Shown one piece after another: positions 1 to 64,000 of a DNA stretch of 64,000 nt (positions are counted from its first letter, which is position 1; the number at the start of each line of letters is the position of its first letter). The notes below the pieces were generated by a model, which was given only the letters and a program-made list of their open reading frames with translations, had not been told where the DNA came from and searched no databases. The translations under genes and the position numbers were made by a program. The stretch spans positions 107,990-171,989 of the forward strand of contig CACOMI010000003.1 in assembly GCA_902628275.1 (NCBI GenBank), given 5' to 3'. This DNA comes from an uncultured Pelagibacteraceae bacterium (lineage in GTDB: Bacteria > Pseudomonadota > Alphaproteobacteria > Pelagibacterales > Pelagibacteraceae).

Positions 1-127
1 AAGCATGGAACCAGACTCCCTCATGCAGTTATTATCTACTGATTATAAATTTGCGGTCTCATTTTCAATTTTAGTAATAGTCTTATTGATAAGACCTTCT
101 GGAATATTTAAAGGAAAAACAATATGA
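1..127 (+). CDS. livH: LivH-type branched-chain amino acid ABC permease, C-terminal end only
   Basis: Reading from base 2, the frame gives 41 codons ending in a hydrophobic helix followed by a short basic tail (LIRPSGIFKGKTI) and TGA at 125-127. An RPxGLFG-like tail after the last helix is typical of LivH and LivM permeases of branched-chain amino acid ABC importers. The stop overlaps the start of the next permease gene as ATGA, so the two are translationally coupled. The rest of the gene lies outside the window. Assignment to LivH rather than another HAAT-family permease rests on the neighbour being LivM-like. Confidence 0.72.
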   Translation, partial: SMEPDSLMQLLSTDYKFAVSFSILVIVLLIRPSGIFKGKTI

Positions 128-1494
128 GAAAGTATTCCAATATAATAGCCGCTTACTCAATAATGCTAGTATTAATTTTATTAGTTGGAATTTTTCAATC
201 TTGGTCAATTGCCCTTACAATTCTAAATTATTGCTTAATTTCTGCAGTTATGACAATTGGAGCTAACATACAATGGGGTTATGCTGGACTAATAAATTTT
301 GGAATAATGGGTTACACAGCTCTAGGTGGTTTAGCAGTTGTCCTGGTATCCGTAGATCCTGTGCAACAAGCATGGCAAGCTGGTGGATTGAATATTCTTA
401 TTTGTTTTTGGATAATTGTAGTGATCGTGGTTTTAATTCGTTACTTATTAAAATATTTTAATAAATCTAAATATAGAACTTACGGCATTGCATTTATAAT
501 AATTGGTGGAATTTTATTATTAAGATTGACTGCAAGTCCAGGAATAGAGGCAATAGAGGCAGTTGATCCTGCTAAAACAGGATTTCTTGGGGGCATGGGA
601 TTACCAGTTTTATTCTCATGGATTGGTGGAGCTTTTTTAGCTGGTGGTTTAGCTTTTATTGTTGGTAAAATAGCATTAGGGCTTAGAGCTGATTATTTGG
701 CTATTGCTACATTATTGATTGCTGAAATTGTGGTTTCTATAATAAAGCATGAGGAATGGTTAGCAAGAGGTGTTAAAAATGTAATTGGTTTAAAAAGACC
801 AGCACCTTATGAAATAGATCTTCAAACTTCACAATGGTTTATTAATTTAGTTGAGAAATTTCATTCTAAAAAACTAAGTATGATTAATTCAATTACTGAG
901 AGACAAGATGCTCTTAGTCAATTTGTTATTGATGCCTCTTCTGTTTACGTCAAACTTTGTTTTACTGGATTATTTTTATCTGTCGTAATTGTTTTATTGA
1001 TTGTGACACAAAAGGCTCTTTATTCACCTTGGGGAAGAAAAATGAGAGCAATAAGAGATAATGAAGAAGCAGCAAGTGCTATGGGTAAAAATATAGTTAA
1101 AGAACATTTATTTATTTTTATTTTAGGTTCCGCAATTGTTGGTATTGCTGGAGCCATGATGGTAACAAACGATGGTTTATTTACTCCAGGAAGTTACCGA
1201 CCAATGAGATATACTTTTGTAATTTGGGTAATGGTAATTGTTGGCGGTACAGGGAATAATTTTGGCGCAATATTAGGTGGTTTTGTAGTTTGGTTCTTGT
1301 GGGTTGAGGCTGCTCCAATGGCTTTATTTTTAATAAACTTTTTCACATCTCATTTACCTGAAACAAATTTAGTAAGAGTTCATTTAATTGAAAGTGCACC
1401 ATATTTTAGATTTTTGGTTATTGGTATAGGGTTATTAACAATTATGAGGTATAGACCAAAAGGTATACTTCCAGAAAAAATAGAAATAAAATAA
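124..1494 (+). CDS. livM: LivM-type branched-chain amino acid ABC transporter permease
   Basis: This is a 456-residue inner-membrane permease of the LivM family, with many hydrophobic segments and the family signature in the last third (WGRKMRAIRDNEEAASAMG, about residues 302-320), the coupling region facing the ATPase. It ends in RYRPKGILPEK, the usual LivM tail. At 456 residues it is longer than many LivM proteins. The extra length includes a hydrophilic stretch at about residues 210-275 with no obvious motif. The start overlaps the previous stop by ATGA. The partner ATPases (LivG, LivF) are not in the window; the binding protein about 1.3 kb downstream on the other strand is a plausible partner. 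The substrate cannot be read from the sequence: amino acids, amides and urea are all known for this family. Confidence 0.88.
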   Translation: MRKYSNIIAAYSIMLVLILLVGIFQSWSIALTILNYCLISAVMTIGANIQWGYAGLINFGIMGYTALGGLAVVLVSVDPVQQAWQAGGLNILICFWIIVVIVVLIRYLLKYFNKSKYRTYGIAFIIIGGILLLRLTASPGIEAIEAVDPAKTGFLGGMGLPVLFSWIGGAFLAGGLAFIVGKIALGLRADYLAIATLLIAEIVVSIIKHEEWLARGVKNVIGLKRPAPYEIDLQTSQWFINLVEKFHSKKLSMINSITERQDALSQFVIDASSVYVKLCFTGLFLSVVIVLLIVTQKALYSPWGRKMRAIRDNEEAASAMGKNIVKEHLFIFILGSAIVGIAGAMMVTNDGLFTPGSYRPMRYTFVIWVMVIVGGTGNNFGAILGGFVVWFLWVEAAPMALFLINFFTSHLPETNLVRVHLIESAPYFRFLVIGIGLLTIMRYRPKGILPEKIEIK

Positions 1495-1499
1495 CTTTT

Positions 1500-1571
1500 A
1501 TGAAATACATTATATTAGGTGCCGCGATAGCTTGGTTTTTGTACATAGCTGATAAGTATTTATTTTTTTAA
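1500..1571 (+). CDS. Possible 23-residue single-span membrane peptide
   Basis: An ATG at 1500 opens a 23-codon frame encoding MKYIILGAAIAWFLYIADKY plus three more residues, essentially one transmembrane helix after a basic N-terminus. Its TAA overlaps the ATG of the following MFS gene (TAATG), and it fills an otherwise unexplained 76-base gap. No Shine-Dalgarno sequence is visible. Coding potential is suggested by its amphiphilic composition and the overlap style, which matches real gene junctions in this window. It could instead be a chance ORF. Function unknown. Confidence 0.4.
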   Translation: MKYIILGAAIAWFLYIADKYLFF

Positions 1572-2752
1572 TGAATAAAAATCTTTGGTTATTAATTTTA
1601 AGTCAAGTTTTTGGCTTCACCGCAGCTAATGTGACTGTTTTTCTAAGTGGTATTATTGGCAGTCAAATTTCTCCAATTAAATCATTATCGACTTTTCCAC
1701 CTTCAATTTATGTAGTCGGAATTGCATTATCAACGATATTTGCAGCAAAAATAATGTCAATAATTGGTAGAAAGCTTGGTTTTGTTTTAGCATCAATAGG
1801 AAGTACTCTTGCATGTTTGTTAGCAGCTTTTGCAATTTTAAATAAAAATTTTACAATTTTTTCTCTAGCATGTTTTTTTCTTGGAACAGGCATGGCATTT
1901 ATTCATCAGTATAGATTTGCTGCTGCTGAAAGTGTTGAAAAACAAAAAGCTCCGAAAGCTGTTTCAATGCTTTTACTAGCAGGCATTGTATCTGCTTTTA
2001 TAGGTATAAGTTTAGCTAATTATACGAAAAACTTAGTGAGTGATCATATTTATGTAGGGTCTTATCTTGCTCTTGCATGTTTTACGATCATGCCAGCAAT
2101 ATTTTTAAGTTTTTATAAAAATATAAATATTCAAGATAATAAAAATTCTATAAACAAAGATGTAAGGAGCTACAAAGAATTTATTTCAGATCCTAAATTT
2201 CTTCAGGCAATGTTTTCTGCAACATTCGGCTATGTTGTGATGGCTTTTTTAATGACAGCAACACCAATTAGTATGCATTATATACATAATATAAGTGTAG
2301 ATAAGGTTGGTATTGTAATTCAATTTCATGTTCTTGGAATGTTTTTACCATCATTAATTACTGGTAATTTAATAAACAAATATGGTCCTTCAAAAATGAT
2401 GTATGCAGGAACTTTTTTTTATTTTTTAACAATTATAATGAGTATATTTGAGCCTAATTTTTTAAATTATTTTATATCTCTTATATTACTTGGTATTGGA
2501 TGGAATTTTCTTTATATTTCGGGAACTAGTTTACTAGTTACAACTTATCAAGAGCATGAAAAGTTTAAAGCACAAGGGTTTAATGATCTTGTTGTTTTTT
2601 CTGCTACAGCTCTAGGAAGTCTCTCAGCTGGTATATTGATCTCACTTACAAGTTGGAAAATAATTAATTTTATGTGTATTCCTTTTATAATATTGATCTT
2701 AGTATCAATTATTAGAGCAGATCGAAAATATAATAAATTGGAGCAAACCTAA
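1571..2752 (+). CDS. MFS transporter
   Basis: A 393-residue protein with about twelve hydrophobic segments and a central basic cytoplasmic loop (about residues 180-205), the 6+6 layout of the major facilitator superfamily. A motif-A-like loop, MSIIGRKLGF, falls near residues 63-72 between helices 2 and 3. The gene starts one base inside the stop of a tiny upstream ORF and ends at a strong hairpin shared with the convergent binding-protein gene. Substrate and direction of transport cannot be inferred. Confidence 0.82.
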   Translation: MNKNLWLLILSQVFGFTAANVTVFLSGIIGSQISPIKSLSTFPPSIYVVGIALSTIFAAKIMSIIGRKLGFVLASIGSTLACLLAAFAILNKNFTIFSLACFFLGTGMAFIHQYRFAAAESVEKQKAPKAVSMLLLAGIVSAFIGISLANYTKNLVSDHIYVGSYLALACFTIMPAIFLSFYKNINIQDNKNSINKDVRSYKEFISDPKFLQAMFSATFGYVVMAFLMTATPISMHYIHNISVDKVGIVIQFHVLGMFLPSLITGNLINKYGPSKMMYAGTFFYFLTIIMSIFEPNFLNYFISLILLGIGWNFLYISGTSLLVTTYQEHEKFKAQGFNDLVVFSATALGSLSAGILISLTSWKIINFMCIPFIILILVSIIRADRKYNKLEQT

Positions 2753-2762
2753 TTTTAATAAA

Positions 2763-2796
2763 AAAAAACCCCAGTAAAAAATTACTGGGGTTTTTT
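2763..2796. terminator. Bidirectional rho-independent terminator
   Basis: CCCCAGTAA at 2769-2777 pairs with TTACTGGGG at 2782-2790. The stem is flanked by an A run on the left and a T run on the right, so it can end transcription from both strands. It lies between the convergent MFS and binding-protein genes. Confidence 0.9.
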
Positions 2797-2809
2797 AAAT
2801 TAAACAATA

Positions 2810-4000
2810 TTATCTTTGTTTTTTAGTCTTAAATTTTCCACCTTTGATTTCTTTCTCTAGGAAAGATCCAAAAGCTTCACCAACATCTGTAAATTCAACA
2901 GCAGTTGCGCCTTCATAATTTATTTGCTTACCTTTAGCTAATAAATCAAGACCCTTTTTAAGTTCACCTGGATATATTTTTGTACCTGGTGCATTAGCAA
3001 CAGCCATTACATTTGCTTGTACAGTTGCTCTGTCTGCTTTACCACCAGCTTGCATAGCCAAAGCAATTAAAGCAGCTGCGTCATATGACTCACCAGTATA
3101 TGGTCCTGAAGAATCAATTCCAGCAGCTTTTGCAACTTCTGCAAATTTACCAGCACCTTTTCCAGTTGATCCTGGAAGAGATCCAAATGATTTATTAAGA
3201 TCTTTACCAAATCTATCTGTTAAAGAATCTCCAATCATACCATCAGATAAAACGAAAGTATCAAATGATCCAGCATCTAAAGATCCTTGGATAATCATTC
3301 CACCTGCTTGATCTAAGTAACCTAAAACAGCTAAAGCGTCACCACCTGCTGCAGCAAGTGTTGCAACTTCAGCACCATAGTCAGCTTTACCCTCTTCGTG
3401 AGCTGTTACTGCAGTTACTTTAATTCCATGAGCTTTAACACCTGCAACATAAACATCCGCTAAACCTTTACCATAGTCATTGTTAGTATGTGTAACTGCT
3501 ATAGTTTTTACTTTTCTATCCTTAGTAATATCAGCTAAAACTTGACCACCTCTAGCATCTGATGGAGCTGTTCTAAAGAAATATCCATTATCTGCTAAAG
3601 TAGTTAATCCTGGAGAAGTAGCAGATGGTGAAATCATAACAACACCATTTGGCACTGCTGCATTTGTTGCAATTGCACCAGTTACACCAGAGCAGTCTGC
3701 TCCCATGATTGCTACCACACCGCCAGCTATTAAACCTTCAGCTGCTGTTGTTGCTGCTGCAGAATCAACACAAGTTGAGTCAGCTCTTTCAGCTTTAATA
3801 TATTTTCCACCTAGTAATGAACCTGAGTCAGAAGCTTCTTTAAATGCAAGCTCTGCAGAGTCAGCCATTGCTGGAGTAAGAGATTCAATAGGACCTGTAA
3901 ATCCTAAAATGATTCCCATTTTGATACCATGTCCGTCTGCAAAAGAGTTTGTTGTAAAAGCTGAAACAAACATAAATGCAGCAATAAATAGTTTTCTCAT
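2810..4000 (-). CDS. LivK-type periplasmic binding protein of an amino acid/amide ABC importer
   Basis: A 396-residue type I periplasmic binding protein. It begins with a signal peptide (basic MRK, hydrophobic core, likely cleavage after NSFA near residue 21), followed by GIILGFTGPIESLTP, the start of the LivK/Leu-Ile-Val-binding fold. An AGAGGAAG ribosome site lies just upstream of the ATG. As secreted binding proteins often do here, it uses many Ala, Gly and Lys codons. It probably serves the LivHM permeases to its left, although it is transcribed toward them on the other strand; that link is an inference. The ligand is unknown. Confidence 0.86.
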   Translation of the reverse strand: MRKLFIAAFMFVSAFTTNSFADGHGIKMGIILGFTGPIESLTPAMADSAELAFKEASDSGSLLGGKYIKAERADSTCVDSAAATTAAEGLIAGGVVAIMGADCSGVTGAIATNAAVPNGVVMISPSATSPGLTTLADNGYFFRTAPSDARGGQVLADITKDRKVKTIAVTHTNNDYGKGLADVYVAGVKAHGIKVTAVTAHEEGKADYGAEVATLAAAGGDALAVLGYLDQAGGMIIQGSLDAGSFDTFVLSDGMIGDSLTDRFGKDLNKSFGSLPGSTGKGAGKFAEVAKAAGIDSSGPYTGESYDAAALIALAMQAGGKADRATVQANVMAVANAPGTKIYPGELKKGLDLLAKGKQINYEGATAVEFTDVGEAFGSFLEKEIKGGKFKTKKQR

Positions 4001-4054
4001 TATCTTCCTCTATATTGTTAACAATTTATAAAAACGTAATTTAAGTATGAATAA

Positions 4055-4073
4055 ATTGAATATTCAATGACAA
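4055..4073 (-). promoter_or_regulatory. Candidate promoter and operator of the LivK-type gene
   Basis: On the minus strand TTGTCA (4068-4073) resembles a -35 box. Immediately downstream lies a perfect 14-base palindrome, ATTGAATATTCAAT (4055-4068), placed where it would occupy the promoter spacer. The -10 match is poor, so the promoter call is tentative. The palindrome is a possible operator. Confidence 0.35.
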
Positions 4074-4099
4074 AATTAGCTCATTTAACTGCTAATTTT
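4072..4099 (-). terminator. Possible weak terminator after the aldehyde dehydrogenase operon
   Basis: AAAATTAGC at 4072-4080 pairs with GCTAATTTT at 4091-4099 around a ten-base loop. The stem is AT-rich and only its own arm supplies T residues, so termination strength is doubtful. Its position directly after the operon end supports the call. Confidence 0.3.
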
Positions 4100-4106
4100 C
4101 AAAATA

Positions 4107-5588
4107 TTATCTAATTGAGAAAGGGTCTAGAGATGGTTCGTCTGATGTATAAAACCATGTAGTTTTTACTCTTGTATAATCTTTGATTGAATCGATCCCA
4201 GCTTCTTTGCCATATCCACTATCTTTAATACCTCCAAAAGGTGCCGATGGAGATATAAGTCTGTAAGTGTTAACAAAAGTGATACCTGCCCTGATTGCTT
4301 TAGAAACTCTCATCCCTCTTGATAAATTACTTGTGTAAACTCCAGAAGATAGCCCATATTGATTATCATTCATTTTTGAAATTACTTCATCTTCAGTTTC
4401 AAATTTCATAACTGACAATACAGGTCCAAATAATTCATTTTCTGCTACAGGCAAATTGTGATTATCACATTCTATAATTGTTGGAGGAAAGTAATATCCT
4501 TTATTTGAAAAAGAATGTCTTTCACCACCACATTTAATTTTTCCACCTTGATCAATTGTGTCTTTTATATTTTTTTCAATTACCTCTAATTGTTTAAAAT
4601 TACTTAAAGGACCCATCTCTGTTTCTGGATCCATTGGTGCTCCAATTTTTATTTTTGAAGCACGTTTTGAAAGTTTATCTAAAAATTCATCATAAATTCC
4701 TTTTTGTAAATAAAGTCTTGAACCAGCAATACAGCTCTGTCCACTTGCACCAAAAATTCCAGCTGTAATCCCATTTATTGCATTTTCTTGATCTGCATCG
4801 TCAAATACTGCTACTGGACTTTTTCCACCTAGCTCTAAGCTGACCTCTGATAAATTTTCTGCTGAGTTCCTAATTATATGCCTTGCTGTTTCAGGGCCAC
4901 CAGTAAAAGCAACTTTTTCAACCAAGTTGTGAGTAGTTAAACTTTTACCACAAGGATCTCCAAATCCTGTAATTACATTTACTACACCTTTAGGGATACC
5001 AGTTTTTTCAATTAATTTTGCAAATTCAAACAAAACAGCTGGGGCAAGTTCTGAAGATTTAATTACAACTGTATTCCCCATTGCGAGTGCTGGTGCTACT
5101 TTAGTAGCGGTTAAAAACATTTGAGAATTCCATGGAATAATTGCTGCCACAACTCCAATAGGAATCCTGGTTGTAATTGCTTGAATGTTTGGTTTGTCTA
5201 TAGGAAGAACAGTTCCCTCAACCTTATCTGCTAAACCCGCATAATAGTCGTAGTATTCTGCTATATATACTGCTTGTTTTTTTGTTTCTCTATAGAGTTT
5301 TCCTGTATCAATTGTTTCTATTTCTCCTAGCATTTCTGCATTTTCTCTTAATTGATCTCCAATAGCTCTTAAGTATTTAGCTCTTTCTCTAGGAAGTAAT
5401 TTGGACCACTCACCCTCGAATGCTTTTTGAGCAGCCTTGACTGCATTATCAACATCTTTAGCACTTGCTTCTGGAACAACTGCCCATGACTCATTATGTT
5501 CTGGATTTAGAGTTTCAAATGTTCTTTTACTCTCAGAGTCAACCCACTCACCATTAATAAACATTTTATATTGTTTAAGTTTACTCAT
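4107..5588 (-). CDS. NAD(P)-dependent aldehyde dehydrogenase
   Basis: A 493-residue aldehyde dehydrogenase of usual length. The active-site set is complete: Asn154 (IIPWN), Glu252 (LELGGKSP) and nucleophile Cys286 (GQSCIAGS). It oxidises an aldehyde to a carboxylic acid. It is the last gene of a minus-strand operon of five tightly packed genes. Its start overlaps the end of the hydrolase gene by eight bases. In this context the aldehyde could be the product of the ThDP-dependent decarboxylase-like enzyme upstream, but the substrate is not identifiable from sequence. The closest general resemblance is to betaine-aldehyde or hydroxymuconic-semialdehyde type enzymes. Confidence 0.9.
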   Translation of the reverse strand: MSKLKQYKMFINGEWVDSESKRTFETLNPEHNESWAVVPEASAKDVDNAVKAAQKAFEGEWSKLLPRERAKYLRAIGDQLRENAEMLGEIETIDTGKLYRETKKQAVYIAEYYDYYAGLADKVEGTVLPIDKPNIQAITTRIPIGVVAAIIPWNSQMFLTATKVAPALAMGNTVVIKSSELAPAVLFEFAKLIEKTGIPKGVVNVITGFGDPCGKSLTTHNLVEKVAFTGGPETARHIIRNSAENLSEVSLELGGKSPVAVFDDADQENAINGITAGIFGASGQSCIAGSRLYLQKGIYDEFLDKLSKRASKIKIGAPMDPETEMGPLSNFKQLEVIEKNIKDTIDQGGKIKCGGERHSFSNKGYYFPPTIIECDNHNLPVAENELFGPVLSVMKFETEDEVISKMNDNQYGLSSGVYTSNLSRGMRVSKAIRAGITFVNTYRLISPSAPFGGIKDSGYGKEAGIDSIKDYTRVKTTWFYTSDEPSLDPFSIR

Positions 5589-6366
5589 CTGATCTAATAA
5601 AATTTTTGATAGTTAAATTTACATCATCAGCACACTCAATACCACAAAGATGTTTTCCATCTTTAATTATCTTTAATTGACTTTTAGAGATTAAAGCATT
5701 CAATTCGTGAGACATTTTTACAGTTGAGCCAATATCATATTCACCTGTCATAACTAGTGTATTAGCTTTAATTTTATTAAAATCTTCATCATTTTTATGA
5801 TTAACAAATAGCTCGTAAACCTTTAGAAAATTATTCATGTTATTTGCAGATAAAATTGAACTTATTTTTTCATATATATCTGGATTATTTTCTAAATATT
5901 TATCAGTAAACCATCTATTTAAAGCTTGCTTTGAAAGTTTTAATTCTTGTTTTGCTTGTTCAAACCTTTGATTAACAATTTTTTGTTGTTCCTCAGTCCT
6001 TTTATAAATCGAACACAAAAGAGTTAATGTCTGTAAACGCTCATTATGTTTAGTTGCAAAATTTCTGGCTATTAAAGACCCTATAGAGAAACCTACAAGA
6101 TGTATTTTTCTTATATTAAGATGCTCCATTAACCCAATTAATTGGTCAGAAAAATCATCAAAACTTATTTCCTTATTTTCTAATGAAGATTTTCCATGGC
6201 CTAAAATGTCATATGCAAGAGTTGAATGATAATTAAAAAATTCAAGCTGAGGCTGCCATATTTCGTGAGTAAGACCTACACCATGCACAAATACTATTGG
6301 CACATCTTGATCCTTTTTATTGTATAAGTAATAAGTTCCTGAAGCAGTAGTTCCCGTCGTCATCAA
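5581..6366 (-). CDS. Alpha/beta-fold hydrolase
   Basis: A 261-residue cytoplasmic alpha/beta hydrolase with a complete apparent triad: Ser94 in GFSIGS, Asp211 in GEYDIG and His239 in DGKH. The oxyanion-side motif FVHGVGL sits at residues 26-32. Size and motifs resemble 3-oxoadipate enol-lactonase and RutD-type hydrolases. The second Met codon (6361-6363) is an equally possible start. It is fourth in the five-gene operon, with three bases after the PF06684 gene and an eight-base overlap into the aldehyde dehydrogenase gene. A role in hydrolysing a ring-opened or ester/amide intermediate is an inference. Confidence 0.85.
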   Translation of the reverse strand: MMTTGTTASGTYYLYNKKDQDVPIVFVHGVGLTHEIWQPQLEFFNYHSTLAYDILGHGKSSLENKEISFDDFSDQLIGLMEHLNIRKIHLVGFSIGSLIARNFATKHNERLQTLTLLCSIYKRTEEQQKIVNQRFEQAKQELKLSKQALNRWFTDKYLENNPDIYEKISSILSANNMNNFLKVYELFVNHKNDEDFNKIKANTLVMTGEYDIGSTVKMSHELNALISKSQLKIIKDGKHLCGIECADDVNLTIKNFIRSDE

Positions 6367-6369
6367 GAA

Positions 6370-6957
6370 TTATTTTGTCTCAATACCCATTTCTTTCATA
6401 TCTTGATATCTGTCACCAGTTCTTGCATGCGCTCTACCACTTGATGCTCCACCAATTGCAATAACCACCTCATCATCGAAGGGTGCATCATGAATAGTAA
6501 ATTCATGAGTTAAGTAATATGGTCTCAATCCAGAATCTGTTTTATGCATCATAGGAATCGCAATCTTTGATCCAGCAGGTCCCCTGGTATTTGTAAAACT
6601 TAAATAGGAAGTTCCACCTACCGCATCTCTAAATTTATTTCCAAACCTTAAAGTATGAATAAAAGCTGAAGCATGTTCTATTTCACCGTTCAATCCAACT
6701 ATACCTGCCTTACCATAAGCTAATATTTTTTCTGGTGATCCTATTTCTTTTATCAATTCTGGAACAAGTAAATCACCTAGCTTTGGCGCAAGATCTAAAA
6801 TAGTTGGTCTAAGATCTTCAACAAAACCCTGACCATGCCATGGATTTTTAAACACTGCTGCAACTGATACCATTAAAACTGGTTCTTTCGCTTCTTTACC
6901 ACCTTCAATAAAAGTTTTGTCTACGAATTTGGTAAATTTTCTTAATTCTAATTTCAT
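6370..6957 (-). CDS. PF06684 (DUF1185, amino acid synthesis family) protein
   Basis: A 195-residue protein recognised by its family pattern (LRKFTKFVDKTFIEGG at the N-terminus, AVFKNPWHGQ at about 34-43, GSKIAIPMMHK and AIGGASSGRAHARTGDR near the C-terminus). Known structures of the family show a trimeric variant of the chorismate-mutase/YjgF-like fold, but no reaction has been firmly established as far as I know. Conserved HARTGDR residues suggest an active site at a subunit interface. It overlaps the preceding ThDP-enzyme gene by ATGA. Its position between a ThDP enzyme and a hydrolase argues for a catabolic step despite the family name. Confidence 0.8.
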   Translation of the reverse strand: MKLELRKFTKFVDKTFIEGGKEAKEPVLMVSVAAVFKNPWHGQGFVEDLRPTILDLAPKLGDLLVPELIKEIGSPEKILAYGKAGIVGLNGEIEHASAFIHTLRFGNKFRDAVGGTSYLSFTNTRGPAGSKIAIPMMHKTDSGLRPYYLTHEFTIHDAPFDDEVVIAIGGASSGRAHARTGDRYQDMKEMGIETK

Positions 6958-8657
6958 TTTTTTACTCTATGTGCAAAACTATCTCTTCTAAAACTGTATA
7001 ATGCTTTTGGATCTACATCAACATCTATCACTGATGGCTTATTTGATTTAATAGCAGCTCCTACAGCTTCATTAATCTCAGAAATTTTTTTTACTTTAAA
7101 TCCTTTCGCACCGTAGAGTTCTGCAACCTTGTCAAACGATGGACTAGTAATGTCTGCACCTAAATATCTTTTCCCAAAAAAATCTTTTTGGTAAGCTTTT
7201 TCTGCTCCCCAGCTTTGATTATTCATCACAATAGTTGTTGTATTAATTCCATATTCAACAGCAGTGCTTAATTCTGATATTGTCATTCCAAAACCCCCAT
7301 CACCCATTAAACTTACGACCGTTTTTTTTGGTTTTGCAACTTTCACTCCAAGACCGCATGCAAATGAAAAACCAACAAGGCCAAAATCTAATGGAGTAAA
7401 TAAAGAGGGAGGGTCGTAATATTCTAGAGCATCAGTTGCTTGCAGGCATAGTGTTCCAGCATCTAATGTAATTGCAGAGTTTTTTGGAAGTACTTTTCTT
7501 AATTGTTTAAATAGACCTTTGGGCTGTATAGGAAAATTTAAACCTAAATTTTCATTATCTCTTTTTTGTAAATACTCTTTTCTTTCTTTTAAATATAAGT
7601 TTGTCCAATTTTTTATATTTAGTTTAATCTTATCTTTTTTAATTTGATCATAAAGTTGTTTAGTTGCTGTAGCAGCATCAGCATGAATTTTAATGGTTGC
7701 AGGAAAATATTTTCCAAGCATTTTTTTTTCAAGTTCTATTTGTATAATTTTTGCTTTTTTATTTATATTTTCATAAGAATAAAAAGTTGAGTTAAATCCT
7801 AAACGTGTTCCAATTGCTAAAATAATGTCTGCACTCTTAACTAATCTTGAGGCAACAGGATTTCCCCTAGGACCCATTTGTCCTGCATTTAATTTATGTC
7901 CAAATGGAATCGCATCTCCATGACCTGCTGCTGTAACAATAGGTATGTTGCATAGTTCAGCTAATTTTAATACGTCTTTGTATTTAGAATTATATTTAAT
8001 TCCTGCACCAACAATAATTACTGAGCATTTTGAAGTTTCAATTAATTTCGCAGCCTTTTTGATATTATCTTTATTACCTTTTTGTCTATTCTCATTTGTG
8101 AATGATGGTTTTTTAGTATTTATATTATAAGAGTTTGACTCAGCTAATATATTTCTTGGTAAATTTATACAAACAGGTCCTCTCCTAGGTTTCATAGATA
8201 GCTTAAATGCATCACTCATGAGATTTGGAATATTTTTTGAATTTTTTATAGTCCACGTTTTTTTTGTAATTGGTGAAAATAAAGACTGTTGATCTAAACC
8301 CTGAAATGCATCCTCCATTTTATCTTTTGTTGAATAAGAGCCTGCAATTGCAACCACTGGCGAAAAAGCTGCATTTGCTTGAGCAACTCCTGTAACTAAA
8401 TTTGTAGCACCAGGTCCGTTCTGACCTGCAATAATTACACCATGTTTATTTGAAGCTCTTGCGTAACCGTCAGCCATATGAGTGCCTGTTCGTTCATCTC
8501 TTACTCCAATAAATTTTATACTCTTTTCATGATAAAGAGCATCAAACATTTCCATTGTCGCTGAACCAATGAGCCCAAAAACATGTTTTACTTTCTCTTT
8601 TTTTAATGATTGAACAGCGGCCTGACCACCGCTAATTCTTTTTCGTTTTGTTTTCAC
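6954..8657 (-). CDS. Thiamine-diphosphate-dependent enzyme, acetolactate-synthase-like
   Basis: A 567-residue protein with the three-domain layout of the acetolactate synthase/benzoylformate decarboxylase superfamily. The N-terminal domain carries the ThDP-activating Glu55 in GVRDERTGTHMADGYAR. The C-terminal domain has the metal/ThDP motif GDGGFG...NN (about residues 450-480). The true IlvB of an organism normally sits with ilvN; here there is no regulatory subunit, and the gene lies in a catabolic-looking operon. The enzyme is therefore more likely a 2-oxoacid decarboxylase, lyase or ligase feeding the aldehyde dehydrogenase two genes on. It overlaps both neighbours by four bases. Confidence 0.84.
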   Translation of the reverse strand: MKTKRKRISGGQAAVQSLKKEKVKHVFGLIGSATMEMFDALYHEKSIKFIGVRDERTGTHMADGYARASNKHGVIIAGQNGPGATNLVTGVAQANAAFSPVVAIAGSYSTKDKMEDAFQGLDQQSLFSPITKKTWTIKNSKNIPNLMSDAFKLSMKPRRGPVCINLPRNILAESNSYNINTKKPSFTNENRQKGNKDNIKKAAKLIETSKCSVIIVGAGIKYNSKYKDVLKLAELCNIPIVTAAGHGDAIPFGHKLNAGQMGPRGNPVASRLVKSADIILAIGTRLGFNSTFYSYENINKKAKIIQIELEKKMLGKYFPATIKIHADAATATKQLYDQIKKDKIKLNIKNWTNLYLKERKEYLQKRDNENLGLNFPIQPKGLFKQLRKVLPKNSAITLDAGTLCLQATDALEYYDPPSLFTPLDFGLVGFSFACGLGVKVAKPKKTVVSLMGDGGFGMTISELSTAVEYGINTTTIVMNNQSWGAEKAYQKDFFGKRYLGADITSPSFDKVAELYGAKGFKVKKISEINEAVGAAIKSNKPSVIDVDVDPKALYSFRRDSFAHRVKK

Positions 8658-9823
8658 GAAACTTTTTTTACTTCAGTATCAAAATCATCTTGAAAATGAG
8701 GCATAACTTTTTCAGTGAAAAGTTTAATACTTTTCATACAATCTTTATGCTTTACACCTGGAAAATTAGACCAAACTTGTAAATTTTGTAAGTTAAGTTC
8801 AGATTTTAATTCATGAATTTTATCAATTACATATTCTGGGGTTCCAAATAACATATTTCTTTTGTGTAAAAATTCATAATTTAGCAGATCTAATTTACCT
8901 TTTGTTTCAGGTAATTCCTCACCTGGATCCATATGATTTCCCAAACCTCTCCAATGACATACCCATCTCATGTAATTAACCATATGTTCTCCAGCTTTTT
9001 CTTTAGCTTCTTCCATAGTGTCTGCAACAAACATGTCTCTCACAAGGGAAACACCCTCACCTAGAGGAACATTTTTTTTTGTGACCTCTGATCTTTTATT
9101 TTTATAAGCTTCAAATCTTACCTTTAAAGCTTTTACAGTTGGTATCCACATTATGACATTTATATTTTGCTCAGCAGCCCATTCTATTGACCTAATTCCG
9201 TCTACAACTTGATGAATTGGTGGGTGAGGATCTTGATATGGTTTAGGTAATACACTTATTTTTTTCATTGTATTATCTTCCATATTCATAAATTCTTCAC
9301 TTGGAGGACTCATGTCATGCTGCCAAACATAATTCGGTGAAGGGTAAGTATAGAACTCTCCTTCGTGTTTAAAAAATTTTTCTGTCCAGGATTTTTTTAA
9401 TACCTCTAATGTTTCAGCAAATAATCTAAAATTCTTTGCCTGATCTTTTAGATCTGCCTCTTTGTTTAAATTAATTGCTTCCCTCCCATAAACTCCTCGT
9501 GCAACACCCACTTCAACTCTTCCCTTTGAAAGTTGATCTAATGTTGCAATATCTTCTGCAAGTCTTATAGGATTATGAAAAGTTATTACATTTGCAGCTT
9601 GACCAATTCGAATATTTTTTGTTCTTGCAGCTGCATCAGCACCCATCATTAAAGGATTAGTGCAAGATTCCATGCCCTCATGATTGAAATGATGTTCTGT
9701 AAACCAAATTGAATTCCATTTATTTTGATCACAATATTCTGTGATTTCCTTAGTTTCGTCTAATAATTGATGATAAGGTTTTTGTTTCCAGTTCGTAGTA
9801 TTGCAGAAATATCCAAATTTCAT
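8654..9823 (-). CDS. LLM-class (luciferase-like) flavin-dependent monooxygenase
   Basis: A 389-residue bacterial-luciferase-family protein. It has MKFGYFCNTT at the N-terminus, a WFTEHHFNHEG core strand near residue 41, and GRVEVGVARGVYGRE near residues 101-115, typical of this TIM-barrel family. These enzymes use FMNH2 from a separate reductase to oxygenate small substrates (for example DmoA, RutA, SsuD). A longer reading from 9865 is possible, but ATG at 9821-9823 has a strong AAGGAGG site five bases upstream, so that start is chosen. It is the first gene of the operon and no flavin reductase is encoded nearby. The substrate is unknown. Confidence 0.84.
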   Translation of the reverse strand: MKFGYFCNTTNWKQKPYHQLLDETKEITEYCDQNKWNSIWFTEHHFNHEGMESCTNPLMMGADAAARTKNIRIGQAANVITFHNPIRLAEDIATLDQLSKGRVEVGVARGVYGREAINLNKEADLKDQAKNFRLFAETLEVLKKSWTEKFFKHEGEFYTYPSPNYVWQHDMSPPSEEFMNMEDNTMKKISVLPKPYQDPHPPIHQVVDGIRSIEWAAEQNINVIMWIPTVKALKVRFEAYKNKRSEVTKKNVPLGEGVSLVRDMFVADTMEEAKEKAGEHMVNYMRWVCHWRGLGNHMDPGEELPETKGKLDLLNYEFLHKRNMLFGTPEYVIDKIHELKSELNLQNLQVWSNFPGVKHKDCMKSIKLFTEKVMPHFQDDFDTEVKKVS

Positions 9824-9831
9824 AAAGCCTC

Positions 9832-9851
9832 CTTTAAATATTAATTTAAAG
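9832..9851 (-). promoter_or_regulatory. Inverted repeat abutting the ribosome site of the LLM monooxygenase operon
   Basis: CTTTAAAT and ATTTAAAG form a perfect eight-base inverted repeat around a four-base centre. On the minus-strand transcript its second arm runs directly into the AGGAGG ribosome site, so it could act as an operator or a weak RNA hairpin affecting initiation. Confidence 0.3.
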
Positions 9852-9928
9852 ACGACCGATCCCACTTTCGTAAATCTATGAATTTAACGACGAGTTATGT
9901 ATCGCTTTATATCCAAACTTTATAATTA

Positions 9929-10897
9929 CTAACGTTGATATTCAATAAATTTCTTTAATGATTTGTTGAGAAATTTCTCATAAATTTCACCATTATTTTT
10001 AAATTTACTCCCATTTAAAAAAGATTTGTTCATTTTGAAATCGTAAGATGGCTCAAAGAAAAAAGGAACAGATAGTCTCTTGCTTTTATTCCACAAAACT
10101 CTGTGATTAGTTGCTTTAAATTTGCCTTTGCTTAAAAATTCTAGAGCTCTACCAGTATTTACGACCAAAGCTTTTTTGTTAAATGGTACATCATACCATT
10201 TTTTGCTTTTTCTATTTTGAACTTGCAATCCACCTTTTTTATCTTGATAGAGAACTGTAAATACCCCGCTGTCTACATGAGTTTCACATCCAAGAGCAAC
10301 CCCATCTTGTTTTGATATCTCTACTGGCTTAGTCTGGTTAGGATAATAATTAAATCTTAATGTACTTAATGTTTTTAATCTTGAAAAAGCTTTCTTTGAA
10401 ATATTTGGATTCTTTCTATTAAGTTTAATTATACTTTTAAATAAAGTTTCACTTATACTGTAAATATTATCAAAATATTTATTTAAAACTTTAATTGATT
10501 TTTTGTTAAAACATTTATCTAGTTTAAGATACTCTATATATTGATTGTTTAGATTTGTAGAATATTTTTTTGTTACTTTTAAATCACCTATGTCTAAACC
10601 TTCTTTTCCATTTACATCGTTAGGAAAATACCCTCTATAGAAATTTTTATTTTTTTTATTCCATTTTTTTGGAGACAATTTTCTTTTATTATTATCTGAT
10701 AAATTAAAAAATTTATTTCCAACTTCACAGATTTTGTAAATTTCTTTTAAATTAATTCCATGACCTGTAATTTGAAAAAATCCTATATTAACACAAGCTT
10801 TTTCAATTTCTTTAATTGTTTTAAATGCACTTTGGGTTTCAAAATTATTTTCAATTAGCGAGGATATATCAATCGTTGGTATATAGCTTTTTATCAT
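9929..10897 (-). CDS. Isopenicillin-N-synthase-family 2-oxoglutarate/Fe(II) oxygenase
   Basis: A 322-residue soluble oxygenase with an N-terminal DIOX_N region (starting PTIDISSL, with GFFQITGHG at about 39-47) and a C-terminal jelly roll. The iron triad is His207, Asp209 (CETHVDSG) and His265 (TNHRV). Arg274 in RLS is placed to bind 2-oxoglutarate. The family spans isopenicillin N synthase, ACC oxidase, the ethylene-forming enzyme and amino acid or nucleobase hydroxylases, so no substrate is claimed. It overlaps the upstream DMT transporter gene by ATGA and is the last gene of a three-gene minus-strand unit. Confidence 0.85.
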   Translation of the reverse strand: MIKSYIPTIDISSLIENNFETQSAFKTIKEIEKACVNIGFFQITGHGINLKEIYKICEVGNKFFNLSDNNKRKLSPKKWNKKNKNFYRGYFPNDVNGKEGLDIGDLKVTKKYSTNLNNQYIEYLKLDKCFNKKSIKVLNKYFDNIYSISETLFKSIIKLNRKNPNISKKAFSRLKTLSTLRFNYYPNQTKPVEISKQDGVALGCETHVDSGVFTVLYQDKKGGLQVQNRKSKKWYDVPFNKKALVVNTGRALEFLSKGKFKATNHRVLWNKSKRLSVPFFFEPSYDFKMNKSFLNGSKFKNNGEIYEKFLNKSLKKFIEYQR

Positions 10898-11847
10898 CTT
10901 CTTACGGGAGTTTCTGTTGCAATGTATTGATCTCTAGCTTTTTCTCTAAAGTAAATATAAATTCCAGCTGCTATTATACACGCAACTCCAAAAAATGTTC
11001 TGCCTGAAGGAATTTCATTGAATAAAAAATATCCAGGTATCATTGACATAATAATCAGTGAGTATTCAAATAGAGAAACTACAGAAGGTGAAGCCACAAT
11101 GTAAGCTGAAAATATACAGAGAAAAGCTATCGAGGCGACAAAACCAAAAAATAAGATAAATTTCCATGTATATTCAATGTTTGAAAACCACTCTCTAAAA
11201 ATAAACTGTGTAGTTGGATCAAAGTCTGGGTTATTCAATTGTCCATTTCCCATAAACAAATATATAAGAACACATAAAATTAGTGCTATTAAATAAAAAT
11301 AAAATAGTTGAGTATTTACATCGTCTTTGTCAGATGTGTATTTTGTTATTGTCATGGATGCAGCATAAAAAAATGCACATAATACTGGAAGCAAACTTTT
11401 ATATTCAAAGTCAGAAAAGTTTGGATCAAGTACAATAAAAACTCCCACAAAACCAAATACAATTGCTGACCATCTTCTTATCCCAATAAACTCTTTCAAA
11501 AAAAATTTAGCAAAAATAGATACAAAAAAAGGACAAGAGAAAAATAGAGCATTTGCTGTTGCCAAGGGCATATAAGTAAGAGAAATAAAGAAAGCTGAAA
11601 ATGCTAAAAAGTGAAGAACTACTCTAACAATTGTTAAAAAAGGATAATAAGTTTTTATTGAAACTTTTTGTTTCCTAAATTTTATGTAACTAAAAAGCAA
11701 AACAGCTGCAACAAAATATCTTCCAAAAAAAATCTCATAAAGAGAGGATTTTTCAAAAATATATTTAATTAAAGAGTCTTGCATCGCAAATAAAGTCATC
11801 GCAATGATAATTAAAAATATACCTTTTGAATTATTATCTCTTGTCAT
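10894..11847 (-). CDS. DMT-family (EamA) transporter, copy 2 of a tandem pair
   Basis: A 317-residue membrane protein with about ten hydrophobic helices in two EamA repeats. It is a clear paralogue of the gene just upstream: both share the SDKD loop followed by a TQ pair, the FIFREWF stretch, ASPSVVS.FEYS and a REKA.(D/N)Q.IATE.P.R tail. EamA proteins are usually exporters of amino acids or metabolites. It abuts the first copy with no spacer and overlaps the oxygenase gene by four bases. Rather than simple redundancy, the two copies may have different substrates or form a heterodimer; that is conjecture. Confidence 0.87.
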   Translation of the reverse strand: MTRDNNSKGIFLIIIAMTLFAMQDSLIKYIFEKSSLYEIFFGRYFVAAVLLFSYIKFRKQKVSIKTYYPFLTIVRVVLHFLAFSAFFISLTYMPLATANALFFSCPFFVSIFAKFFLKEFIGIRRWSAIVFGFVGVFIVLDPNFSDFEYKSLLPVLCAFFYAASMTITKYTSDKDDVNTQLFYFYLIALILCVLIYLFMGNGQLNNPDFDPTTQFIFREWFSNIEYTWKFILFFGFVASIAFLCIFSAYIVASPSVVSLFEYSLIIMSMIPGYFLFNEIPSGRTFFGVACIIAAGIYIYFREKARDQYIATETPVRR

Positions 11848-12798
11848 TTATCTTAGAGGTTTTTCGGTAGCAATTGATTGATTTTGTGCTTTTTCACGCA
11901 CAAAAATATAAATTCCACTTGATACAATTATTATAATTCCAATCATTGTATTTAATGTAGGTATTTCATCGAAATATAGCCATCCTACTAATGGGGACCA
12001 AAATAATATTGAATATTCAAAAGGTGAAACTACAGAAGGAGAAGCTATGCTGTAAGCTGTAAATAAAAAAAAGAAAGCAATAGTAGCTGTAACACCAGTT
12101 GCAACCATTAATAGGATATTGGAATTAAAATTAACAAACCATTCTCTAAATATAAATTGAGAAGCTGGATGGTTTAAAGTGTTGTATTGACCGTCACCAA
12201 TAATAAAATAGAAAATTATACTTAGAATAATTGCACCAATATAAAATGTAAAAGTTTGGGTATAAACGCTATCCTTATCAGATGTTTTTTTTATAATGAT
12301 CATAGATAATGAATAACAAAACGCACATAAAATAGGTAATAAACTTAAATAGTTAAAATTACTGAAATCAGGATTTAATGTCACATAAACACCAATAAAT
12401 CCCACAACCACAGCAGTCCATCTTCTTAATCCTATTTCCTCTTCTAAAAAAAAATGAGCAAATATTGTGATTAAAAATGGAGTAACAAAAAATAAAGCTG
12501 TAGCAGTCCCAAGCGGTAACACAGTCAAAGAAACATAAAAAGAACTAAAACCAAAGAAAAAAAGTATTACTCGGGTAAAAGTTAAAAGAGGGTATTGGCT
12601 TTTAAATACTATTGGTTTTTTTGTAATTATTAAAAATAATAAAATAAGCACAAAACTTACTACTGTCCTTACCAAGTAAACTTCATAAAGCGAAACAAAA
12701 TTATAAATATGCTTCATAATTCCGTCCTGTACAGAAAAAACCATCATGGCAATTAATATGTAAGCTATTCCTTTAGGATTATTGTTTGGAGTACTCAT
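11848..12798 (-). CDS. DMT-family (EamA) transporter, copy 1 of a tandem pair
   Basis: A 316-residue, roughly ten-helix EamA transporter and first gene of the unit. Start, loops and C-terminal tail align with the neighbouring copy over the full length, showing a tandem gene duplication that has diverged considerably. It is transcribed divergently from the ureohydrolase gene across a 63-base gap that must contain both promoters. Pairing with a ureohydrolase and an oxygenase hints at amino acid or guanidino-compound traffic, but the substrate is not known. Confidence 0.87.
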   Translation of the reverse strand: MSTPNNNPKGIAYILIAMMVFSVQDGIMKHIYNFVSLYEVYLVRTVVSFVLILLFLIITKKPIVFKSQYPLLTFTRVILFFFGFSSFYVSLTVLPLGTATALFFVTPFLITIFAHFFLEEEIGLRRWTAVVVGFIGVYVTLNPDFSNFNYLSLLPILCAFCYSLSMIIIKKTSDKDSVYTQTFTFYIGAIILSIIFYFIIGDGQYNTLNHPASQFIFREWFVNFNSNILLMVATGVTATIAFFFLFTAYSIASPSVVSPFEYSILFWSPLVGWLYFDEIPTLNTMIGIIIIVSSGIYIFVREKAQNQSIATEKPLR

Positions 12799-12861
12799 TG
12801 ATGACCTATATCAAAAAAGAATATGTTTTTAAATTTATTAAATTTATGACATATTCATTAT

Positions 12862-13848
12862 ATGAGTTTAGATGAAGATAAGATAATGATGGAAACCCTT
12901 TATTGGTGGGGTATTCCAACTTTATTTAGATGTAAAAATGATCCAGAACCAAAGAATTGCGATATAGCATTAGTTGGTGTTCCACATAGCACAGGAAATG
13001 GGACCACAGAAAGAGATCAACATCTAGGTCCAAGGGCAGTTAGAAATATTTCTGCAATGCTAAAACGTTCGCATTTTGATTATAAAATTGATCCTTGGAA
13101 AGAAAATAGAATTCATGATTTAGGAGATGTTCCTTTTCCAGAAGCAAATAACAATGAAAAATGTATTGAAAGGATTTCAGCCTTTTATAATCAAATTGAG
13201 GAAGCAGAAAAACCAGTTGTATCAATAGGAGGAGACCATTCTATAACAGGTGGAATTGTACAAAGCTTAGCAAAGAAAGATTCAAAACTTACAAAAGGTA
13301 AAAAAATAACTTTCGTTCATTTTGATGCTCACACTGATTGTTTTGAAAAATTAGATCATTTTCTTGGAGCAAAAAAATCAGCAGCTCATTGGGCTTCTTA
13401 CTTAGTTAAACAGGGAAACGTTGATCCACATACAAGTACTCAAATAGGTATAAGAGGAAATCCAAGAACATTAGATTGGCTTCAAGCTAGTTATGATATT
13501 GGTTATCAAGTAATAACTATGGACGAATATAGAGATTGGGGCCATGAAAAATGTTCAAAAATGATTTTGGATAGGTTAGGGGACAATCCAATTTATATAA
13601 CTTTTGATTTAGATTGTTTAGATCCATCAGTTGCACCAGGTGTTGCAAACATTGAGCCAGCATATAAAGGATTTAATATGGACGAGGTCAGAAAACTTCT
13701 TCAGTCCTTAAAAGGAAAAAATATTATTGGTGGTGATGTAGTATGTTTAATGCCAACTAAAGATAGTCCAAATCAAATAACAGCTATGGTAGCAGCCTCA
13801 ATAATGTTTGAAATTATTTGTTTGATTTCTATAAACCGTAATAAATAA
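12862..13848 (+). CDS. Ureohydrolase (arginase/agmatinase family)
   Basis: A 328-residue binuclear-manganese ureohydrolase. All metal ligands are visible: His126 (GGDHS), Asp155, His157 and Asp159 (FDAHTD), and Asp249 and Asp251 (FDLDCLDP). The family hydrolyses guanidino compounds such as agmatine, guanidinobutyrate, guanidinopropionate and arginine, or formimidoyl-glutamate, to urea (or formamide) and an amine. The sequence TTERDQHLGPRAVR replaces the usual RPGARFGP loop, so substrate preference may differ from the second ureohydrolase near 50.5 kb. It is a single gene ending one base before a convergent flavoprotein gene. Confidence 0.87.
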   Translation: MSLDEDKIMMETLYWWGIPTLFRCKNDPEPKNCDIALVGVPHSTGNGTTERDQHLGPRAVRNISAMLKRSHFDYKIDPWKENRIHDLGDVPFPEANNNEKCIERISAFYNQIEEAEKPVVSIGGDHSITGGIVQSLAKKDSKLTKGKKITFVHFDAHTDCFEKLDHFLGAKKSAAHWASYLVKQGNVDPHTSTQIGIRGNPRTLDWLQASYDIGYQVITMDEYRDWGHEKCSKMILDRLGDNPIYITFDLDCLDPSVAPGVANIEPAYKGFNMDEVRKLLQSLKGKNIIGGDVVCLMPTKDSPNQITAMVAASIMFEIICLISINRNK

Positions 13849-13849
13849 A

Positions 13850-15430
13850 TTAATTTAAAATAAAGTCCGACGCTCTTTCAGCAATCATTAATGTTGGAGC
13901 ATTTAAGTTTCCACTTGTAATTTCTGGCATTACAGAGGCATCAACAACTCTAAGATTTTCTAAACCATGTACTTTTAGTTTATCATCAACAACAGCTTGT
14001 TCATCAATTCCCATCTTTAAAGTGCAAGATGGATGATAAGCGGTTTCAGCTTTAGATCGAATATACTCCTCAAATACTTCATTAGTGTCAGCATGCTCTC
14101 CAGGTCCAATTTCTTTTCCTGCATATGGTTTTAAAGAATTTTGTCCTAAAATTTTTCTTGCAACATGAATACACTCAATAGTTTGTTTTAAATCATCTTC
14201 ATGTTCTAAATAATTAAATTGAATTTTTGGATAGTCATATGGGTTTGAACTATTTAAGGTTACATGACCTCTACTTTTAGGATGATTTGGACTTGCGTGC
14301 AATTGATATCCATGCCTGTCAGGGTCTACTAATCCATGATCAATCACAAATGCAGGAAAAAAATGAAATTGAATATTAGGATATTCTCGTTCAGGCGATG
14401 ATTTGCAAAATCCACCAGCCTCTAAAAATGAAGTCGAGCATGGTCCTGTTTTTGATAAAAACCACTGAATACCAATCCTTAACATATTTAATTTATTAAT
14501 ATAAGAATACAGAGTGTCAGATGTTTTACACTCTTGTTGAACGTAGGTTTCTAAATGATCCTGCAAATTTTTACCAACACCTTCAAGATGATGAACAACA
14601 TCAATTCCTTTGTCTTTCAAATGTTGACTAGGTCCAACTCCTGATAGCATTAACAACTGAGGTGAATTAATTGCACCACCACTTAGTATAACTTCTTTAT
14701 TTGCATAAATTTTTTCAACTTTATTTTTTATTTTAACTTCAATACCTATTGCTTTTTTTCCATCAAAAATAATTTTTTCAACAAATGAGTCAGTAAAAAT
14801 ATTTAAATTCTTTCTTTTTTTTGCTGGATTTAAATAATATTTTGAAACACTTGCTCTTTCTCCATTGTGAATGGTTACATCATACATACCAAAACCTTCT
14901 TGTTCTTTACCATTCATATCATTATTTATTTTATAACCAGCTTCTCCAGCTGAATCGATAAATGCTTTAAATAGAGGATTTTTATTTTTAGATTGATTAA
15001 CTGGTAATATGCCGTTTCCACCTCTGTATTCATTCTCTCCTTCAGACCAAGTCTCAATTTTTTTAAAAGAAGGCAATACCTTTTCATATGACCAATCTGT
15101 TAATCCAAAAGATGCCCATCTTTGATAATCGTTTGGATTTCCTCTTACATAAACCATTCCATTGTGAGCAGAGCACCCACCGATCATTTTTCCTCTTGGG
15201 CAAAATAATTTTCTATTATTTAAATAAGGCTCTGGCTCTGAATAATATTTGTAATTATATTTGGGATCATGCATTGTATATAAAATTGCAAGTGGCATGT
15301 TTACTTTCCAAATATCACTAGGTTTACCAGCTTCAAATATTGCTACAGTGTTTTTGCCATTTTCAGTTAATCGATTTGCGAGCACACAGCCAGCTGAACC
15401 AGCACCAATTATTAAATAATCAAACTTCAT
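13850..15430 (-). CDS. GMC-family flavin oxidoreductase (choline-dehydrogenase-like)
   Basis: A 526-residue FAD alcohol dehydrogenase. It has the Rossmann motif GAGSAG at 9-14, the GMC signature PRGKMIGGCSAHNGMVYVRG near residues 78-97, and catalytic His466 (YHPSCTLKMG) and Asn510 (GNLNAPT). BetA-type enzymes oxidise choline to betaine aldehyde and glycine betaine; others take different alcohols. It overlaps the HD-oxygenase gene by four bases and is last in an operon of quaternary-amine candidate genes, which favours choline or a related alcohol. No betaine aldehyde dehydrogenase gene is adjacent. Confidence 0.87.
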   Translation of the reverse strand: MKFDYLIIGAGSAGCVLANRLTENGKNTVAIFEAGKPSDIWKVNMPLAILYTMHDPKYNYKYYSEPEPYLNNRKLFCPRGKMIGGCSAHNGMVYVRGNPNDYQRWASFGLTDWSYEKVLPSFKKIETWSEGENEYRGGNGILPVNQSKNKNPLFKAFIDSAGEAGYKINNDMNGKEQEGFGMYDVTIHNGERASVSKYYLNPAKKRKNLNIFTDSFVEKIIFDGKKAIGIEVKIKNKVEKIYANKEVILSGGAINSPQLLMLSGVGPSQHLKDKGIDVVHHLEGVGKNLQDHLETYVQQECKTSDTLYSYINKLNMLRIGIQWFLSKTGPCSTSFLEAGGFCKSSPEREYPNIQFHFFPAFVIDHGLVDPDRHGYQLHASPNHPKSRGHVTLNSSNPYDYPKIQFNYLEHEDDLKQTIECIHVARKILGQNSLKPYAGKEIGPGEHADTNEVFEEYIRSKAETAYHPSCTLKMGIDEQAVVDDKLKVHGLENLRVVDASVMPEITSGNLNAPTLMIAERASDFILN

Positions 15431-15963
15431 ATAAGACTTGATGTTAGTAATTTTTTATATTGATGAATAGACTTCATTTTGATGCCTGTCCTTTTTGCCG
15501 CTTCATCAAATTTTCTAACAAGAATTGATGATTTGAAATATTTTTTTTTCTCGAACTGTCTGCATTCGTCATCCTTTAAAATTCCACCTTGTAAATTAAG
15601 GCTTACTCTTGAAGCCTCAGAAAGTTTATTATAATAATTTTTATTTCTAGCTAAATAACGCTTAGCAAGAACATGATATTTAATTGGTTCAACAACCTCT
15701 TCTTTAAAGAAACTTTTTAAATATTCATAACCTATACTCTCATGCTCACCATCTAAATTTGACTCAACTAACTCATCTGGGTTTTCAATAATAAAATGTC
15801 CATAATCATGCAATAGACATGAGCAAATAACTTCTTTTTTACATTTAGCTTTTTCAGCGAGCATCGCAGCTTGTATCATGTGTTGAGACATGGTTACGTT
15901 TTCGCCAATATAGAGTGATTGGTTGTTTGTAAAATTTGATATTATTTTTTCAATTACTTGCAT
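15427..15963 (-). CDS. HD-domain mixed-valent diiron oxygenase, PhnZ/TmpB-like
   Basis: A 178-residue HD-domain protein whose residue spacing follows the C-P-cleaving oxygenase PhnZ. Tyr18 and Glu21 (YIGE) match the PhnZ Tyr24/Glu27 lid pair. His28, His52-Asp53, His74, His97 and Asp153 match its iron ligands (34, 58/59, 80, 104, 161). Lys101, Ser121, Gln125 and Arg150 sit where PhnZ contacts the phosphonate. PhnZ numbering is from memory and needs an alignment. Such enzymes split alpha-hydroxyphosphonates into a carboxylate and phosphate; TmpB makes glycine betaine from hydroxylated 2-trimethylaminoethylphosphonate. Myo-inositol oxygenase is a more distant relative and is longer. The next gene upstream in the operon is a 2-oxoglutarate dioxygenase, the usual partner type. 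Confidence 0.78.
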   Translation of the reverse strand: MQVIEKIISNFTNNQSLYIGENVTMSQHMIQAAMLAEKAKCKKEVICSCLLHDYGHFIIENPDELVESNLDGEHESIGYEYLKSFFKEEVVEPIKYHVLAKRYLARNKNYYNKLSEASRVSLNLQGGILKDDECRQFEKKKYFKSSILVRKFDEAAKRTGIKMKSIHQYKKLLTSSLI

Positions 15964-15968
15964 GATGA

Positions 15969-16802
15969 CTATTGAGGTCGGTCTCCCTCAATTGCAATTC
16001 TATCCATAATTCTCTCATATCCCAAACCTCTTCCTGGAAAAAAGTCAGCTATTGCATAATGAATAACACTTCTATTATCCCAGATTGCTACAGTATTTTC
16101 TGTCCAGCTAAACCTACATGTTAAATCCAATCTTGCTTGATGCTCAAATATTTCTTTTAATATTTGATCACTTTCTTCTTTATCTAATCCAATAATTTGT
16201 TTGGTATAAGTCCAATTAACAAATAAAATTTTTTTACCTGTTTCTGGATGTGTTCTAACAATTGGATGTTCATTTGAATAAGAGTCATAATTTCTTTTTT
16301 CATTTCCTTCCATATACTTATAGTTATCTATAAAAAATTCTGCACCAAGTGAGCTATGAATTGCTTTTCTATCTTTTATTTTCTCTTTAATTTTATCATC
16401 TAGTGTTTCCCAAGCTAACTCCATATTGGAAAAACAAGTATCACCACCAACAGGAGGGATTTTTAAAGATTTTAATATTACTGCTTTTGTTGGTTTTGCA
16501 TTATAACTAACGTCACTATGCCAATTCTCACCCCATTGGTTTTTTTCTTCTTTACCTTTTATTATTCTGACAATTTCAGGATAATCATTTAATCCTTTTA
16601 CATAAGCATGAGTTTCTAAAGGTCCAAACTTTTCAGCAAGTGCAATTTGTTGTTTTTTAGTAATAGGCTGATCTCTAAAAAAAATAACTTTATGTTCTAA
16701 AAGAAGATCATTTATTTTCTTAAAATTTAAATCTGAAACATCGGTTAAATCTATACCTTTAATTTCAGCTCCTAATGCACCAGAAAGTAACTTAATTTCC
16801 AT
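15969..16802 (-). CDS. TauD/TfdA-family 2-oxoglutarate dioxygenase
   Basis: A 277-residue alpha-ketoglutarate-dependent dioxygenase. His95 and Asp97 (WHSDVSY) and His248 (VIHYA) bind iron; Arg264 (YERIMDR) is placed to bind 2-oxoglutarate. Length and motifs fit taurine dioxygenase. The next gene downstream, after five bases, is a PhnZ-like HD oxygenase. In known phosphonate systems a 2-oxoglutarate dioxygenase (PhnY, TmpA) hydroxylates the alpha carbon before the HD enzyme cleaves the C-P bond. PhnY and TmpA belong to other branches of the superfamily, so pairing here is inferred from context. Taurine or another sulfonate is an alternative substrate. Confidence 0.85.
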   Translation of the reverse strand: MEIKLLSGALGAEIKGIDLTDVSDLNFKKINDLLLEHKVIFFRDQPITKKQQIALAEKFGPLETHAYVKGLNDYPEIVRIIKGKEEKNQWGENWHSDVSYNAKPTKAVILKSLKIPPVGGDTCFSNMELAWETLDDKIKEKIKDRKAIHSSLGAEFFIDNYKYMEGNEKRNYDSYSNEHPIVRTHPETGKKILFVNWTYTKQIIGLDKEESDQILKEIFEHQARLDLTCRFSWTENTVAIWDNRSVIHYAIADFFPGRGLGYERIMDRIAIEGDRPQ

Positions 16803-17269
16803 TATTTTTTCAATTTTCCAGTTATCACAAGATCATTATCCCTAAAATTTGATTTGTTTAATTTAATAAAATCATCCATTAACTTAATTTTGTCTTGTTC
16901 AAATTCTGCCACTTTTCTCTTATTTAAGTCAATATACAAAGATAACATTTCTAAAGTTGCTGATAATTTTTTTGTAGTTGTTTCAAGCATTTCCATTTTG
17001 AAGTGTAATCTTTTTTTGTCATGATCAAAAAAGGTAAGATTAATTTCAACCTCTTCACCCTCCTTTACCTCATTATTATAAGTTGTGTGTGTTTCAACAA
17101 CCATGGTACTCATTTTGTTAGTTTTTGCTGAGTCCTCACCCATCTTAAATTTTTGTAACATTATTTCCCAAATTTGATCAAAAATAAGAACATAGTAAGC
17201 CATGTTCATATGATTATTATAGTCTGTCCACTCTTTTTTGATAATTTGATTTGCTATATGTATAGACAT
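16802..17269 (-). CDS. cdhB: Hotdog-fold thioesterase, candidate betainyl-CoA thioesterase (CdhB-like)
   Basis: A 155-residue 4HBT-type hotdog protein with the motif DYNNHMN at residues 16-22, matching the usual D-x-N-x-H-x-N active site of YbgC/4HBT thioesterases. In carnitine catabolism CdhB hydrolyses betainyl-CoA to glycine betaine and CoA. In some bacteria the same domain is fused to carnitine dehydrogenase. Candidates for the other two enzymes of that route (CdhC-like and CdhA-like) are encoded on the opposite strand within 7.5 kb, which is the main reason for the specific call. Its start directly follows the aldolase stop, and its own stop overlaps the TauD start by one base. Confidence 0.7.
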   Translation of the reverse strand: MSIHIANQIIKKEWTDYNNHMNMAYYVLIFDQIWEIMLQKFKMGEDSAKTNKMSTMVVETHTTYNNEVKEGEEVEINLTFFDHDKKRLHFKMEMLETTTKKLSATLEMLSLYIDLNKRKVAEFEQDKIKLMDDFIKLNKSNFRDNDLVITGKLKK

Positions 17270-17998
17270 TTAATTTTTATAATCTGGTTCTTCTTTATCT
17301 AAAATTAATTTTATTTGATCAAGATGTAATTTTGCTAAATCAATTGGATAGTTTGCAGTTTCTTGAGCTGTTTTTTCAGCAACATCTTCGCTGACTATAT
17401 TTAATTCTTGATTTGAGGCTAAAGCAGTTAAATAAGTTTCTGCTGCTTTTTCGAAATAATATAAATAATTAAAACCTTCTGCAACTGTCTGTCCTGTTGT
17501 AATAATTCCATGGTTAGCAAGTAACATATGTTGTTTGTTTCCTAAAGCACTAGCCATCTTCATAGCCTCATCCTCAAATCCTAATCCTCCAAATTCATTA
17601 TAAACTGAGACTCTATTATAAAATATCATAGTATTTTGATCTATAGGTTTCATTATTGGATCTTTTAATGTTGATAATGCTGTTGCATACTTTGAATGAC
17701 AATGAAAAATACATTTTGCATGTGGAATTTTTTGATGTATTGCACCATGAATACTAATTGCTGTAGGATCAATTAAATTAGGCTTATTCTTTAGTTCATT
17801 AATATTTTCTTTAGTCACTAAAATTAAATCACTAGCTTTAATTTGACTAAAATGTATGCCAGCTTTATTGACGTAAAAATCTGTTGAGGAGCCTGGAATG
17901 CAGGCACTAAAATGGTTTGCAACACCCTCGTGCATATTTAATCTTGCAGTCCATCTAAAAGTAGCAGCTAAATCTTTTTGTAATTCGGTTATTTCCAT
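17270..17998 (-). CDS. Class II aldolase/adducin-family protein
   Basis: A 242-residue class II aldolase fold with zinc ligands His99 and His101 (FHCHSKYA) and His163 (ANHGI). The acid residue of fuculose aldolase (Glu in a P-S-x-E motif) has no counterpart: the aligned position near 80 is Ala in DPTAISIHGAIH. This is also the pattern of the poorly characterised adducin-like subgroup, so the enzyme may be a decarboxylase, isomerase or epimerase rather than an aldolase. It is first in the minus-strand operon with the CdhB-like, TauD, HD-oxygenase and GMC genes. No ribosome site is visible before the ATG. Confidence 0.82.
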   Translation of the reverse strand: MEITELQKDLAATFRWTARLNMHEGVANHFSACIPGSSTDFYVNKAGIHFSQIKASDLILVTKENINELKNKPNLIDPTAISIHGAIHQKIPHAKCIFHCHSKYATALSTLKDPIMKPIDQNTMIFYNRVSVYNEFGGLGFEDEAMKMASALGNKQHMLLANHGIITTGQTVAEGFNYLYYFEKAAETYLTALASNQELNIVSEDVAEKTAQETANYPIDLAKLHLDQIKLILDKEEPDYKN

Positions 17999-18004
17999 TT
18001 TTGT

Positions 18005-18027
18005 TAAATTAAACTATATTTAATTTA
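18005..18027. promoter_or_regulatory. Inverted repeat in a 35-base divergent promoter gap
   Basis: TAAATTAAA (18005-18013) and TTTAATTTA (18019-18027) form a perfect nine-base inverted repeat around five bases. It fills most of the 35-base gap between divergent starts at 17998 and 18034, so a bound regulator could control both operons. Neither start has a Shine-Dalgarno sequence. AT-rich composition makes chance repeats more likely. Confidence 0.4.
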
Positions 18028-18033
18028 CAATTT

Positions 18034-18921
18034 ATGAGCAATAAAGTTTTTATATCGTGTGCAGTAACCGGATCAGGTGACACTGCTAGCAAGCATCCCG
18101 ATTTACCAAAAACACCAGAACAAATTGCCAAAGCCTCAATAGAGGCTGCAAAAGCTGGAGCTGCAATCGCTCATATTCATGTTAGAGAGGATGATGGAAC
18201 TCCAAGTAGAAGATTAGAATTATATAAAGAGGTTATTGATAGAATCAGATCAAGCGAGACAGATGTAATTTTGAACTTAACAACTGGCATGGGGGGAGAC
18301 CTTGATATTGGACAAGGAAAAAATCCTTTAGAATTTGGTCCGATGACTGATATGGCAAATGTAATGGAAAGAATTGCAAATGCAGAACAATTTCTTCCCG
18401 AGATTTGTACATTAGATGCTGGTACATTAAATTTTGGTGATAGCTCAGTTATTACAGTTAATACTCCAAATGATTTAAGAAAAGCTGCAAAAAAGTTGCA
18501 AGAAATTAAAGTGAAACCAGAAATAGAAGCGTTTGATTTGGGTAATATGTGGTTTGGTTCGCAGATTTATAAAGAGGGACTACTAAGTGATCCACCTCTT
18601 TTTCAAATGTGTTTAGGAATTCCATGGGGAGCCCCTGCAACAATATCAGCTATGCAAGCAATGAAAGATATTATGCCCAAGGAAGGTGTATGGTCAGGAT
18701 TTGCAATTTCAAGAAATGAAATGCCATTTGTTGCGCAAACTGTTCTTATGGGAGGAAATCCAAGAGTTGGATTAGAAGATAATCTGTATCTATCAAAAGG
18801 TAAGTTGGCAACTAATGCTCAATTAGTTGAAAAAGCTATAAGAATAATAGATGAACTTGGATATTCACCAATGACACCAGCTGAGACAAGAGAAAAACTA
18901 AAATTAGTAAAACATTATTAA
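18034..18921 (+). CDS. cdhC: BKACE-family beta-keto acid cleavage enzyme, candidate CdhC
   Basis: A 295-residue member of the BKACE (DUF849) family. Zinc ligands His47 and His49 lie in AHIHVREDDG, and the family signature NPRVGLEDN lies near residues 244-252. BKACE enzymes condense a beta-keto acid with acetyl-CoA and release acetoacetate plus a new acyl-CoA. CdhC does this with 3-dehydrocarnitine, giving betainyl-CoA. Substrate choice within the family is varied, so the specific call depends on the CdhB-like thioesterase gene across the divergent promoter and the CdhA-like gene downstream. The stop overlaps the start of a small ABM-domain gene by one base. Confidence 0.8.
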   Translation: MSNKVFISCAVTGSGDTASKHPDLPKTPEQIAKASIEAAKAGAAIAHIHVREDDGTPSRRLELYKEVIDRIRSSETDVILNLTTGMGGDLDIGQGKNPLEFGPMTDMANVMERIANAEQFLPEICTLDAGTLNFGDSSVITVNTPNDLRKAAKKLQEIKVKPEIEAFDLGNMWFGSQIYKEGLLSDPPLFQMCLGIPWGAPATISAMQAMKDIMPKEGVWSGFAISRNEMPFVAQTVLMGGNPRVGLEDNLYLSKGKLATNAQLVEKAIRIIDELGYSPMTPAETREKLKLVKHY

Positions 18922-19229
18922 TGTCAAAGATAACTGTTATAGCAAGTTTTTATCCCAAGGAAGATAAGGTTAATGATGTTCGAGAAATTTTATTATCTAT
19001 GACAAAACCAACGAGATCAGAAGAGGGTAATGAGCTTTATAATTTTTATGGGGAAAAAAATTCAGAAAAAAAAATTGAATCTTTTCATTTATTTGAAATT
19101 TATAAAGATACTGAAGCGCTAGATTTTCATAGAAATACAGAGCATTATAAAGATTATAGATCTAAAATTAATGATCTTTTAAACAAACCTATAGAGGTAA
19201 AAGTTCTTAGCCCAATCGATATTATATAA
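18921..19229 (+). CDS. Small ABM-domain (dimeric alpha/beta barrel) protein
   Basis: A 102-residue protein whose pattern (ITVIASFYPKEDKVNDVREI, then FHLFEIYKDTEALDFHRNTEHYKDY) is typical of antibiotic-biosynthesis-monooxygenase-like dimeric ferredoxin-fold proteins. In that family some members are cofactor-free oxygenases and others isomerases. Catalytic residues are not conserved enough to tell which applies here. It starts one base inside the stop of the BKACE gene and so should be co-translated with it. Confidence 0.75.
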   Translation: MSKITVIASFYPKEDKVNDVREILLSMTKPTRSEEGNELYNFYGEKNSEKKIESFHLFEIYKDTEALDFHRNTEHYKDYRSKINDLLNKPIEVKVLSPIDII

Positions 19230-19382
19230 TTACTTTTCAGGTTTTTAATTTCAAAATTTTCTCTGATTATTCACATTTTTACACATTTGCTCGTGGCCTA
19301 TTTCATTAACAAAATATTTTATTGTAAATCCTCATATTCTAAAATAGGGTTTTCAATATAATTAATAACTTTCTACTAGCTT

Positions 19383-20519
19383 ATGTCTAAAGGAAAAAAT
19401 TTAGTAAAAATCAAAAAATCGAAAAATGCTAACACCATATTTGGTTTACCAGCTAAATCTTATATTGATGAAAATTTTTGGAAAAAAGAATGTGAAACAG
19501 TTTTATCTAATGACTGGTTGTTTGTGGGTTTTGCCCACGAACTAAAAAATTCTGGAGATGTAATTCCACTATTTATAGCAAATAAACCGATACTTTTATT
19601 AAAAAACAATAATAATGAAATAAAAGCCTTCCATAATGTTTGTAGTCATAGATGCCTAAAGCTTATCGATGAAAAAAAAAATGTAGGCAAAATCATAAGT
19701 TGTCCTTATCACGCTTGGAGTTATGATCTTGATGGAAACTTAAAGGCAGCGCCTCATGTTGGTGGTACAAATCAACATAAACCACAAGGATTTAATTATA
19801 TTGATCACGGTTTAAAACAAATAAAGATTCACATTTGGCACGATTGGATTTTTATTAATTTTAATGGCAAAGCAAAAAAATTTGAGCAATATGCAAAACC
19901 ACTTATTTCAAAGTTTAATGATATCGATTTTACTAAATTAAGATATGCAGCAACATTAGATTTTGGAAACATAAATACTAATTGGAAATTTTTAATTGAA
20001 AATTTTATTGAACCTTATCACGTACAATTCGTTCATAAAACTACTACTAACCAACCACTTAAAGACCATTACACAGTTGTAGATGGTGTTTGTTATGGTA
20101 GTGGGGTAGATGTAGCTGAAGAAGATACCAAAAATAGTACAGCCTTATCTGTAACATCCAGATATTTATCGCTATTCCCAAATTTTATTATTGGCTCTTA
20201 CTATCCAAATCAAATTGGTGTTTATCTTAATGTGCCTATTAGCCCAGGTTTGACATCTCAAAAAAGGATAATTTACACTACAGACGGTAAAGATATGAGC
20301 GAGGAAGAAATTAAAATGGTTAAAAATATATGGTGGAGTGTTCATAAAGAAGATCACGAAATGTGCGAAAGACTTCAAGAGGGCAGACATTCTCCAGCAT
20401 CTCATGAAGGTGGTCTATTGTCTCCAGTTTGGGAAAAAGGCGTTCAAGCATTTCAAAAACTAATAGTTGATGCTACAATGAAATCTTCTAAATCAATAAA
20501 AAGGAAAAAAAATGTCTAA
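19383..20519 (+). CDS. Rieske non-heme iron oxygenase, quaternary-amine (CntA/GbcA-like) group
   Basis: A 378-residue oxygenase alpha subunit. The Rieske cluster is Cys87-His89 and Cys107-His110. The mononuclear iron site is His213, His218 and probably Asp324. The residue before the first His is Glu210 (EPYHVQFVH) rather than the usual bridging Asp. That Glu/His/His spacing equals Glu205/His208/His213 reported for carnitine monooxygenase CntA; related choline and betaine oxygenases also vary here. Plausible substrates are carnitine, glycine betaine or another methylated amine. No ferredoxin reductase partner lies nearby. A 153-base gap precedes the gene. It overlaps the glyoxalase gene by eight bases. 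Confidence 0.82.
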   Translation: MSKGKNLVKIKKSKNANTIFGLPAKSYIDENFWKKECETVLSNDWLFVGFAHELKNSGDVIPLFIANKPILLLKNNNNEIKAFHNVCSHRCLKLIDEKKNVGKIISCPYHAWSYDLDGNLKAAPHVGGTNQHKPQGFNYIDHGLKQIKIHIWHDWIFINFNGKAKKFEQYAKPLISKFNDIDFTKLRYAATLDFGNINTNWKFLIENFIEPYHVQFVHKTTTNQPLKDHYTVVDGVCYGSGVDVAEEDTKNSTALSVTSRYLSLFPNFIIGSYYPNQIGVYLNVPISPGLTSQKRIIYTTDGKDMSEEEIKMVKNIWWSVHKEDHEMCERLQEGRHSPASHEGGLLSPVWEKGVQAFQKLIVDATMKSSKSIKRKKNV

Positions 20520-20931
20520 AGAGATTAATCTAGAGGGATATCGATTAGCCCATACAATGATAAGAGTTAAAGATCTGGAAGCATCTTTTAATTTTTACTG
20601 CAAAACTTTGGGTATGAAAGTTTTGAGAAAAACAGATTATCCAGAGGGAAAATTTACAAATGCTTTTATTGGATATGGTTTAGAAACAGAGTCCCCCTGT
20701 CTAGAACTTACTCATAATTGGGATCAAAAAGAAGATTATGACAAAGGAAACGGATGGGGCCATGTTTGTATAGAAACTCCAGATGTTTATAAAGCTTGTG
20801 AAGATCTTGAAAAACTTGGTGTTAATATAACTCGTAAACCAGGTCCAATGAAACATGGAACAAGAGTAATAGCATTTTGTGAAGATCCTGATGGCTACAA
20901 AGTCGAATTAAATGAACCACTAAAAATATAA
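20512..20931 (+). CDS. Glyoxalase I-like (VOC family) protein
   Basis: A 139-residue vicinal-oxygen-chelate protein. All four metal ligands of glyoxalase I are in place: His14, Glu65, His84 and Glu132. GMKVLRKTDYPEGKF and NWDQKEDYDKGNGWGH match lactoylglutathione lyase. It would convert a glutathione hemithioacetal of methylglyoxal to S-lactoylglutathione. The operon context, with a Rieske oxygenase and a GFA-family protein, suggests either aldehyde detoxification or a pathway-specific variant. Its start lies inside the end of the Rieske gene. Confidence 0.84.
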   Translation: MSKEINLEGYRLAHTMIRVKDLEASFNFYCKTLGMKVLRKTDYPEGKFTNAFIGYGLETESPCLELTHNWDQKEDYDKGNGWGHVCIETPDVYKACEDLEKLGVNITRKPGPMKHGTRVIAFCEDPDGYKVELNEPLKI

Positions 20932-20947
20932 ATTGAAAGGAATTAGA

Positions 20948-21343
20948 ATGTCAAATAAGCCTCAGCTGTATAAATTTAAAGACATAGAGCATAGACTTCA
21001 TACTCTAGAACCAGGCAAAAGTTATATTAAACCATTTGTCACTAGCAAAGTAAGTAACACAATGTGTGGAGGGTTAAATTTTTTGAACAAAGTATCAGTG
21101 CCATGGGATTTGACTTGTGATGAAATTATTTACTGTATGGAAGGAACTTTTAGATTGACCTGTGATGGGCAATCATATGTCTGCAACCCTGGGGATGTAC
21201 TTTATATTCCTAAAGATAATCACATAGCATATGAGTGTGATGAAAAATGTGTAATATTTTATGCGGCATATCCTCATGACTGGAAACAAAAAGCTGGCAT
21301 AACTTTTGTACCTGGAATTGATCCTGAGGATATGCCAAAATAG
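20948..21343 (+). CDS. Cupin-domain protein, EutQ-like
   Basis: A 131-residue single-domain cupin with a jelly-roll pattern (WDLTCDEIIYCMEGTFRLTCDG, then CNPGDVLYIPKDNHIAYEC). It resembles EutQ-type and ectoine-synthase-like small cupins. The usual metal His pair of cupin motif 1 is not obvious. A TTG five codons upstream is possible, but ATG at 20948-20950 has GAAAGGA well spaced before it and is preferred. It lies between the glyoxalase and glutamine-synthetase-like genes. Function unknown. Confidence 0.72.
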   Translation: MSNKPQLYKFKDIEHRLHTLEPGKSYIKPFVTSKVSNTMCGGLNFLNKVSVPWDLTCDEIIYCMEGTFRLTCDGQSYVCNPGDVLYIPKDNHIAYECDEKCVIFYAAYPHDWKQKAGITFVPGIDPEDMPK

Positions 21344-21362
21344 TAAAAAGGAGGAAATCAAC

Positions 21363-22784
21363 TTGAATAAAAACGAAAAAATCTATTACGAAAATTTCAA
21401 AGATGCAGTTGATCGTAATAGAAAAAAAATACCTGCAGTTCATAAAAAATTAAAAAATGCTGGTGTAAAATACGTTTTATCAAGTTGGATTGATCTCCAT
21501 GGTATCCCAAAATCAAAACCTGTTCCTATGTCCGATTTTGAACAATTATGTTTAGGGAAAGGTCCTCAATTTGCTGTTCATTCTATTTCTTTTGTTCCAG
21601 AATTAACACCAGCAGACTCTGATCAGGTAATGTTACCAGACTTAGATTCTGTTTATATTTGTCCATGGGATACATCTACAGCAATTATTTTTGCAGACCT
21701 TTTTTGGGAAGATAAACCTTATAATGTTTGCCCAAGACAGGCTTTAAAACGCAACATGCAAAAAGCCCAAGATGCTGGATACAAAGGTATGGCTGGTGTG
21801 GAGCCAGAATTTATCGCAATGAAATATGATGAAAATGGTCAACCTATAAAAGCTATTGATACCGATCCTATAAAAGGAATTAGACCGAGACGTCAGGCTT
21901 TTGGTTATGATGTTGAGCATTCACTAGACTCAATGCATTTTCTAAAGGAGTTAATAGATATTCTCAACGGATTAGGTTGGAAACTGCACGATGTAGTTGC
22001 TGAAGGTGCATATTCTCAATTTGAATTAGATTTCCATTATACGAATCTTTTAGAAATGGCTGACAGATTAGTTTTTCTTCGTATTCTTCTTAAAGAAGTC
22101 GCAAAAAAACATGATATGTTTATTACATTTATGCCAAAACCAACGATAGGTGATTGGAGATCAGGAGCTCACATAAATTTTTCAATGGTTGATAAAAATG
22201 AAAAAAATATTTTTGATGGTGGAAATAAATGGTCTAAAGAGTCTTTATTTGCCGTTGGTGGACTTATGAAACATGCAGAAGCGTTAACTTCAATTACATG
22301 TTCAACTGTAAATTCATATAATGGATTAGTACCAAGAGTAGGTGGATTTGAAGGGGGTACAGTCACTTGGGCGCCCACAAATATTACATATGGACACAAT
22401 AACAGATCAGCTCAATTTAGATTACCACAAAATAGATATTGTATTGAAAATAGAGCTGCTGATATGACAATGAATGTATATTTGGCTTTTTCAATGACAC
22501 TTTCAGCTGCAGTAGAAGGTATAAAAAATAAAATTCACCCAGGTAAACCAACAGATCAAGATCTTTACGATATGACTGATAGTGAATTTAAAAAACTTGG
22601 TATTAAAAGACTTCCAAGAAATTTACTAATGGCTATAGAAGCGCTAAAAAAAGACAACTTATCTGAAGAAGTAATAGGATCAGTAATGAAAAAATCTTTG
22701 CTTGCTTATAAAAACGATGAGTGGGAAAGATACCATCAAGCAGTTACTGATTGGGAAGTAAAAGAATACCTCAGACTTTATTAA
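21363..22784 (+). CDS. Glutamine-synthetase-family ligase (GlnT/GmaS-like)
   Basis: A 473-residue glutamine-synthetase-fold enzyme: N-terminal beta-grasp region (VLSSWIDLHGIPKSKPVP), then the catalytic barrel with GVEPEFIAM, EGAYSQFELDFHY, GAHINFS and NRSAQFRLP. The divergent motifs point to the gamma-glutamylmethylamide synthetase or other GS-like ligases rather than housekeeping GlnA. These enzymes ligate glutamate to ammonia or an amine using ATP. A longer frame opens at 21306 inside the cupin gene, but TTG at 21363-21365 has AAGGAGG eight bases upstream, so this rare start codon is chosen. Methylamine as substrate would fit an N-demethylation pathway but is an inference. Confidence 0.8.
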   Translation: MNKNEKIYYENFKDAVDRNRKKIPAVHKKLKNAGVKYVLSSWIDLHGIPKSKPVPMSDFEQLCLGKGPQFAVHSISFVPELTPADSDQVMLPDLDSVYICPWDTSTAIIFADLFWEDKPYNVCPRQALKRNMQKAQDAGYKGMAGVEPEFIAMKYDENGQPIKAIDTDPIKGIRPRRQAFGYDVEHSLDSMHFLKELIDILNGLGWKLHDVVAEGAYSQFELDFHYTNLLEMADRLVFLRILLKEVAKKHDMFITFMPKPTIGDWRSGAHINFSMVDKNEKNIFDGGNKWSKESLFAVGGLMKHAEALTSITCSTVNSYNGLVPRVGGFEGGTVTWAPTNITYGHNNRSAQFRLPQNRYCIENRAADMTMNVYLAFSMTLSAAVEGIKNKIHPGKPTDQDLYDMTDSEFKKLGIKRLPRNLLMAIEALKKDNLSEEVIGSVMKKSLLAYKNDEWERYHQAVTDWEVKEYLRLY

Positions 22785-22787
22785 TTC

Positions 22788-23798
22788 ATGTCTAATTATG
22801 AGACGTTTAAATTAGGAAACATAAAGCTTTTATCTGGTAAAATTTTAAATTCTGCAGAGCTAGCATACAAAACTTATGGTAAATTAAATAAAAGTCACTC
22901 CAATGTAATTGTTCTTCCAACCTTTTATACGGGAAGCCACATAAGAAATGAGGGATTTATTGGAAAAAATAGAGCTATAAACCCAAATAAATACTTTATA
23001 GTATCAATTAATATGTTTGGAAATGGTTTTTCATCATCACCAAATAATACCATAAAAAAACAATTTGGAGCGAAATTTCCAACAATAACATTGTGGGATA
23101 ATATTTACTGTCAACACAAACTTATTACAGAGAAATTAAAAATAAAAAAAATAGCACTAGTAACAGGTTGGTCTATGGCTGGTTGTCAGTCTTATCAATG
23201 GGCAGCACAATATCCAAATATGGTCAAAGCAATTCTTCCTTTTTGTGCTTCATCTAAAACATCAATTCATAACCATGTATTTTTAGAAGGAGTTAAAGCC
23301 GCACTTATTGCTGATAAAAATTGGAATAAAGGTAACTATAAAAAACAACCAGTTATTGGTTTAAGAGCTTTTGGACGTGTTTATGCTGGTTGGGCTTTTT
23401 CTCAAAATTTTTATAGAGAAAAATTATATAAAAAACTTGGTTATAAAAATTCAGAGGAATTATTAAAAGATTGGGCAAATGATCATGCTAGGAATTGGGA
23501 TGCAAATAATTTATTATCAAAACTCAAAACATGGCAGCTCAACGATATAAGTAAAGGACCAATTTATAAAAATAATTATATCAAAGCTCTTAAATCAATT
23601 AGAGCAAAAACAATTTTGATGCCTTGTAATCAAGATCTTTATTTTAGAACTGAGGATAACAAATATGAAAAAAAATTTATTCCTCATTCTTCTTTACGAC
23701 CAATAGATTCATCTTTCGGTCATTGTGTAGCGAGTCCTGGAAATGATAAAAATTTTGAAAAAAAACTTGATAAAAATATTAAAGAACTTTTAAATTGA
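22788..23798 (+). CDS. MetX-like alpha/beta hydrolase-fold protein
   Basis: A 336-residue protein of the homoserine O-acetyltransferase/hydrolase group. The nucleophile is Ser129 (GWSMAGCQ), with Asp283 (CNQDLYF) and His312 (FGHC) completing the triad. The N-terminal AYKTYGKLNKSHSNVIVLPT is typical of MetX-like proteins. It lies three bases after the GS-like gene and one base before carnitine dehydrogenase. Acylcarnitine hydrolysis ahead of carnitine oxidation is a tempting role. Known short-chain acylcarnitine hydrolases belong to other hydrolase groups as far as I recall, so this is weak. Confidence 0.78.
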   Translation: MSNYETFKLGNIKLLSGKILNSAELAYKTYGKLNKSHSNVIVLPTFYTGSHIRNEGFIGKNRAINPNKYFIVSINMFGNGFSSSPNNTIKKQFGAKFPTITLWDNIYCQHKLITEKLKIKKIALVTGWSMAGCQSYQWAAQYPNMVKAILPFCASSKTSIHNHVFLEGVKAALIADKNWNKGNYKKQPVIGLRAFGRVYAGWAFSQNFYREKLYKKLGYKNSEELLKDWANDHARNWDANNLLSKLKTWQLNDISKGPIYKNNYIKALKSIRAKTILMPCNQDLYFRTEDNKYEKKFIPHSSLRPIDSSFGHCVASPGNDKNFEKKLDKNIKELLN

Positions 23799-23799
23799 A

Positions 23800-24744
23800 A
23801 TGACTAAAATTCACAAAGTAGCAGTAATAGGCACTGGTGTAATTGGAACAGGTTGGATTATTAGATGTTTGGCTCATAATAAAATAGTTTATGCTTACGA
23901 CAAAGATCTTAAATTAAAAAAAAATTTAATTTCAGAAATTAAAAGAACTTGGCCATATGTAAAAAAACTTTTTAATAAAAAATCACTTAATCTTAAAAAT
24001 TTTAAATTTTTTACTACAATAGAAGAAACCTTGAGAAATGCTGATTTTGTTCAAGAATGTGCAAGTGAAAATTATGCTTTAAAAACTAAGTTGATGAGCT
24101 TAATTGGAAAATACTCTAAATCAAATGCAATTATTTCATCAAGCTCATCAGGTCTGTTACCATCAAGAATTTATTCTAAATGTAAAAATCCTGAAAGAGC
24201 AATGATTGGACATCCTTTTAATCCTGTTTATTTATTGCCTGCTGTTGAAATTGTGCCAGGCAAAAAAACAAAAAATAAATTTTTAGAAGAAGGTAAAAAA
24301 TTTTATAAATCGATTTCTATGAATCCAATTATGGTAAAAAATGAGTTACCTGGATATTTATCTGATAGGTTACAAGAAGCTTTATGGAGAGAGGGGCTGC
24401 ATATTATTAACGAAGGATATGCAACTACTGAGGAATTAGATAGAGCGATTGAGGATGGTCCAGGGTTAAGGTGGTCCTTAATGGGTACATTTTTAACTTT
24501 TCATCTCGCAGGTGGAAAAACTGGGATGAAACATATGCTTGAACAATTTGGACCTGCTTTAAAATTACCTTGGACAAAATTAAAAGCTCCAAAATTATCA
24601 AAAAAACTATCATCTAGACTAATTTCAGGGACAGCAAAACAAGCCAAAGGTAAATCGGTTGCAATGATATCAAATATTAGAGATCAATATTTAGTTGACC
24701 TTCAAAAATTAAGAAAAAAATACGAAAATAAAATTAGAAGATGA
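23800..24744 (+). CDS. cdhA: L-carnitine dehydrogenase candidate (CdhA-like)
   Basis: A 314-residue NAD-dependent enzyme of the 3-hydroxyacyl-CoA dehydrogenase superfamily. It has GTGVIG at residues 11-16, Asp35 after the second strand favouring NAD, and His138 with Glu150 (GHPFNPVYLLPAVE) as the catalytic pair. The HPFNPVYLLP.VE sequence and length near 315-320 are characteristic of bacterial carnitine 3-dehydrogenase, which makes 3-dehydrocarnitine. Other 3-hydroxyacid dehydrogenases such as lambda-crystallin-type enzymes are close relatives. Presence of CdhC-like and CdhB-like genes nearby supports carnitine. The stop overlaps the GFA gene start as ATGA. Confidence 0.8.
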   Translation: MTKIHKVAVIGTGVIGTGWIIRCLAHNKIVYAYDKDLKLKKNLISEIKRTWPYVKKLFNKKSLNLKNFKFFTTIEETLRNADFVQECASENYALKTKLMSLIGKYSKSNAIISSSSSGLLPSRIYSKCKNPERAMIGHPFNPVYLLPAVEIVPGKKTKNKFLEEGKKFYKSISMNPIMVKNELPGYLSDRLQEALWREGLHIINEGYATTEELDRAIEDGPGLRWSLMGTFLTFHLAGGKTGMKHMLEQFGPALKLPWTKLKAPKLSKKLSSRLISGTAKQAKGKSVAMISNIRDQYLVDLQKLRKKYENKIRR

Positions 24745-25142
24745 TGAAGAGGACTTTGATAGCCAGTTGTTTATGTAAAGGAGTAAAATTTAAAACTAGT
24801 GGTGAACATAGAAATGTTTCAAATTGTCATTGTATTCAGTGTAGAAAAACTCATGGATCATATGGTGCTTATTCTAATGTTAAAGAAAAGGATATTAAAT
24901 TTATAAATAAAAAAACGCTTAAATGGTTTAAATCATCCAACAGCGCAAGAAGAGGTTTTTGTAATAAATGTGGAGCTAGTATTTTTTTTAAGTTTAAAAA
25001 CTCAGATAATATTTCGATAGCAGCAGGTATGTTTAACGGAAAAACAGGTCTTAAAACAATGCGAAATATATTCGTCAGTTCTAAATCAGATTTTTATAAA
25101 ATAACTGATAAACTTCCAAAGTATAAAAGATTTTCAAATTAG
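24741..25142 (+). CDS. GFA-family zinc protein (glutathione-dependent formaldehyde-activating-like)
   Basis: A 133-residue GFA/CENP-V domain protein. Seven cysteines match the zinc sites: Cys10 and Cys12, Cys29, Cys31 and Cys34 (CHCIQC), Cys74 and Cys77 (CNKC). The family was named for Gfa, proposed to promote S-hydroxymethylglutathione formation, but many members have no proven role. Formaldehyde from oxidative N-demethylation by the Rieske enzyme would give a reason for it here. Two adjacent ATG codons (24741, 24744) are possible starts. It ends four bases into the convergent SDR gene. Confidence 0.78.
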   Translation: MMKRTLIASCLCKGVKFKTSGEHRNVSNCHCIQCRKTHGSYGAYSNVKEKDIKFINKKTLKWFKSSNSARRGFCNKCGASIFFKFKNSDNISIAAGMFNGKTGLKTMRNIFVSSKSDFYKITDKLPKYKRFSN

Positions 25143-25927
25143 TCGTTTCTCTCTGTATGCCCATCTACAGAGATTACTTGCCCTGACACTTTGCTTGAAT
25201 CATCTGATATTAAAAAAGCACACATTTTTCCTATATCTTCCTCTAAAATCCATTTTTTCATAGAACTCATTGAAATAAATTCTTTTTCGACTGTTTTAGA
25301 TGATACTTTTTTAAATTTTGCTTTATCTCTTATTACTCTTTTCATTCTCTCACCTTTTATCGAACCAGGGCAAATTGCATTAACTCTTATATTAAATTTT
25401 CCAAGTTCCATTGCTAAAGTTTTGGTAACGCCAATTATTGCCCATTTACTTGCTGCATAAGGTGATCTTAAAGGAAAACCAAGTATACCTGCTGTTGATG
25501 AGATATTAATTATTGATCCGTTTCTTGATTTTTTAATTAATGGTATAGCTTTTTTAGTGAAATAAAAATGACTATTAACATCTACTTGAATAGTTCTTTC
25601 CCAATCTTTTGAATTTAATTTTTCAAGTGATCCAGTTGGTCCAGCAATTCCAACATTATTTATCAAAGCATCAATTTTTTTTGTTTTCTTAACTATTTCC
25701 TTAAACAAACTTGATACTTGACTTTCATCTGAAGCATCACAATGAAATGTAAACAGTCTTTTATTTTTAAGAGAATGTTTATTTAATTTATTTAAAGACT
25801 TATTATCGATATCACAAAGATATACATATGCTCCACGTAAAAGACAGATTTTAGCTGTTGCCAATCCAATACCAGATGCACCTGCAGAAATTATAATTTT
25901 TTTATTCTTTAATGATTGATTAATCAT
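25139..25927 (-). CDS. Short-chain dehydrogenase/reductase
   Basis: A 262-residue classical SDR: cofactor loop SAGASGIGLA near residues 14-23, NNVG at 90-93, and catalytic Ser143 or Ser144, Tyr157 and Lys161 (YAASK). Asp39 and Asp41 after the second strand suggest NAD(H) preference. It lies three bases after the ProV-like gene on the same strand, so it is effectively the fourth gene of a betaine-type importer operon. It may oxidise a hydroxylated substrate brought in by that importer. The substrate itself cannot be read. Confidence 0.85.
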   Translation of the reverse strand: MINQSLKNKKIIISAGASGIGLATAKICLLRGAYVYLCDIDNKSLNKLNKHSLKNKRLFTFHCDASDESQVSSLFKEIVKKTKKIDALINNVGIAGPTGSLEKLNSKDWERTIQVDVNSHFYFTKKAIPLIKKSRNGSIINISSTAGILGFPLRSPYAASKWAIIGVTKTLAMELGKFNIRVNAICPGSIKGERMKRVIRDKAKFKKVSSKTVEKEFISMSSMKKWILEEDIGKMCAFLISDDSSKVSGQVISVDGHTERND

Positions 25928-25930
25928 TAA

Positions 25931-26956
25931 TTATGATTTTGTTAATGATGTCTGTAATTCTTTATTAGATATATAACCTTTTACATTTCCACTCTTGTCA
26001 ACTACTTCACAATTAGAATTAGAGCATACAATTAGTGGTAAAAATTCCTCAATAAATTGATCTTCATTTACTTTAATTAAATTTGTTTTATCAATGTCAT
26101 CTGAGTCGTTAGTACCTTTCATAATAATTTTAGCCTTAATTACTTTTGCTCTATTAACATCTTTTACAAATGCTTTAACATAATCATCTGCAGGGTTCAT
26201 AATGATATCAACTGGAGTTCCAACCTGAACAAGTTTTCCAGCATTCAATATTCCAATATGATCCCCAAGTCTTAAAGACTCATCTAAGTCATGAGTAATA
26301 AATACGATTGTTTTTTTTAATTCTGATTGAAGATCAAGTAATTGTTTTTGCATATCACTTCTTATTAATGGATCTAAAGCACTAAAAGCTTCATCCATTA
26401 ACATAATGTCACTATCAGTTGCTAAAGCTCTAGCAAGACCAACACGTTGTTGCATACCACCTGATAATTGATTTGGAAATTGATTTTCAAAACCATTTAA
26501 ACCAACTGCTTCAATTTTTTCCATGGCAGTTTTATTTATTTCTTCCAATGCTTTTCCTTGCATTTCTAAACCATATCCAACGTTTTGGATTACAGTTTTG
26601 TGGGGAAATAAACCAAACCTTTGAAAAACCATACTCATCTTATGTCTCCTAAACTCAATTAATTGTTCTTTGTTAAAAGACATAACATTTGTTCCCTCTA
26701 CTATAATTTCACCATCAGTAGGGTCGATTAGTCTATTTAAATGACGAATTAGAGTTGATTTCCCAGATCCAGATAAGCCCATACAAACAAAGGTCTCACC
26801 TTCCTCTATTTTTAATGAAACATTGTCAAGACCAACTGTGTGACCTGTTTGTTCTAATACCTCCTCTTTATTTGCCCCTTCTTTTACCATTGGCATAACT
26901 GATTGAGGATTATTACCAAAAATTTTGTAAACATTATTAATCTCAATTTTAGACAT
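25931..26956 (-). CDS. proV: Glycine betaine/proline-type ABC importer ATPase (ProV/OpuAA-like)
   Basis: A 341-residue ABC ATPase. GLSGSGKST (residues 60-68) is the Walker A loop, QLSGGMQQRVGLARA the signature, and DIMLMDEAFSALDP the Walker B. The N-terminal extension with EVLEQTGHTVGLDNVS before the Walker A and the C-terminal CBS-like stretch (about 275-341) are hallmarks of ProV/OpuAA, where the CBS region can sense ionic strength. It energises import of glycine betaine or related betaines. One base overlaps with the permease gene. Confidence 0.88.
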   Translation of the reverse strand: MSKIEINNVYKIFGNNPQSVMPMVKEGANKEEVLEQTGHTVGLDNVSLKIEEGETFVCMGLSGSGKSTLIRHLNRLIDPTDGEIIVEGTNVMSFNKEQLIEFRRHKMSMVFQRFGLFPHKTVIQNVGYGLEMQGKALEEINKTAMEKIEAVGLNGFENQFPNQLSGGMQQRVGLARALATDSDIMLMDEAFSALDPLIRSDMQKQLLDLQSELKKTIVFITHDLDESLRLGDHIGILNAGKLVQVGTPVDIIMNPADDYVKAFVKDVNRAKVIKAKIIMKGTNDSDDIDKTNLIKVNEDQFIEEFLPLIVCSNSNCEVVDKSGNVKGYISNKELQTSLTKS

Positions 26957-27999
26957 TATTTACCTTTCTTTGTATTTGGTGCTGTTCTTTCTTGGAGGGT
27001 TTCTCCATAAGATTGGGTTATTCTATCTAGCACTATTGCTAAAAGTACAATTGCAATCCCCGCTTCAGCAGCTCTTCCCACATTTAATTGTTGAAGACCA
27101 AGTAACACTTCATCTCCCAAGCCTCTAGTACCTATCATTGATGCAATAACAACCATAGCTAATGCCATCATTGTACATTGATTAATACCCTGCATTATAT
27201 TTGGTAAAGCTAATGGCATTTGTACACCCCAAAGTTTTTGCTTTTTACTTGCACCAAATGCATCTGCAGCCTCAATAACCTCAGTATCTACTAATCTTAT
27301 TCCTAAATCTGTTAGCCTTACCAATGGTGGAACTGCATAAATAAATGTAGCTATAATTGCAGGTACTGCACCTAAGCCAAATAGCATAATTCCTGGAATC
27401 AAGTAACAGAAACTCGGAATTGTTTGCATTAAATCTAAAACTGGCAAAATGACATTTCTAGTTCTTGCACTTCTTGCCATTGCGATACCTAATGGAATAC
27501 CCGCAACTACACAAAGAAATATTCCAATTAACATTATTGCAGTTGTTTCTATTGCTTTTTGCCAAAATATTGGATGAAGAAAACCGATAAAAAAAGTGCA
27601 AAATCCAACAAATACTGTTGTTCCAACTTTTCTACCACTTGCAAAATAAGTGAGAACTATGACACCAAGTATAACCAATGGCCATGGAGCTTGTATTAAA
27701 AAGTTTTTTACAAGCATTAACATATATAGAAGAACATTATTAATAGCTTCAAATATATATCCATATTTTTCGTTAAGTGTTTTAAAACCAGAATTGATCC
27801 AATTCATTAGAGGTAAGTCTAGCCACTTAGGCCATTTACCTCCTAACCAAGAAAAATCATTTAATAATTCTCCAATATTGTCAGGTTTTCTTTTTGATTG
27901 AGAATAGCTAGTTATTAATAGCCAAATAAAAACAACGAGTAAACCAATATTAAAAAATATTTTTTTATTTTTCTTTAATGTTTCCATAAATAACTTCAA
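26956..27999 (-). CDS. proW: Glycine betaine/proline-type ABC importer permease (ProW-like)
   Basis: A 347-residue permease with a long N-terminal extension (about 100 residues with two hydrophobic spans) before the core, as in ProW. The coupling-helix region includes TEVIEAADAFGASKKQKLWGVQMPLALPNIMQGINQ. It forms the inner-membrane channel for the ProV-like ATPase and ProX-like binding protein. It follows the binding-protein gene after a 51-base gap that contains a hairpin, and overlaps the ATPase gene by one base. Confidence 0.88.
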   Translation of the reverse strand: MKLFMETLKKNKKIFFNIGLLVVFIWLLITSYSQSKRKPDNIGELLNDFSWLGGKWPKWLDLPLMNWINSGFKTLNEKYGYIFEAINNVLLYMLMLVKNFLIQAPWPLVILGVIVLTYFASGRKVGTTVFVGFCTFFIGFLHPIFWQKAIETTAIMLIGIFLCVVAGIPLGIAMARSARTRNVILPVLDLMQTIPSFCYLIPGIMLFGLGAVPAIIATFIYAVPPLVRLTDLGIRLVDTEVIEAADAFGASKKQKLWGVQMPLALPNIMQGINQCTMMALAMVVIASMIGTRGLGDEVLLGLQQLNVGRAAEAGIAIVLLAIVLDRITQSYGETLQERTAPNTKKGK

Positions 28000-28007
28000 T
28001 TAAAGAA

Positions 28008-28027
28008 AGAGCCCCAAAGGGGGCTCT
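28008..28027 (-). terminator. Intercistronic hairpin between proX-like and proW-like genes
   Basis: AGAGCCCC (28008-28015) pairs with GGGGCTCT (28020-28027) around a four-base loop. Read on the minus strand it is followed by TTTCTTTAATT. It probably terminates part of the transcripts after the binding-protein gene, giving more binding protein than permease, and may also protect the upstream mRNA. Confidence 0.75.
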
Positions 28028-28050
28028 ATCAATATATTTTTTATAAGTGA

Positions 28051-29067
28051 TTATAATGCTGCTGCAACCTTTTTAGCAACATCAGCTGGTACCCAGTCTT
28101 TCCACATAGTTTCTGTTTTCAAGAATTCTATTGCAGTAGCTTCCATATCACCACCTGACTCATCTTCATAGAATGCTAACATTTTGTTAACCGTAGCTGT
28201 TGGAATAGTATATTTTCCAATAAACTCGTTTTCTTTTGGATGAGCTTTTGCCCAAGTAGCAAGAACAGATTTAGTTAAAGCCATATCTCTGTACTCACTT
28301 GCGCAAGAAGGTTTATAAGCATCTGGACCATTTGCTTTAATGTCCTCTACAACCGCAGACATTGCATCCCAACATGCTTGATCAAATTTAGGCTCCTTTA
28401 ATCTTACAAGATCAACCTTACCCATTAAACCAGTTGGTGCCCAGTAGTAAGTAAAGATTGGTTTTTTCTTAGCAAATGCACCTGCTATTGCAGCATCTAA
28501 TGCACCACCTGAACCTGGATCAAAGTTTGTATAGTATTTATCTAAACCATACTCTTTTTGTTTAACTAAATTTACAGTGTAGCATGTCCAACCAGATATA
28601 CAGCTAGTCATTCTTCCTTTTGATGGATCTTCCGGATCTTTAAATAGCGCAGCTATTTTTGGATCTTTCATATCTTCAACAGATTTTAAATTATATTTAT
28701 CAGCTGTAGCTTTATCAACATAGAATGCTTGCTGCGAGTCTGGTGTGTTTGTTCCCATATGGATAATTGTACCTGCTTCCTCATGAGGCTTATAATTACC
28801 TATAATGTTATCATACCAAACTTCAGTAATAACATCTAACTGTCCATCGTAATGAGCAGCCATAATTGGAGTTGTACTACCTTTAGTTACTGAAACTTCA
28901 CAACCATATCCTTTTTCAAGAATGAAAGTGGTAATAGCAGTGTGAATATTAGCACTACTCCAGTCGAAATCTCCCAATCTTGCCTTACAATCACCTGCGT
29001 TTGCACTAGACACAATCAAAGATGATAAAAAGAAAATTGAGATAGTTAATTTTTTTAAAAACTTCAT
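28051..29067 (-). CDS. proX: Glycine betaine/choline-type periplasmic binding protein (ProX-like)
   Basis: A 338-residue secreted binding protein with a signal peptide (MKFLKKLTISIFFLSS, likely cleavage after ANA near residue 24). The mature part starts with CKARLGDFDWSSANIHTAIT, typical of ProX/OpuAC/ChoX type II-F proteins. Trp residues in the mature chain (DWSSAN, EVWYDNI, SGWTCYT, YYWAP) could build the aromatic cage for a trimethylammonium group. It is first in the importer operon, after a CTTAAGGAGATAATT ribosome site, and is divergent from the butyrobetaine-hydroxylase-like gene. Confidence 0.87.
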   Translation of the reverse strand: MKFLKKLTISIFFLSSLIVSSANAGDCKARLGDFDWSSANIHTAITTFILEKGYGCEVSVTKGSTTPIMAAHYDGQLDVITEVWYDNIIGNYKPHEEAGTIIHMGTNTPDSQQAFYVDKATADKYNLKSVEDMKDPKIAALFKDPEDPSKGRMTSCISGWTCYTVNLVKQKEYGLDKYYTNFDPGSGGALDAAIAGAFAKKKPIFTYYWAPTGLMGKVDLVRLKEPKFDQACWDAMSAVVEDIKANGPDAYKPSCASEYRDMALTKSVLATWAKAHPKENEFIGKYTIPTATVNKMLAFYEDESGGDMEATAIEFLKTETMWKDWVPADVAKKVAAAL

Positions 29068-29159
29068 TTAATTATCTCCTTAAGGTTAAGTTTTAATAAG
29101 AAGATTTAATAATGAATGAAGATAAAAAACAAGCTTTGAATTGAAGATACAACTATTAA

Positions 29160-29188
29160 TTGAGTTGATTTGAGCATTCTTTTATATA
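29160..29188 (+). promoter_or_regulatory. Candidate promoter of the butyrobetaine-hydroxylase-like gene
   Basis: TTGAGT (29160-29165) and TATATA (29183-29188) are separated by 17 bases. Transcription would begin only a few bases before the GTG start at 29199, giving an almost leaderless message. This agrees with the lack of a Shine-Dalgarno sequence there. Confidence 0.35.
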
Positions 29189-29198
29189 AAGTTTAAAT

Positions 29199-30326
29199 GT
29201 GAGCTCAATTTCTAAACTTGAAAAAAATTCTACATATATAAAAGTTATTTGGAATGATGGAGAGGAAAGTAAGTTTAATTATCTATGGTTGAGAGATAAT
29301 TGCCCTACAGCTCACGATAAAGACTCAAGACATAGAATGTTTAATATTTTAAATGTTTCACTAAGCATTAATCCAAAAAAATATTCAATAAGCACTGATG
29401 GAAAGTTAGAAATTGAATGGAGTGAAGGAAATCATATAAGTTATTATGATCCTAAATGGTTAAGAGAAAACTGCTATACATTAAAAAATAAGCGAAAGTA
29501 TGTCTCACCTTATAAACTTTGGGACAGTTCACTAGAAAAAGATTTAAAATCCATTCAGATTGATCATGATGAAATTGTAAATTCTGATGAAGGTTTGGTT
29601 AAATGGCTTGAACTTTTGCATCACACAGGCATAGCTATCGTTAAAAATGCTCCAGTAGAAAAAAACTCTGCATTAAAGGTTTTAAATAGGATAAGCCATA
29701 CTAGAGAAACTTTTTTTAAAACACCTTTTGAAGTAATTAATATTCCAAAGCCCAATAATTCTGCTTACACAGCACACGCTTTAAGAAATCACATGGATTT
29801 GCCATGGTTTGAAAATCCACCTGGTTATCAATTTTTACACTGCTTAATTAATTCAGCAAAGGGAGGTGACTCATCAGCAGTTGATGCATTTGCTGTTGCA
29901 GATTATTTAAGACATAATGAAAAGGAAACTTTTGATATATTGGTTAATACTCCGTTAAAATTTAGAGACAAAGACTATACTCAAGAAGCAGTTAGAACTG
30001 TTTATGGAACAGCGATATCATTAACTAAAGATGGAGATTATAATGATATTCGTTATAGTATTGCAACACTAGATGCTCTTGATTGTCATCCAGATATAAT
30101 GGATTCTGTTTATAAAGCTCATCATCGGTTTGGAAATTTATTACATGACACTAAATTTCAAATTAATTTCAGATTAGAGCCAGGTGATATTTTTTCATTT
30201 AACAATAGAAGATTGCTTCATGGAAGAACTGAGTTTGATCCTAATTCAGGTCAAAGACATCTCCAGGGCTATTACATGGATAGAGATGAAATAATAGGAA
30301 GATTAAATTATCTTAAAAGTTGTTAA
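29199..30326 (+). CDS. Gamma-butyrobetaine-hydroxylase/TmpA-like 2-oxoglutarate dioxygenase
   Basis: A 375-residue protein with the two-part layout of gamma-butyrobetaine hydroxylase: an N-terminal DUF971-like domain (WLRDNC at 30-35) and a TauD-type catalytic domain. Iron ligands are His198, Asp200 (NHMDLPW) and His341; Arg353 should bind 2-oxoglutarate. Asn187 and Tyr190 (NNSAYTA) match Asn191 and Tyr194 that help hold the trimethylammonium in the human enzyme. The N-terminal zinc site looks lost: Cys35 remains, but two further Cys positions are Thr37 and Asp40. Products could be carnitine, or hydroxylated trimethylaminoethylphosphonate if TmpA-like. Start is GTG. The divergent neighbour is a betaine importer. 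Confidence 0.8.
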   Translation: MSSISKLEKNSTYIKVIWNDGEESKFNYLWLRDNCPTAHDKDSRHRMFNILNVSLSINPKKYSISTDGKLEIEWSEGNHISYYDPKWLRENCYTLKNKRKYVSPYKLWDSSLEKDLKSIQIDHDEIVNSDEGLVKWLELLHHTGIAIVKNAPVEKNSALKVLNRISHTRETFFKTPFEVINIPKPNNSAYTAHALRNHMDLPWFENPPGYQFLHCLINSAKGGDSSAVDAFAVADYLRHNEKETFDILVNTPLKFRDKDYTQEAVRTVYGTAISLTKDGDYNDIRYSIATLDALDCHPDIMDSVYKAHHRFGNLLHDTKFQINFRLEPGDIFSFNNRRLLHGRTEFDPNSGQRHLQGYYMDRDEIIGRLNYLKSC

Positions 30327-30380
30327 CAGATACAACCTGTTTTAGAAAAATTATATATTTTAATATTTAAGTAATTTTAA

Positions 30381-30421
30381 TTTAACGTTATCTTAACATT
30401 TATAATTTACGACGTTGTAAA
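30381..30421 (+). promoter_or_regulatory. Candidate control region upstream of the ugp operon
   Basis: TTTAACG (30381-30387) and CTTAACA (30392-30398) form a direct repeat with an 11-base period, the spacing of Pho boxes. TATAAT (30401-30406) is a good -10 box. TTTACGACGTTGTAAA (30406-30421) is a 16-base near-perfect palindrome. The repeat does not match the classical CTGTCAT sequence, so PhoB control is only a suggestion. Confidence 0.35.
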
Positions 30422-30446
30422 ACATAAACAAATAAGAGAGGGAAAA

Positions 30447-31754
30447 ATGAAAAAAATACTTAGTATTTTAACAATTCTATTTACATTCTCTTTTACATCT
30501 CACAGCTACTCAAAGACAGAAATTCATTGGTGGTATGGAAACAGTGGTTTTCTTGGTGATGTAATTATTGAAATTGCAAATAGATTTAATGCTTCACAAG
30601 ATCAGTATACGGTCATTCCTACAGGTAAAGGAAGTTATGAAGATAACATGGCTGCAACTATTGCTGCATTTAGAGCAGGAGACCAACCACACTATTCACA
30701 GGTTTATGACGCTGGTGCTGCGATAATGGTAGCGCAAGTTAAAAATGGTGTTGTCATTGGTTTTGAAGAAATGGCAGAGAAATATGGAATTAAAGTAGAT
30801 GCAGACAATTATATTCCAGGAATTAAAAATTTCTATGCTGACTCTGATGGAAAAATGATTGGTGTTCCTTTTAATAGTTCAACTTGTTTAATGTATGCAA
30901 ACATGGACATATTGAAAAAAGTAGGAATCGAGTCAGTTCCAAAAACTTATGAAGAGTTTGAGGCTATGGCTCCAAAAATTAAAGCTGCTGGATATATTCC
31001 TTTAGTACAAAGTCATTTTCCTTGGATATGGACAGAAAATTTCTTTTCAAGACATAATCTACTTATGACTGATGGAAACAATGGTTACGATGCTGTCCCA
31101 ACAAAAACTTTATTTGCTGAAACAGATGCATTCGTAATGCATTGGAAAAAAGTTAAGGAATGGTATGAAAAAGGCTTTTATGGTTATAAAGGAAGAGCAT
31201 GGGGAGATAACCAGGCTCCATTTATAGCTGGTGAAGCTGCGTTTTGGTTTGGTTCTGCTGCATCTTTCGGTGGAATGAAAGGTGTTGTACCTAACTTTAC
31301 AGTAAATCATATTCCTTACTGGGACTCTGTAACAGGTGGTAAAGAGTATCCAACGTTCATCGGTGGTGCTGCTAACTGGATATTAAATGGTCATACAGAA
31401 GAAGAGTACAAAGGACTTGCTAAATTTATAGAATTTATGGGTTCTCCAGAGATGGATCTGTATTATCACAATATGACTGGTTATTCTGCAGTGACCAAAG
31501 GTGGTATAGAATTAGCTGAAACTATAAACTTCTATAGAGCTTCTCCATATCATAAAGCAGTTGGTGAACAATTAAGCTTAGAAGGTTCGACTATTCCCGG
31601 TGGATATAGAGCTGGTAACTGGCCACAAATTCGTGAAGTAATTTACGAAAACGTTGAGCCAATGTTAAACGGCAAAATATCAATCGAAAAAGGATTGAAG
31701 AACATGGATAAAGGTGCAGCTAAATTGTTAAAACAATTTGCTAAAACTTTATAA
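30447..31754 (+). CDS. ugpB: sn-Glycerol-3-phosphate/glycerophosphodiester-type ABC binding protein (UgpB-like)
   Basis: A 435-residue periplasmic binding protein with a signal peptide (MKKILSILTILFTFSFTSHS) and the UgpB-like opening EIHWWYGNSGFLGD. GEAAFWFGSAASFGG and GSTIPGGYRAGNWPQIREV are close to the UgpB ligand-site regions. It would capture glycerol-3-phosphate or glycerophosphodiesters such as glycerophosphocholine. A GAGAGGG site precedes the ATG. A terminator hairpin separates it from the permease genes. The ugpQ-type gene in the same operon supports the phosphodiester assignment. Confidence 0.87.
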   Translation: MKKILSILTILFTFSFTSHSYSKTEIHWWYGNSGFLGDVIIEIANRFNASQDQYTVIPTGKGSYEDNMAATIAAFRAGDQPHYSQVYDAGAAIMVAQVKNGVVIGFEEMAEKYGIKVDADNYIPGIKNFYADSDGKMIGVPFNSSTCLMYANMDILKKVGIESVPKTYEEFEAMAPKIKAAGYIPLVQSHFPWIWTENFFSRHNLLMTDGNNGYDAVPTKTLFAETDAFVMHWKKVKEWYEKGFYGYKGRAWGDNQAPFIAGEAAFWFGSAASFGGMKGVVPNFTVNHIPYWDSVTGGKEYPTFIGGAANWILNGHTEEEYKGLAKFIEFMGSPEMDLYYHNMTGYSAVTKGGIELAETINFYRASPYHKAVGEQLSLEGSTIPGGYRAGNWPQIREVIYENVEPMLNGKISIEKGLKNMDKGAAKLLKQFAKTL

Positions 31755-31764
31755 TTAGTAATTT

Positions 31765-31800
31765 AAATAAGGAGGGTGTTGATTTACCCTCCTTATTTTT
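31765..31800 (+). terminator. Intercistronic terminator between ugpB and ugpA
   Basis: AAATAAGGAGGGT (31765-31777) pairs with ACCCTCCTTATTT (31786-31798) around an eight-base loop and runs into a long T tract. Readthrough must occur to express the permeases, so it most likely sets the ratio of binding protein to membrane parts. Confidence 0.88.
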
Positions 31801-31812
31801 TATTTTACTTAT

Positions 31813-32691
31813 ATGAAAAAAGTCCAATTTAAATCTAGCTATTCACAATATTTATTCTTAGCGCCTCAGTTAGGAATTTTATTAATTTTTTTATATTGGC
31901 CAATCATACAAACTTTTAGAGATGCATTTACAATGCAAGATGCTTTTGGATTTGGAGCGACGTTTGTATGGTTTGATAATTTTTTATTTATTTTTGATGA
32001 TCCAGCTTATTTCATAGCTTTCAAATTTACTATTATTTATAGTTTTGTAATTACATTAATTACTGGTTCAATTGGATTATTGCTTGCCGTTCAGGCCAAT
32101 AATGTAATGCATGGTAAAAGTACTTACAAAACACTTCTGATTTGGCCTTATGCAATCGCGCCCGCAGTTGTTGGTGTAATGGCAAATTATTTTTTTAGTG
32201 AAAGATTTGGACTTCTTTATCATTTATTTCACGAACTTTGGGGATTCAATTGGTATGAGAGTGTTTTTGACTCGTATATTTATGTAATAATAGCTGGTTC
32301 TTGGAAGCAAATCAGTGCTAATTTTATTTTCTTCTTGGCAGGTCTACAAGCTATACAAAAATCTGTAATTGAAGCATCAATGATTGACTGTAAAAATAGT
32401 TTTAGAAGATTTTGGACAATAACATTCCCATTATTAATGCCAACTACGTTCTTTTTAATAATTATTAATATAACCTATGCTTTCTTTGATACATTTGGAA
32501 TTATTGATACCACAACAATAGGTGCTCCTTCAGGCGAAACAAGAACTCTAGTTTATAAAGCATACATGGATGGATTTAGAGGATTAGATTTAGGTAGTGC
32601 TGGAGCTCAATCAATAATGATGATGTTGATTGTATTAGTAATTACAATTTTTCAATTTAGATATATCGAAGGGAAAATACATTATAATTAA
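31813..32691 (+). CDS. ugpA: Glycerol-3-phosphate-type ABC permease (UgpA-like)
   Basis: A 292-residue six-helix permease of the MalF/UgpA group. An N-terminal FLAPQLGILLIFLYWPIIQ helix is followed by TIQ-type loops. The coupling EAA loop is VIEASMIDCKNSFRRFWTITFPLLMP (middle third of the C-terminal half). It pairs with UgpE-type subunits. The stop overlaps the next ATG by one base (TAATG). Confidence 0.88.
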   Translation: MKKVQFKSSYSQYLFLAPQLGILLIFLYWPIIQTFRDAFTMQDAFGFGATFVWFDNFLFIFDDPAYFIAFKFTIIYSFVITLITGSIGLLLAVQANNVMHGKSTYKTLLIWPYAIAPAVVGVMANYFFSERFGLLYHLFHELWGFNWYESVFDSYIYVIIAGSWKQISANFIFFLAGLQAIQKSVIEASMIDCKNSFRRFWTITFPLLMPTTFFLIIINITYAFFDTFGIIDTTTIGAPSGETRTLVYKAYMDGFRGLDLGSAGAQSIMMMLIVLVITIFQFRYIEGKIHYN

Positions 32692-33512
32692 TGACTAGAT
32701 TTATCACATCAAGTTTTTCACATTTAATTTTAATCATTGGAATACTTATCATGGTAGTTCCTGTATGGATGATCTTTGCTAGCTCAACACACACAAGTTC
32801 AATGATTAATATGAATGGTCTCCAAATGTTTTTAGGAGATAGCTTCTATGAAAATTACTTACGGGTTTTATTATATCAGGGTGGTTTTTTTAAAGAGATA
32901 ACAGCATTAAAGATGTTTTTTAATAGTTTTATAATGGCTTCAGGAGTTGCAATATTATCCGTTGTTACATCTTTAATGGCTGCCTATGCTTTGGTTTATT
33001 ACAGGATAAAACATGCAACATTATTGTTTTGGGTAATATTTATTACAATTTTAGTTCCATTAGAGTTAAGAATTTTTCCTACCTATTCAGTAATGGCTGA
33101 ACTTAATCTAGTGAATTCTTATTTTGGATTAATAGTTCCTATTTCAGCCTCAGCTATAGCAACCTTATTCTTTCGACAATTTTATAAAACTGTTCCAGAT
33201 GAATTACTTGAGTCAGCAAAACTTGATGGAGCAAATACTTGGAGATTTTTTGTTGATTTTTTAATTCCTTTGTCAAAAACAATGATTGTAGCCATGTTAA
33301 TTTTTATGTTTGTTTTTGGTTACAACCAGTACTTATGGCCACTATTGGTAACAACTTCAGAACAATATTGGACAGTGGTTATGGGGCTAAAAATGATGTC
33401 AGGTTCTATTGTTCATCGTTTTGCTTTTGTGATGATGTCTATGGTTCCACCAATTTTAATTATAATTGTATTACAGAAACATTTTATTAAGGGGGTTTTT
33501 CAAGATAAATGA
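32691..33512 (+). CDS. ugpE: Glycerol-3-phosphate-type ABC permease (UgpE-like), copy 1
   Basis: A 273-residue six-helix permease. The EAA loop ELLESAKLDGANTWRFF identifies the UgpE/MalG family. It is the first of two consecutive ugpE-like genes that align from end to end. It overlaps the second copy by ATGA. An importer of this kind normally needs one UgpA and one UgpE, so having two UgpE-like subunits is unusual; see the second copy. Confidence 0.87.
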   Translation: MTRFITSSFSHLILIIGILIMVVPVWMIFASSTHTSSMINMNGLQMFLGDSFYENYLRVLLYQGGFFKEITALKMFFNSFIMASGVAILSVVTSLMAAYALVYYRIKHATLLFWVIFITILVPLELRIFPTYSVMAELNLVNSYFGLIVPISASAIATLFFRQFYKTVPDELLESAKLDGANTWRFFVDFLIPLSKTMIVAMLIFMFVFGYNQYLWPLLVTTSEQYWTVVMGLKMMSGSIVHRFAFVMMSMVPPILIIIVLQKHFIKGVFQDK

Positions 33513-34360
33513 AATTTAAACCACTTCAAATAATTGCTCATATTATTTTAATATTGGGAGTCTTGTTAATGGTAGTTCCTATTTGGATATCTTTTGCAAG
33601 TTCCTCACATGACTCTGTTACTATACTAACTGAAGGTATGAAATTTCATATAGGGGATCAACTTGCAAGAAATTATAACGAAGTTTTAAATGAGAAAGGT
33701 GGCTGGTCTGAGGAGGTCACTGCTGCAAAAATGTTTATTAATAGTTTTATAATGGCATTAGGAATTGCAACACTTAAAGTAGTTATTTCTGCAATGTCAG
33801 CATATGCTTTGGTTTATTATCGATTTAAATTAGCTGTACCAATTTTTTGGTTAATCTTTATTACTCTACTTGTTCCTTTGGAGGTAAGAATTTTTCCAAG
33901 CTATAAAATAGTATCTGATTTAGGTTTAACAAATTCTTATACAGGCCTTATTCTTCCATTAGTTGCCTCTGCAACAGCAACTTTTTTCTTCAGACAATTT
34001 TACAAAACAATTCCAGATGAACTATTGGAGTCAGCAAAATTAGATGGAGCAAATGCTTGGAGTTTTTTCATAGATTTCTTGGTTCCGTTATCTAAAACTA
34101 TGATAGCAGCGATGTTTATCTTTATGTTTGTATATGGATATAGTCAATATTTATGGCCGCTAATAATGACAACTGCAGAAGAATACTGGACTGTTGTAAT
34201 GGGAATGAAAATTATTTACACAGAAAGCTACGAAGGAGTTGCTCTGCCAAGAACGGCAGAAAGATTTGCATATATCATTTTGTCAATGATCCCACCTGTT
34301 TTAGTGGTAGTATTTTTACAAAAATGGTTCATAAAAGGATTAATTCAAACGGAGAAATAA
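33509..34360 (+). CDS. Glycerol-3-phosphate-type ABC permease (UgpE-like), copy 2
   Basis: A 283-residue paralogue of the preceding gene. The central part is nearly the same (SAKLDGANAWSFFIDFLVP against SAKLDGANTWRFFVDFLIP), while the N-terminal periplasmic region differs. Copy 2 has a ten-residue-longer loop before the last helix (ESYEGVALPRTAERFAY) that resembles the usual UgpE sequence. It may be the ancestral copy, with copy 1 the derived form that lost the loop. The two could form alternative importers with the single UgpA and UgpC. It ends directly at the ugpC start. Confidence 0.87.
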   Translation: MKFKPLQIIAHIILILGVLLMVVPIWISFASSSHDSVTILTEGMKFHIGDQLARNYNEVLNEKGGWSEEVTAAKMFINSFIMALGIATLKVVISAMSAYALVYYRFKLAVPIFWLIFITLLVPLEVRIFPSYKIVSDLGLTNSYTGLILPLVASATATFFFRQFYKTIPDELLESAKLDGANAWSFFIDFLVPLSKTMIAAMFIFMFVYGYSQYLWPLIMTTAEEYWTVVMGMKIIYTESYEGVALPRTAERFAYIILSMIPPVLVVVFLQKWFIKGLIQTEK

Positions 34361-35413
34361 ATGAGTTTTTTAGATTTAAAAAATGTTACTAAGATTTACC
34401 CAAATGGAACTAAGGCTGTTCATGAGACCTCATTAAGTATTGATGAAGGAGAATTTATGGTTTTTGTAGGACCGAGCGGATGTGGAAAATCAACTTTATT
34501 AAGAATGGTCGCAGGTTTAGAGGATATTACAGAGGGTGATATTAATCTTGATGGAAAATTAATGAATGAAGTTGATCCATCTGAAAGAGATGTAGCAATG
34601 GTGTTTCAGAACTATGCATTATACCCACATATGAATGTTTATAATAATTTAGCCTATGGTCTAAAAAATAGAGGAATTGATAAAGAAACAATTGAGCAAA
34701 AAGTAAATGATGCAGCTAAGTTGCTACAAATTTCAGATTATTTACAGAGAAAACCTTCAATGTTATCTGGAGGTCAAAGGCAAAGAGTTGCAATGGGCAG
34801 AGCAATTGTAAGAAATCCAAAAATATTCTTATTTGATGAACCTCTTTCAAACTTAGATGCAAAATTAAGAATTCAGATGAGACTTGAAATTAAAAAACTT
34901 CAACAAAAGGTTGGAGTAACAAGTATATTTGTTACGCATGATCAAGTTGAGGCCATGACACTTGCTGATAGATTGGCAGTAATTAATAATGGTATTATTG
35001 AACAGCTTGGAACTCCTATTGAGATATATGATAATCCAAAATCCTTATTTGTTGCTGGTTTTATTGGCTCACCTCAAATGAATTTTTTAGATGGTAATTT
35101 AAAAAATAAAACATTATCTGCAGAAGGTTTTGAAATTAAAGATATTAATACTGACTTTGATGGAGAGGTTACATTAGGAATAAGACCTGAGCATTTAAGT
35201 CAAAGTGAAAATGGTTTAATTAATTTAAAAATAGACCTAGTGGAACAGCTTGGTTCGGATAATCTTGTTTATGGTCAATTGAAAAATAAAAAAGACTTTT
35301 GTTATAGGTGTCCAGGAAATCAAACTATTGAAAAAGGTTCTAATTTAAGTCTAAATATTGAGAACAATAAATTCTATATTTTTGATAAAAGTACCGGCAA
35401 AAGAGTTAATTAA
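34361..35413 (+). CDS. ugpC: Glycerol-3-phosphate-type ABC importer ATPase (UgpC/MalK-like)
   Basis: A 350-residue CUT1-type ATPase. It has Walker A GPSGCGKSTLL (about 38-48), Q-loop QNYALYPHM, signature LSGGQRQRVAMGRA, Walker B IFLFDEPLSNLDA and switch THDQVEAMT. The C-terminal TOBE-like domain includes GIRPEH. It drives import through the UgpA/UgpE channel. It starts directly after the second ugpE stop. Confidence 0.9.
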   Translation: MSFLDLKNVTKIYPNGTKAVHETSLSIDEGEFMVFVGPSGCGKSTLLRMVAGLEDITEGDINLDGKLMNEVDPSERDVAMVFQNYALYPHMNVYNNLAYGLKNRGIDKETIEQKVNDAAKLLQISDYLQRKPSMLSGGQRQRVAMGRAIVRNPKIFLFDEPLSNLDAKLRIQMRLEIKKLQQKVGVTSIFVTHDQVEAMTLADRLAVINNGIIEQLGTPIEIYDNPKSLFVAGFIGSPQMNFLDGNLKNKTLSAEGFEIKDINTDFDGEVTLGIRPEHLSQSENGLINLKIDLVEQLGSDNLVYGQLKNKKDFCYRCPGNQTIEKGSNLSLNIENNKFYIFDKSTGKRVN

Positions 35414-35415
35414 AT

Positions 35416-36339
35416 TTGATTTTAAGTAAACCAAATCATATAAAAATTTACGGACATCGAGGAGCTAGAGGAGATCTTCCTGAAAACACTCTAGAAAGTT
35501 TTAAATATTTGTTTGATAATAATATTAATGCATACGAAACAGATATTTTGATTTCAAAAGATCTTATTCCTGTGATTACTCACGATTTTAGATTAGACCC
35601 AAGTTTTACAAAAGATAGTGAGGGAAATTGGATAGAGGATGAAAATATAAAAATTTTTGATTTAACTTATGAAGAACTTTTAAAATTTGATGTAGGTTCT
35701 ATTAATAAATTATCTAGATATGGAAGAAGATTTGTTAATCAAAAACCTTTAGAAAATCAGAGAATACCAAAACTTTCTGAATTATTGGACTTGTCTTCAA
35801 AAAATAAATCTGAAAATTTATTAATAAATTTAGAAATTAAATCTACGCCAGATGAAGAAAATTTAACACCTGCTCCAGAAGATACCGTAAAATTAGTTGT
35901 CAATGAGATAAACAAATCAAATTCAAAAGATAAAATAATTGTTTCTTCATTTGATTGGAGAACTTTGACAGAAATAAAAAATCAATATCCTGAAATATCA
36001 AGAGCATATTTAACTTATCAACAGGTGAGGGGAATGAAAATTAAAAAAACTATATACAATAGATCCCCATGGATGAGTTTTTTACCTTTTTATGAAGATC
36101 ATGAATTACCAAAAATTATAAAGTCCCAAGGTGGAAAAGCTTGGCATCCATATAGAAAAGACATTACAAAAAAACTAGTCGATATTTCTCATCAAGAGGA
36201 TTTGCCAGTTAATGTATGGACTGTAAATGAAGAGTACGAAATGTTAAAAATGATTGAGTACGGTGTAGATGGCATCATGACAGATTACCCACTAAGGTTG
36301 AAGGAACTTTGTGAAAAAGAAAATATAAACTGGTTCTAG
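35416..36339 (+). CDS. ugpQ: Glycerophosphodiester phosphodiesterase (UgpQ-like)
   Basis: A 307-residue GDPD-family TIM-barrel enzyme. His14 and Arg15 (GHRGARG), Glu23 (LPENT), Glu41 and Asp43 (ETDI) and His56 (THDF) form the conserved active site. It splits glycerophosphodiesters to glycerol-3-phosphate and an alcohol such as choline or ethanolamine. There is no signal peptide, so it acts in the cytoplasm on imported substrate. The start is TTG two bases after the ugpC stop; no other start codon lies before the GDPD motif. Confidence 0.88.
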   Translation: MILSKPNHIKIYGHRGARGDLPENTLESFKYLFDNNINAYETDILISKDLIPVITHDFRLDPSFTKDSEGNWIEDENIKIFDLTYEELLKFDVGSINKLSRYGRRFVNQKPLENQRIPKLSELLDLSSKNKSENLLINLEIKSTPDEENLTPAPEDTVKLVVNEINKSNSKDKIIVSSFDWRTLTEIKNQYPEISRAYLTYQQVRGMKIKKTIYNRSPWMSFLPFYEDHELPKIIKSQGGKAWHPYRKDITKKLVDISHQEDLPVNVWTVNEEYEMLKMIEYGVDGIMTDYPLRLKELCEKENINWF

Positions 36340-36348
36340 TTTATTTTA

Positions 36349-37068
36349 ATGGATTTAAACATAGTCAATAATGAGGAAAAATTTTTAGCAGGGGAACTTG
36401 AGGGGTATACTTTAAAAGGTGCAGAAAATAAATTCGACAACAAAGGAAATGCTTTACCATTTCCAGGATGCACAATAATTAGTAATATTCCTTTGAATAC
36501 TGATTTATCAGACCAGATAATTAGTCTTCAAAAAAAAATAAAAAATTTTAATCCTGAAAAAACTTATTTCTATTTACCTCCCTCCAGTTTTCATATGACA
36601 TTATTTGATTGTTGCAATTTTAATACAAAAAACACCAATTATTGGCCATCAGATATAGATCCTGATATGGGTTACAAAGATATAGCCATTGAGTTAAATA
36701 AAAGAATTCAGAACTATATCTTTCCAGAAGAATTTAATCTTAAAATAAAAATGTTTTTTGGTGGTTATAGTATTATTTTAGAACCATATTCTGAAAAGGA
36801 TGAAAAAATATTAAGAAATTGTAGAGATGAACTAAGCAGTTTATTAAAAATTAAATTTGAAAACCATCAAAGATATACTTTCCATATTACTTTGGCATAT
36901 ATACTGAGAGAACTTAATAAAATCGAAATAAAAAATTTAATTGAATTTAATAAACAATTAGCTCTAGACTTTAGTAAAAAATTTCCAAAAATTACTTTTA
37001 CAAAACCTGAAATGTGTACTTTTGAAGATATGTTGGAGTTTAAAACTATTAATCCTTCCAGCCTGTAA
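36349..37068 (+). CDS. 2H-phosphoesterase-like protein (possible DUF1868/LigT superfamily)
   Basis: A 239-residue protein with two HxT motifs, His82-Met-Thr84 (SSFHMTLFD) and His179-Ile-Thr181 (YTFHITLAY). They are 97 residues apart, each on a predicted strand, which is the defining pattern of the 2H phosphoesterase superfamily (LigT, cyclic phosphodiesterases). Family placement is by motif only. It lies nine bases after ugpQ and so is probably the last gene of the ugp operon, suggesting it cleaves a cyclic or linear phosphodiester. The 3' end overlaps the convergent aldehyde dehydrogenase gene by 20 bases. No signal peptide is seen. Confidence 0.68.
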   Translation: MDLNIVNNEEKFLAGELEGYTLKGAENKFDNKGNALPFPGCTIISNIPLNTDLSDQIISLQKKIKNFNPEKTYFYLPPSSFHMTLFDCCNFNTKNTNYWPSDIDPDMGYKDIAIELNKRIQNYIFPEEFNLKIKMFFGGYSIILEPYSEKDEKILRNCRDELSSLLKIKFENHQRYTFHITLAYILRELNKIEIKNLIEFNKQLALDFSKKFPKITFTKPEMCTFEDMLEFKTINPSSL

Positions 37069-38482
37069 CAGTTTTTACTTCTAAATATTCTTCAAGCCCC
37101 CAAACTCCACCTTCTCTTCCATTTCCTGATTGTCTATATCCCCCAAATGGTGTTCCAGCATCGGCTGAATTTCCATTGATATAAACACATCCTGATCTTA
37201 GTTTTTTTGCAACTCTATGAGCTTTATCTCTATCCTCTGTTTGTAAATAATTTCCCAAACCATAAGACGTATCATTTACAATTTTTACTGCTTCTTCTTC
37301 CTTTTCAAAAGGAATTATAGAAAGAACTGGACCAAAAATTTCTTCTTTTGCAATTCTCATTTCATTTGTTACGTTGGTGAAAATAGTTGGTTTGATAAAA
37401 TAACCTTTATTTAATCCATTCGGTAACTCTGGACCTCCTGCTGCTAATGTTGCTCCCTCAGATATTCCACTTTCAATTAAATTTATAATCTTATCGTATT
37501 GAGTTTTCGAAATTACAGGACCAATATGATCTCCTTTTTTCGATGCTTGATCTACTTTTATTTTATTTGCCTCATCAACTGCTTCATTTACTGCTCTTTC
37601 ATAAATAGATTTTTCAACCAACATTCTTGTTGGAGCATCGCATGATTGGCCTGAATTACTCATTACATTTCTTATTCCATCTCTAACTGCGTTTTTATAA
37701 CTATCTGCAAAAACTATATTTCCACCTTTGCCACCAAGTTCTAAGCAAACTCTTTTTATAGTTTCAGCTGCATTTTTTGAAATTAATCTACCTGCACGTG
37801 TTGAACCTGTAAAAGAAACCATATCAATATCCGGATGACTTGATATTTGAGTTCCTACTCCTTCACCATCTCCATTAACCAGATTAAATACTCCTTTTGG
37901 AAAACCTACTTCATCAATCATTTCTGCAAATAGCATTCCTGAAATAGGTGCTATTTCTGATGGCTTGAGTATCATTGTGCATCCAGTTGCAAATGCTGGA
38001 ACTACCTTGAGAGCTATTTGGTTTATTGGCCAATTCCATGGAGTAATTAGTCCACAAACTCCGATAGGTTCATAATAAATGTGGTTATTAGATTTTTGAT
38101 CGAAATGCTCATCAAATTTAAAGTCTTTAAGTCTTAAAATAAAATCTTCTAAGTGTGTTTGTCCAGATCCAGTTTGAACATCTGTTGCCCAATCCATTGG
38201 CGCACCCATTTCGAGTGAAATAGCCTCTGCCATTTCTCCAAATCTTTTTTTATAAATTACAAGCAATTTTTCTAGCAATTCTAACCTTTCTTTTTTGTTA
38301 GTTTCTTTCCAGGTTTCAAAAGCAGTTTTTGCAGCCTTAACCGCATTATCTGTGTCTTTTTTTGAACCTAATGAAATAATTGCACAAGGATCTTCATTAC
38401 AAGGATTGATTACCTCAAAGTCATTTTTTTCAATTGGGTCAACCCATTCACCGTTTATGTAAAATTTTCTTTTATCTAACAT
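37049..38482 (-). CDS. NAD(P)-dependent aldehyde dehydrogenase
   Basis: A 477-residue aldehyde dehydrogenase with Asn150 (TPWNWP), Glu248 (LELGGKGGN) and Cys281 (GQSCDAPT). It is a paralogue of the enzyme near 52 kb; both begin MLxKxxFYINGEWV and share EMGAP and NSGQSCxAPTRMLVEKS. It probably forms a minus-strand group with the dehydrogenase and DMT transporter genes upstream (21-base gap), so the aldehyde could be produced by that dehydrogenase. The substrate is not known. Confidence 0.88.
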   Translation of the reverse strand: MLDKRKFYINGEWVDPIEKNDFEVINPCNEDPCAIISLGSKKDTDNAVKAAKTAFETWKETNKKERLELLEKLLVIYKKRFGEMAEAISLEMGAPMDWATDVQTGSGQTHLEDFILRLKDFKFDEHFDQKSNNHIYYEPIGVCGLITPWNWPINQIALKVVPAFATGCTMILKPSEIAPISGMLFAEMIDEVGFPKGVFNLVNGDGEGVGTQISSHPDIDMVSFTGSTRAGRLISKNAAETIKRVCLELGGKGGNIVFADSYKNAVRDGIRNVMSNSGQSCDAPTRMLVEKSIYERAVNEAVDEANKIKVDQASKKGDHIGPVISKTQYDKIINLIESGISEGATLAAGGPELPNGLNKGYFIKPTIFTNVTNEMRIAKEEIFGPVLSIIPFEKEEEAVKIVNDTSYGLGNYLQTEDRDKAHRVAKKLRSGCVYINGNSADAGTPFGGYRQSGNGREGGVWGLEEYLEVKTVTGWKD

Positions 38483-38503
38483 TTAATAATTTTAGCATAT
38501 TTA

Positions 38504-39445
38504 TTAAATTTCATAGCCTTTTTCTTCTGACTCATTATCCACAAGCTCATCAGGAAAGCCTTCAGCTCTAAAATTAATTTTATTTAAATCCTCCATTCTT
38601 TTTACAATCATCGAAGACCATGCTCTTGAACCATATTTTTTTTGTCCATCTTTAAATATCTCAACTATCTTTGGAGAAATCTCTAAAGGAGCATTTAATT
38701 TCTTAGCCAGATTATCAAATAAACTAGTATCTTTTAAAACAAGATCCATTGTGAAATTGATATTATAAGAGCCATTTAAAATAACCTGACTTTCTGTTTC
38801 ATGTACAAAAGAATTTCCAGATGAAACTGCTATACCTTTAAATGCTTTAGTGAGATCTAAATTTGATTTTTTCGCAACAGTCCATGCTTCACCTAAAGCT
38901 ACTAAATGAACTGATGCTAAATAATTTGTTATAACTTTAAGAACTGATGCACTACCTAATGCACCAGTATGTAATACTTTTCTGCCCATTACAGTTAATG
39001 CAGGCAATATTTTTTCAAAGGTTTTTCTTTCTCCACCTACAAATATAGCAATATTACCTGTAGCAGCTCTATGACAACCACCACTTACAGGCCCATCTAG
39101 TGGGATAGCTTTTTTTGATATTACCTTATTCCCAAGTCTTTTAACTTCATTTTCATCTGTTGTACTCATTTCTAACCAAATTTTATTTTCTGACAAACCA
39201 TTTAGAACTCCATCTTCATTTTCCATAACTTCTGCAGAAACTTCAGGCGAAGGAAGAGAAGTAATTATTAGATCTGATTTTTGTGCTAATTCTTTAGGAG
39301 ATTTTGCAATTTTAGCACCTAGCTTTTTAAATTCATTTGTTAAACGTTCATCTATTTCTCTTACAGTAACATCAAAATTATTTCGTATTAAGCTTCCAGC
39401 TAGTTTACCGCCCACATTTCCCAAACCAATAAAACCTATTTTCAT
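38504..39445 (-). CDS. 3-Hydroxyisobutyrate-dehydrogenase-family oxidoreductase
   Basis: A 313-residue beta-hydroxyacid dehydrogenase. It carries Rossmann loop GLGNVGG (residues 7-13), the substrate motif GPVSGGCHRA in place of the usual GPVSGGxxGA, and the helix with the catalytic Lys (VLKVITNYL). Such enzymes oxidise 3-hydroxyisobutyrate, tartronate semialdehyde (reverse) or sulfolactaldehyde-type substrates with NAD(P). The product is often an aldehyde, fitting the aldehyde dehydrogenase gene downstream. It overlaps the transporter gene by ATGA. Confidence 0.83.
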   Translation of the reverse strand: MKIGFIGLGNVGGKLAGSLIRNNFDVTVREIDERLTNEFKKLGAKIAKSPKELAQKSDLIITSLPSPEVSAEVMENEDGVLNGLSENKIWLEMSTTDENEVKRLGNKVISKKAIPLDGPVSGGCHRAATGNIAIFVGGERKTFEKILPALTVMGRKVLHTGALGSASVLKVITNYLASVHLVALGEAWTVAKKSNLDLTKAFKGIAVSSGNSFVHETESQVILNGSYNINFTMDLVLKDTSLFDNLAKKLNAPLEISPKIVEIFKDGQKKYGSRAWSSMIVKRMEDLNKINFRAEGFPDELVDNESEEKGYEI

Positions 39446-40314
39446 TTTATTTCCTCTTCTTTTTTATTTTTTGTAAATACAATTAAAATCACACCTACTA
39501 TTATTATCGCTCCACCTATAAATAATTCTTGCGTTGGTTTTTCACCTAAAAGAAAAATTGCAGCCAATAATCCTGTTGGGGGTATACCCATGGTAACAAT
39601 AGGAAGCACTTTATAAAGTGGGTTGTTTTTTAAAACATAATAGAAACAACCATAAGTAATTGGTTGCATGATGAAACCAATATAAATTGCAATGATCCAG
39701 TGATCAATTTTTGCATTTGTTAAATAATTAATTGTATTTCCATCAATTATTGCAGAAAGCATTATTAAAATTGGTCCAGAGAATAATGCTAACCATGCAA
39801 CTAAAGCTAAAGGATTTATTTCTTTACTTAAAGGTTTAACCATAACTTGTCCAAGGGCCCATATAGCAGATCCTAAAATTGTAAGACCAATTCCAATAAA
39901 TTTTCCATCCAAGTTAGGAGATCCAGTTAAAATATAAACACCAACAAAAGCAATAGCGATACCAATCAAAGCTCTAATAGTTGGTTTTTCTTTAAGCAAG
40001 AAGTAAGCAAAAATAACTCCAAACGGAACTTCCATCTGAACCAAAAGAACTGCTGAAGATGCATCAATTAAATCTAAACCAGTATATGTAATACTATATT
40101 GCAACGTATTAGCCACTAATGATGCAGCAAATATTCTTTTCAAATATCCTTTTGGAATTGGAAACCACCAAATTAATAATGATGCAGCAAATGTAAATCT
40201 GATACCCATTAAAAGAACAGGAGGAAAAGATTCAAATGCTGGTTTAGCAATTACAAAACCGAAGCCTAAAAAAATAGGCACAAGGGATGCTACGAAAGTA
40301 TCTTTTATATTCAT
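39442..40314 (-). CDS. DMT-family (EamA) transporter
   Basis: A 290-residue membrane protein with ten hydrophobic helices in two EamA repeats. It is clearly different in sequence from the tandem pair near 11-12.8 kb. It is the first gene of the minus-strand unit with the HIBADH-like and aldehyde dehydrogenase genes, so it may import or export their substrate. It is divergent from the Asp/Glu-racemase-family gene across 57 bases. Confidence 0.86.
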   Translation of the reverse strand: MNIKDTFVASLVPIFLGFGFVIAKPAFESFPPVLLMGIRFTFAASLLIWWFPIPKGYLKRIFAASLVANTLQYSITYTGLDLIDASSAVLLVQMEVPFGVIFAYFLLKEKPTIRALIGIAIAFVGVYILTGSPNLDGKFIGIGLTILGSAIWALGQVMVKPLSKEINPLALVAWLALFSGPILIMLSAIIDGNTINYLTNAKIDHWIIAIYIGFIMQPITYGCFYYVLKNNPLYKVLPIVTMGIPPTGLLAAIFLLGEKPTQELFIGGAIIIVGVILIVFTKNKKEEEIK

Positions 40315-40371
40315 GCCTATTTTAATATTAATGATTATTAAAGAACTTATGATATATTCACTTTTTAATTT

Positions 40372-41118
40372 ATGAATTCAACAAAAATAGATCCTAAGTT
40401 TATCGGCCAAGCTAACCCTAGAGTTGGTTTAATTGCTCTTGCTAGTGATTTTATGATTGAAAAAGATTTTATAAATGTGATTAAAAATAAGAAAATTGAT
40501 TTCTTTGTTAATCGTATTGAGTGTTACAACCCTCTCACGAAAGAAAATTTGATTAAAATGTCTAATAAAATAACTGACGTTACAAAAGATATCTTACCTG
40601 ATCAAGACTTGGATTGTGTAGTTTATGGATGCACATCAGGAACTATTGCTGCTGGTCATGACTCAATTGAACAAAAAATTAAAGTTGCTAAACCAATGGC
40701 AGACGTATCAACACCAAGCACCGCTGCCATTAAAGCATTAAAGAAATTAAATATCAAGAAAGTTTCAATATTTACCCCATATAGCAAAAAATTAAATGAT
40801 GATGTTTTAGATTATTTTAAAAGTGAAGGTTTTGAAGTTACATCGAATTCTTATTTTGATATTCAAGATGATTATGACATTGGAAAAGTTGATCAAGATT
40901 ATTTGTATGACGTATTATCAAAAATAGATTTGAATGGAGCTGATGCTTTATTTGTGTCATGTACAGCTTTACCAGTTTTAGAAATTATTGATAAATTAGA
41001 AAAAAAATTAAATACAATAGTTTTATCTAGTAATCAGGCTTTAATTTGGGATACCCTTATAAAAATTAAAAAAAATAACTCAGTTGAAGGGTTTGGAAAA
41101 TTATTCCAAGTAAATTGA
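40372..41118 (+). CDS. Asp/Glu racemase-superfamily protein (EutA/maleate isomerase-like)
   Basis: A 248-residue protein with the two catalytic cysteines of the superfamily, Cys87 (VYGCTSGT) and Cys197 (VSCTALP). The pattern is that of the arylmalonate decarboxylase/maleate isomerase branch. In Rhizobiales ectoine-use clusters a protein of this type (EutA) is encoded with the ectoine hydrolase EutD. Here an EutD/DoeA-like gene follows with a one-base overlap (TGATG), which favours an EutA-like role. Maleate isomerase or hydantoin racemase remain possible. Confidence 0.76.
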   Translation: MNSTKIDPKFIGQANPRVGLIALASDFMIEKDFINVIKNKKIDFFVNRIECYNPLTKENLIKMSNKITDVTKDILPDQDLDCVVYGCTSGTIAAGHDSIEQKIKVAKPMADVSTPSTAAIKALKKLNIKKVSIFTPYSKKLNDDVLDYFKSEGFEVTSNSYFDIQDDYDIGKVDQDYLYDVLSKIDLNGADALFVSCTALPVLEIIDKLEKKLNTIVLSSNQALIWDTLIKIKKNNSVEGFGKLFQVN

Positions 41119-42287
41119 TGTCTTTTACTAAAGAAGAGTATAAACAAAGATTAACAAAAGTTCAAAAAATGATGCAGGAAAAAGGCATCGAACTTTTAAT
41201 CTCACATGATACTAACAATTTGAATTATTTAACTGGTTATGATGCATGGTCTTTTTATTATGCTCAATGTGCTATTGTCCATGTAAGTGCTGATGAACCT
41301 TTATGTTTTGTAAGAGCACAAGATGCTGGAGGCGCTTATATAACTACTTATTTAAAAAATGAAAATATTATTGTTTATGATGAAAACTATATTCATACAT
41401 GGCCAAAACACCCCTATGATTATTTAGTTGAAATTATTAAAGAGCGAAAGTGGGATATGCTTAATATAGGTGTCGAAATGGATGCACATTATTTTACAGC
41501 ATTTTGTTATGAAAAAATAAAACAGGGATTACCAAAAGCAAAAATTTTAGATAGTGATCGTTTAGTTAATTGGGCAAGATTAGTTAAATCAGAAGCTGAA
41601 ATAAGTTATATGAAATCTGCAGCAAAAATTTCAGAAAAAGGAATGAAAACTGCTATGGAAGCAATTAAACCAGGTGTTAGACAGTGTGATGCAGTTGGTG
41701 AAATTCAAAAAAGTTTATTTTATGGTACCGAGGAATTTGGAGGTGAATACTCTAGTATTGCAACCTTACTTCCAACAGGGAAAGGAACCTCGGCTTCACA
41801 TTTAACAGCAACACAAGAAAAATTTGTCGAAGGAGAGGCTACAATTGTTGAATTATCTGGAGTTTATAAGAGATATCATGCTCCAATGGCCAGAACAGTT
41901 CTGCTGGGAAAACCTAATCAACTAAAGATTGACACAATGAACAAAACCATTGAGGCGCTGAATGCTGGAATTAGTGCAATCAAACCCGGAAATACAGCCG
42001 ATGATGTTGCTCAATCTTTTTGGAAAGTTTTAGATAAATATGGAATTGAAAAAAAATCTAGAACAGGTTATTCGATTGGAATTGGATATCCTCCTGACTG
42101 GGGTGAGCATACGCTTAATATTTATAAAGGAGACATGACAGTACTTGAACCCAATGTTTGCTTTCATATGATAGCAGTGATGCAATTTGGAGACTGGGGT
42201 GTTGAAGCATCAGAGGCTATTAGAGTTACAGAGAATGGATCAGAATTATTCTGTAATTTTCCAAAAGAGCTTCATATAAAGAGTTAA
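41118..42287 (+). CDS. M24-family hydrolase, ectoine hydrolase (DoeA/EutD)-like
   Basis: A 389-residue pita-bread-fold protein with an N-terminal creatinase-like domain. The metal-binding residues of M24 aminopeptidases are replaced (ELSGVYKRYHAPMAR and GIGYPPDWGEH instead of the usual Asp, Asp and His sites), as in metal-free creatinase and ectoine hydrolase. LTGYDAWSFYYAQ and RAQDAGGAYITTYL strongly recall DoeA/EutD, which open the ring of ectoine. ATG at 41118 overlaps the previous stop. The other ectoine genes (eutBCE, doeB) are absent from the window, so a different cyclic or N-methyl substrate is possible. Confidence 0.77.
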   Translation: MSFTKEEYKQRLTKVQKMMQEKGIELLISHDTNNLNYLTGYDAWSFYYAQCAIVHVSADEPLCFVRAQDAGGAYITTYLKNENIIVYDENYIHTWPKHPYDYLVEIIKERKWDMLNIGVEMDAHYFTAFCYEKIKQGLPKAKILDSDRLVNWARLVKSEAEISYMKSAAKISEKGMKTAMEAIKPGVRQCDAVGEIQKSLFYGTEEFGGEYSSIATLLPTGKGTSASHLTATQEKFVEGEATIVELSGVYKRYHAPMARTVLLGKPNQLKIDTMNKTIEALNAGISAIKPGNTADDVAQSFWKVLDKYGIEKKSRTGYSIGIGYPPDWGEHTLNIYKGDMTVLEPNVCFHMIAVMQFGDWGVEASEAIRVTENGSELFCNFPKELHIKS

Positions 42288-42332
42288 TTAGCTATTGAAA
42301 TCTATTTACACAAATGTTTTATATTCACCTTT

Positions 42333-43418
42333 ATGGGTAAAAATCCAGAATTTGTTAAATTTGATAAAGTAGATAAAAGTTACGACGGTAAAGTTCTTGT
42401 TGTTAAAGATCTTCAATTAGATATTGCAGAAGGTGAATTTATAACGATGCTTGGCCCATCTGGATCAGGTAAGACAACCTGTTTAATGATGCTAGCTGGA
42501 TTTGAAACACCTACTCATGGTGAAATATTATTGGATGGAAATATAATTTCAAATATTCCTCCTCACAAAAGAGGTATTGGAATGGTTTTCCAAAACTATG
42601 CGTTGTTTCCGCATATGACAGTTTATGAAAACTTAGCCTTTCCATTAAGAGTAAGAAAAGTTGATAAAGATGAAATAGATAAAAAGGTTGACAAAGCATT
42701 ATCTATGGTTTCATTAAATGGTTTTGAAACTAGAATGCCAGCGCAGCTTTCGGGTGGTCAACAACAAAGGGTTGCTGTAGCAAGAGCTTTAGTATTTGAT
42801 CCAGCAGTTGTTCTAATGGATGAACCTCTAGGAGCATTAGATAAAAATTTAAGAGAAAGCATGCAATATGAAATTAAACATATACATGAAAGCATTGGTG
42901 TTACAGTTGTATATGTAACTCATGATCAAAGTGAGGCATTAACTATGTCAAATAGAATTGCAGTGTTTAATGATGGAAAAGTTCAACAACTTTCAAATCC
43001 AGCTGAACTTTATGAGAAGCCGGTAAATTCCTTTGTTGCTGAGTTCATAGGTGAAAATAATACCTTCAACGGAGAAGTAGTTGATATTGCAAAAGATAAA
43101 TGTAAAGTTAAATTAGCAAATTCAGAAATACTTGCTAATCCAATTTCAGTTAAGTCAAAAGGTGAAAAAACAACTGTGTCTTTGAGACCTGAAAGAGCAT
43201 TGATAAATCCAACTGGTGAAATGGATAATATGTTTACTGGGAGGATTGAAGAAGTAATTTATCATGGAGATCACACAAGAGTTAGATTAAATCTTTTAGG
43301 AAGCTCTGAGTTTATTCTTAAAGTACCTAATAGTACGTCCAATCTAGAATTAAAAGTTAGTCAAGATATTAATATTGGTTGGAACAGCACTGATGCTCGA
43401 GCATTAGATCCTAAATAA
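42333..43418 (+). CDS. PotA-like ABC importer ATPase
   Basis: A 361-residue ATPase. It has Walker A GPSGSGKT (41-48), QNYALFPHMTVYENLAFPL, LSGGQQQRVAVARAL, VVLMDEPLGALD and THDQSEALTMS, then a C-terminal TOBE domain (SLRPERA). This is the POPT (spermidine/putrescine-type) group. It leads a four-gene importer set, in the order ATPase, binding protein and two permeases. It follows the M24 gene after 45 bases, so the importer may carry the substrate of the racemase-family and M24 proteins rather than a polyamine. Confidence 0.87.
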   Translation: MGKNPEFVKFDKVDKSYDGKVLVVKDLQLDIAEGEFITMLGPSGSGKTTCLMMLAGFETPTHGEILLDGNIISNIPPHKRGIGMVFQNYALFPHMTVYENLAFPLRVRKVDKDEIDKKVDKALSMVSLNGFETRMPAQLSGGQQQRVAVARALVFDPAVVLMDEPLGALDKNLRESMQYEIKHIHESIGVTVVYVTHDQSEALTMSNRIAVFNDGKVQQLSNPAELYEKPVNSFVAEFIGENNTFNGEVVDIAKDKCKVKLANSEILANPISVKSKGEKTTVSLRPERALINPTGEMDNMFTGRIEEVIYHGDHTRVRLNLLGSSEFILKVPNSTSNLELKVSQDINIGWNSTDARALDPK

Positions 43419-43462
43419 TTTTTTTTTTAAATTAATATATATTTTAATGACAAAATAGGCAG

Positions 43463-43491
43463 TTGACTTCACTTTAGCTATTTGTTGTACT
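43463..43491 (+). promoter_or_regulatory. Candidate promoter of the PotD-like binding-protein gene
   Basis: TTGACT (43463-43468) and TGTACT (43486-43491) are separated by 17 bases. The -35 box is good and the -10 box matches four of six positions. An internal promoter here would let the binding protein be expressed more strongly than the ATPase upstream. Confidence 0.45.
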
Positions 43492-43498
43492 TTTAATT

Positions 43499-43529
43499 AT
43501 ATAAATTAATTTATATTAACGTTTAAACG
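43499..43529 (+). promoter_or_regulatory. Two palindromes between promoter and ribosome site of the PotD-like gene
   Basis: ATATAAATTAATTTATAT (43499-43516) is a perfect 18-base palindrome just downstream of the predicted transcription start. CGTTTAAACG (43520-43529) is a second, ten-base palindrome ending in the GGAGG ribosome site. Either could be an operator. At this AT content one such 18-base palindrome is expected by chance somewhere in a window of this size, so position is the main argument. Confidence 0.35.
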
Positions 43530-43537
43530 GAGGAATA

Positions 43538-44659
43538 ATGAGAAAAATAAGTAAAGTATTACTAGCTCTTTCTTTTGTTGTGTCTCTAACTTCTTCAGCC
43601 TTTGCTGTTACAGTAGCATCTTGGGGTGGAGCTTATACAGAGTCTCAAAAATTAGGGTATGGTGATCCAACTGCTAAAGCATTGGGAGTAGATATCAATT
43701 GGGTTGACTATTCTGGTGGTTTATCAGAAATCAAAGCACAAAAAGAAGCAGGTGCAATAACTTGGGATATTATGGACGTATTTGCATTCGATACGATTAA
43801 TGGATGTGATGAAGGTCTATTTGTTAAATTTGATTTTGACAAAGATTTCCCAGCTGCGCCAGATGGAACTCCTGCAAGTGAAGACTTCTTCACAGGAATG
43901 CCTAGCGAATGTGCTGTGGGTAACATTTTATATTCTTGGAACTATGCTTATGATACAAGAAAATTTAGTGGTTCAAAGGCTCCTACAAAAATCAAGGACT
44001 TTTTTAATACTAAAAAATTTCCAGGGAAAAGAGCTATTTACAATAGTGCTTTAACTAATCTTGAAATCGCCTTAGCGGCCGACGGAGTTAAGTTAGGTGA
44101 TGGTGGAACAAGAGTTTATAGAAAACTGTTAGAAGATGGTGGAATTGACAGAGCGATGAATAAAATTAAAGCTTTGTGTACAGATCCAAATGGTGGATGT
44201 GTATTCTGGTCTGCAGGTGCTCAACCGCCCGAATTGCTAGTTGCTGGTGAAGTTGTAATGGCTACTGGTTGGAACGGAAGATTCTTTAATGCTGAAGTAG
44301 GTGAAGGTGCTCCAATCAAACAAGTGTGGGATGGGCAAGGTCTTGACTATGAATATTTTGTACTTGTTAAAGGTGGACCTGATGAAGCAAATGCTAAAAA
44401 AGCTTTAGCAATGATGACTAACACAGAAATGTTAGCTGGTAGTGCGAAGTATATTGCATACGCTCCATGGAGAAAATCATCTCTTGATGTAATCACTGCT
44501 GGTGAGCCTTGGTATAAAGATGGTAAAACTAATATGATGCCACAAATGCCAACTGCTCCTGCAAATACTAAGAACTATTTTTTAGTAGACCCATTCTTTT
44601 GGGCTGATAACAATACAGAAATCAGTGAGAAGTGGGAAGCAATGAAAGCAGGACTATAA
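43538..44659 (+). CDS. PotD-like periplasmic binding protein
   Basis: A 373-residue secreted binding protein. The signal peptide is MRKISKVLLALSFVVSLTSS followed by AFA near residue 23, and the mature protein opens with VTVASWGGAYTESQ, typical of the spermidine/putrescine-type SBP_bac_8 group. Four cysteines in the mature chain (DVFAFDTINGCDEG, MPSECAVG, ALCTDPNGGC) could form disulfides. The ligand may be a polyamine, an opine-like amine or another cation. GGAGG precedes the ATG. A strong terminator follows. Confidence 0.86.
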   Translation: MRKISKVLLALSFVVSLTSSAFAVTVASWGGAYTESQKLGYGDPTAKALGVDINWVDYSGGLSEIKAQKEAGAITWDIMDVFAFDTINGCDEGLFVKFDFDKDFPAAPDGTPASEDFFTGMPSECAVGNILYSWNYAYDTRKFSGSKAPTKIKDFFNTKKFPGKRAIYNSALTNLEIALAADGVKLGDGGTRVYRKLLEDGGIDRAMNKIKALCTDPNGGCVFWSAGAQPPELLVAGEVVMATGWNGRFFNAEVGEGAPIKQVWDGQGLDYEYFVLVKGGPDEANAKKALAMMTNTEMLAGSAKYIAYAPWRKSSLDVITAGEPWYKDGKTNMMPQMPTAPANTKNYFLVDPFFWADNNTEISEKWEAMKAGL

Positions 44660-44694
44660 TTTCAGTTTTAATCACTGAATTTATATAATATATT

Positions 44695-44727
44695 TAGGGC
44701 GGTTATTTATAACCGCCCTATTTTTTT
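44695..44727 (+). terminator. Terminator between potD-like and potB-like genes
   Basis: TAGGGCGGTTAT (44695-44706) pairs with ATAACCGCCCTA (44709-44720) and is followed by seven T residues that run directly into the ATG at 44728. No room is left for a Shine-Dalgarno sequence outside the hairpin, so readthrough transcripts would carry the structure right at the permease start. Confidence 0.92.
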
Positions 44728-45993
44728 ATGAGCTCTGAAACAAAACAAATATTAACAACTGATGGCATACCTTTAGAAGTCAGTTTAAAAAAAGCAGAAA
44801 AGAAAAATAAAATAAAAGCTTTTCTACTTGCTGCACCTTTACTTTTATTTCTCGTAATTACCTATATTTTTCCTATTGGTGAAATGTTTATGAGGAGTGT
44901 TGATGACAGAATGGTTACCAACATGCTTCCAAAGACTTTCCAAGAGATGGAAAAATGGGAAAATTTAGAGGAGCTACCTCCGGAGGAAGTTTATAGAGCA
45001 TTTTACGAAGATTATAAATTACTTGTTGAAAAGCAACAGCATGGGAAATTAGGACAAAGATTGAATAAAGAAAAAAACGGTTTTAATACAATTACAAAAA
45101 AACTTTTTAGACAAATAAAAAGAAAAAAAATTGATGAAAGCGCAAGCTTAAAAGAGCAAATTAATAAACTTCATAAAAGATGGAGAAATGTAGAATATTG
45201 GCAAGCAATCAAAAGAACAGCCCCTCCATATACAATGGCAAAGTATTTAAAGGGTATGGATATGTATTTAGCTGCAGATGGGGGAATAGCTCAAGTAGAG
45301 GAGGATAGGAGAATTCATAGAATTTTATGGCTTAGAACATTAGAAATTGCATTTTTCGTTACACTTTTTTGCTTTCTTATGGGATACCCAATTGCTCATT
45401 TATTAGCAACATTGCCAATGAAATATAGCAATCTTTTGATGATCTGTGTGCTGCTGCCATTTTGGACATCTTTACTTGTTAGGACAGCTAGTTGGATGAT
45501 TTTGCTTCAACAACAAGGAATAGTAAACGACTTCTTTGTAATGATCGGATTAGTAACTGACGATAACCGGCCAGAGATGATGTACAATAAAGTTGGCACA
45601 TATGTTGCAATGACACAAATTTTATTGCCATTTATGGTTCTCCCACTTTATAGCGTTATGAAAACTATTTCGCCTAGCTTAATGAGAGCTGGTAAATCTT
45701 TGGGTGGAACACCTTTCGTTGCGTTTTGGAAAGTTTACTTCCCTTTAACTATACCTGGAATTGGAGCTGGATGTCTCTTAGTTTTCATTTTAGCAATAGG
45801 ATATTATATTACCCCAGCTTTAGTTGGAGGAGCCTCCGGAACATTAATAAGTAATCAGATTGCATTTCATATGAAGACAACTCTTGATTGGAGTTTTGCA
45901 TCTGCGATGGGATTAATGTTGTTAACTGGAGTTTTAGTTATTTATTGGATTTATAATAAATTAGTTGGAGTAGATAATATTAAATTAGGATAA
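44728..45993 (+). CDS. PotB-like ABC permease with a long periplasmic insertion
   Basis: A 421-residue permease against about 280-300 for typical PotB. After the first helix (about residues 35-55) there is a charged, largely helical stretch of about 130 residues (to about 190). The usual five remaining helices follow, with the coupling loop MRAGKSLGGTPFVAFWKVYFP. Such insertions are known in some POPT-type permeases and place extra mass next to the binding protein. It pairs with the PotC-like protein. The start codon abuts the terminator T run. Confidence 0.86.
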   Translation: MSSETKQILTTDGIPLEVSLKKAEKKNKIKAFLLAAPLLLFLVITYIFPIGEMFMRSVDDRMVTNMLPKTFQEMEKWENLEELPPEEVYRAFYEDYKLLVEKQQHGKLGQRLNKEKNGFNTITKKLFRQIKRKKIDESASLKEQINKLHKRWRNVEYWQAIKRTAPPYTMAKYLKGMDMYLAADGGIAQVEEDRRIHRILWLRTLEIAFFVTLFCFLMGYPIAHLLATLPMKYSNLLMICVLLPFWTSLLVRTASWMILLQQQGIVNDFFVMIGLVTDDNRPEMMYNKVGTYVAMTQILLPFMVLPLYSVMKTISPSLMRAGKSLGGTPFVAFWKVYFPLTIPGIGAGCLLVFILAIGYYITPALVGGASGTLISNQIAFHMKTTLDWSFASAMGLMLLTGVLVIYWIYNKLVGVDNIKLG

Positions 45994-45994
45994 T

Positions 45995-46849
45995 ATGGCA
46001 TTACCAAGTTATACAGAAACTAGATACAGAATTTGGCATTATATTTATATTGCGATTTGTACATTTGTTTTTTTCTTTTTAATTGCACCATTATTTGTAA
46101 TTTTTCCATTATCTTTTAATGCAGAAGAATTTTTAGTTTTTTCAGAGGGTATGAAAAATCTAGATCCAGATGCATTTTCTCTAAGGTGGTATAAAGACAT
46201 GGTTTATGGAACTAAAAATCCTTGGGGATTAGCTGCAAAAAATAGTTTTATAATTGCAATCTTTGCTACAATTGGATCAATTATTTTAGGCACTTTAGCT
46301 GCGCTAGGACTTAGTAGTAGACATATGCCTTACAAAGGTTTGATTATGGCAACTTTAATATCACCAATGATTGTTCCATTAATTATATCAGGTGTTGCTA
46401 TTTTCTTTTTTATGGCAAAAGCTGGTTTAGCAGCAACTCATACAGGAATAGTCTTAGCACATATAATATTAGGCACACCATTTGTTGTAATTACTGTTAC
46501 AGCCACACTTTCTGGTTTTGATCATAGTGTAACAAGGGCAGCAGCAAGTTTAGGTAGTAACCCTGTAAATACATTTATGAAAATTACCCTCCCTTTAATT
46601 TTACCAGGAGTAATTTCTGGAGGTTTATTTGCATTTGTAACATCCTTTGATGAGGTTGTTGTTGTCTTGTTTTTAGCGGGCTTAGAGAATACAACTATTC
46701 CAATACAAATGTGGACAGGTTTAAGAGAACAATTAAGCCCCACAATTCTTGCAGTTGCAACCTGCTTAATTCTTTTATCAACATTAATACTTGTAACTGC
46801 AGAATTATTAAGAAGAAGATCTGAGAGATTAAGAGGAATAAATAGATAA
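45995..46849 (+). CDS. PotC-like ABC permease
   Basis: A 284-residue six-helix permease. The coupling loop VTRAAASLGSNPVNTFMKITLPLILPG is typical of PotC. It starts one base after the PotB-like stop and completes the ATPase, binding-protein and two-permease set. The gene is followed after 36 bases by the fused fatty-acid-type enzyme gene. Confidence 0.88.
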   Translation: MALPSYTETRYRIWHYIYIAICTFVFFFLIAPLFVIFPLSFNAEEFLVFSEGMKNLDPDAFSLRWYKDMVYGTKNPWGLAAKNSFIIAIFATIGSIILGTLAALGLSSRHMPYKGLIMATLISPMIVPLIISGVAIFFFMAKAGLAATHTGIVLAHIILGTPFVVITVTATLSGFDHSVTRAAASLGSNPVNTFMKITLPLILPGVISGGLFAFVTSFDEVVVVLFLAGLENTTIPIQMWTGLREQLSPTILAVATCLILLSTLILVTAELLRRRSERLRGINR

Positions 46850-46885
46850 TTTACCCAAATAATTTTATCATATATAGAAGTTGTT

Positions 46886-49108
46886 ATGGAAATTAAAAAA
46901 GTTGTAGTTATTGGTTCTGGAACAATGGGTAGTGGAATAGCAGCCCATTTATGCAATGCAGGTATACCAGTTACATTATTAGATTTAACAACTGAAATTA
47001 GTGAAAAAGCTAGAGAAAGAATTCATAAATCTAGACCCCCTTTGCTGATAGATAAAAGAAAAATAAACAACATTAATGTTGGGAATATTGAGGACAATTT
47101 TAATGTTGTTGAGGATGCAGATTGGGTTGTAGAGGCAGTAGTAGAAAGAATTGATATTAAACATAATATTTACGAAAAAATATTTAAAAATAGAAAAAAA
47201 GGAGCAATAGTTTCATCAAACACTTCATCAATTCCAATTAAAGTTTTGTCAGAAAAACTGACTGATGGAGAAAAAAAAGATTTTTGTATCACTCACTTTT
47301 TTAATCCAGTTAGATACATGGGATTATTAGAGATTGTTAAAAATGAAAATAATGATTTAAATAAAATAAATTCTTTAAAGAAATTTTGTGAAGTTGAGCT
47401 TGGTAAGGGAGCTATAGTTTGTAATGACACCCCAGGTTTTCTAGGTAACAGAATTGGTGTATATGCAATGCAAATTGCTATGACAGAAGCTTTCAGAATG
47501 AAACTTTCTATAGAAGAAGCTGATGCAGTTTTTGGTAGACCTATGGGAATACCTAAAACAGGAGTTTTTGGATTATATGATCTAATTGGAATTGATTTAA
47601 TGGCCGATGTCTTAAAAAGCTTTATTAAGGAACTTTCAGATAAAGATGAATTTCAAATTGTAGCAAGAGAAATTCCATTAGTAAAAAAACTAATTGAGAC
47701 AGGCTATACGGGTCGTAAAGGGAAAGGTGGCTTTTATAGAATGAATAAAGATGGAGATCAAAAAATTTTAGAAGCCATTAACTTAGAAACAGGTGAGTAT
47801 TCAGCAACAAAAAAAATAGATTTAGGAATTGAGACTGTTGATATTGTAAATTTAATTAATCGAAAAGATAAGTTTGGAGAATATGCGTGGATTGTAATTT
47901 CGAAAATAATTAAATATGCGTCTTCACTTGTACCAGGAATAACCGATAAGTTTAATGATATTGATGAAGCTATGAGACTAGGTTTTAACTGGGCGATGGG
48001 TCCATTTGAAATGTTAAAATCTATAGGAGTTAATAATTTCTTTGAAAGAATTGATAATTTTGAACATAACAAATTTTTAGAAAATTTATCAAAATCAAAA
48101 GATGAAAACTTCTATGGAGAAAGACAGCTTTATACAGATATTCAAACTCTAGGAAAAATAAGACCAACGTCAATTAAACTGGATAAAAATAATTCTGCTG
48201 AAATACATCGATTTAAAGATTTTAATATTGTTGAATTTACAACAAAAGCTTGTGCATTAGATTATGATTCAATGGATGCATTAAAAAATGCAACTGATAA
48301 GCCTTTAATTGTAATTAATGAAAGTATGCAATTTTCAGCAGGTGTAAATTTGAGTTATACTATGAATTTTGCTGACAAAGGAGACTTTAAATCAATTGAA
48401 AAATTTATTAAATATTTTCAAGATACTTGTAAAACTTTAAAATATTCTAAGTACCCAGTTGTATCAGCTCCATCGGGACTTACTCTTGGAGGAGGATTTG
48501 AGGTTTTAGTTCAAAGTAATTTTGTTGCCTCACATACAAATTTGGTTATTGGATTAGTTGAAACTATTGTTGGATTAGTTCCAGCAGGTGGAGGATGTAA
48601 AGAAATGTTATGGAGATGGTCTCAAACAGAAGAGGCGAAATCAGATCCAGATTACGCACCTCTAAAAGTTTTTGATATTATTGGTTATGCTAAAACAGCT
48701 TCATCACCAATAGAAGCTGAGCCTTTAAAATACCTAAGACCAGAAGATAAAAAAATAATGAATAGAAATAGTCTTTTTGAAGAATCCAAAAAATTAATTG
48801 ATCAAAATACCAATTTTACTCCTCCAGAGGAGTGCAAATTCAATCTTTCAGGAAAACCATTAAAAGATAAAATGATTAAAGTTTTAGAAAAATTATATAA
48901 TGAAAAAGTAATTTTAGACCACGGCATGTATGTTGGAACAGAGCTTGCAAACGTTTTAAGTGGTGGAGATACAAGCATTAAAAAAACACTATCCGAGGAT
49001 GATCTTTATAAACTAGAATTAGATTCTTTTATGAGATTAATAGAAACTAAACAAACTCAAGATAGAATTAAGCATACGTTATCAACAGGTAAACCTTTGG
49101 TTAATTAG
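46886..49108 (+). CDS. Fused 3-hydroxyacyl-CoA dehydrogenase/enoyl-CoA hydratase
   Basis: A 740-residue bifunctional protein. The dehydrogenase is N-terminal (GSGTMGSG near residues 10-17; catalytic His in THFFNPVRYMGLLEIV; second helical domain at about 190-400). The crotonase-fold domain is C-terminal (SGLTLGGGFEVLVQS). This order is the reverse of FadB and matches FadN-type and archaeal fused enzymes. It would hydrate an enoyl-CoA and oxidise the 3-hydroxyacyl-CoA. It follows the importer genes and overlaps the end of the convergent cyclophilin gene by eight bases. Straight-chain acyl-CoA is the default substrate. Confidence 0.86.
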   Translation: MEIKKVVVIGSGTMGSGIAAHLCNAGIPVTLLDLTTEISEKARERIHKSRPPLLIDKRKINNINVGNIEDNFNVVEDADWVVEAVVERIDIKHNIYEKIFKNRKKGAIVSSNTSSIPIKVLSEKLTDGEKKDFCITHFFNPVRYMGLLEIVKNENNDLNKINSLKKFCEVELGKGAIVCNDTPGFLGNRIGVYAMQIAMTEAFRMKLSIEEADAVFGRPMGIPKTGVFGLYDLIGIDLMADVLKSFIKELSDKDEFQIVAREIPLVKKLIETGYTGRKGKGGFYRMNKDGDQKILEAINLETGEYSATKKIDLGIETVDIVNLINRKDKFGEYAWIVISKIIKYASSLVPGITDKFNDIDEAMRLGFNWAMGPFEMLKSIGVNNFFERIDNFEHNKFLENLSKSKDENFYGERQLYTDIQTLGKIRPTSIKLDKNNSAEIHRFKDFNIVEFTTKACALDYDSMDALKNATDKPLIVINESMQFSAGVNLSYTMNFADKGDFKSIEKFIKYFQDTCKTLKYSKYPVVSAPSGLTLGGGFEVLVQSNFVASHTNLVIGLVETIVGLVPAGGGCKEMLWRWSQTEEAKSDPDYAPLKVFDIIGYAKTASSPIEAEPLKYLRPEDKKIMNRNSLFEESKKLIDQNTNFTPPEECKFNLSGKPLKDKMIKVLEKLYNEKVILDHGMYVGTELANVLSGGDTSIKKTLSEDDLYKLELDSFMRLIETKQTQDRIKHTLSTGKPLVN

Positions 49109-49751
49109 AATTTAACATTCTAAAGGTATTAATATGATCAGGTCTTAAAACATAAATTGCTTTATTACCTGTTTTAATTTTCGTTAAAATATCTAATCCA
49201 CGAATTACTTTACCAAGTGGTGTATATTCTCCTTGATAAATTGGAATTTCTTTTAAGGTAATAAAGAATTCACTATCTTCAGTATCAAATTCTGTTGTTC
49301 TGGCAAATCCTACACTTCCCGCAGCAAATATAAAATCATTACTTAATTCAGATTTTAATAAACCTAATCCTGATTTACCACTACCGATTTTAGAATAATC
49401 TAAATTATCTATGTTTCCATACTCAATATCTCCAGCTTGTACAAAAGTATTTTCTGAAACTTTATAAAAAGCAGATCCATCATACATTTTTTTTTCAATT
49501 AAAATTTTAAATCTTTCAACTGCTTTAGGAGAAATATCTGGATAAAGTTCAATTATTACATTTCCACATTCAAGATTCATTACAGCAATATTGTTTGATA
49601 TTTTAAGTTTAAGTTTGTCCAAATTATTTTTTTCAACAAATAAACATTTATTTTTTAATAAAAAAAAAGATGTAAATATAAAAATTGTAAGACTTATTAA
49701 AAATATAAATAATATTTTTTCTGATTTTGAGGCTTTTATAGATTTAATCAT
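49101..49751 (-). CDS. Membrane-anchored cyclophilin-type peptidyl-prolyl isomerase
   Basis: A 216-residue protein with one N-terminal transmembrane helix (about residues 14-33), then a cyclophilin domain: NVIIELYPDISPKAVERF, GSAFYKV, FVQAGD, GSVGFART and DSEFFITL. The usual catalytic Arg of FHRV is replaced (FYKV), so isomerase activity may be low. It should sit in the periplasm, anchored to the inner membrane, assisting folding of exported proteins. Its start overlaps the preceding gene by four bases. Confidence 0.82.
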   Translation of the reverse strand: MIKSIKASKSEKILFIFLISLTIFIFTSFFLLKNKCLFVEKNNLDKLKLKISNNIAVMNLECGNVIIELYPDISPKAVERFKILIEKKMYDGSAFYKVSENTFVQAGDIEYGNIDNLDYSKIGSGKSGLGLLKSELSNDFIFAAGSVGFARTTEFDTEDSEFFITLKEIPIYQGEYTPLGKVIRGLDILTKIKTGNKAIYVLRPDHINTFRMLNSN

Positions 49752-50476
49752 AAAATATTTTTATCTATTTTAGCCAAACTAAATCTTATATAATTGACTT
49801 TATTAGATAAAATTTTATCATTTTTTATTTTTTCTTTAATTATTTTTTTATCTGTCATTAAAAATGAAAATATTTCTGCCATATCTTCAGATGGAGTAGA
49901 TTTAGAATATTCTGTCAAAAATCCATTAGTATTTTTATACAAATCTAAATTGAGTCTATCAGAGCAAGTAGAACATTTGGCATAATTAAAAGAAGTTTCA
50001 TTAAAAGTAGAAAATTTATTTTCATCAAAAACATCACTATGACTACTTTGAATCATGTGAAAAATTTCGTGGTGTATCATTCTTTCAAAATACTCTTGGT
50101 TAAAATTAATGTCTAAAATTAAGGTTCTGTTTTTATTATTAGGTATTCCACCAGTATTTATTCCGGAGATAGATAAATTTTCACAAAAAACAATATACTT
50201 TAATTTTATTTTCTTTAGAAAGCCTGAATTATATAGGTTGAAATTTTTTTCAATTACAGAAAATTTTGAATTTAAATTTTCTATATTAACCTTGTCACAA
50301 GCAATATTCATTTTAACACCAATTTTAAAATTTCCTTTAGCATTCAAATAACGAATATTATTATTGTTTTTTAATTTATAAATTTCTACATTTGGAATTT
50401 TTATCAGGTTATAAATTTCGTCAGCATTTACATGTAGAATTTGAAATAGAAGGATAAAAAAAATTAAAATTTTCAT
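49748..50476 (-). CDS. Unknown secreted protein with an HExxH metallopeptidase motif
   Basis: A 242-residue protein with a signal peptide (MKILIFFILLFQILHVNA) and a zinc-protease-like helix, HHEIFHMIQ. A later PSEDMAEIFSFLM segment could supply the third zinc ligand (Glu), as in several gluzincin-type families. A CSTC pair (near residue 167) lies between them. No specific family was recognised. It is co-transcribed with the cyclophilin gene through an ATGA overlap, suggesting a role in the cell envelope. Base composition is like its neighbours. Confidence 0.62.
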   Translation of the reverse strand: MKILIFFILLFQILHVNADEIYNLIKIPNVEIYKLKNNNNIRYLNAKGNFKIGVKMNIACDKVNIENLNSKFSVIEKNFNLYNSGFLKKIKLKYIVFCENLSISGINTGGIPNNKNRTLILDINFNQEYFERMIHHEIFHMIQSSHSDVFDENKFSTFNETSFNYAKCSTCSDRLNLDLYKNTNGFLTEYSKSTPSEDMAEIFSFLMTDKKIIKEKIKNDKILSNKVNYIRFSLAKIDKNIL

Positions 50477-50529
50477 TAAATTATTATAGACGAATTAGAT
50501 CAGATAATATTATCTTAGATTATTAAAAA

Positions 50530-51489
50530 ATGAAGAAAGAAAAAAATAAAAATCCAATTCAGCCAGCTGATGGAACCAAGGTTCCCAGATTTGCTGGTCC
50601 AAGTACATTTGCAAGGTTACCTGAATTAAGAGATGTGGAAAGTTGTGATATTGCAATTGTTGGTATCCCCTTTGATGCTGGTACAAGTTATAGACCTGGA
50701 GCAAGATTTGGTCCTCAAAGCATAAGACAAGCTTCAAGGCATTTAAGAACTAATTATCATCCAAATTATGATGTTGAACCGTTTAAGATTCAGCAAGTTG
50801 CTGATGCTGGTGATATTTCTTGTAATCCATTTAATATTGACGAAGCAATTAAACAAATTGAAGTAGGTGCAACAGATTTATTAAATAAGGTAGGAGGAAT
50901 TATTAGTTTAGGAGGAGATCATACCATAGCAGTGCCTTTGTTGAGAGCAATTAATAAAAAAAACAAAGGTCCTGTTTCTTTAGTACATTTTGATGCTCAC
51001 TTAGATACGTGGGACACATATTTTGGAGCTCCCTATACTCATGGAACTCCATTCAGGAGAGCTAGAGAGGAAGGTTTATTTTTAGATGATGCATCAATGC
51101 ATGTTGGTATTAGGGGCCCACTTTACAGTAGAGACGATCTTAAGAATGACGAAAGTTTTGGATTTAAAATAATTCATTGTGACGAATTTCAAACAGAAGG
51201 AACAGATAAAATTGCTGAAAGAATTAGAAAAAGAGTAGGAGATAATCCTCTTTATTTATCTATAGATATTGATGTATTAGATCCAGCCTACGCACCAGGC
51301 ACAGGAACACCTGAAATTGCTGGTATGACCACTAGAGAAATAGTAAATGTTTTAAGAGGTTTGTCAGGATTAAATTTAGTTTCTGCTGATGTGGTAGAAG
51401 TCTCGCCTGCTTACGATCATGCTGAAGTAACTTCTTTAGCCGCTGCAACAATAGTTTATGAACTTACAAATCTATTTGCAAAATCATAA
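50530..51489 (+). CDS. Ureohydrolase (agmatinase/guanidinobutyrase-like)
   Basis: A 319-residue binuclear-manganese ureohydrolase. His131 (GGDH), Asp155, His157 and Asp159 (FDAHLD), and Asp246 and Asp248 (SIDIDVLDP) are the metal ligands. The loops RPGARFGP and HGTPFRRA match agmatinase, guanidinobutyrase and guanidinopropionase. It would release urea from a guanidino compound. An aldehyde dehydrogenase gene follows 20 bases later and an NCS1 permease gene after that, so a pathway from imported guanidino compound to amino-aldehyde acid is possible if a transaminase acts in between. Confidence 0.88.
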   Translation: MKKEKNKNPIQPADGTKVPRFAGPSTFARLPELRDVESCDIAIVGIPFDAGTSYRPGARFGPQSIRQASRHLRTNYHPNYDVEPFKIQQVADAGDISCNPFNIDEAIKQIEVGATDLLNKVGGIISLGGDHTIAVPLLRAINKKNKGPVSLVHFDAHLDTWDTYFGAPYTHGTPFRRAREEGLFLDDASMHVGIRGPLYSRDDLKNDESFGFKIIHCDEFQTEGTDKIAERIRKRVGDNPLYLSIDIDVLDPAYAPGTGTPEIAGMTTREIVNVLRGLSGLNLVSADVVEVSPAYDHAEVTSLAAATIVYELTNLFAKS

Positions 51490-51509
51490 AGAAAGGATAA
51501 CTTTAAAAT

Positions 51510-52946
51510 ATGTTAAATAAAAAAAATTTTTATATTAATGGAGAATGGGTTGCACCAAATAGTTCTGAAGAAATTAAAGTAATCGATCCAGCAACAGAGC
51601 AAAATTGTGCTGTAATTACTTTAGGAAATAAAGCAGATGTTGATTTAGCAGTTAGTGCAGCAAAAGATGCTTATGAATCTTGGGCCTTTTCTTCTAAAGA
51701 AGAAAGAATTGGATTATTAGAAAAACTTTATGAAAACTACAAGAAAAGATGGGCAGACATTGCAGAAGCCATAACTCTTGAAATGGGTGCTCCAAAAGAT
51801 TTTGCAACAAAATTACAAGCAGGTACAGGAGCAAGTCACATTAAATCTTTTATAAGATATTTAAAAAACTTTGAATTTGAAAAACCATTAGGTGAACACG
51901 CTCCTAATCAAAGACTAATTTATGAGCCAAAAGGTGTTTGTGCATTAATTACCCCATGGAATTGGCCAATGAATCAAGTGTGTTTAAAAGTAATGCCAGC
52001 AATTGCATCAGGATGTACGATGGTTTTAAAACCATCAGAGTTAGCGCCACTATCCTCAATGATACTTGCTGAAATTATTGATGAAGTAAAGTTTCCAAAA
52101 GGAGTATTTAATCTAGTTAATGGTGATGGAGCAACTACAGGTGATGCATTAACTAGTCACCCTGATATTAATATGATTTCTTTTACAGGATCAACAAGGG
52201 CAGGAGCTCTAATTTCACAGAATGCCGCTAGAGATTTTAAAAGAGTAAGTTTAGAATTAGGTGGAAAAGGCGCAAATATAATTTTTAAAGATGCTGATCC
52301 AGAAGCTATAGAAAGAGGTGCTTTAAGATGTTTCAGAAATTCAGGACAATCTTGTAATGCACCAACTAGAATGTTAGTTGAAAAATCAATGTACGATGAG
52401 GCTATTGAGAGATTAAAAAAATATACTGAAAATTTTGAAGTTGGTGATCCTAAAAAAGAAGGAGAACATATAGGTCCAGTTATTTCAGAGACACAATATA
52501 ACAAAATACAAACCTTAATCCAAAAAGGTATTGACGAGGGTGCAAAATTAGTTGCTGGAGGCACTGGTAAACCAGATGGATTAGATAAAGGTTATTTTGT
52601 TAAACCAACTGTGTTTGCAGATGTTAATAACGATATGGAAGTTGCAAGAACAGAAATTTTTGGACCTGTTTTATCTGTAATTCCATTTGAAACAGAAGAA
52701 GATGCAATAAAAATTGCTAACGATACTGATTATGGATTAACAAACTATATCCAAACTAAAGATTCACAAAAAGTACAAAGAGTTGCAAGAAAATTAAGAT
52801 CTGGGATGGTTGATGTAAATGGAGCAGGAATTGCAGTTGATGCACCATTTGGTGGTTTTAAACATTCAGGAATAGGTAGAGAAGCAGGTGAACATGGCCT
52901 TGAAGAATTTTTAGAAGTAAAAGCAGTAGGCGGGTGGAGCAATTAG
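51510..52946 (+). CDS. NAD(P)-dependent aldehyde dehydrogenase
   Basis: A 478-residue aldehyde dehydrogenase with Asn151, Glu249 and Cys282 in the standard motifs (TPWNWP, LELGGKGAN, GQSCNAPT). It is a close-looking paralogue of the enzyme near 37-38.5 kb over its whole length. It is placed directly after a ureohydrolase. GAAAGGA lies before the ATG. The substrate might be an aldehyde derived from a guanidino acid or a polyamine; this is context only. Confidence 0.88.
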   Translation: MLNKKNFYINGEWVAPNSSEEIKVIDPATEQNCAVITLGNKADVDLAVSAAKDAYESWAFSSKEERIGLLEKLYENYKKRWADIAEAITLEMGAPKDFATKLQAGTGASHIKSFIRYLKNFEFEKPLGEHAPNQRLIYEPKGVCALITPWNWPMNQVCLKVMPAIASGCTMVLKPSELAPLSSMILAEIIDEVKFPKGVFNLVNGDGATTGDALTSHPDINMISFTGSTRAGALISQNAARDFKRVSLELGGKGANIIFKDADPEAIERGALRCFRNSGQSCNAPTRMLVEKSMYDEAIERLKKYTENFEVGDPKKEGEHIGPVISETQYNKIQTLIQKGIDEGAKLVAGGTGKPDGLDKGYFVKPTVFADVNNDMEVARTEIFGPVLSVIPFETEEDAIKIANDTDYGLTNYIQTKDSQKVQRVARKLRSGMVDVNGAGIAVDAPFGGFKHSGIGREAGEHGLEEFLEVKAVGGWSN

Positions 52947-53036
52947 CTTAAATTATCATAAAAAAAAGGTAGCTTTTTTACGCTCATTTTAGGTTTTATC
53001 TTTGTTATTTTATTTACACAACATTTCAAAGTACTA

Positions 53037-53082
53037 CTGTTCTAATTTTATATTAGATAACAGGTTTAAATTTTCTTAAACC
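53037..53082 (+). ncRNA. Two adjacent stem-loops in the leader of the NCS1 permease gene
   Basis: CTGTT-TCTAAT (53037-53047) pairs with ATTAGA-T-AACAG (53053-53064), giving an 11-pair stem with one bulged base and a five-base loop. It is followed at once by GTTTAA (53065-53070) pairing with TTAAAC (53077-53082). The ribosome site AAAGGAG follows about ten bases later. The lack of a T run after either stem argues against a terminator. It may be a small regulatory RNA structure. No known riboswitch class was recognised. Confidence 0.4.
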
Positions 53083-53102
53083 ATAACAAAAAGGAGATCA
53101 AA

Positions 53103-54551
53103 ATGAGTAGATCGTCGAAGCTTTACAATTCTGACTTAGCACCGACTCCAGCTAATAAAAAGAATTGGGGCTGGTTTGAAATCTTTAACGTGTGGGCAAA
53201 TGATGTTCAAAGTTTATTTGGTTATACTTTAGCTGCATCTTTATTTTTAGCGTCAGGATTAAATGGTTGGGCTGTATTTGCAGCACTTATTCTTGCAGGA
53301 TTTTTTATAATGTGGCTTGTAAATTTATCAGGAAAACCGAGTGTAAAACATGGAATTCCTTATCCAGTATTTGCTCGTGTCAGCATGGGTGTTTTTGGAG
53401 CAAACTTTCCAGCAATGGCCAGAGGCCTTGTTGCTATGTTTTGGTATGGAGCTCAAACTTATGCAGCATCAACGGCTGTAGCACTTTTAATAACTGGAAT
53501 TACAGGTATGGAAGGTGAAGTTATGTTTCTTGGTATGACAGGTGTAATGTGGGTTTCATTTATATTTGTATCAGCATTCCAAGTTTACTTATTTTGGCAA
53601 GGTGTAGATCTTGTTAAACGTTTCTTAAACTTTGCAGGTCCTGCAGTTTACGCTGTAATGATATTGTTAATGATAGTTATATGGGCTAAAGCAGGTGGTG
53701 GATTATTCTCTGAAGTTGGAACTATATTTTCTGGTGGTGAAAGATCTGGTGGTTTTGAAGGTTTAGGATCTTTCGGAGCATTCCTAGCAGTATTTTCGAT
53801 TATGGTTGGATATTTTGCAGCTGTAGTAATAAATTTTGGTGATTTTGCAAGATTTGTTAAAAATGAAGATGAAATGAAAAAAGGTAATTTATGGGGATTA
53901 GTAGGAAATGTTGTTCTATTCTCTTTCATTACTTTAATGATCACTGGTGGTACAATTGCAATTTTTGGTGAATATGTTGCAAGTCCAACAGATATGGTTG
54001 CAAAAGTTGACAATTTAGGACTTACAATAATTGCTGCATTTGCTTTTTTTGCTGCAACTGTTGGTATTAATATGGTAGCTAACTTTATACCTCCAGCATA
54101 TGACCTTGCTAATTTAATTCCAAGTAAAATCAATTTTAGAATTGGTGGATTAATTACCGCTGGTTTTGGTTTTGTAATTGGAGGTATGTGGGTTGCTGTT
54201 ATTACTCAAATGGGATTATTTCCATTTGTTAATACACTTGGAGCTATTTTAGCTCCAGTTTTTGGTATTATGATTGTTGACTATTATATTATTAAAAAGG
54301 AACAACTTGATGTTGAAGCTCTATTTGATGATAGTTCAAATGCAAAATATCATTATAACGGAGGATTTAACCGTAAAGCAATTTTAGCCTGGATACTTTC
54401 AGGATATATTGCAGTTGGAACAGTTTGGCCAAATATTTTGGTTTTGGGTCTTGGAGATTTCTTCGCTAATTTAGGTGGAGGAGGAGGATATGCGTGGATA
54501 ATTGGAGCATCATTAGGTGCTGTTGTCCATTTAGTTATATCAAAAAGATAA
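53103..54551 (+). CDS. NCS1-family nucleobase:cation symporter-like permease
   Basis: A 482-residue permease with about twelve helices. NKKNWGWFEIFNVWANDVQSLFGY (about residues 19-42) and VKHGIPYPVFARVSMGVFGANFPA are characteristic of the NCS1 group (cytosine, allantoin, hydantoin, thiamine and similar uptake). It is preceded by a 156-base leader with two stem-loops and a good AAAGGAG site, so it has its own control. Neighbouring ureohydrolase and aldehyde dehydrogenase genes suggest a nitrogen-rich substrate. Confidence 0.85.
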   Translation: MSRSSKLYNSDLAPTPANKKNWGWFEIFNVWANDVQSLFGYTLAASLFLASGLNGWAVFAALILAGFFIMWLVNLSGKPSVKHGIPYPVFARVSMGVFGANFPAMARGLVAMFWYGAQTYAASTAVALLITGITGMEGEVMFLGMTGVMWVSFIFVSAFQVYLFWQGVDLVKRFLNFAGPAVYAVMILLMIVIWAKAGGGLFSEVGTIFSGGERSGGFEGLGSFGAFLAVFSIMVGYFAAVVINFGDFARFVKNEDEMKKGNLWGLVGNVVLFSFITLMITGGTIAIFGEYVASPTDMVAKVDNLGLTIIAAFAFFAATVGINMVANFIPPAYDLANLIPSKINFRIGGLITAGFGFVIGGMWVAVITQMGLFPFVNTLGAILAPVFGIMIVDYYIIKKEQLDVEALFDDSSNAKYHYNGGFNRKAILAWILSGYIAVGTVWPNILVLGLGDFFANLGGGGGYAWIIGASLGAVVHLVISKR

Positions 54552-54577
54552 CAATTAAACTCTAACTTAGTTATAAT

Positions 54578-54608
54578 AAACCCGCTGCAATTTTGCAGCG
54601 GGTTTTTT
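54578..54608. terminator. Bidirectional rho-independent terminator
   Basis: AAACCCGCTGCAA (54578-54590) pairs with TTGCAGCGGGTTT (54593-54605), ending in a T run. Read on the other strand the A run supplies a weaker tail. It separates the convergent NCS1 permease and ArgE-like genes. Confidence 0.92.
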
Positions 54609-55801
54609 TATATCGATTTTGCTCTTATACCATCAAGTAATTTTAGACATTTTTTTAGCTCATCTAAAATAATAAATTCATCAATTTTATGAGCTTGCTC
54701 AATTGAACCAGGTCCACAAACAACTGTACTAATTCCTATTTCTTGAAATAAACCTGCCTCAGTACCAAATGAAACCACTTGTCTTGAGTTATCGCCAGTT
54801 AAGCTAGATATCAATTCACAAGCTTCTGACTTTTCTTCCCTATCAAAACCAACTATCTCACCTATAATTTCTTTTTCAATTGATGAATTAGGATAGATTT
54901 TTTTCATATCAGGTAACAAAATTTCATTTGCATATTTATCTAATTCTTGATTTAAATAAATTGCATCATCTTTCACAACAGGTCTGGTTTCCCAATTAAC
55001 GTGACATTTATCTGCTATTACATTATGAGCTATGCCTCCAAATATACCTCCAATAGATAAAGTAGAATGAGGAGGATCAAATATTGAATCTTTTGGGACT
55101 CTTTCTTTAAGTTTTTCTCTTAGCTCTATTAATTTGTTCACATATCTAGAAGCATATTCAACAGCACTTACTCCTTTGTGAGGAGTTGAACTATGTCCAG
55201 CTAAACCTTTAAAATATGTTGTGTATTCATAACATCCTTTGTGAGCATCGATAATTTTCATATTAGTTGGTTCACCAACAATACAAATTCCATCTTTAAT
55301 ATTTCTTTTCTTTAGCTCTCTAATAAGTATAGGAGCTCCTTGACAAGCAGTCTCTTCATCAAAAGTAAAAGAAAAATGAATATCTCTATCAAGATTTGAT
55401 TTAGAATAAATTGGTGCAAAGGCCAAAGCACATGCAATGAAACCTTTCATATCACAAGATCCTCTTCCATAAAGTTTATTGTCTTTAATAGTTGCAACGA
55501 AAGGATCAGTTGCCCATCCCTTAGACACAGGAACAACATCAGTGTGTCCTGATAAAATTATTGATTTTTTATCGCTAAAATTTTTTGCCTTAATAGTAGC
55601 AAATAAATTAACTCTTTTTTTATGATCATCAAAAGTTCTAAAAGATGTAGCACCTAGATTTTTTAAAATATTATCGCAATAATCAATTAGAGAATTATTA
55701 TCCTCTCCTGAAATTGTTTTAAAGCTAATTAAGTCAGTTAATATTTTAATTGAATTTTTGAATAATAGTTCCGAATTATTTTCTGTACTCATATTTTTCA
55801 T
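54608..55801 (-). CDS. argE: M20-family deacetylase, acetylornithine deacetylase (ArgE)-like
   Basis: A 397-residue two-zinc M20 hydrolase. It has His86 and Asp88 (SGHTDVVP), bridging Asp117 (GRGSCDMKG) and catalytic Glu149/zinc ligand Glu150 (DEETACQG). GTEAGLFQEIGI and PGSIEQAHKIDEF are typical of ArgE. It removes an acetyl group from N-acetylornithine or a similar amino acid. TATAAT on the minus strand (55804-55809) sits so close to the first ATG that translation may really begin at the fourth codon (ATG at 55790-55792). Confidence 0.83.
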   Translation of the reverse strand: MKNMSTENNSELLFKNSIKILTDLISFKTISGEDNNSLIDYCDNILKNLGATSFRTFDDHKKRVNLFATIKAKNFSDKKSIILSGHTDVVPVSKGWATDPFVATIKDNKLYGRGSCDMKGFIACALAFAPIYSKSNLDRDIHFSFTFDEETACQGAPILIRELKKRNIKDGICIVGEPTNMKIIDAHKGCYEYTTYFKGLAGHSSTPHKGVSAVEYASRYVNKLIELREKLKERVPKDSIFDPPHSTLSIGGIFGGIAHNVIADKCHVNWETRPVVKDDAIYLNQELDKYANEILLPDMKKIYPNSSIEKEIIGEIVGFDREEKSEACELISSLTGDNSRQVVSFGTEAGLFQEIGISTVVCGPGSIEQAHKIDEFIILDELKKCLKLLDGIRAKSI

Positions 55802-55819
55802 GCATTATATAGTAATAAT

Positions 55820-56161
55820 ATGAAAGAACAAATTACGTATGATATTTTTGATAAAGTTGACATTAGAGTTGGTACAGTTATTTCAGTAAAAAAAAATGAA
55901 AAAGCTAGAAAACCTTCTTTAGTTGTTGAAGTAGATTTTGGAAAAGAAATTGGTATTAGACAATCTTCTGCCCAAATTACTCACTATTATAATGAAGAAA
56001 ATCTTAAAGGAAAACAAGTAATAGGTGTTTGTAATTTTCCAGAGAAAAATATAGCTGGTGTAGTTTCTCAAGTACTTATTCTTGGCTCAATAGACAAGGA
56101 GGGCAAAGTAATTTTGGTTCATCCGTCTCAAAAATCTGAGAATGGTTTACCTATAGCATAG
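55820..56161 (+). CDS. csaA: tRNA-binding-domain protein (CsaA-like)
   Basis: A 113-residue single EMAP-II/tRNA-binding OB-fold protein: FDKVDIRVGTVISV at the start, RQSSAQITHYYN in the middle and VVSQVLILGS near the end. CsaA is a small dimeric protein with tRNA-binding and proposed chaperone roles. Only 18 bases separate its start from that of the divergent ArgE-like gene. Two bases separate it from the LysE-type gene. Confidence 0.85.
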   Translation: MKEQITYDIFDKVDIRVGTVISVKKNEKARKPSLVVEVDFGKEIGIRQSSAQITHYYNEENLKGKQVIGVCNFPEKNIAGVVSQVLILGSIDKEGKVILVHPSQKSENGLPIA

Positions 56162-56163
56162 AA

Positions 56164-56757
56164 ATGCATCCAGAAATTTTATCGATAACATTATTTGGTA
56201 TTGTGGCCGCTTATTCTCCTGGGCCAAATAATTTTGTAGCATTTTATTCCGGATTTAATTTTGGTATTACAAGAACCCTACCACATATAATTGGAGTTAC
56301 TTTAGGTTTTCCATTTTTGTTATTATGTGTAGCCTTAGGTTTAATAAATGTTTTTAAACTTTATCCATTAATTCAAGAAATATTAAAATATCTTGGAACA
56401 TTATTTTTAATTTACTTGGCATATAAAATTTCTTTTTCTAATTCTCAAAATGAAGAAAACAAAAATAAAAATCCTGTAAAATTTATAGAAACATTTGTTT
56501 TTCAATTTTTAAATCCAAAAGCAGTTATTGCCTCGATTATAATTGTATCAACATACATTAAAGTAGGAGAAAATTTTGTAAGCTACACGACTCAAATTGT
56601 TATATTAGCTCTTTTAGTTTCGGTAACGAGTATTACATTATGGACATTTTTAGGTAAATTCTTTAGGAAATTCGCGACAAATCAGAAATTTATTAATTAT
56701 TTTAATTATGTTATGTCACTGCTTCTTTTATTGAGCATACTAACTTTTTATTTATAA
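56164..56757 (+). CDS. LysE/RhtB-family exporter
   Basis: A 197-residue, six-helix protein. The N-terminal motif AAYSPGPNNFVAF (about residues 15-27) is the LysE/RhtB signature, and FQFLNPKAVIA (about 114-124) is the second conserved patch. It exports amino acids or related compounds. It lies between csaA and aconitase genes with spacers of one or two bases, so it is co-transcribed; its substrate is not known. Confidence 0.86.
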   Translation: MHPEILSITLFGIVAAYSPGPNNFVAFYSGFNFGITRTLPHIIGVTLGFPFLLLCVALGLINVFKLYPLIQEILKYLGTLFLIYLAYKISFSNSQNEENKNKNPVKFIETFVFQFLNPKAVIASIIIVSTYIKVGENFVSYTTQIVILALLVSVTSITLWTFLGKFFRKFATNQKFINYFNYVMSLLLLLSILTFYL

Positions 56758-56758
56758 C

Positions 56759-59428
56759 ATGAAACCGGGAAACAAAAATTCTTATAATTCACTTAAAAAA
56801 ATTACTATAGATGGTAACGGTTTTAAATATTATTCTTTATCTGAAGCTGAAAAAAATGGTCTAAATGGCGTAAGCAAACTTCCTAAATCTCTTAAAGTTT
56901 TGCTAGAAAATTTATTAAGATATGAAGATGACTTAAGTGTTACTAAATCTCAAATAGAAGCGATTAAAAATTGGCTTAAAACAAAAAAATCCAAAACTGA
57001 AATAGCATATAGACCTGCAAGAGTGCTTCTTCAAGATTATACTGGGATTCCAGCAGTGGCTGATCTTGCTGCAATGCGCGAAGCTGTAAAAGATAAAAAT
57101 AAAGATCCTAATACTATCAACCCATTATCTGCTGTTGATCTTGTTATCGATCATTCAGTACAGGTTGATCAGTCTGCTGGAACAGATTCTTTTGAAAAAA
57201 ATGTTGATATAGAATTTGAAAGAAATGGAGAAAGATACTCGTTTTTAAAATGGGGGCAACAAGCATTTAATAATTTTAGAATAGTTCCACCTGGAACAGG
57301 AATTTGTCATCAAGTTAATTTAGAGTATTTATCTAAAGTTGTTTGGTCAGAAGAGTTTGAGGGAGATAAGTATCTTTTTCCAGATACTTTGGTTGGAACT
57401 GATAGTCATACAACAATGGTTAATGGTTTATCAGTTTTAGGCTGGGGTGTTGGAGGAATTGAGGCCGAAGCAGGTATGTTAGGTCAGCCAATATCAATGT
57501 TGATACCTGAGGTTATTGGTTTTGAGATGAAAAATAAAATGCCCGAAGGAACTACAGCAACTGATTTGGTTTTAACAGTTGTTAAAATGCTAAGAGATAA
57601 AGGAGTGGTAGGTAAGTTTGTTGAGTTTTATGGAGAAGGTTTAAAAAACTTAACTCTTGCTGATAGAGCAACTATTGCAAATATGGCTCCAGAATATGGT
57701 GCTACATGTGGTTTTTTTCCAATAGATGAAGAAACATTAAAATACTTAAAATTTTCAGGTAGAGATCAGCACATTGTAAGTGTTGTAGAAAATTATGCTA
57801 AAGAACAAGGATTATGGGCAAGTAATGATATAGAATTTACTGATATTATTTCATTAGATATGTCCACTGTAGTCCCAACTATTTCAGGACCAAAAAGACC
57901 TCAAGATAAAGTACCTTTAACTGATGCGCCTAGCTCTTTCAAAAAAGTATTACAGGAGTCTACAAATATAAATAAAAAAACAGTTTCAAAAGTAGCCGAC
58001 ACTGATTTTGATATCAAGGACGGTTCAATATTAATCGCAGCAATAACTTCTTGCACCAATACTTCTAACCCAAATGTTTTAATTGGAGCAGGACTTTTGG
58101 CAAAAAAAGCAATTGAAAAAGGTTTGCAAGTAAAACCTTGGGTAAAAACTTCTTTAGCACCTGGCTCTCAGGTTGTAACTGATTATTTAGAAAAAGCTGG
58201 ATTAAATACTTATTTAGATCAATTAGGATTTAATTTAGTTGGATATGGATGCACAACTTGTATTGGAAATTCAGGTCCACTACCTGAAAATATTGTAGAT
58301 GCAATTCAAAAAGAAAATATTTATGCTGTTTCGGTTTTATCAGGTAATAGAAATTTTGAGGGAAGAATTTCTCCGCATATTAAGGCAAACTATCTTGCTT
58401 CACCTCCACTTGTTGTTGCATATGCAATTGCTGGTCATATGGAAGTTGATTTATACAAGGATGCGCTGGGAGAAGATCAAGATGGAAAAGAAGTATATTT
58501 AAAAGATATTTGGCCTTCAAATAAGGAAATAGAAGATACTTTAAAAAAGTCACTTAATGCAGAGATGTTTATACAAAGATATTCAAATGTTTCTGAGGGT
58601 CCAGCTCAATGGCAAAAAATTAAAACTGATAAAAGTAGTATTTATAATTGGGATGAAGGATCTACATATGTTAAAAAACCTCCCTTCTTTGATTCTTTAA
58701 CAGATGAACCTGAAGGATTTAAAGAAATTAAGGACGCAAGACCATTATTAATTTTAGGTGACATGGTTACTACAGACCATATATCCCCAGCCGGAAGTAT
58801 TCAAAAGGATAGTCCAACAGGTGAATATTTTATGGAACATCAAATTTTGCCAAAAGATTATAATTCTTATGGATCAAGAAGGGGAAATCATGAAGTCATG
58901 ATGCGGGGTACTTTTGCAAATATAAGAATCCGAAATGAAATGGCGCCTGGAACAGAGGGTGGTTTTACAAAGTTATATCCAGAGGAAAAAGTTCTACCAA
59001 TTTATGATGCAGTAGTTGAATATAAAAAAAGGGGAACTGATTTAGTTGTGATTGGAGGAAAAGAATATGGTACAGGATCATCAAGAGATTGGGCAGCTAA
59101 AGGAACAAAATTATTGGGTATTAAATCAGTTTTAGCCGAGAGCTTTGAAAGAATTCATAGATCAAACTTAATCGGAATGGGAATATTACCTTTACAATTT
59201 ACCAATGATGTTAATAGAAAAAATCTTAAATTAATTGGTTCTGAATTATTTAGTATTGTAAATATAGAGAAGGGTGTAAATCCCTCAGACGACGTAACTG
59301 TTGAAATCAAATATGCCTCTGGTGAAATAAAAAAAATTAAAACTTTATGCAGAATTGATACAAAAAATGAATTAGAGTATTATAAAAATGGAGGTATTCT
59401 ACAGTACGTTTTAAGGAATATGATTTAG
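56759..59428 (+). CDS. acnA: Aconitate hydratase A
   Basis: An 889-residue aconitase of the AcnA/IRP1 type. Cluster ligands are Cys432 (TSCTNTS) and Cys498 and Cys501 (GCTTCIGNSG). LVGTDSHTTMVNGLSVLGWG is at about 212-230, and the C-terminal swivel domain carries GKEYGTGSSRDWAAKG. It isomerises citrate to isocitrate in the TCA cycle. Length is normal for the family. It begins one base after the LysE-type gene stop, giving an unusual three-gene group. Confidence 0.95.
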   Translation: MKPGNKNSYNSLKKITIDGNGFKYYSLSEAEKNGLNGVSKLPKSLKVLLENLLRYEDDLSVTKSQIEAIKNWLKTKKSKTEIAYRPARVLLQDYTGIPAVADLAAMREAVKDKNKDPNTINPLSAVDLVIDHSVQVDQSAGTDSFEKNVDIEFERNGERYSFLKWGQQAFNNFRIVPPGTGICHQVNLEYLSKVVWSEEFEGDKYLFPDTLVGTDSHTTMVNGLSVLGWGVGGIEAEAGMLGQPISMLIPEVIGFEMKNKMPEGTTATDLVLTVVKMLRDKGVVGKFVEFYGEGLKNLTLADRATIANMAPEYGATCGFFPIDEETLKYLKFSGRDQHIVSVVENYAKEQGLWASNDIEFTDIISLDMSTVVPTISGPKRPQDKVPLTDAPSSFKKVLQESTNINKKTVSKVADTDFDIKDGSILIAAITSCTNTSNPNVLIGAGLLAKKAIEKGLQVKPWVKTSLAPGSQVVTDYLEKAGLNTYLDQLGFNLVGYGCTTCIGNSGPLPENIVDAIQKENIYAVSVLSGNRNFEGRISPHIKANYLASPPLVVAYAIAGHMEVDLYKDALGEDQDGKEVYLKDIWPSNKEIEDTLKKSLNAEMFIQRYSNVSEGPAQWQKIKTDKSSIYNWDEGSTYVKKPPFFDSLTDEPEGFKEIKDARPLLILGDMVTTDHISPAGSIQKDSPTGEYFMEHQILPKDYNSYGSRRGNHEVMMRGTFANIRIRNEMAPGTEGGFTKLYPEEKVLPIYDAVVEYKKRGTDLVVIGGKEYGTGSSRDWAAKGTKLLGIKSVLAESFERIHRSNLIGMGILPLQFTNDVNRKNLKLIGSELFSIVNIEKGVNPSDDVTVEIKYASGEIKKIKTLCRIDTKNELEYYKNGGILQYVLRNMI

Positions 59429-59430
59429 TT

Positions 59431-60075
59431 ATGGACGAAGATTTATCAATTATAAATACTAATACAAGAAATGAAAAAATTAGGAACTTTTTTGTAAATA
59501 ATAAAATTAAATTAATATCAGGTATAATTACTTTAATTATTTTATTAATTGCTGTTTTTAGTTACGATAAATATTTAATAAATAAAAAAATAGAAATATC
59601 AGATAAATTTAATTCAATAACTATAGATTATTCTGAAAAAACAAAAGATCAAACTTCTAGAGCTTTAATTGAAATAATTAATAAAAAAGACCCAACTTAT
59701 TCACCATTATCACTTTACTTTATTATAGATAATAACCTTTTAACTGATCGGTCTAAAATAAATTCATTATTTGATTTACTAATAAAAGACACAACACTAG
59801 ACAATGAGATTAAAAATTTAATAATATATAAAAAAGCACTTTACAATGCAGATAATGCTCAAGAAAGTGATCTCTTAAAGATGTTAAATCCTCTAATTAA
59901 TTCAAAAAGTGTTTGGAAATCTCATTCATTGTATTTGATGGCTGAATACTTTTATGCAAATGATCAAAAGCAAAAAGCTAGGGAATTTTTCAATCAAATA
60001 ATAACTTTGGAAAATTCAAATCCAGATTTAAGACTACAAGCAGAGAAAAGATTGAATAGAGACTTGAGTGAATAA
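59431..60075 (+). CDS. YfgM-like membrane-anchored TPR protein
   Basis: A 214-residue protein with a cytoplasmic N-terminus, one transmembrane helix (about residues 32-50) and a helical periplasmic part with TPR-like pairs (SHSLYLMAEYFYANDQKQKA near the end). Its place just before a BamB-like gene is the usual context of YfgM, which helps periplasmic chaperone traffic at the translocon. It overlaps the BamB-like gene by eight bases. Sequence identity to YfgM cannot be judged here. Confidence 0.7.
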   Translation: MDEDLSIINTNTRNEKIRNFFVNNKIKLISGIITLIILLIAVFSYDKYLINKKIEISDKFNSITIDYSEKTKDQTSRALIEIINKKDPTYSPLSLYFIIDNNLLTDRSKINSLFDLLIKDTTLDNEIKNLIIYKKALYNADNAQESDLLKMLNPLINSKSVWKSHSLYLMAEYFYANDQKQKAREFFNQIITLENSNPDLRLQAEKRLNRDLSE

Positions 60076-61366
60076 ATTAATTTTTACTTTAGTAGTATTA
60101 TTTTTCCTAAATAATTGTTCATTTAACGAAAATTCGAAAATTTGGAAAGATAAAGAAAATAAATTAGAAACTGATAAAAAATTAACAAAAGTTTTTTCAG
60201 AGGATAAAGCAAATGTTTCTGAATTTAACCAAAACTTAAAAATAGATCTATCATCGATAAAAATTGTTAATAAAAGAAAAAACAACCAAAATAATCTTGG
60301 TTTACAAAATTACAAAGGTGATTTAAAAAAGATTGGTAGCTTTAAATTTTCAAAATTAGATGAAATAAATCAATTAGATTTTGAACCAATTTTTTTAAAA
60401 GATGGAATTATATTTTTTGATAAGAAAGGTTCAATTGTAAGGTACGACAATAATTATAAAGTAATTTGGAAAAAAAATTATTACACAAAAGCTGAAAAAA
60501 AGTTAAAACCAAAACTTAATTTTTTAATAGAGGGTCAAAATCTTATAGTAGCCGATAATATTGCTAAATATTATTCTTTGAATGTTACTAATGGAGAGCT
60601 AAATTGGTCGAAACTTAATGATTATCCATTTAATTCGAATATTAAAAAGAGTAAAGATAAAATATTTATCATCGATTATAAAAATACTTTGAGATGCTAT
60701 AAAATTACAGATGGTTCTGAATGTTGGAATTTGCAAACAGAGGACTCGTTTACAATTTCAAATATGAAATATTCTTTAATTATTTTTGAAGATAATGTTA
60801 TTTTTAGTAATTCGATAGGAGATATTACAGCCGTAGATGTGGAAACTGGTTTAATTACATGGCAACTACCTACTCAAAGTAGTTCAATAATAAATGAAAC
60901 ATATAATTTTAAAATTTCTAAAATGGTATCGGATGGAAATTCTATTTTTTTTTCAAATAACAAAAATCAGTTTTATTCAATTGATTTAAAAACAGGAACT
61001 ATCAATTGGATAAATAAAGTTAATTCTAATATAAAACCTATTTTGGTTGGAAACTTAATTTTTTCTATTTCTAACGAGGGTTATTTATATTTAATAGATA
61101 AAAAAAAAGGTAATATAGTTCGAATTACAGATCTATTTTTGAATTATAAAAATAAAAAAAGAAAAAATATTTATCCAGTAGGTTTTGTAATGGGAGACAA
61201 AAATTTGTTTTTAACCAACTCAGATGGTAAAATAATCATAGCTGGAATTGAAGACGGAAAAATAACAAAAATTGAAAAAGTTTCTGGTGGATTAGTCTCT
61301 GAACCATTTATATTTAACAAAAATTTATACGTAGTAAGAAATGGATCAATTATAAGATATAATTAA
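60068..61366 (+). CDS. bamB: Outer-membrane assembly lipoprotein BamB-like (PQQ-type beta-propeller)
   Basis: A 432-residue protein with a lipoprotein signal (hydrophobic core, then LNNC with Cys17) and repeating beta-propeller motifs such as VNGELNWSK-like, VETGLITWQLP, LKTGTINWINK and KKGNIVRI. BamB is a subunit of the BAM complex that inserts outer-membrane proteins. The start is GTG inside the end of the YfgM-like gene. A der/engA gene, common downstream in other bacteria, is missing here. Confidence 0.8.
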   Translation: MNKLIFTLVVLFFLNNCSFNENSKIWKDKENKLETDKKLTKVFSEDKANVSEFNQNLKIDLSSIKIVNKRKNNQNNLGLQNYKGDLKKIGSFKFSKLDEINQLDFEPIFLKDGIIFFDKKGSIVRYDNNYKVIWKKNYYTKAEKKLKPKLNFLIEGQNLIVADNIAKYYSLNVTNGELNWSKLNDYPFNSNIKKSKDKIFIIDYKNTLRCYKITDGSECWNLQTEDSFTISNMKYSLIIFEDNVIFSNSIGDITAVDVETGLITWQLPTQSSSIINETYNFKISKMVSDGNSIFFSNNKNQFYSIDLKTGTINWINKVNSNIKPILVGNLIFSISNEGYLYLIDKKKGNIVRITDLFLNYKNKKRKNIYPVGFVMGDKNLFLTNSDGKIIIAGIEDGKITKIEKVSGGLVSEPFIFNKNLYVVRNGSIIRYN

Positions 61367-61368
61367 AA

Positions 61369-61800
61369 ATGTTCTTAAAATTTTTAGAAAAAATTGGAAG
61401 AAAAAAAGTTGTATTAGATAGAGGCCCTTCTCACCCAAAGTATAATGAGGCAAAGCCCTGGATGAACCGTTACTATGTTTTGATCAGGCATCGACCCAAA
61501 TGGTTCCCGTTCAATATATTAATTCATGAGATGCTAGCAGATGATCATGGAGAAGGAGTTCATAATCATACATTTCCATATATTACTATAATTTTAAGAG
61601 GAGGCTATTGGGAAACATTAAGTACAGGTAAGTTTTGGCGACCACCAGGATATATTGGGTTCAGATCAGCAAATAACTTACATCGGGTAGATTTGGAACC
61701 AGGAACAAAACCATTAACTTTGTTTATTACTGGTCCATTTGGTTTAAGGAAAGGACCAAGATCAGAGTATGGCATTGATTTTAAAACTAAAAAAAATTAA
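61369..61800 (+). CDS. Small cupin-like protein of unknown function
   Basis: A 143-residue protein. A jelly-roll pattern with GEGVHNHTFPYITIILRGGYWE, then PPGYIGFRSANNLHRVDL, gives His pairs placed as in metal-binding cupins. No enzymatic family is recognised. It lies two bases after bamB and overlaps the ZapE-like gene by one base. It is rich in Pro and Arg compared with neighbours. A sugar- or cofactor-modifying role is possible, but nothing in the sequence settles it. Confidence 0.6.
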   Translation: MFLKFLEKIGRKKVVLDRGPSHPKYNEAKPWMNRYYVLIRHRPKWFPFNILIHEMLADDHGEGVHNHTFPYITIILRGGYWETLSTGKFWRPPGYIGFRSANNLHRVDLEPGTKPLTLFITGPFGLRKGPRSEYGIDFKTKKN

Positions 61801-62855
61801 TGCCAAAAAAATTTGAAAAGGAGTTTATATCTTATTGTGAAAATCAAGATTTAGAAGTTAATTCTAATCAAATCACTGTAATTAAAAAATTAGAAGATTA
61901 CTATCATATTAATTACAAATCATTTTTTTCAAAATTATTTTCCAAACAACAATCTAAAAAAGGATTTTATTTATATGGGGGAGTAGGAGTTGGGAAAACA
62001 ATGATTTTAAATTTCTTTTATGATCGTCTTGATGAAAAAAAATTGAAACTTCATTTTAACGAATTTATGTTAGGTTTCCATGATTTTGTTCATGAACGAA
62101 AAGAAAAAAAAGAAGAGAATATAATCAATCAATTCGTCAAAAATTTAAAAACTAAAGCCTCTTTAATTTATTTTGATGAATTTCAAGTTACAAATATTGT
62201 TGATGCAATGATTCTAGGAAAATTATTTGAACAAATCTTAAAAGAAGATATAAAAATTATCTTTACCTCAAACACTAAAATTTCAGAACTTTATAAAGAG
62301 GGACTTCAGCGAGAGCAATTTATACCTTTTATAAAAATTATGGAGGATCAATCAATTGAGTGCGAATTAAAAATTGAAGATGATTATAGAAAATCTAACG
62401 ATAATAAACAACATCGATATTTTTATCCACTTAATCAAGAAACTAATTTTAATATTAATAAATTTTTTAGGACCATAACAAAAGGCAAAAAACAATCTTC
62501 AAAGACAATAAATGTTAAAGGAAGAGATTTTAAAATAGAAAACTACTATGAAGGAATTGCAAGGTATAGTTTTAATCAACTTTGTGATCAAAATTTAGGA
62601 GCAGAAGATTATTTAGCAATAATTAAAGACTGTAAATTTATAGTTATTGATCAAATACCCCAATTCAATGATGTAAATTCAAATCAACAACAACGTTTTA
62701 TCACTTTGTTAGACGTAATTTATGATAAAAATGTTTCATTAGCAGTTACAGCTGATCAAAACTTAAATCAATTTACATCATCACGATTGCTTGAAAAACC
62801 ATTTAAACGTACAGTAAGTCGTTTGTATGAGCTTACATCTAAGGATTATAATTAA
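61800..62855 (+). CDS. zapE: AFG1/ZapE-family ATPase
   Basis: A 351-residue ATPase of the AFG1/ZapE family. The Walker A is GGVGVGKT (60-67), and the Walker B is IYFDEF with Asp126 and Glu127. A conserved LHFNEFM...FHDFVH region (about 84-97) lies between. ZapE acts at the division ring in Escherichia coli; mitochondrial AFG1 is involved in protein quality control. Length is usual. It overlaps both neighbouring genes by one base (TAATG). Confidence 0.88.
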   Translation: MPKKFEKEFISYCENQDLEVNSNQITVIKKLEDYYHINYKSFFSKLFSKQQSKKGFYLYGGVGVGKTMILNFFYDRLDEKKLKLHFNEFMLGFHDFVHERKEKKEENIINQFVKNLKTKASLIYFDEFQVTNIVDAMILGKLFEQILKEDIKIIFTSNTKISELYKEGLQREQFIPFIKIMEDQSIECELKIEDDYRKSNDNKQHRYFYPLNQETNFNINKFFRTITKGKKQSSKTINVKGRDFKIENYYEGIARYSFNQLCDQNLGAEDYLAIIKDCKFIVIDQIPQFNDVNSNQQQRFITLLDVIYDKNVSLAVTADQNLNQFTSSRLLEKPFKRTVSRLYELTSKDYN

Positions 62856-63274
62856 TGAAACAAGAATTCTATAATCATAAAATTAATACTAACGGTCAAA
62901 AGTTATATGAATTTACCAATGATACAATTTATTGGATTAATCAAAATAATTTTAAAAATGGTATTATTAATTTAAGTATTCAGCATACAAGTGCCTCATT
63001 AATCGTACAAGAAAATGCAGATCCAGATGTACAAACTGATTTAATAAATTATTTTAATAAATTAGCCCCAATGGATAAAAAACTTTATATACATACGACT
63101 GAAGGAAAAGATGATATGCCTGCACATATCAAATCAACTCTAACTAATAATCAAATCTCTCTTAGTATAAAAGATAGTGAGTTATTACTTGGTACTTGGC
63201 AAGGTTTATATTTGTTTGAACATCGTTTAGGACAACAAAATAGAACAATTATTCATCATTTTATTGGTGAATAA
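62855..63274 (+). CDS. yjbQ: YjbQ/UPF0047 family protein
   Basis: A 139-residue protein. Family signatures are IQHTSASLIVQENADPDVQ, DDMPAHIKSTL and GTWQGLYLFEHR. The His residues in these motifs probably bind a metal. Some members show weak thiamine-phosphate synthase activity, but the in vivo role is unclear. It is the last gene of the plus-strand group from 55.8 kb and ends five bases before the convergent photolyase gene. Confidence 0.88.
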   Translation: MKQEFYNHKINTNGQKLYEFTNDTIYWINQNNFKNGIINLSIQHTSASLIVQENADPDVQTDLINYFNKLAPMDKKLYIHTTEGKDDMPAHIKSTLTNNQISLSIKDSELLLGTWQGLYLFEHRLGQQNRTIIHHFIGE

Positions 63275-63279
63275 ATCGG

Positions 63280-64000
63280 TTATTTTTTGAGCGATTGGAA
63301 AGCTTCTAAAGCGGCAGCTCTTGCTTTTTCATGTATTACAATAGGTTTAGGGTAATGTTGGCCTATAATAGTTTTTATGGCTTCTTGATATTTTAGCTCC
63401 ATTTCCCATGGCTTATGAATAAATTTACTTGGCACTTTGCTTAATTCAGGAACCCATTTTTTTACATATAAGCCCTCTTTATCAAATTTTTCTCCCTGTA
63501 ATATTGGGTTAAAAATTCTAAAATAAGGTGCAGCATCAGCTCCACAACCGGCAACCCATTGCCATTGAGCTACATTATTTGCTTTGTTGAAATCTAATAA
63601 ACAGTTTCTGAAATGTTTTTCGCCTTCTGTCCAATTAATTCTTAAATGTTTAACAAGAAAGGAACCAACTACCATTCGAATTCTATTATGCATCCATCCA
63701 GTTTCATATAATTCTCTCATCCCTGCATCAACTATAGGATAGCCAGTCATTCCTGATTTCCATGCCTTTAAAAACTTTTCATTTTTTTGCCATGGGAATT
63801 TATCAAACTCTTTTCTATAATTGCCTTTTAAAAATTCTGGAAAGTAGTTAATTAAACTGTGTGAAAATTCACGCCAACCTAATTCATTAATATATTTTCT
63901 ATAACCAATACCTTTAGATTTAATCTGATTACATTTTTGCCAAATTGTACTTACATGAATTTGGCCATGTTTGATGTAAGGTGATATTTTTGAAGTGCCT
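63280..64000 (-). CDS. phrB: Deoxyribodipyrimidine photolyase/cryptochrome-family protein, C-terminal part
   Basis: The frame stays open from its stop at 63280 to the window edge, so the gene begins beyond 64000. The visible 240 or so residues contain the FAD-binding helical domain: TSKISPYIKHGQIH, INELGWREFSHSLI, MTGYPIVDAGMRELYETGWMHNR, QWQWVAGCGADAAPYFRIFNP and the final helix. The Trp residues of the electron-transfer chain (WREF, WMHNR, WQWVAG) are present. It repairs UV pyrimidine dimers with light energy. The Met of MTGYP is internal and is not a start. Confidence 0.93.
   Translation of the reverse strand, partial: GTSKISPYIKHGQIHVSTIWQKCNQIKSKGIGYRKYINELGWREFSHSLINYFPEFLKGNYRKEFDKFPWQKNEKFLKAWKSGMTGYPIVDAGMRELYETGWMHNRIRMVVGSFLVKHLRINWTEGEKHFRNCLLDFNKANNVAQWQWVAGCGADAAPYFRIFNPILQGEKFDKEGLYVKKWVPELSKVPSKFIHKPWEMELKYQEAIKTIIGQHYPKPIVIHEKARAAALEAFQSLKK

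Follow-up and report, generated by a model that had tools for sequence, protein, structure and literature searches.

An HD-domain oxygenase of the PhnZ/TmpB family with a predicted TmpB-like activity in a likely glycine-betaine gene island of SAR11 bacteria

The HD-domain oxygenases PhnZ and TmpB carry the motif H...HD...H...H...D, and a tyrosine-glutamate pair, Y24/E27 in PhnZ and Y30/E33 in TmpB, acts as a lid (in passages of PMC8177086). The phosphonate contacts of TmpA are Asn187, Asn287, and Arg288 (in passages of PMC9296572). In E. coli TauD, taurine is bound by His70 and Arg270, and its amine is held by Asp94, Asn95, and Ser158 (in passages of PMC9304159). SAR11 bacteria have been described as the most abundant heterotrophs in the surface ocean (PMC12636525, in part), and a marine survey attributed 45% of marine phnZ sequences to the Pelagibacterales, reading phnZ as 2-aminoethylphosphonate use and as the dominant catabolic strategy (PMC9381506, in part). 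The phnZ genes have also been split into subclades, of which only the original one is specific for 2-aminoethylphosphonate (PMC8316502, in part). SAR11 together with TmpB was not found in the open PMC literature, and the passages of PMC12636525 retrieved with betaine and phosphonate terms contain none on the HD gene described here.

Gene run and surroundings

The window, by which we mean the whole 64,000-nucleotide stretch of DNA that was analyzed, belongs to a 1.14-Mb genome, 84% complete, whose nearest named records are uncultured Pelagibacteraceae; the HD protein of AH-324-A02 is 99% identical to that of the window. Five minus-strand genes form a tight run in the order class II aldolase, thioesterase, TauD, HD, and GMC, with intergenic gaps of 0, -1, 5, and -4 bases, and co-transcription is therefore plausible. 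Scans of 13500-18400 for promoters and terminators gave signal no higher than that of shuffled sequences. The HD coordinates, the length of 178 residues, and the TauD-type neighbor given in a preliminary description of this DNA all hold. The features of the island are as follows.

13850..15430, minus strand: GMC oxidoreductase, choline-dehydrogenase-like; 4-base overlap with the HD gene
15427..15963, minus strand: HD-domain oxygenase, PhnZ/TmpB family, 178 aa, predicted TmpB-like
15969..16802, minus strand: TauD-family Fe(II)/2-oxoglutarate dioxygenase, 277 aa, candidate hydroxylase
16802..17269, minus strand: 4HBT thioesterase, candidate betainyl-CoA thioesterase
17270..17998, minus strand: class II aldolase/adducin family protein, opening the five-gene run
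18034..18921, plus strand: BKACE (beta-keto acid cleavage enzyme), divergent from the five-gene run
23800..24744, plus strand: L-carnitine-dehydrogenase-like protein (347 bits; cut-off, 414)
25931..29067, minus strand: ProV, ProW, and ProX, betaine-type ABC transporter
29199..30326, plus strand: gamma-butyrobetaine-hydroxylase-like 2OG enzyme (not a TmpA on curated score or contacts)

The GMC protein scored 740.9 bits against the subfamily model NF002550 (cut-off, 605) and 680.8 bits against the equivalog TIGR01810, below its cut-off of 732.1. ProX, at 86.7 bits, was below the ProX cut-off of 215; the profile scan covered ProX alone, and ProV and ProW are named from sequence and gene order. 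No phosphonate-binding protein above the Pfam cut-off was found in the window's 84%-complete genome. The island probably serves to turn carnitine, choline, and their relatives into glycine betaine, in keeping with the betaine/carnitine setting first ascribed to the HD gene.

Between the BKACE and carnitine-dehydrogenase-like genes, the stretch 18921-23798 holds ABM, Rieske, glyoxalase, cupin, glutamine-synthetase-like, and alpha/beta-hydrolase genes; it is a variable insert, present also at loci L005, L006, and L009-L011, with no match at that place in L007, L008, and L066. A ugpB-A-E-E-C-like glycerol-3-phosphate uptake cluster (30447-35413), in which UgpC alone scored above its cut-off, follows the butyrobetaine-hydroxylase-like gene.

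Family, residues, and tree placement of the HD protein

The HD protein matched TmpB at 1.1e-32 (43% identity) and PhnZ at 1.2e-27 (33% identity), and the two tied as matches to its predicted fold. It scored 155.3 bits against the TmpB model NF049941 (cut-off, 300) and 171.6 bits against the family model TIGR03276 (cut-off, 214.6). The TIGR03276 cut-off was reached in none of 197 sampled genomes of the SAR11 family; it was also missed by most TmpA-adjacent rows outside SAR11, and so it excludes TmpB-type proteins too.

All of the residues listed in the preliminary description are present, and each aligns with a PhnZ equivalent (in brackets): Y18 (Y24), E21 (E27), H28 (H34), H52 (H58), D53 (D59), H74 (H80), H97 (H104), K101 (K108), S121 (T129), Q125 (Q133), R150 (R158), and D153 (D161). 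PhnZ Ser126 aligns with S118 of the HD protein, not with S121. The H...HD...H...H...D ligand set is complete, and the YxxE lid (Y18, E21) is kept; the listed residues beyond this pair presumably have the roles that we give them here. K101 and R150, the lysine and arginine whose loss would have told against the original assignment, are retained. The full set of 12 is found in 30 of the 32 SAR11-branch rows, the remaining two having an X and a truncated start, respectively, so the match is not one of chance. Being common to PhnZ and TmpB, the 12 residues mark the family and not the substrate. On sequence match, residues, and predicted fold, we place the protein among the HD-domain oxygenases of the PhnZ/TmpB family, as first proposed.

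With TmpB (PDB 6npa) it shares the metal ligands, the YxxE lid, the Lys/Ser/Gln/Arg contacts, and the fold; it differs from TmpB in its sub-cut-off score, in its separate branch, and in adjoining TauD and GMC in a host genome where no TmpA was detected. With PhnZ (PDB 4mlm and 4n6w) it likewise shares the fold and the 12 residues, except that its Ser121 is a Thr in PhnZ.

The HD alignment had 72 rows, 70 of which entered a first tree and 56 a second, for which 16 rows were dropped as long, cut, deviant, or near-duplicate. Both trees recovered a SAR11 HD branch (support, 100/100) and a 12-row TmpB clade (support, 100/99); at the loci read, 11 of the 12 rows adjoin a TmpA-like gene, and the twelfth is TmpB itself. 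In neither tree was the SAR11 branch joined with support to TmpB or PhnZ, and constraining SAR11 and TmpB together cost 1.9 log units (p-AU, 0.40), so that a union with TmpB is not rejected either. The tree proposed in the preliminary description thus gave the protein a SAR11 branch of its own but no supported placement in the TmpB clade. One TmpA-neighbor row, L122, lay outside the TmpB clade in the first tree and was dropped from the second.

TIGR03276 matched at 1e-3 in 77 of the 197 genomes. The match was strong (2.1e-47 or better) in 26 of these; 23 carry the window's HD branch, to which they were assigned by tree or, in the case of the two rows that entered neither tree, by an identity of 55-57% with the window's HD protein, and 3 (G035, G140, and G166) carry a PhnZ-like branch. 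The other 51 had weak matches only (1.5e-11 or worse), and those read, L004 and L052, are of the HD2 type.

A branch of its own and a tied fold match would also suit an enzyme that acts, like PhnZ, on another hydroxyphosphonate, of the 2-AEP or methylphosphonate series. The contact residues are common to PhnZ apart from Thr/Ser at 121, and of the positions at which TmpB-type and PhnZ-type rows differ, some are PhnZ-like in the window's protein (P93, L149) and others TmpB-like (M25). We regard such a substrate as rather doubtful. By score and identity the protein is nearer to TmpB; the sole characterized-type partner found linked to its branch is TmpA; and the contig sequence available around the HD gene in the 23 genomes holds no PhyH (PhnY-type) match inside 4 kb, the closest one, in G020, being some 4.5 kb distant. 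In L048, the one genome scanned among those with a separate PhnZ-like HD gene, that gene accompanies PhnD/PhnE/PhnX-type genes.

TmpA in a sister genus and candidate hydroxylases in the host

TmpA above cut-off was found in 6 of the 197 genomes, all from genus g3, a sister SAR11 genus, and all six carry the window's HD branch (hypergeometric p, 1.3e-6, with kinship ignored and g3 contributing 14 of the 23 HD genomes). In two of them (L049 and L054), HD and TmpA are divergent neighbors. In two more (G073 and G122), they lie 16-19 kb apart on one contig, with TauD, HD, and GMC at one end of a stretch of ~19 and ~21 kb, respectively, and TmpA at the other; for G122 the first 20 kb was read and TmpA was placed by its profile match. 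Agmatinase-family, thioesterase, BKACE, carnitine-dehydrogenase-like, ProVWX, butyrobetaine-hydroxylase-like, and phosphatase-like genes lie between, with an additional aldehyde-dehydrogenase-like gene in G073. In G116 and G092, HD and TmpA are on separate contigs. Completeness is 55-76% in five of the six genomes; a second HD gene could therefore have escaped notice.

A TmpB-like activity is favored by the presence of the window's HD type in all six TmpA genomes, linked in four. We conclude, with a probability of about 0.55, that this PhnZ/TmpB-family protein, on its own SAR11 branch and within a glycine-betaine island, converts (R)-1-hydroxy-2-trimethylaminoethylphosphonate to phosphate and glycine betaine. 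This predicted TmpB-type reaction, suggested in the preliminary description, remains the most likely one given the TmpA linkage of the same branch in the sister genus, and glycine betaine is the island's likely end product. The enzyme would use a di-iron cofactor and cleave the C-P bond in an O2-dependent manner.

No TmpA above cut-off was found in the window's 84%-complete genome, where the best score was 345 bits against 400, and the cut-off was reached in no sampled genome of its genus. Perhaps the first hydroxylation there is carried out by an oxygenase other than TmpA. The candidates are the adjacent TauD-family enzyme, by position; two butyrobetaine-hydroxylase-like enzymes, by kinship to TmpA; and an enzyme encoded in the part of the genome that the assembly lacks. 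With the first step open to several candidates and no phosphonate-binding protein above the Pfam cut-off, the suggestion of the preliminary description that the organism gains both nutrients, phosphate and glycine betaine, from a single phosphonate is unproven.

The TmpA-like enzyme placed 13 kb away by the preliminary description, 29199-30326, did not hold up as a TmpA. It scored 266.7 bits against the TmpA model NF049936 (cut-off, 400) and 317 bits against the gamma-butyrobetaine model (cut-off, 415). Its PDB matches were a near tie, with TmpA best by a hair (1.8e-50, against 1e-49 for human BBOX). It keeps Asn187 alone of the three phosphonate contacts, and seven aligned orthologs likewise lack equivalents of Asn287 and Arg288; TmpA-type rows have Asn187 and Arg288 in 14 of 14 and Asn287 in 11 of 14. 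The second Asn of BBOX is missing as well. It was rejected as TmpA on its score and the two absent contacts, and it is best read as a predicted butyrobetaine-hydroxylase-like step of the carnitine route. The second enzyme, on contig C8, leans toward TmpA in score (345 bits versus 276 for butyrobetaine hydroxylase) and in PDB matches (TmpA, 2.7e-54; BBOX, 3.3e-37), and it keeps the Arg288 equivalent but not those of Asn187 and Asn287. Both genes are present in the window's genome, and either might make the HD substrate, the first on its about equal matches to TmpA and BBOX and the second on its TmpA kinship. We think this quite unlikely: both score under 400 bits, both lack two of the three contacts, and among the sampled genomes of other genera, the C8 type sits beside another HD gene in 18 of 19.

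The TauD-family neighbor and the HD-TauD distribution

The TauD-family protein scored 228 bits against a cut-off of 313. It has the iron and 2OG ligands of E. coli TauD and equivalents of His70 and Arg270, whereas Asp94, Asn95, Ser158, and Tyr73 are all replaced, the first three by W90, G91, and A154. With the amine network lost, taurine itself is an unlikely substrate. In a control set of 29 TauD relatives outside SAR11, Arg270 was present in all 29, position 94 was aromatic in 26, and position 95 was Gly in 26. The pocket pattern is thus common outside E. coli TauD and is no sign of a quaternary ammonium group; it speaks against taurine more than for any substrate, and an aromatic cage was rejected as substrate evidence. 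No HD gene of the PhnZ/TmpB family was seen in the five surroundings of non-SAR11 TauD relatives that were read, one of which has BKACE and Rieske genes nearby. In the open PMC literature, PhnZ was found with taurine dioxygenase only in a paper apparently on caprazamycin.

The GMC-HD unit is conserved among SAR11 relatives, with HD adjoining GMC at 18 of 23 loci. TauD adjoins HD at 13 of these 18, including 2 at which TauD is incomplete (cut by a contig end in G020 and in two pieces in G073). At the remaining five, it lies 3.4 kb off in G104, is absent in G069 and G123, and would fall beyond the contig end in G116 and G092. Seven of the 23 genomes with HD gave no TauD match; they include G069 (99% complete), G123 (97%), and G042 (93%). 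Conversely, TauD stands next to GMC with no HD between them at 9 loci, or 10 counting one cut GMC, and G057 has HD and TauD at different loci. In G073 (L194:844-1670), a TAA is reported inside the TauD match, and the HD, GMC, and TmpA frames of that island are all of normal length; the split TauD reflects either a disrupted gene or a fault in the assembly.

Of the 197 genomes, 37 have a GMC ortholog (73% or more); HD is found in 21 of these and TauD in 24. These 37, some of which are incomplete or cut at contig ends, divide into 15 with both, 6 with HD only, 9 with TauD only, and 7 with neither (Fisher p, 0.49). Mapped on a GMC tree with 31 of these genomes, HD shows 5 changes and TauD 4; a tree-aware test of their association had just 4 pairs and no power. 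Given these distributions, both are separable add-ons to the GMC locus, and an obligate TauD-HD pairing was rejected.

TauD and HD could nonetheless be a dedicated new pair, in which TauD hydroxylates 2-trimethylaminoethylphosphonate instead of TmpA and HD cleaves the product. Their separation by 5 bases in the window, their adjacency at most GMC-HD loci, with two of the exceptions cut by contig ends, and a TauD pocket to which taurine is ill suited are all consistent with this. We hold it to be possible, if somewhat improbable: the TauD pocket is alike with and without HD, except at the Phe159 position and for A or G at 158, and is typical of relatives outside SAR11; HD and TauD show no association within the GMC genomes; and the HD of G069 and G123, which lack both TauD and TmpA, has no evident hydroxylase. 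The pairing is thus unproven, each gene occurring without the other. That the adjacent TauD-family enzyme supplies the hydroxylated substrate in the window's genus is a weaker part of our proposal than the TmpB-type reaction of HD. TauD may have replaced TmpA as an enzyme that hydroxylates a trimethylammonium sulfonate and its phosphonate twin; the hydroxylated sulfonate would fall apart unaided, the hydroxylated phosphonate would not, and HD would be an add-on that opens the phosphonate product. This would account for TauD standing both with and without HD, and we offer it as a speculative and fairly improbable reading.

If the HD branch breaks a betaine phosphonate down to phosphate and glycine betaine, survey counts of phnZ need to be read anew; if TauD has also replaced TmpA, much SAR11 "phnZ" counted as 2-aminoethylphosphonate use would be betaine-phosphonate use. 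At E 1e-3, 2577 clustered proteins of all branches match the HD protein, and throughout the best 120 of them the identity to it is 73% or more. The different, PhnZ-like HD gene was seen in three other SAR11 genomes (L046-L048). In L048:3431-10952, its neighborhood includes two PhnE permeases and a phosphonoacetaldehyde hydrolase, all above their cut-offs, and a PhnD-like protein slightly below its cut-off, these families having been scanned in L048 only.
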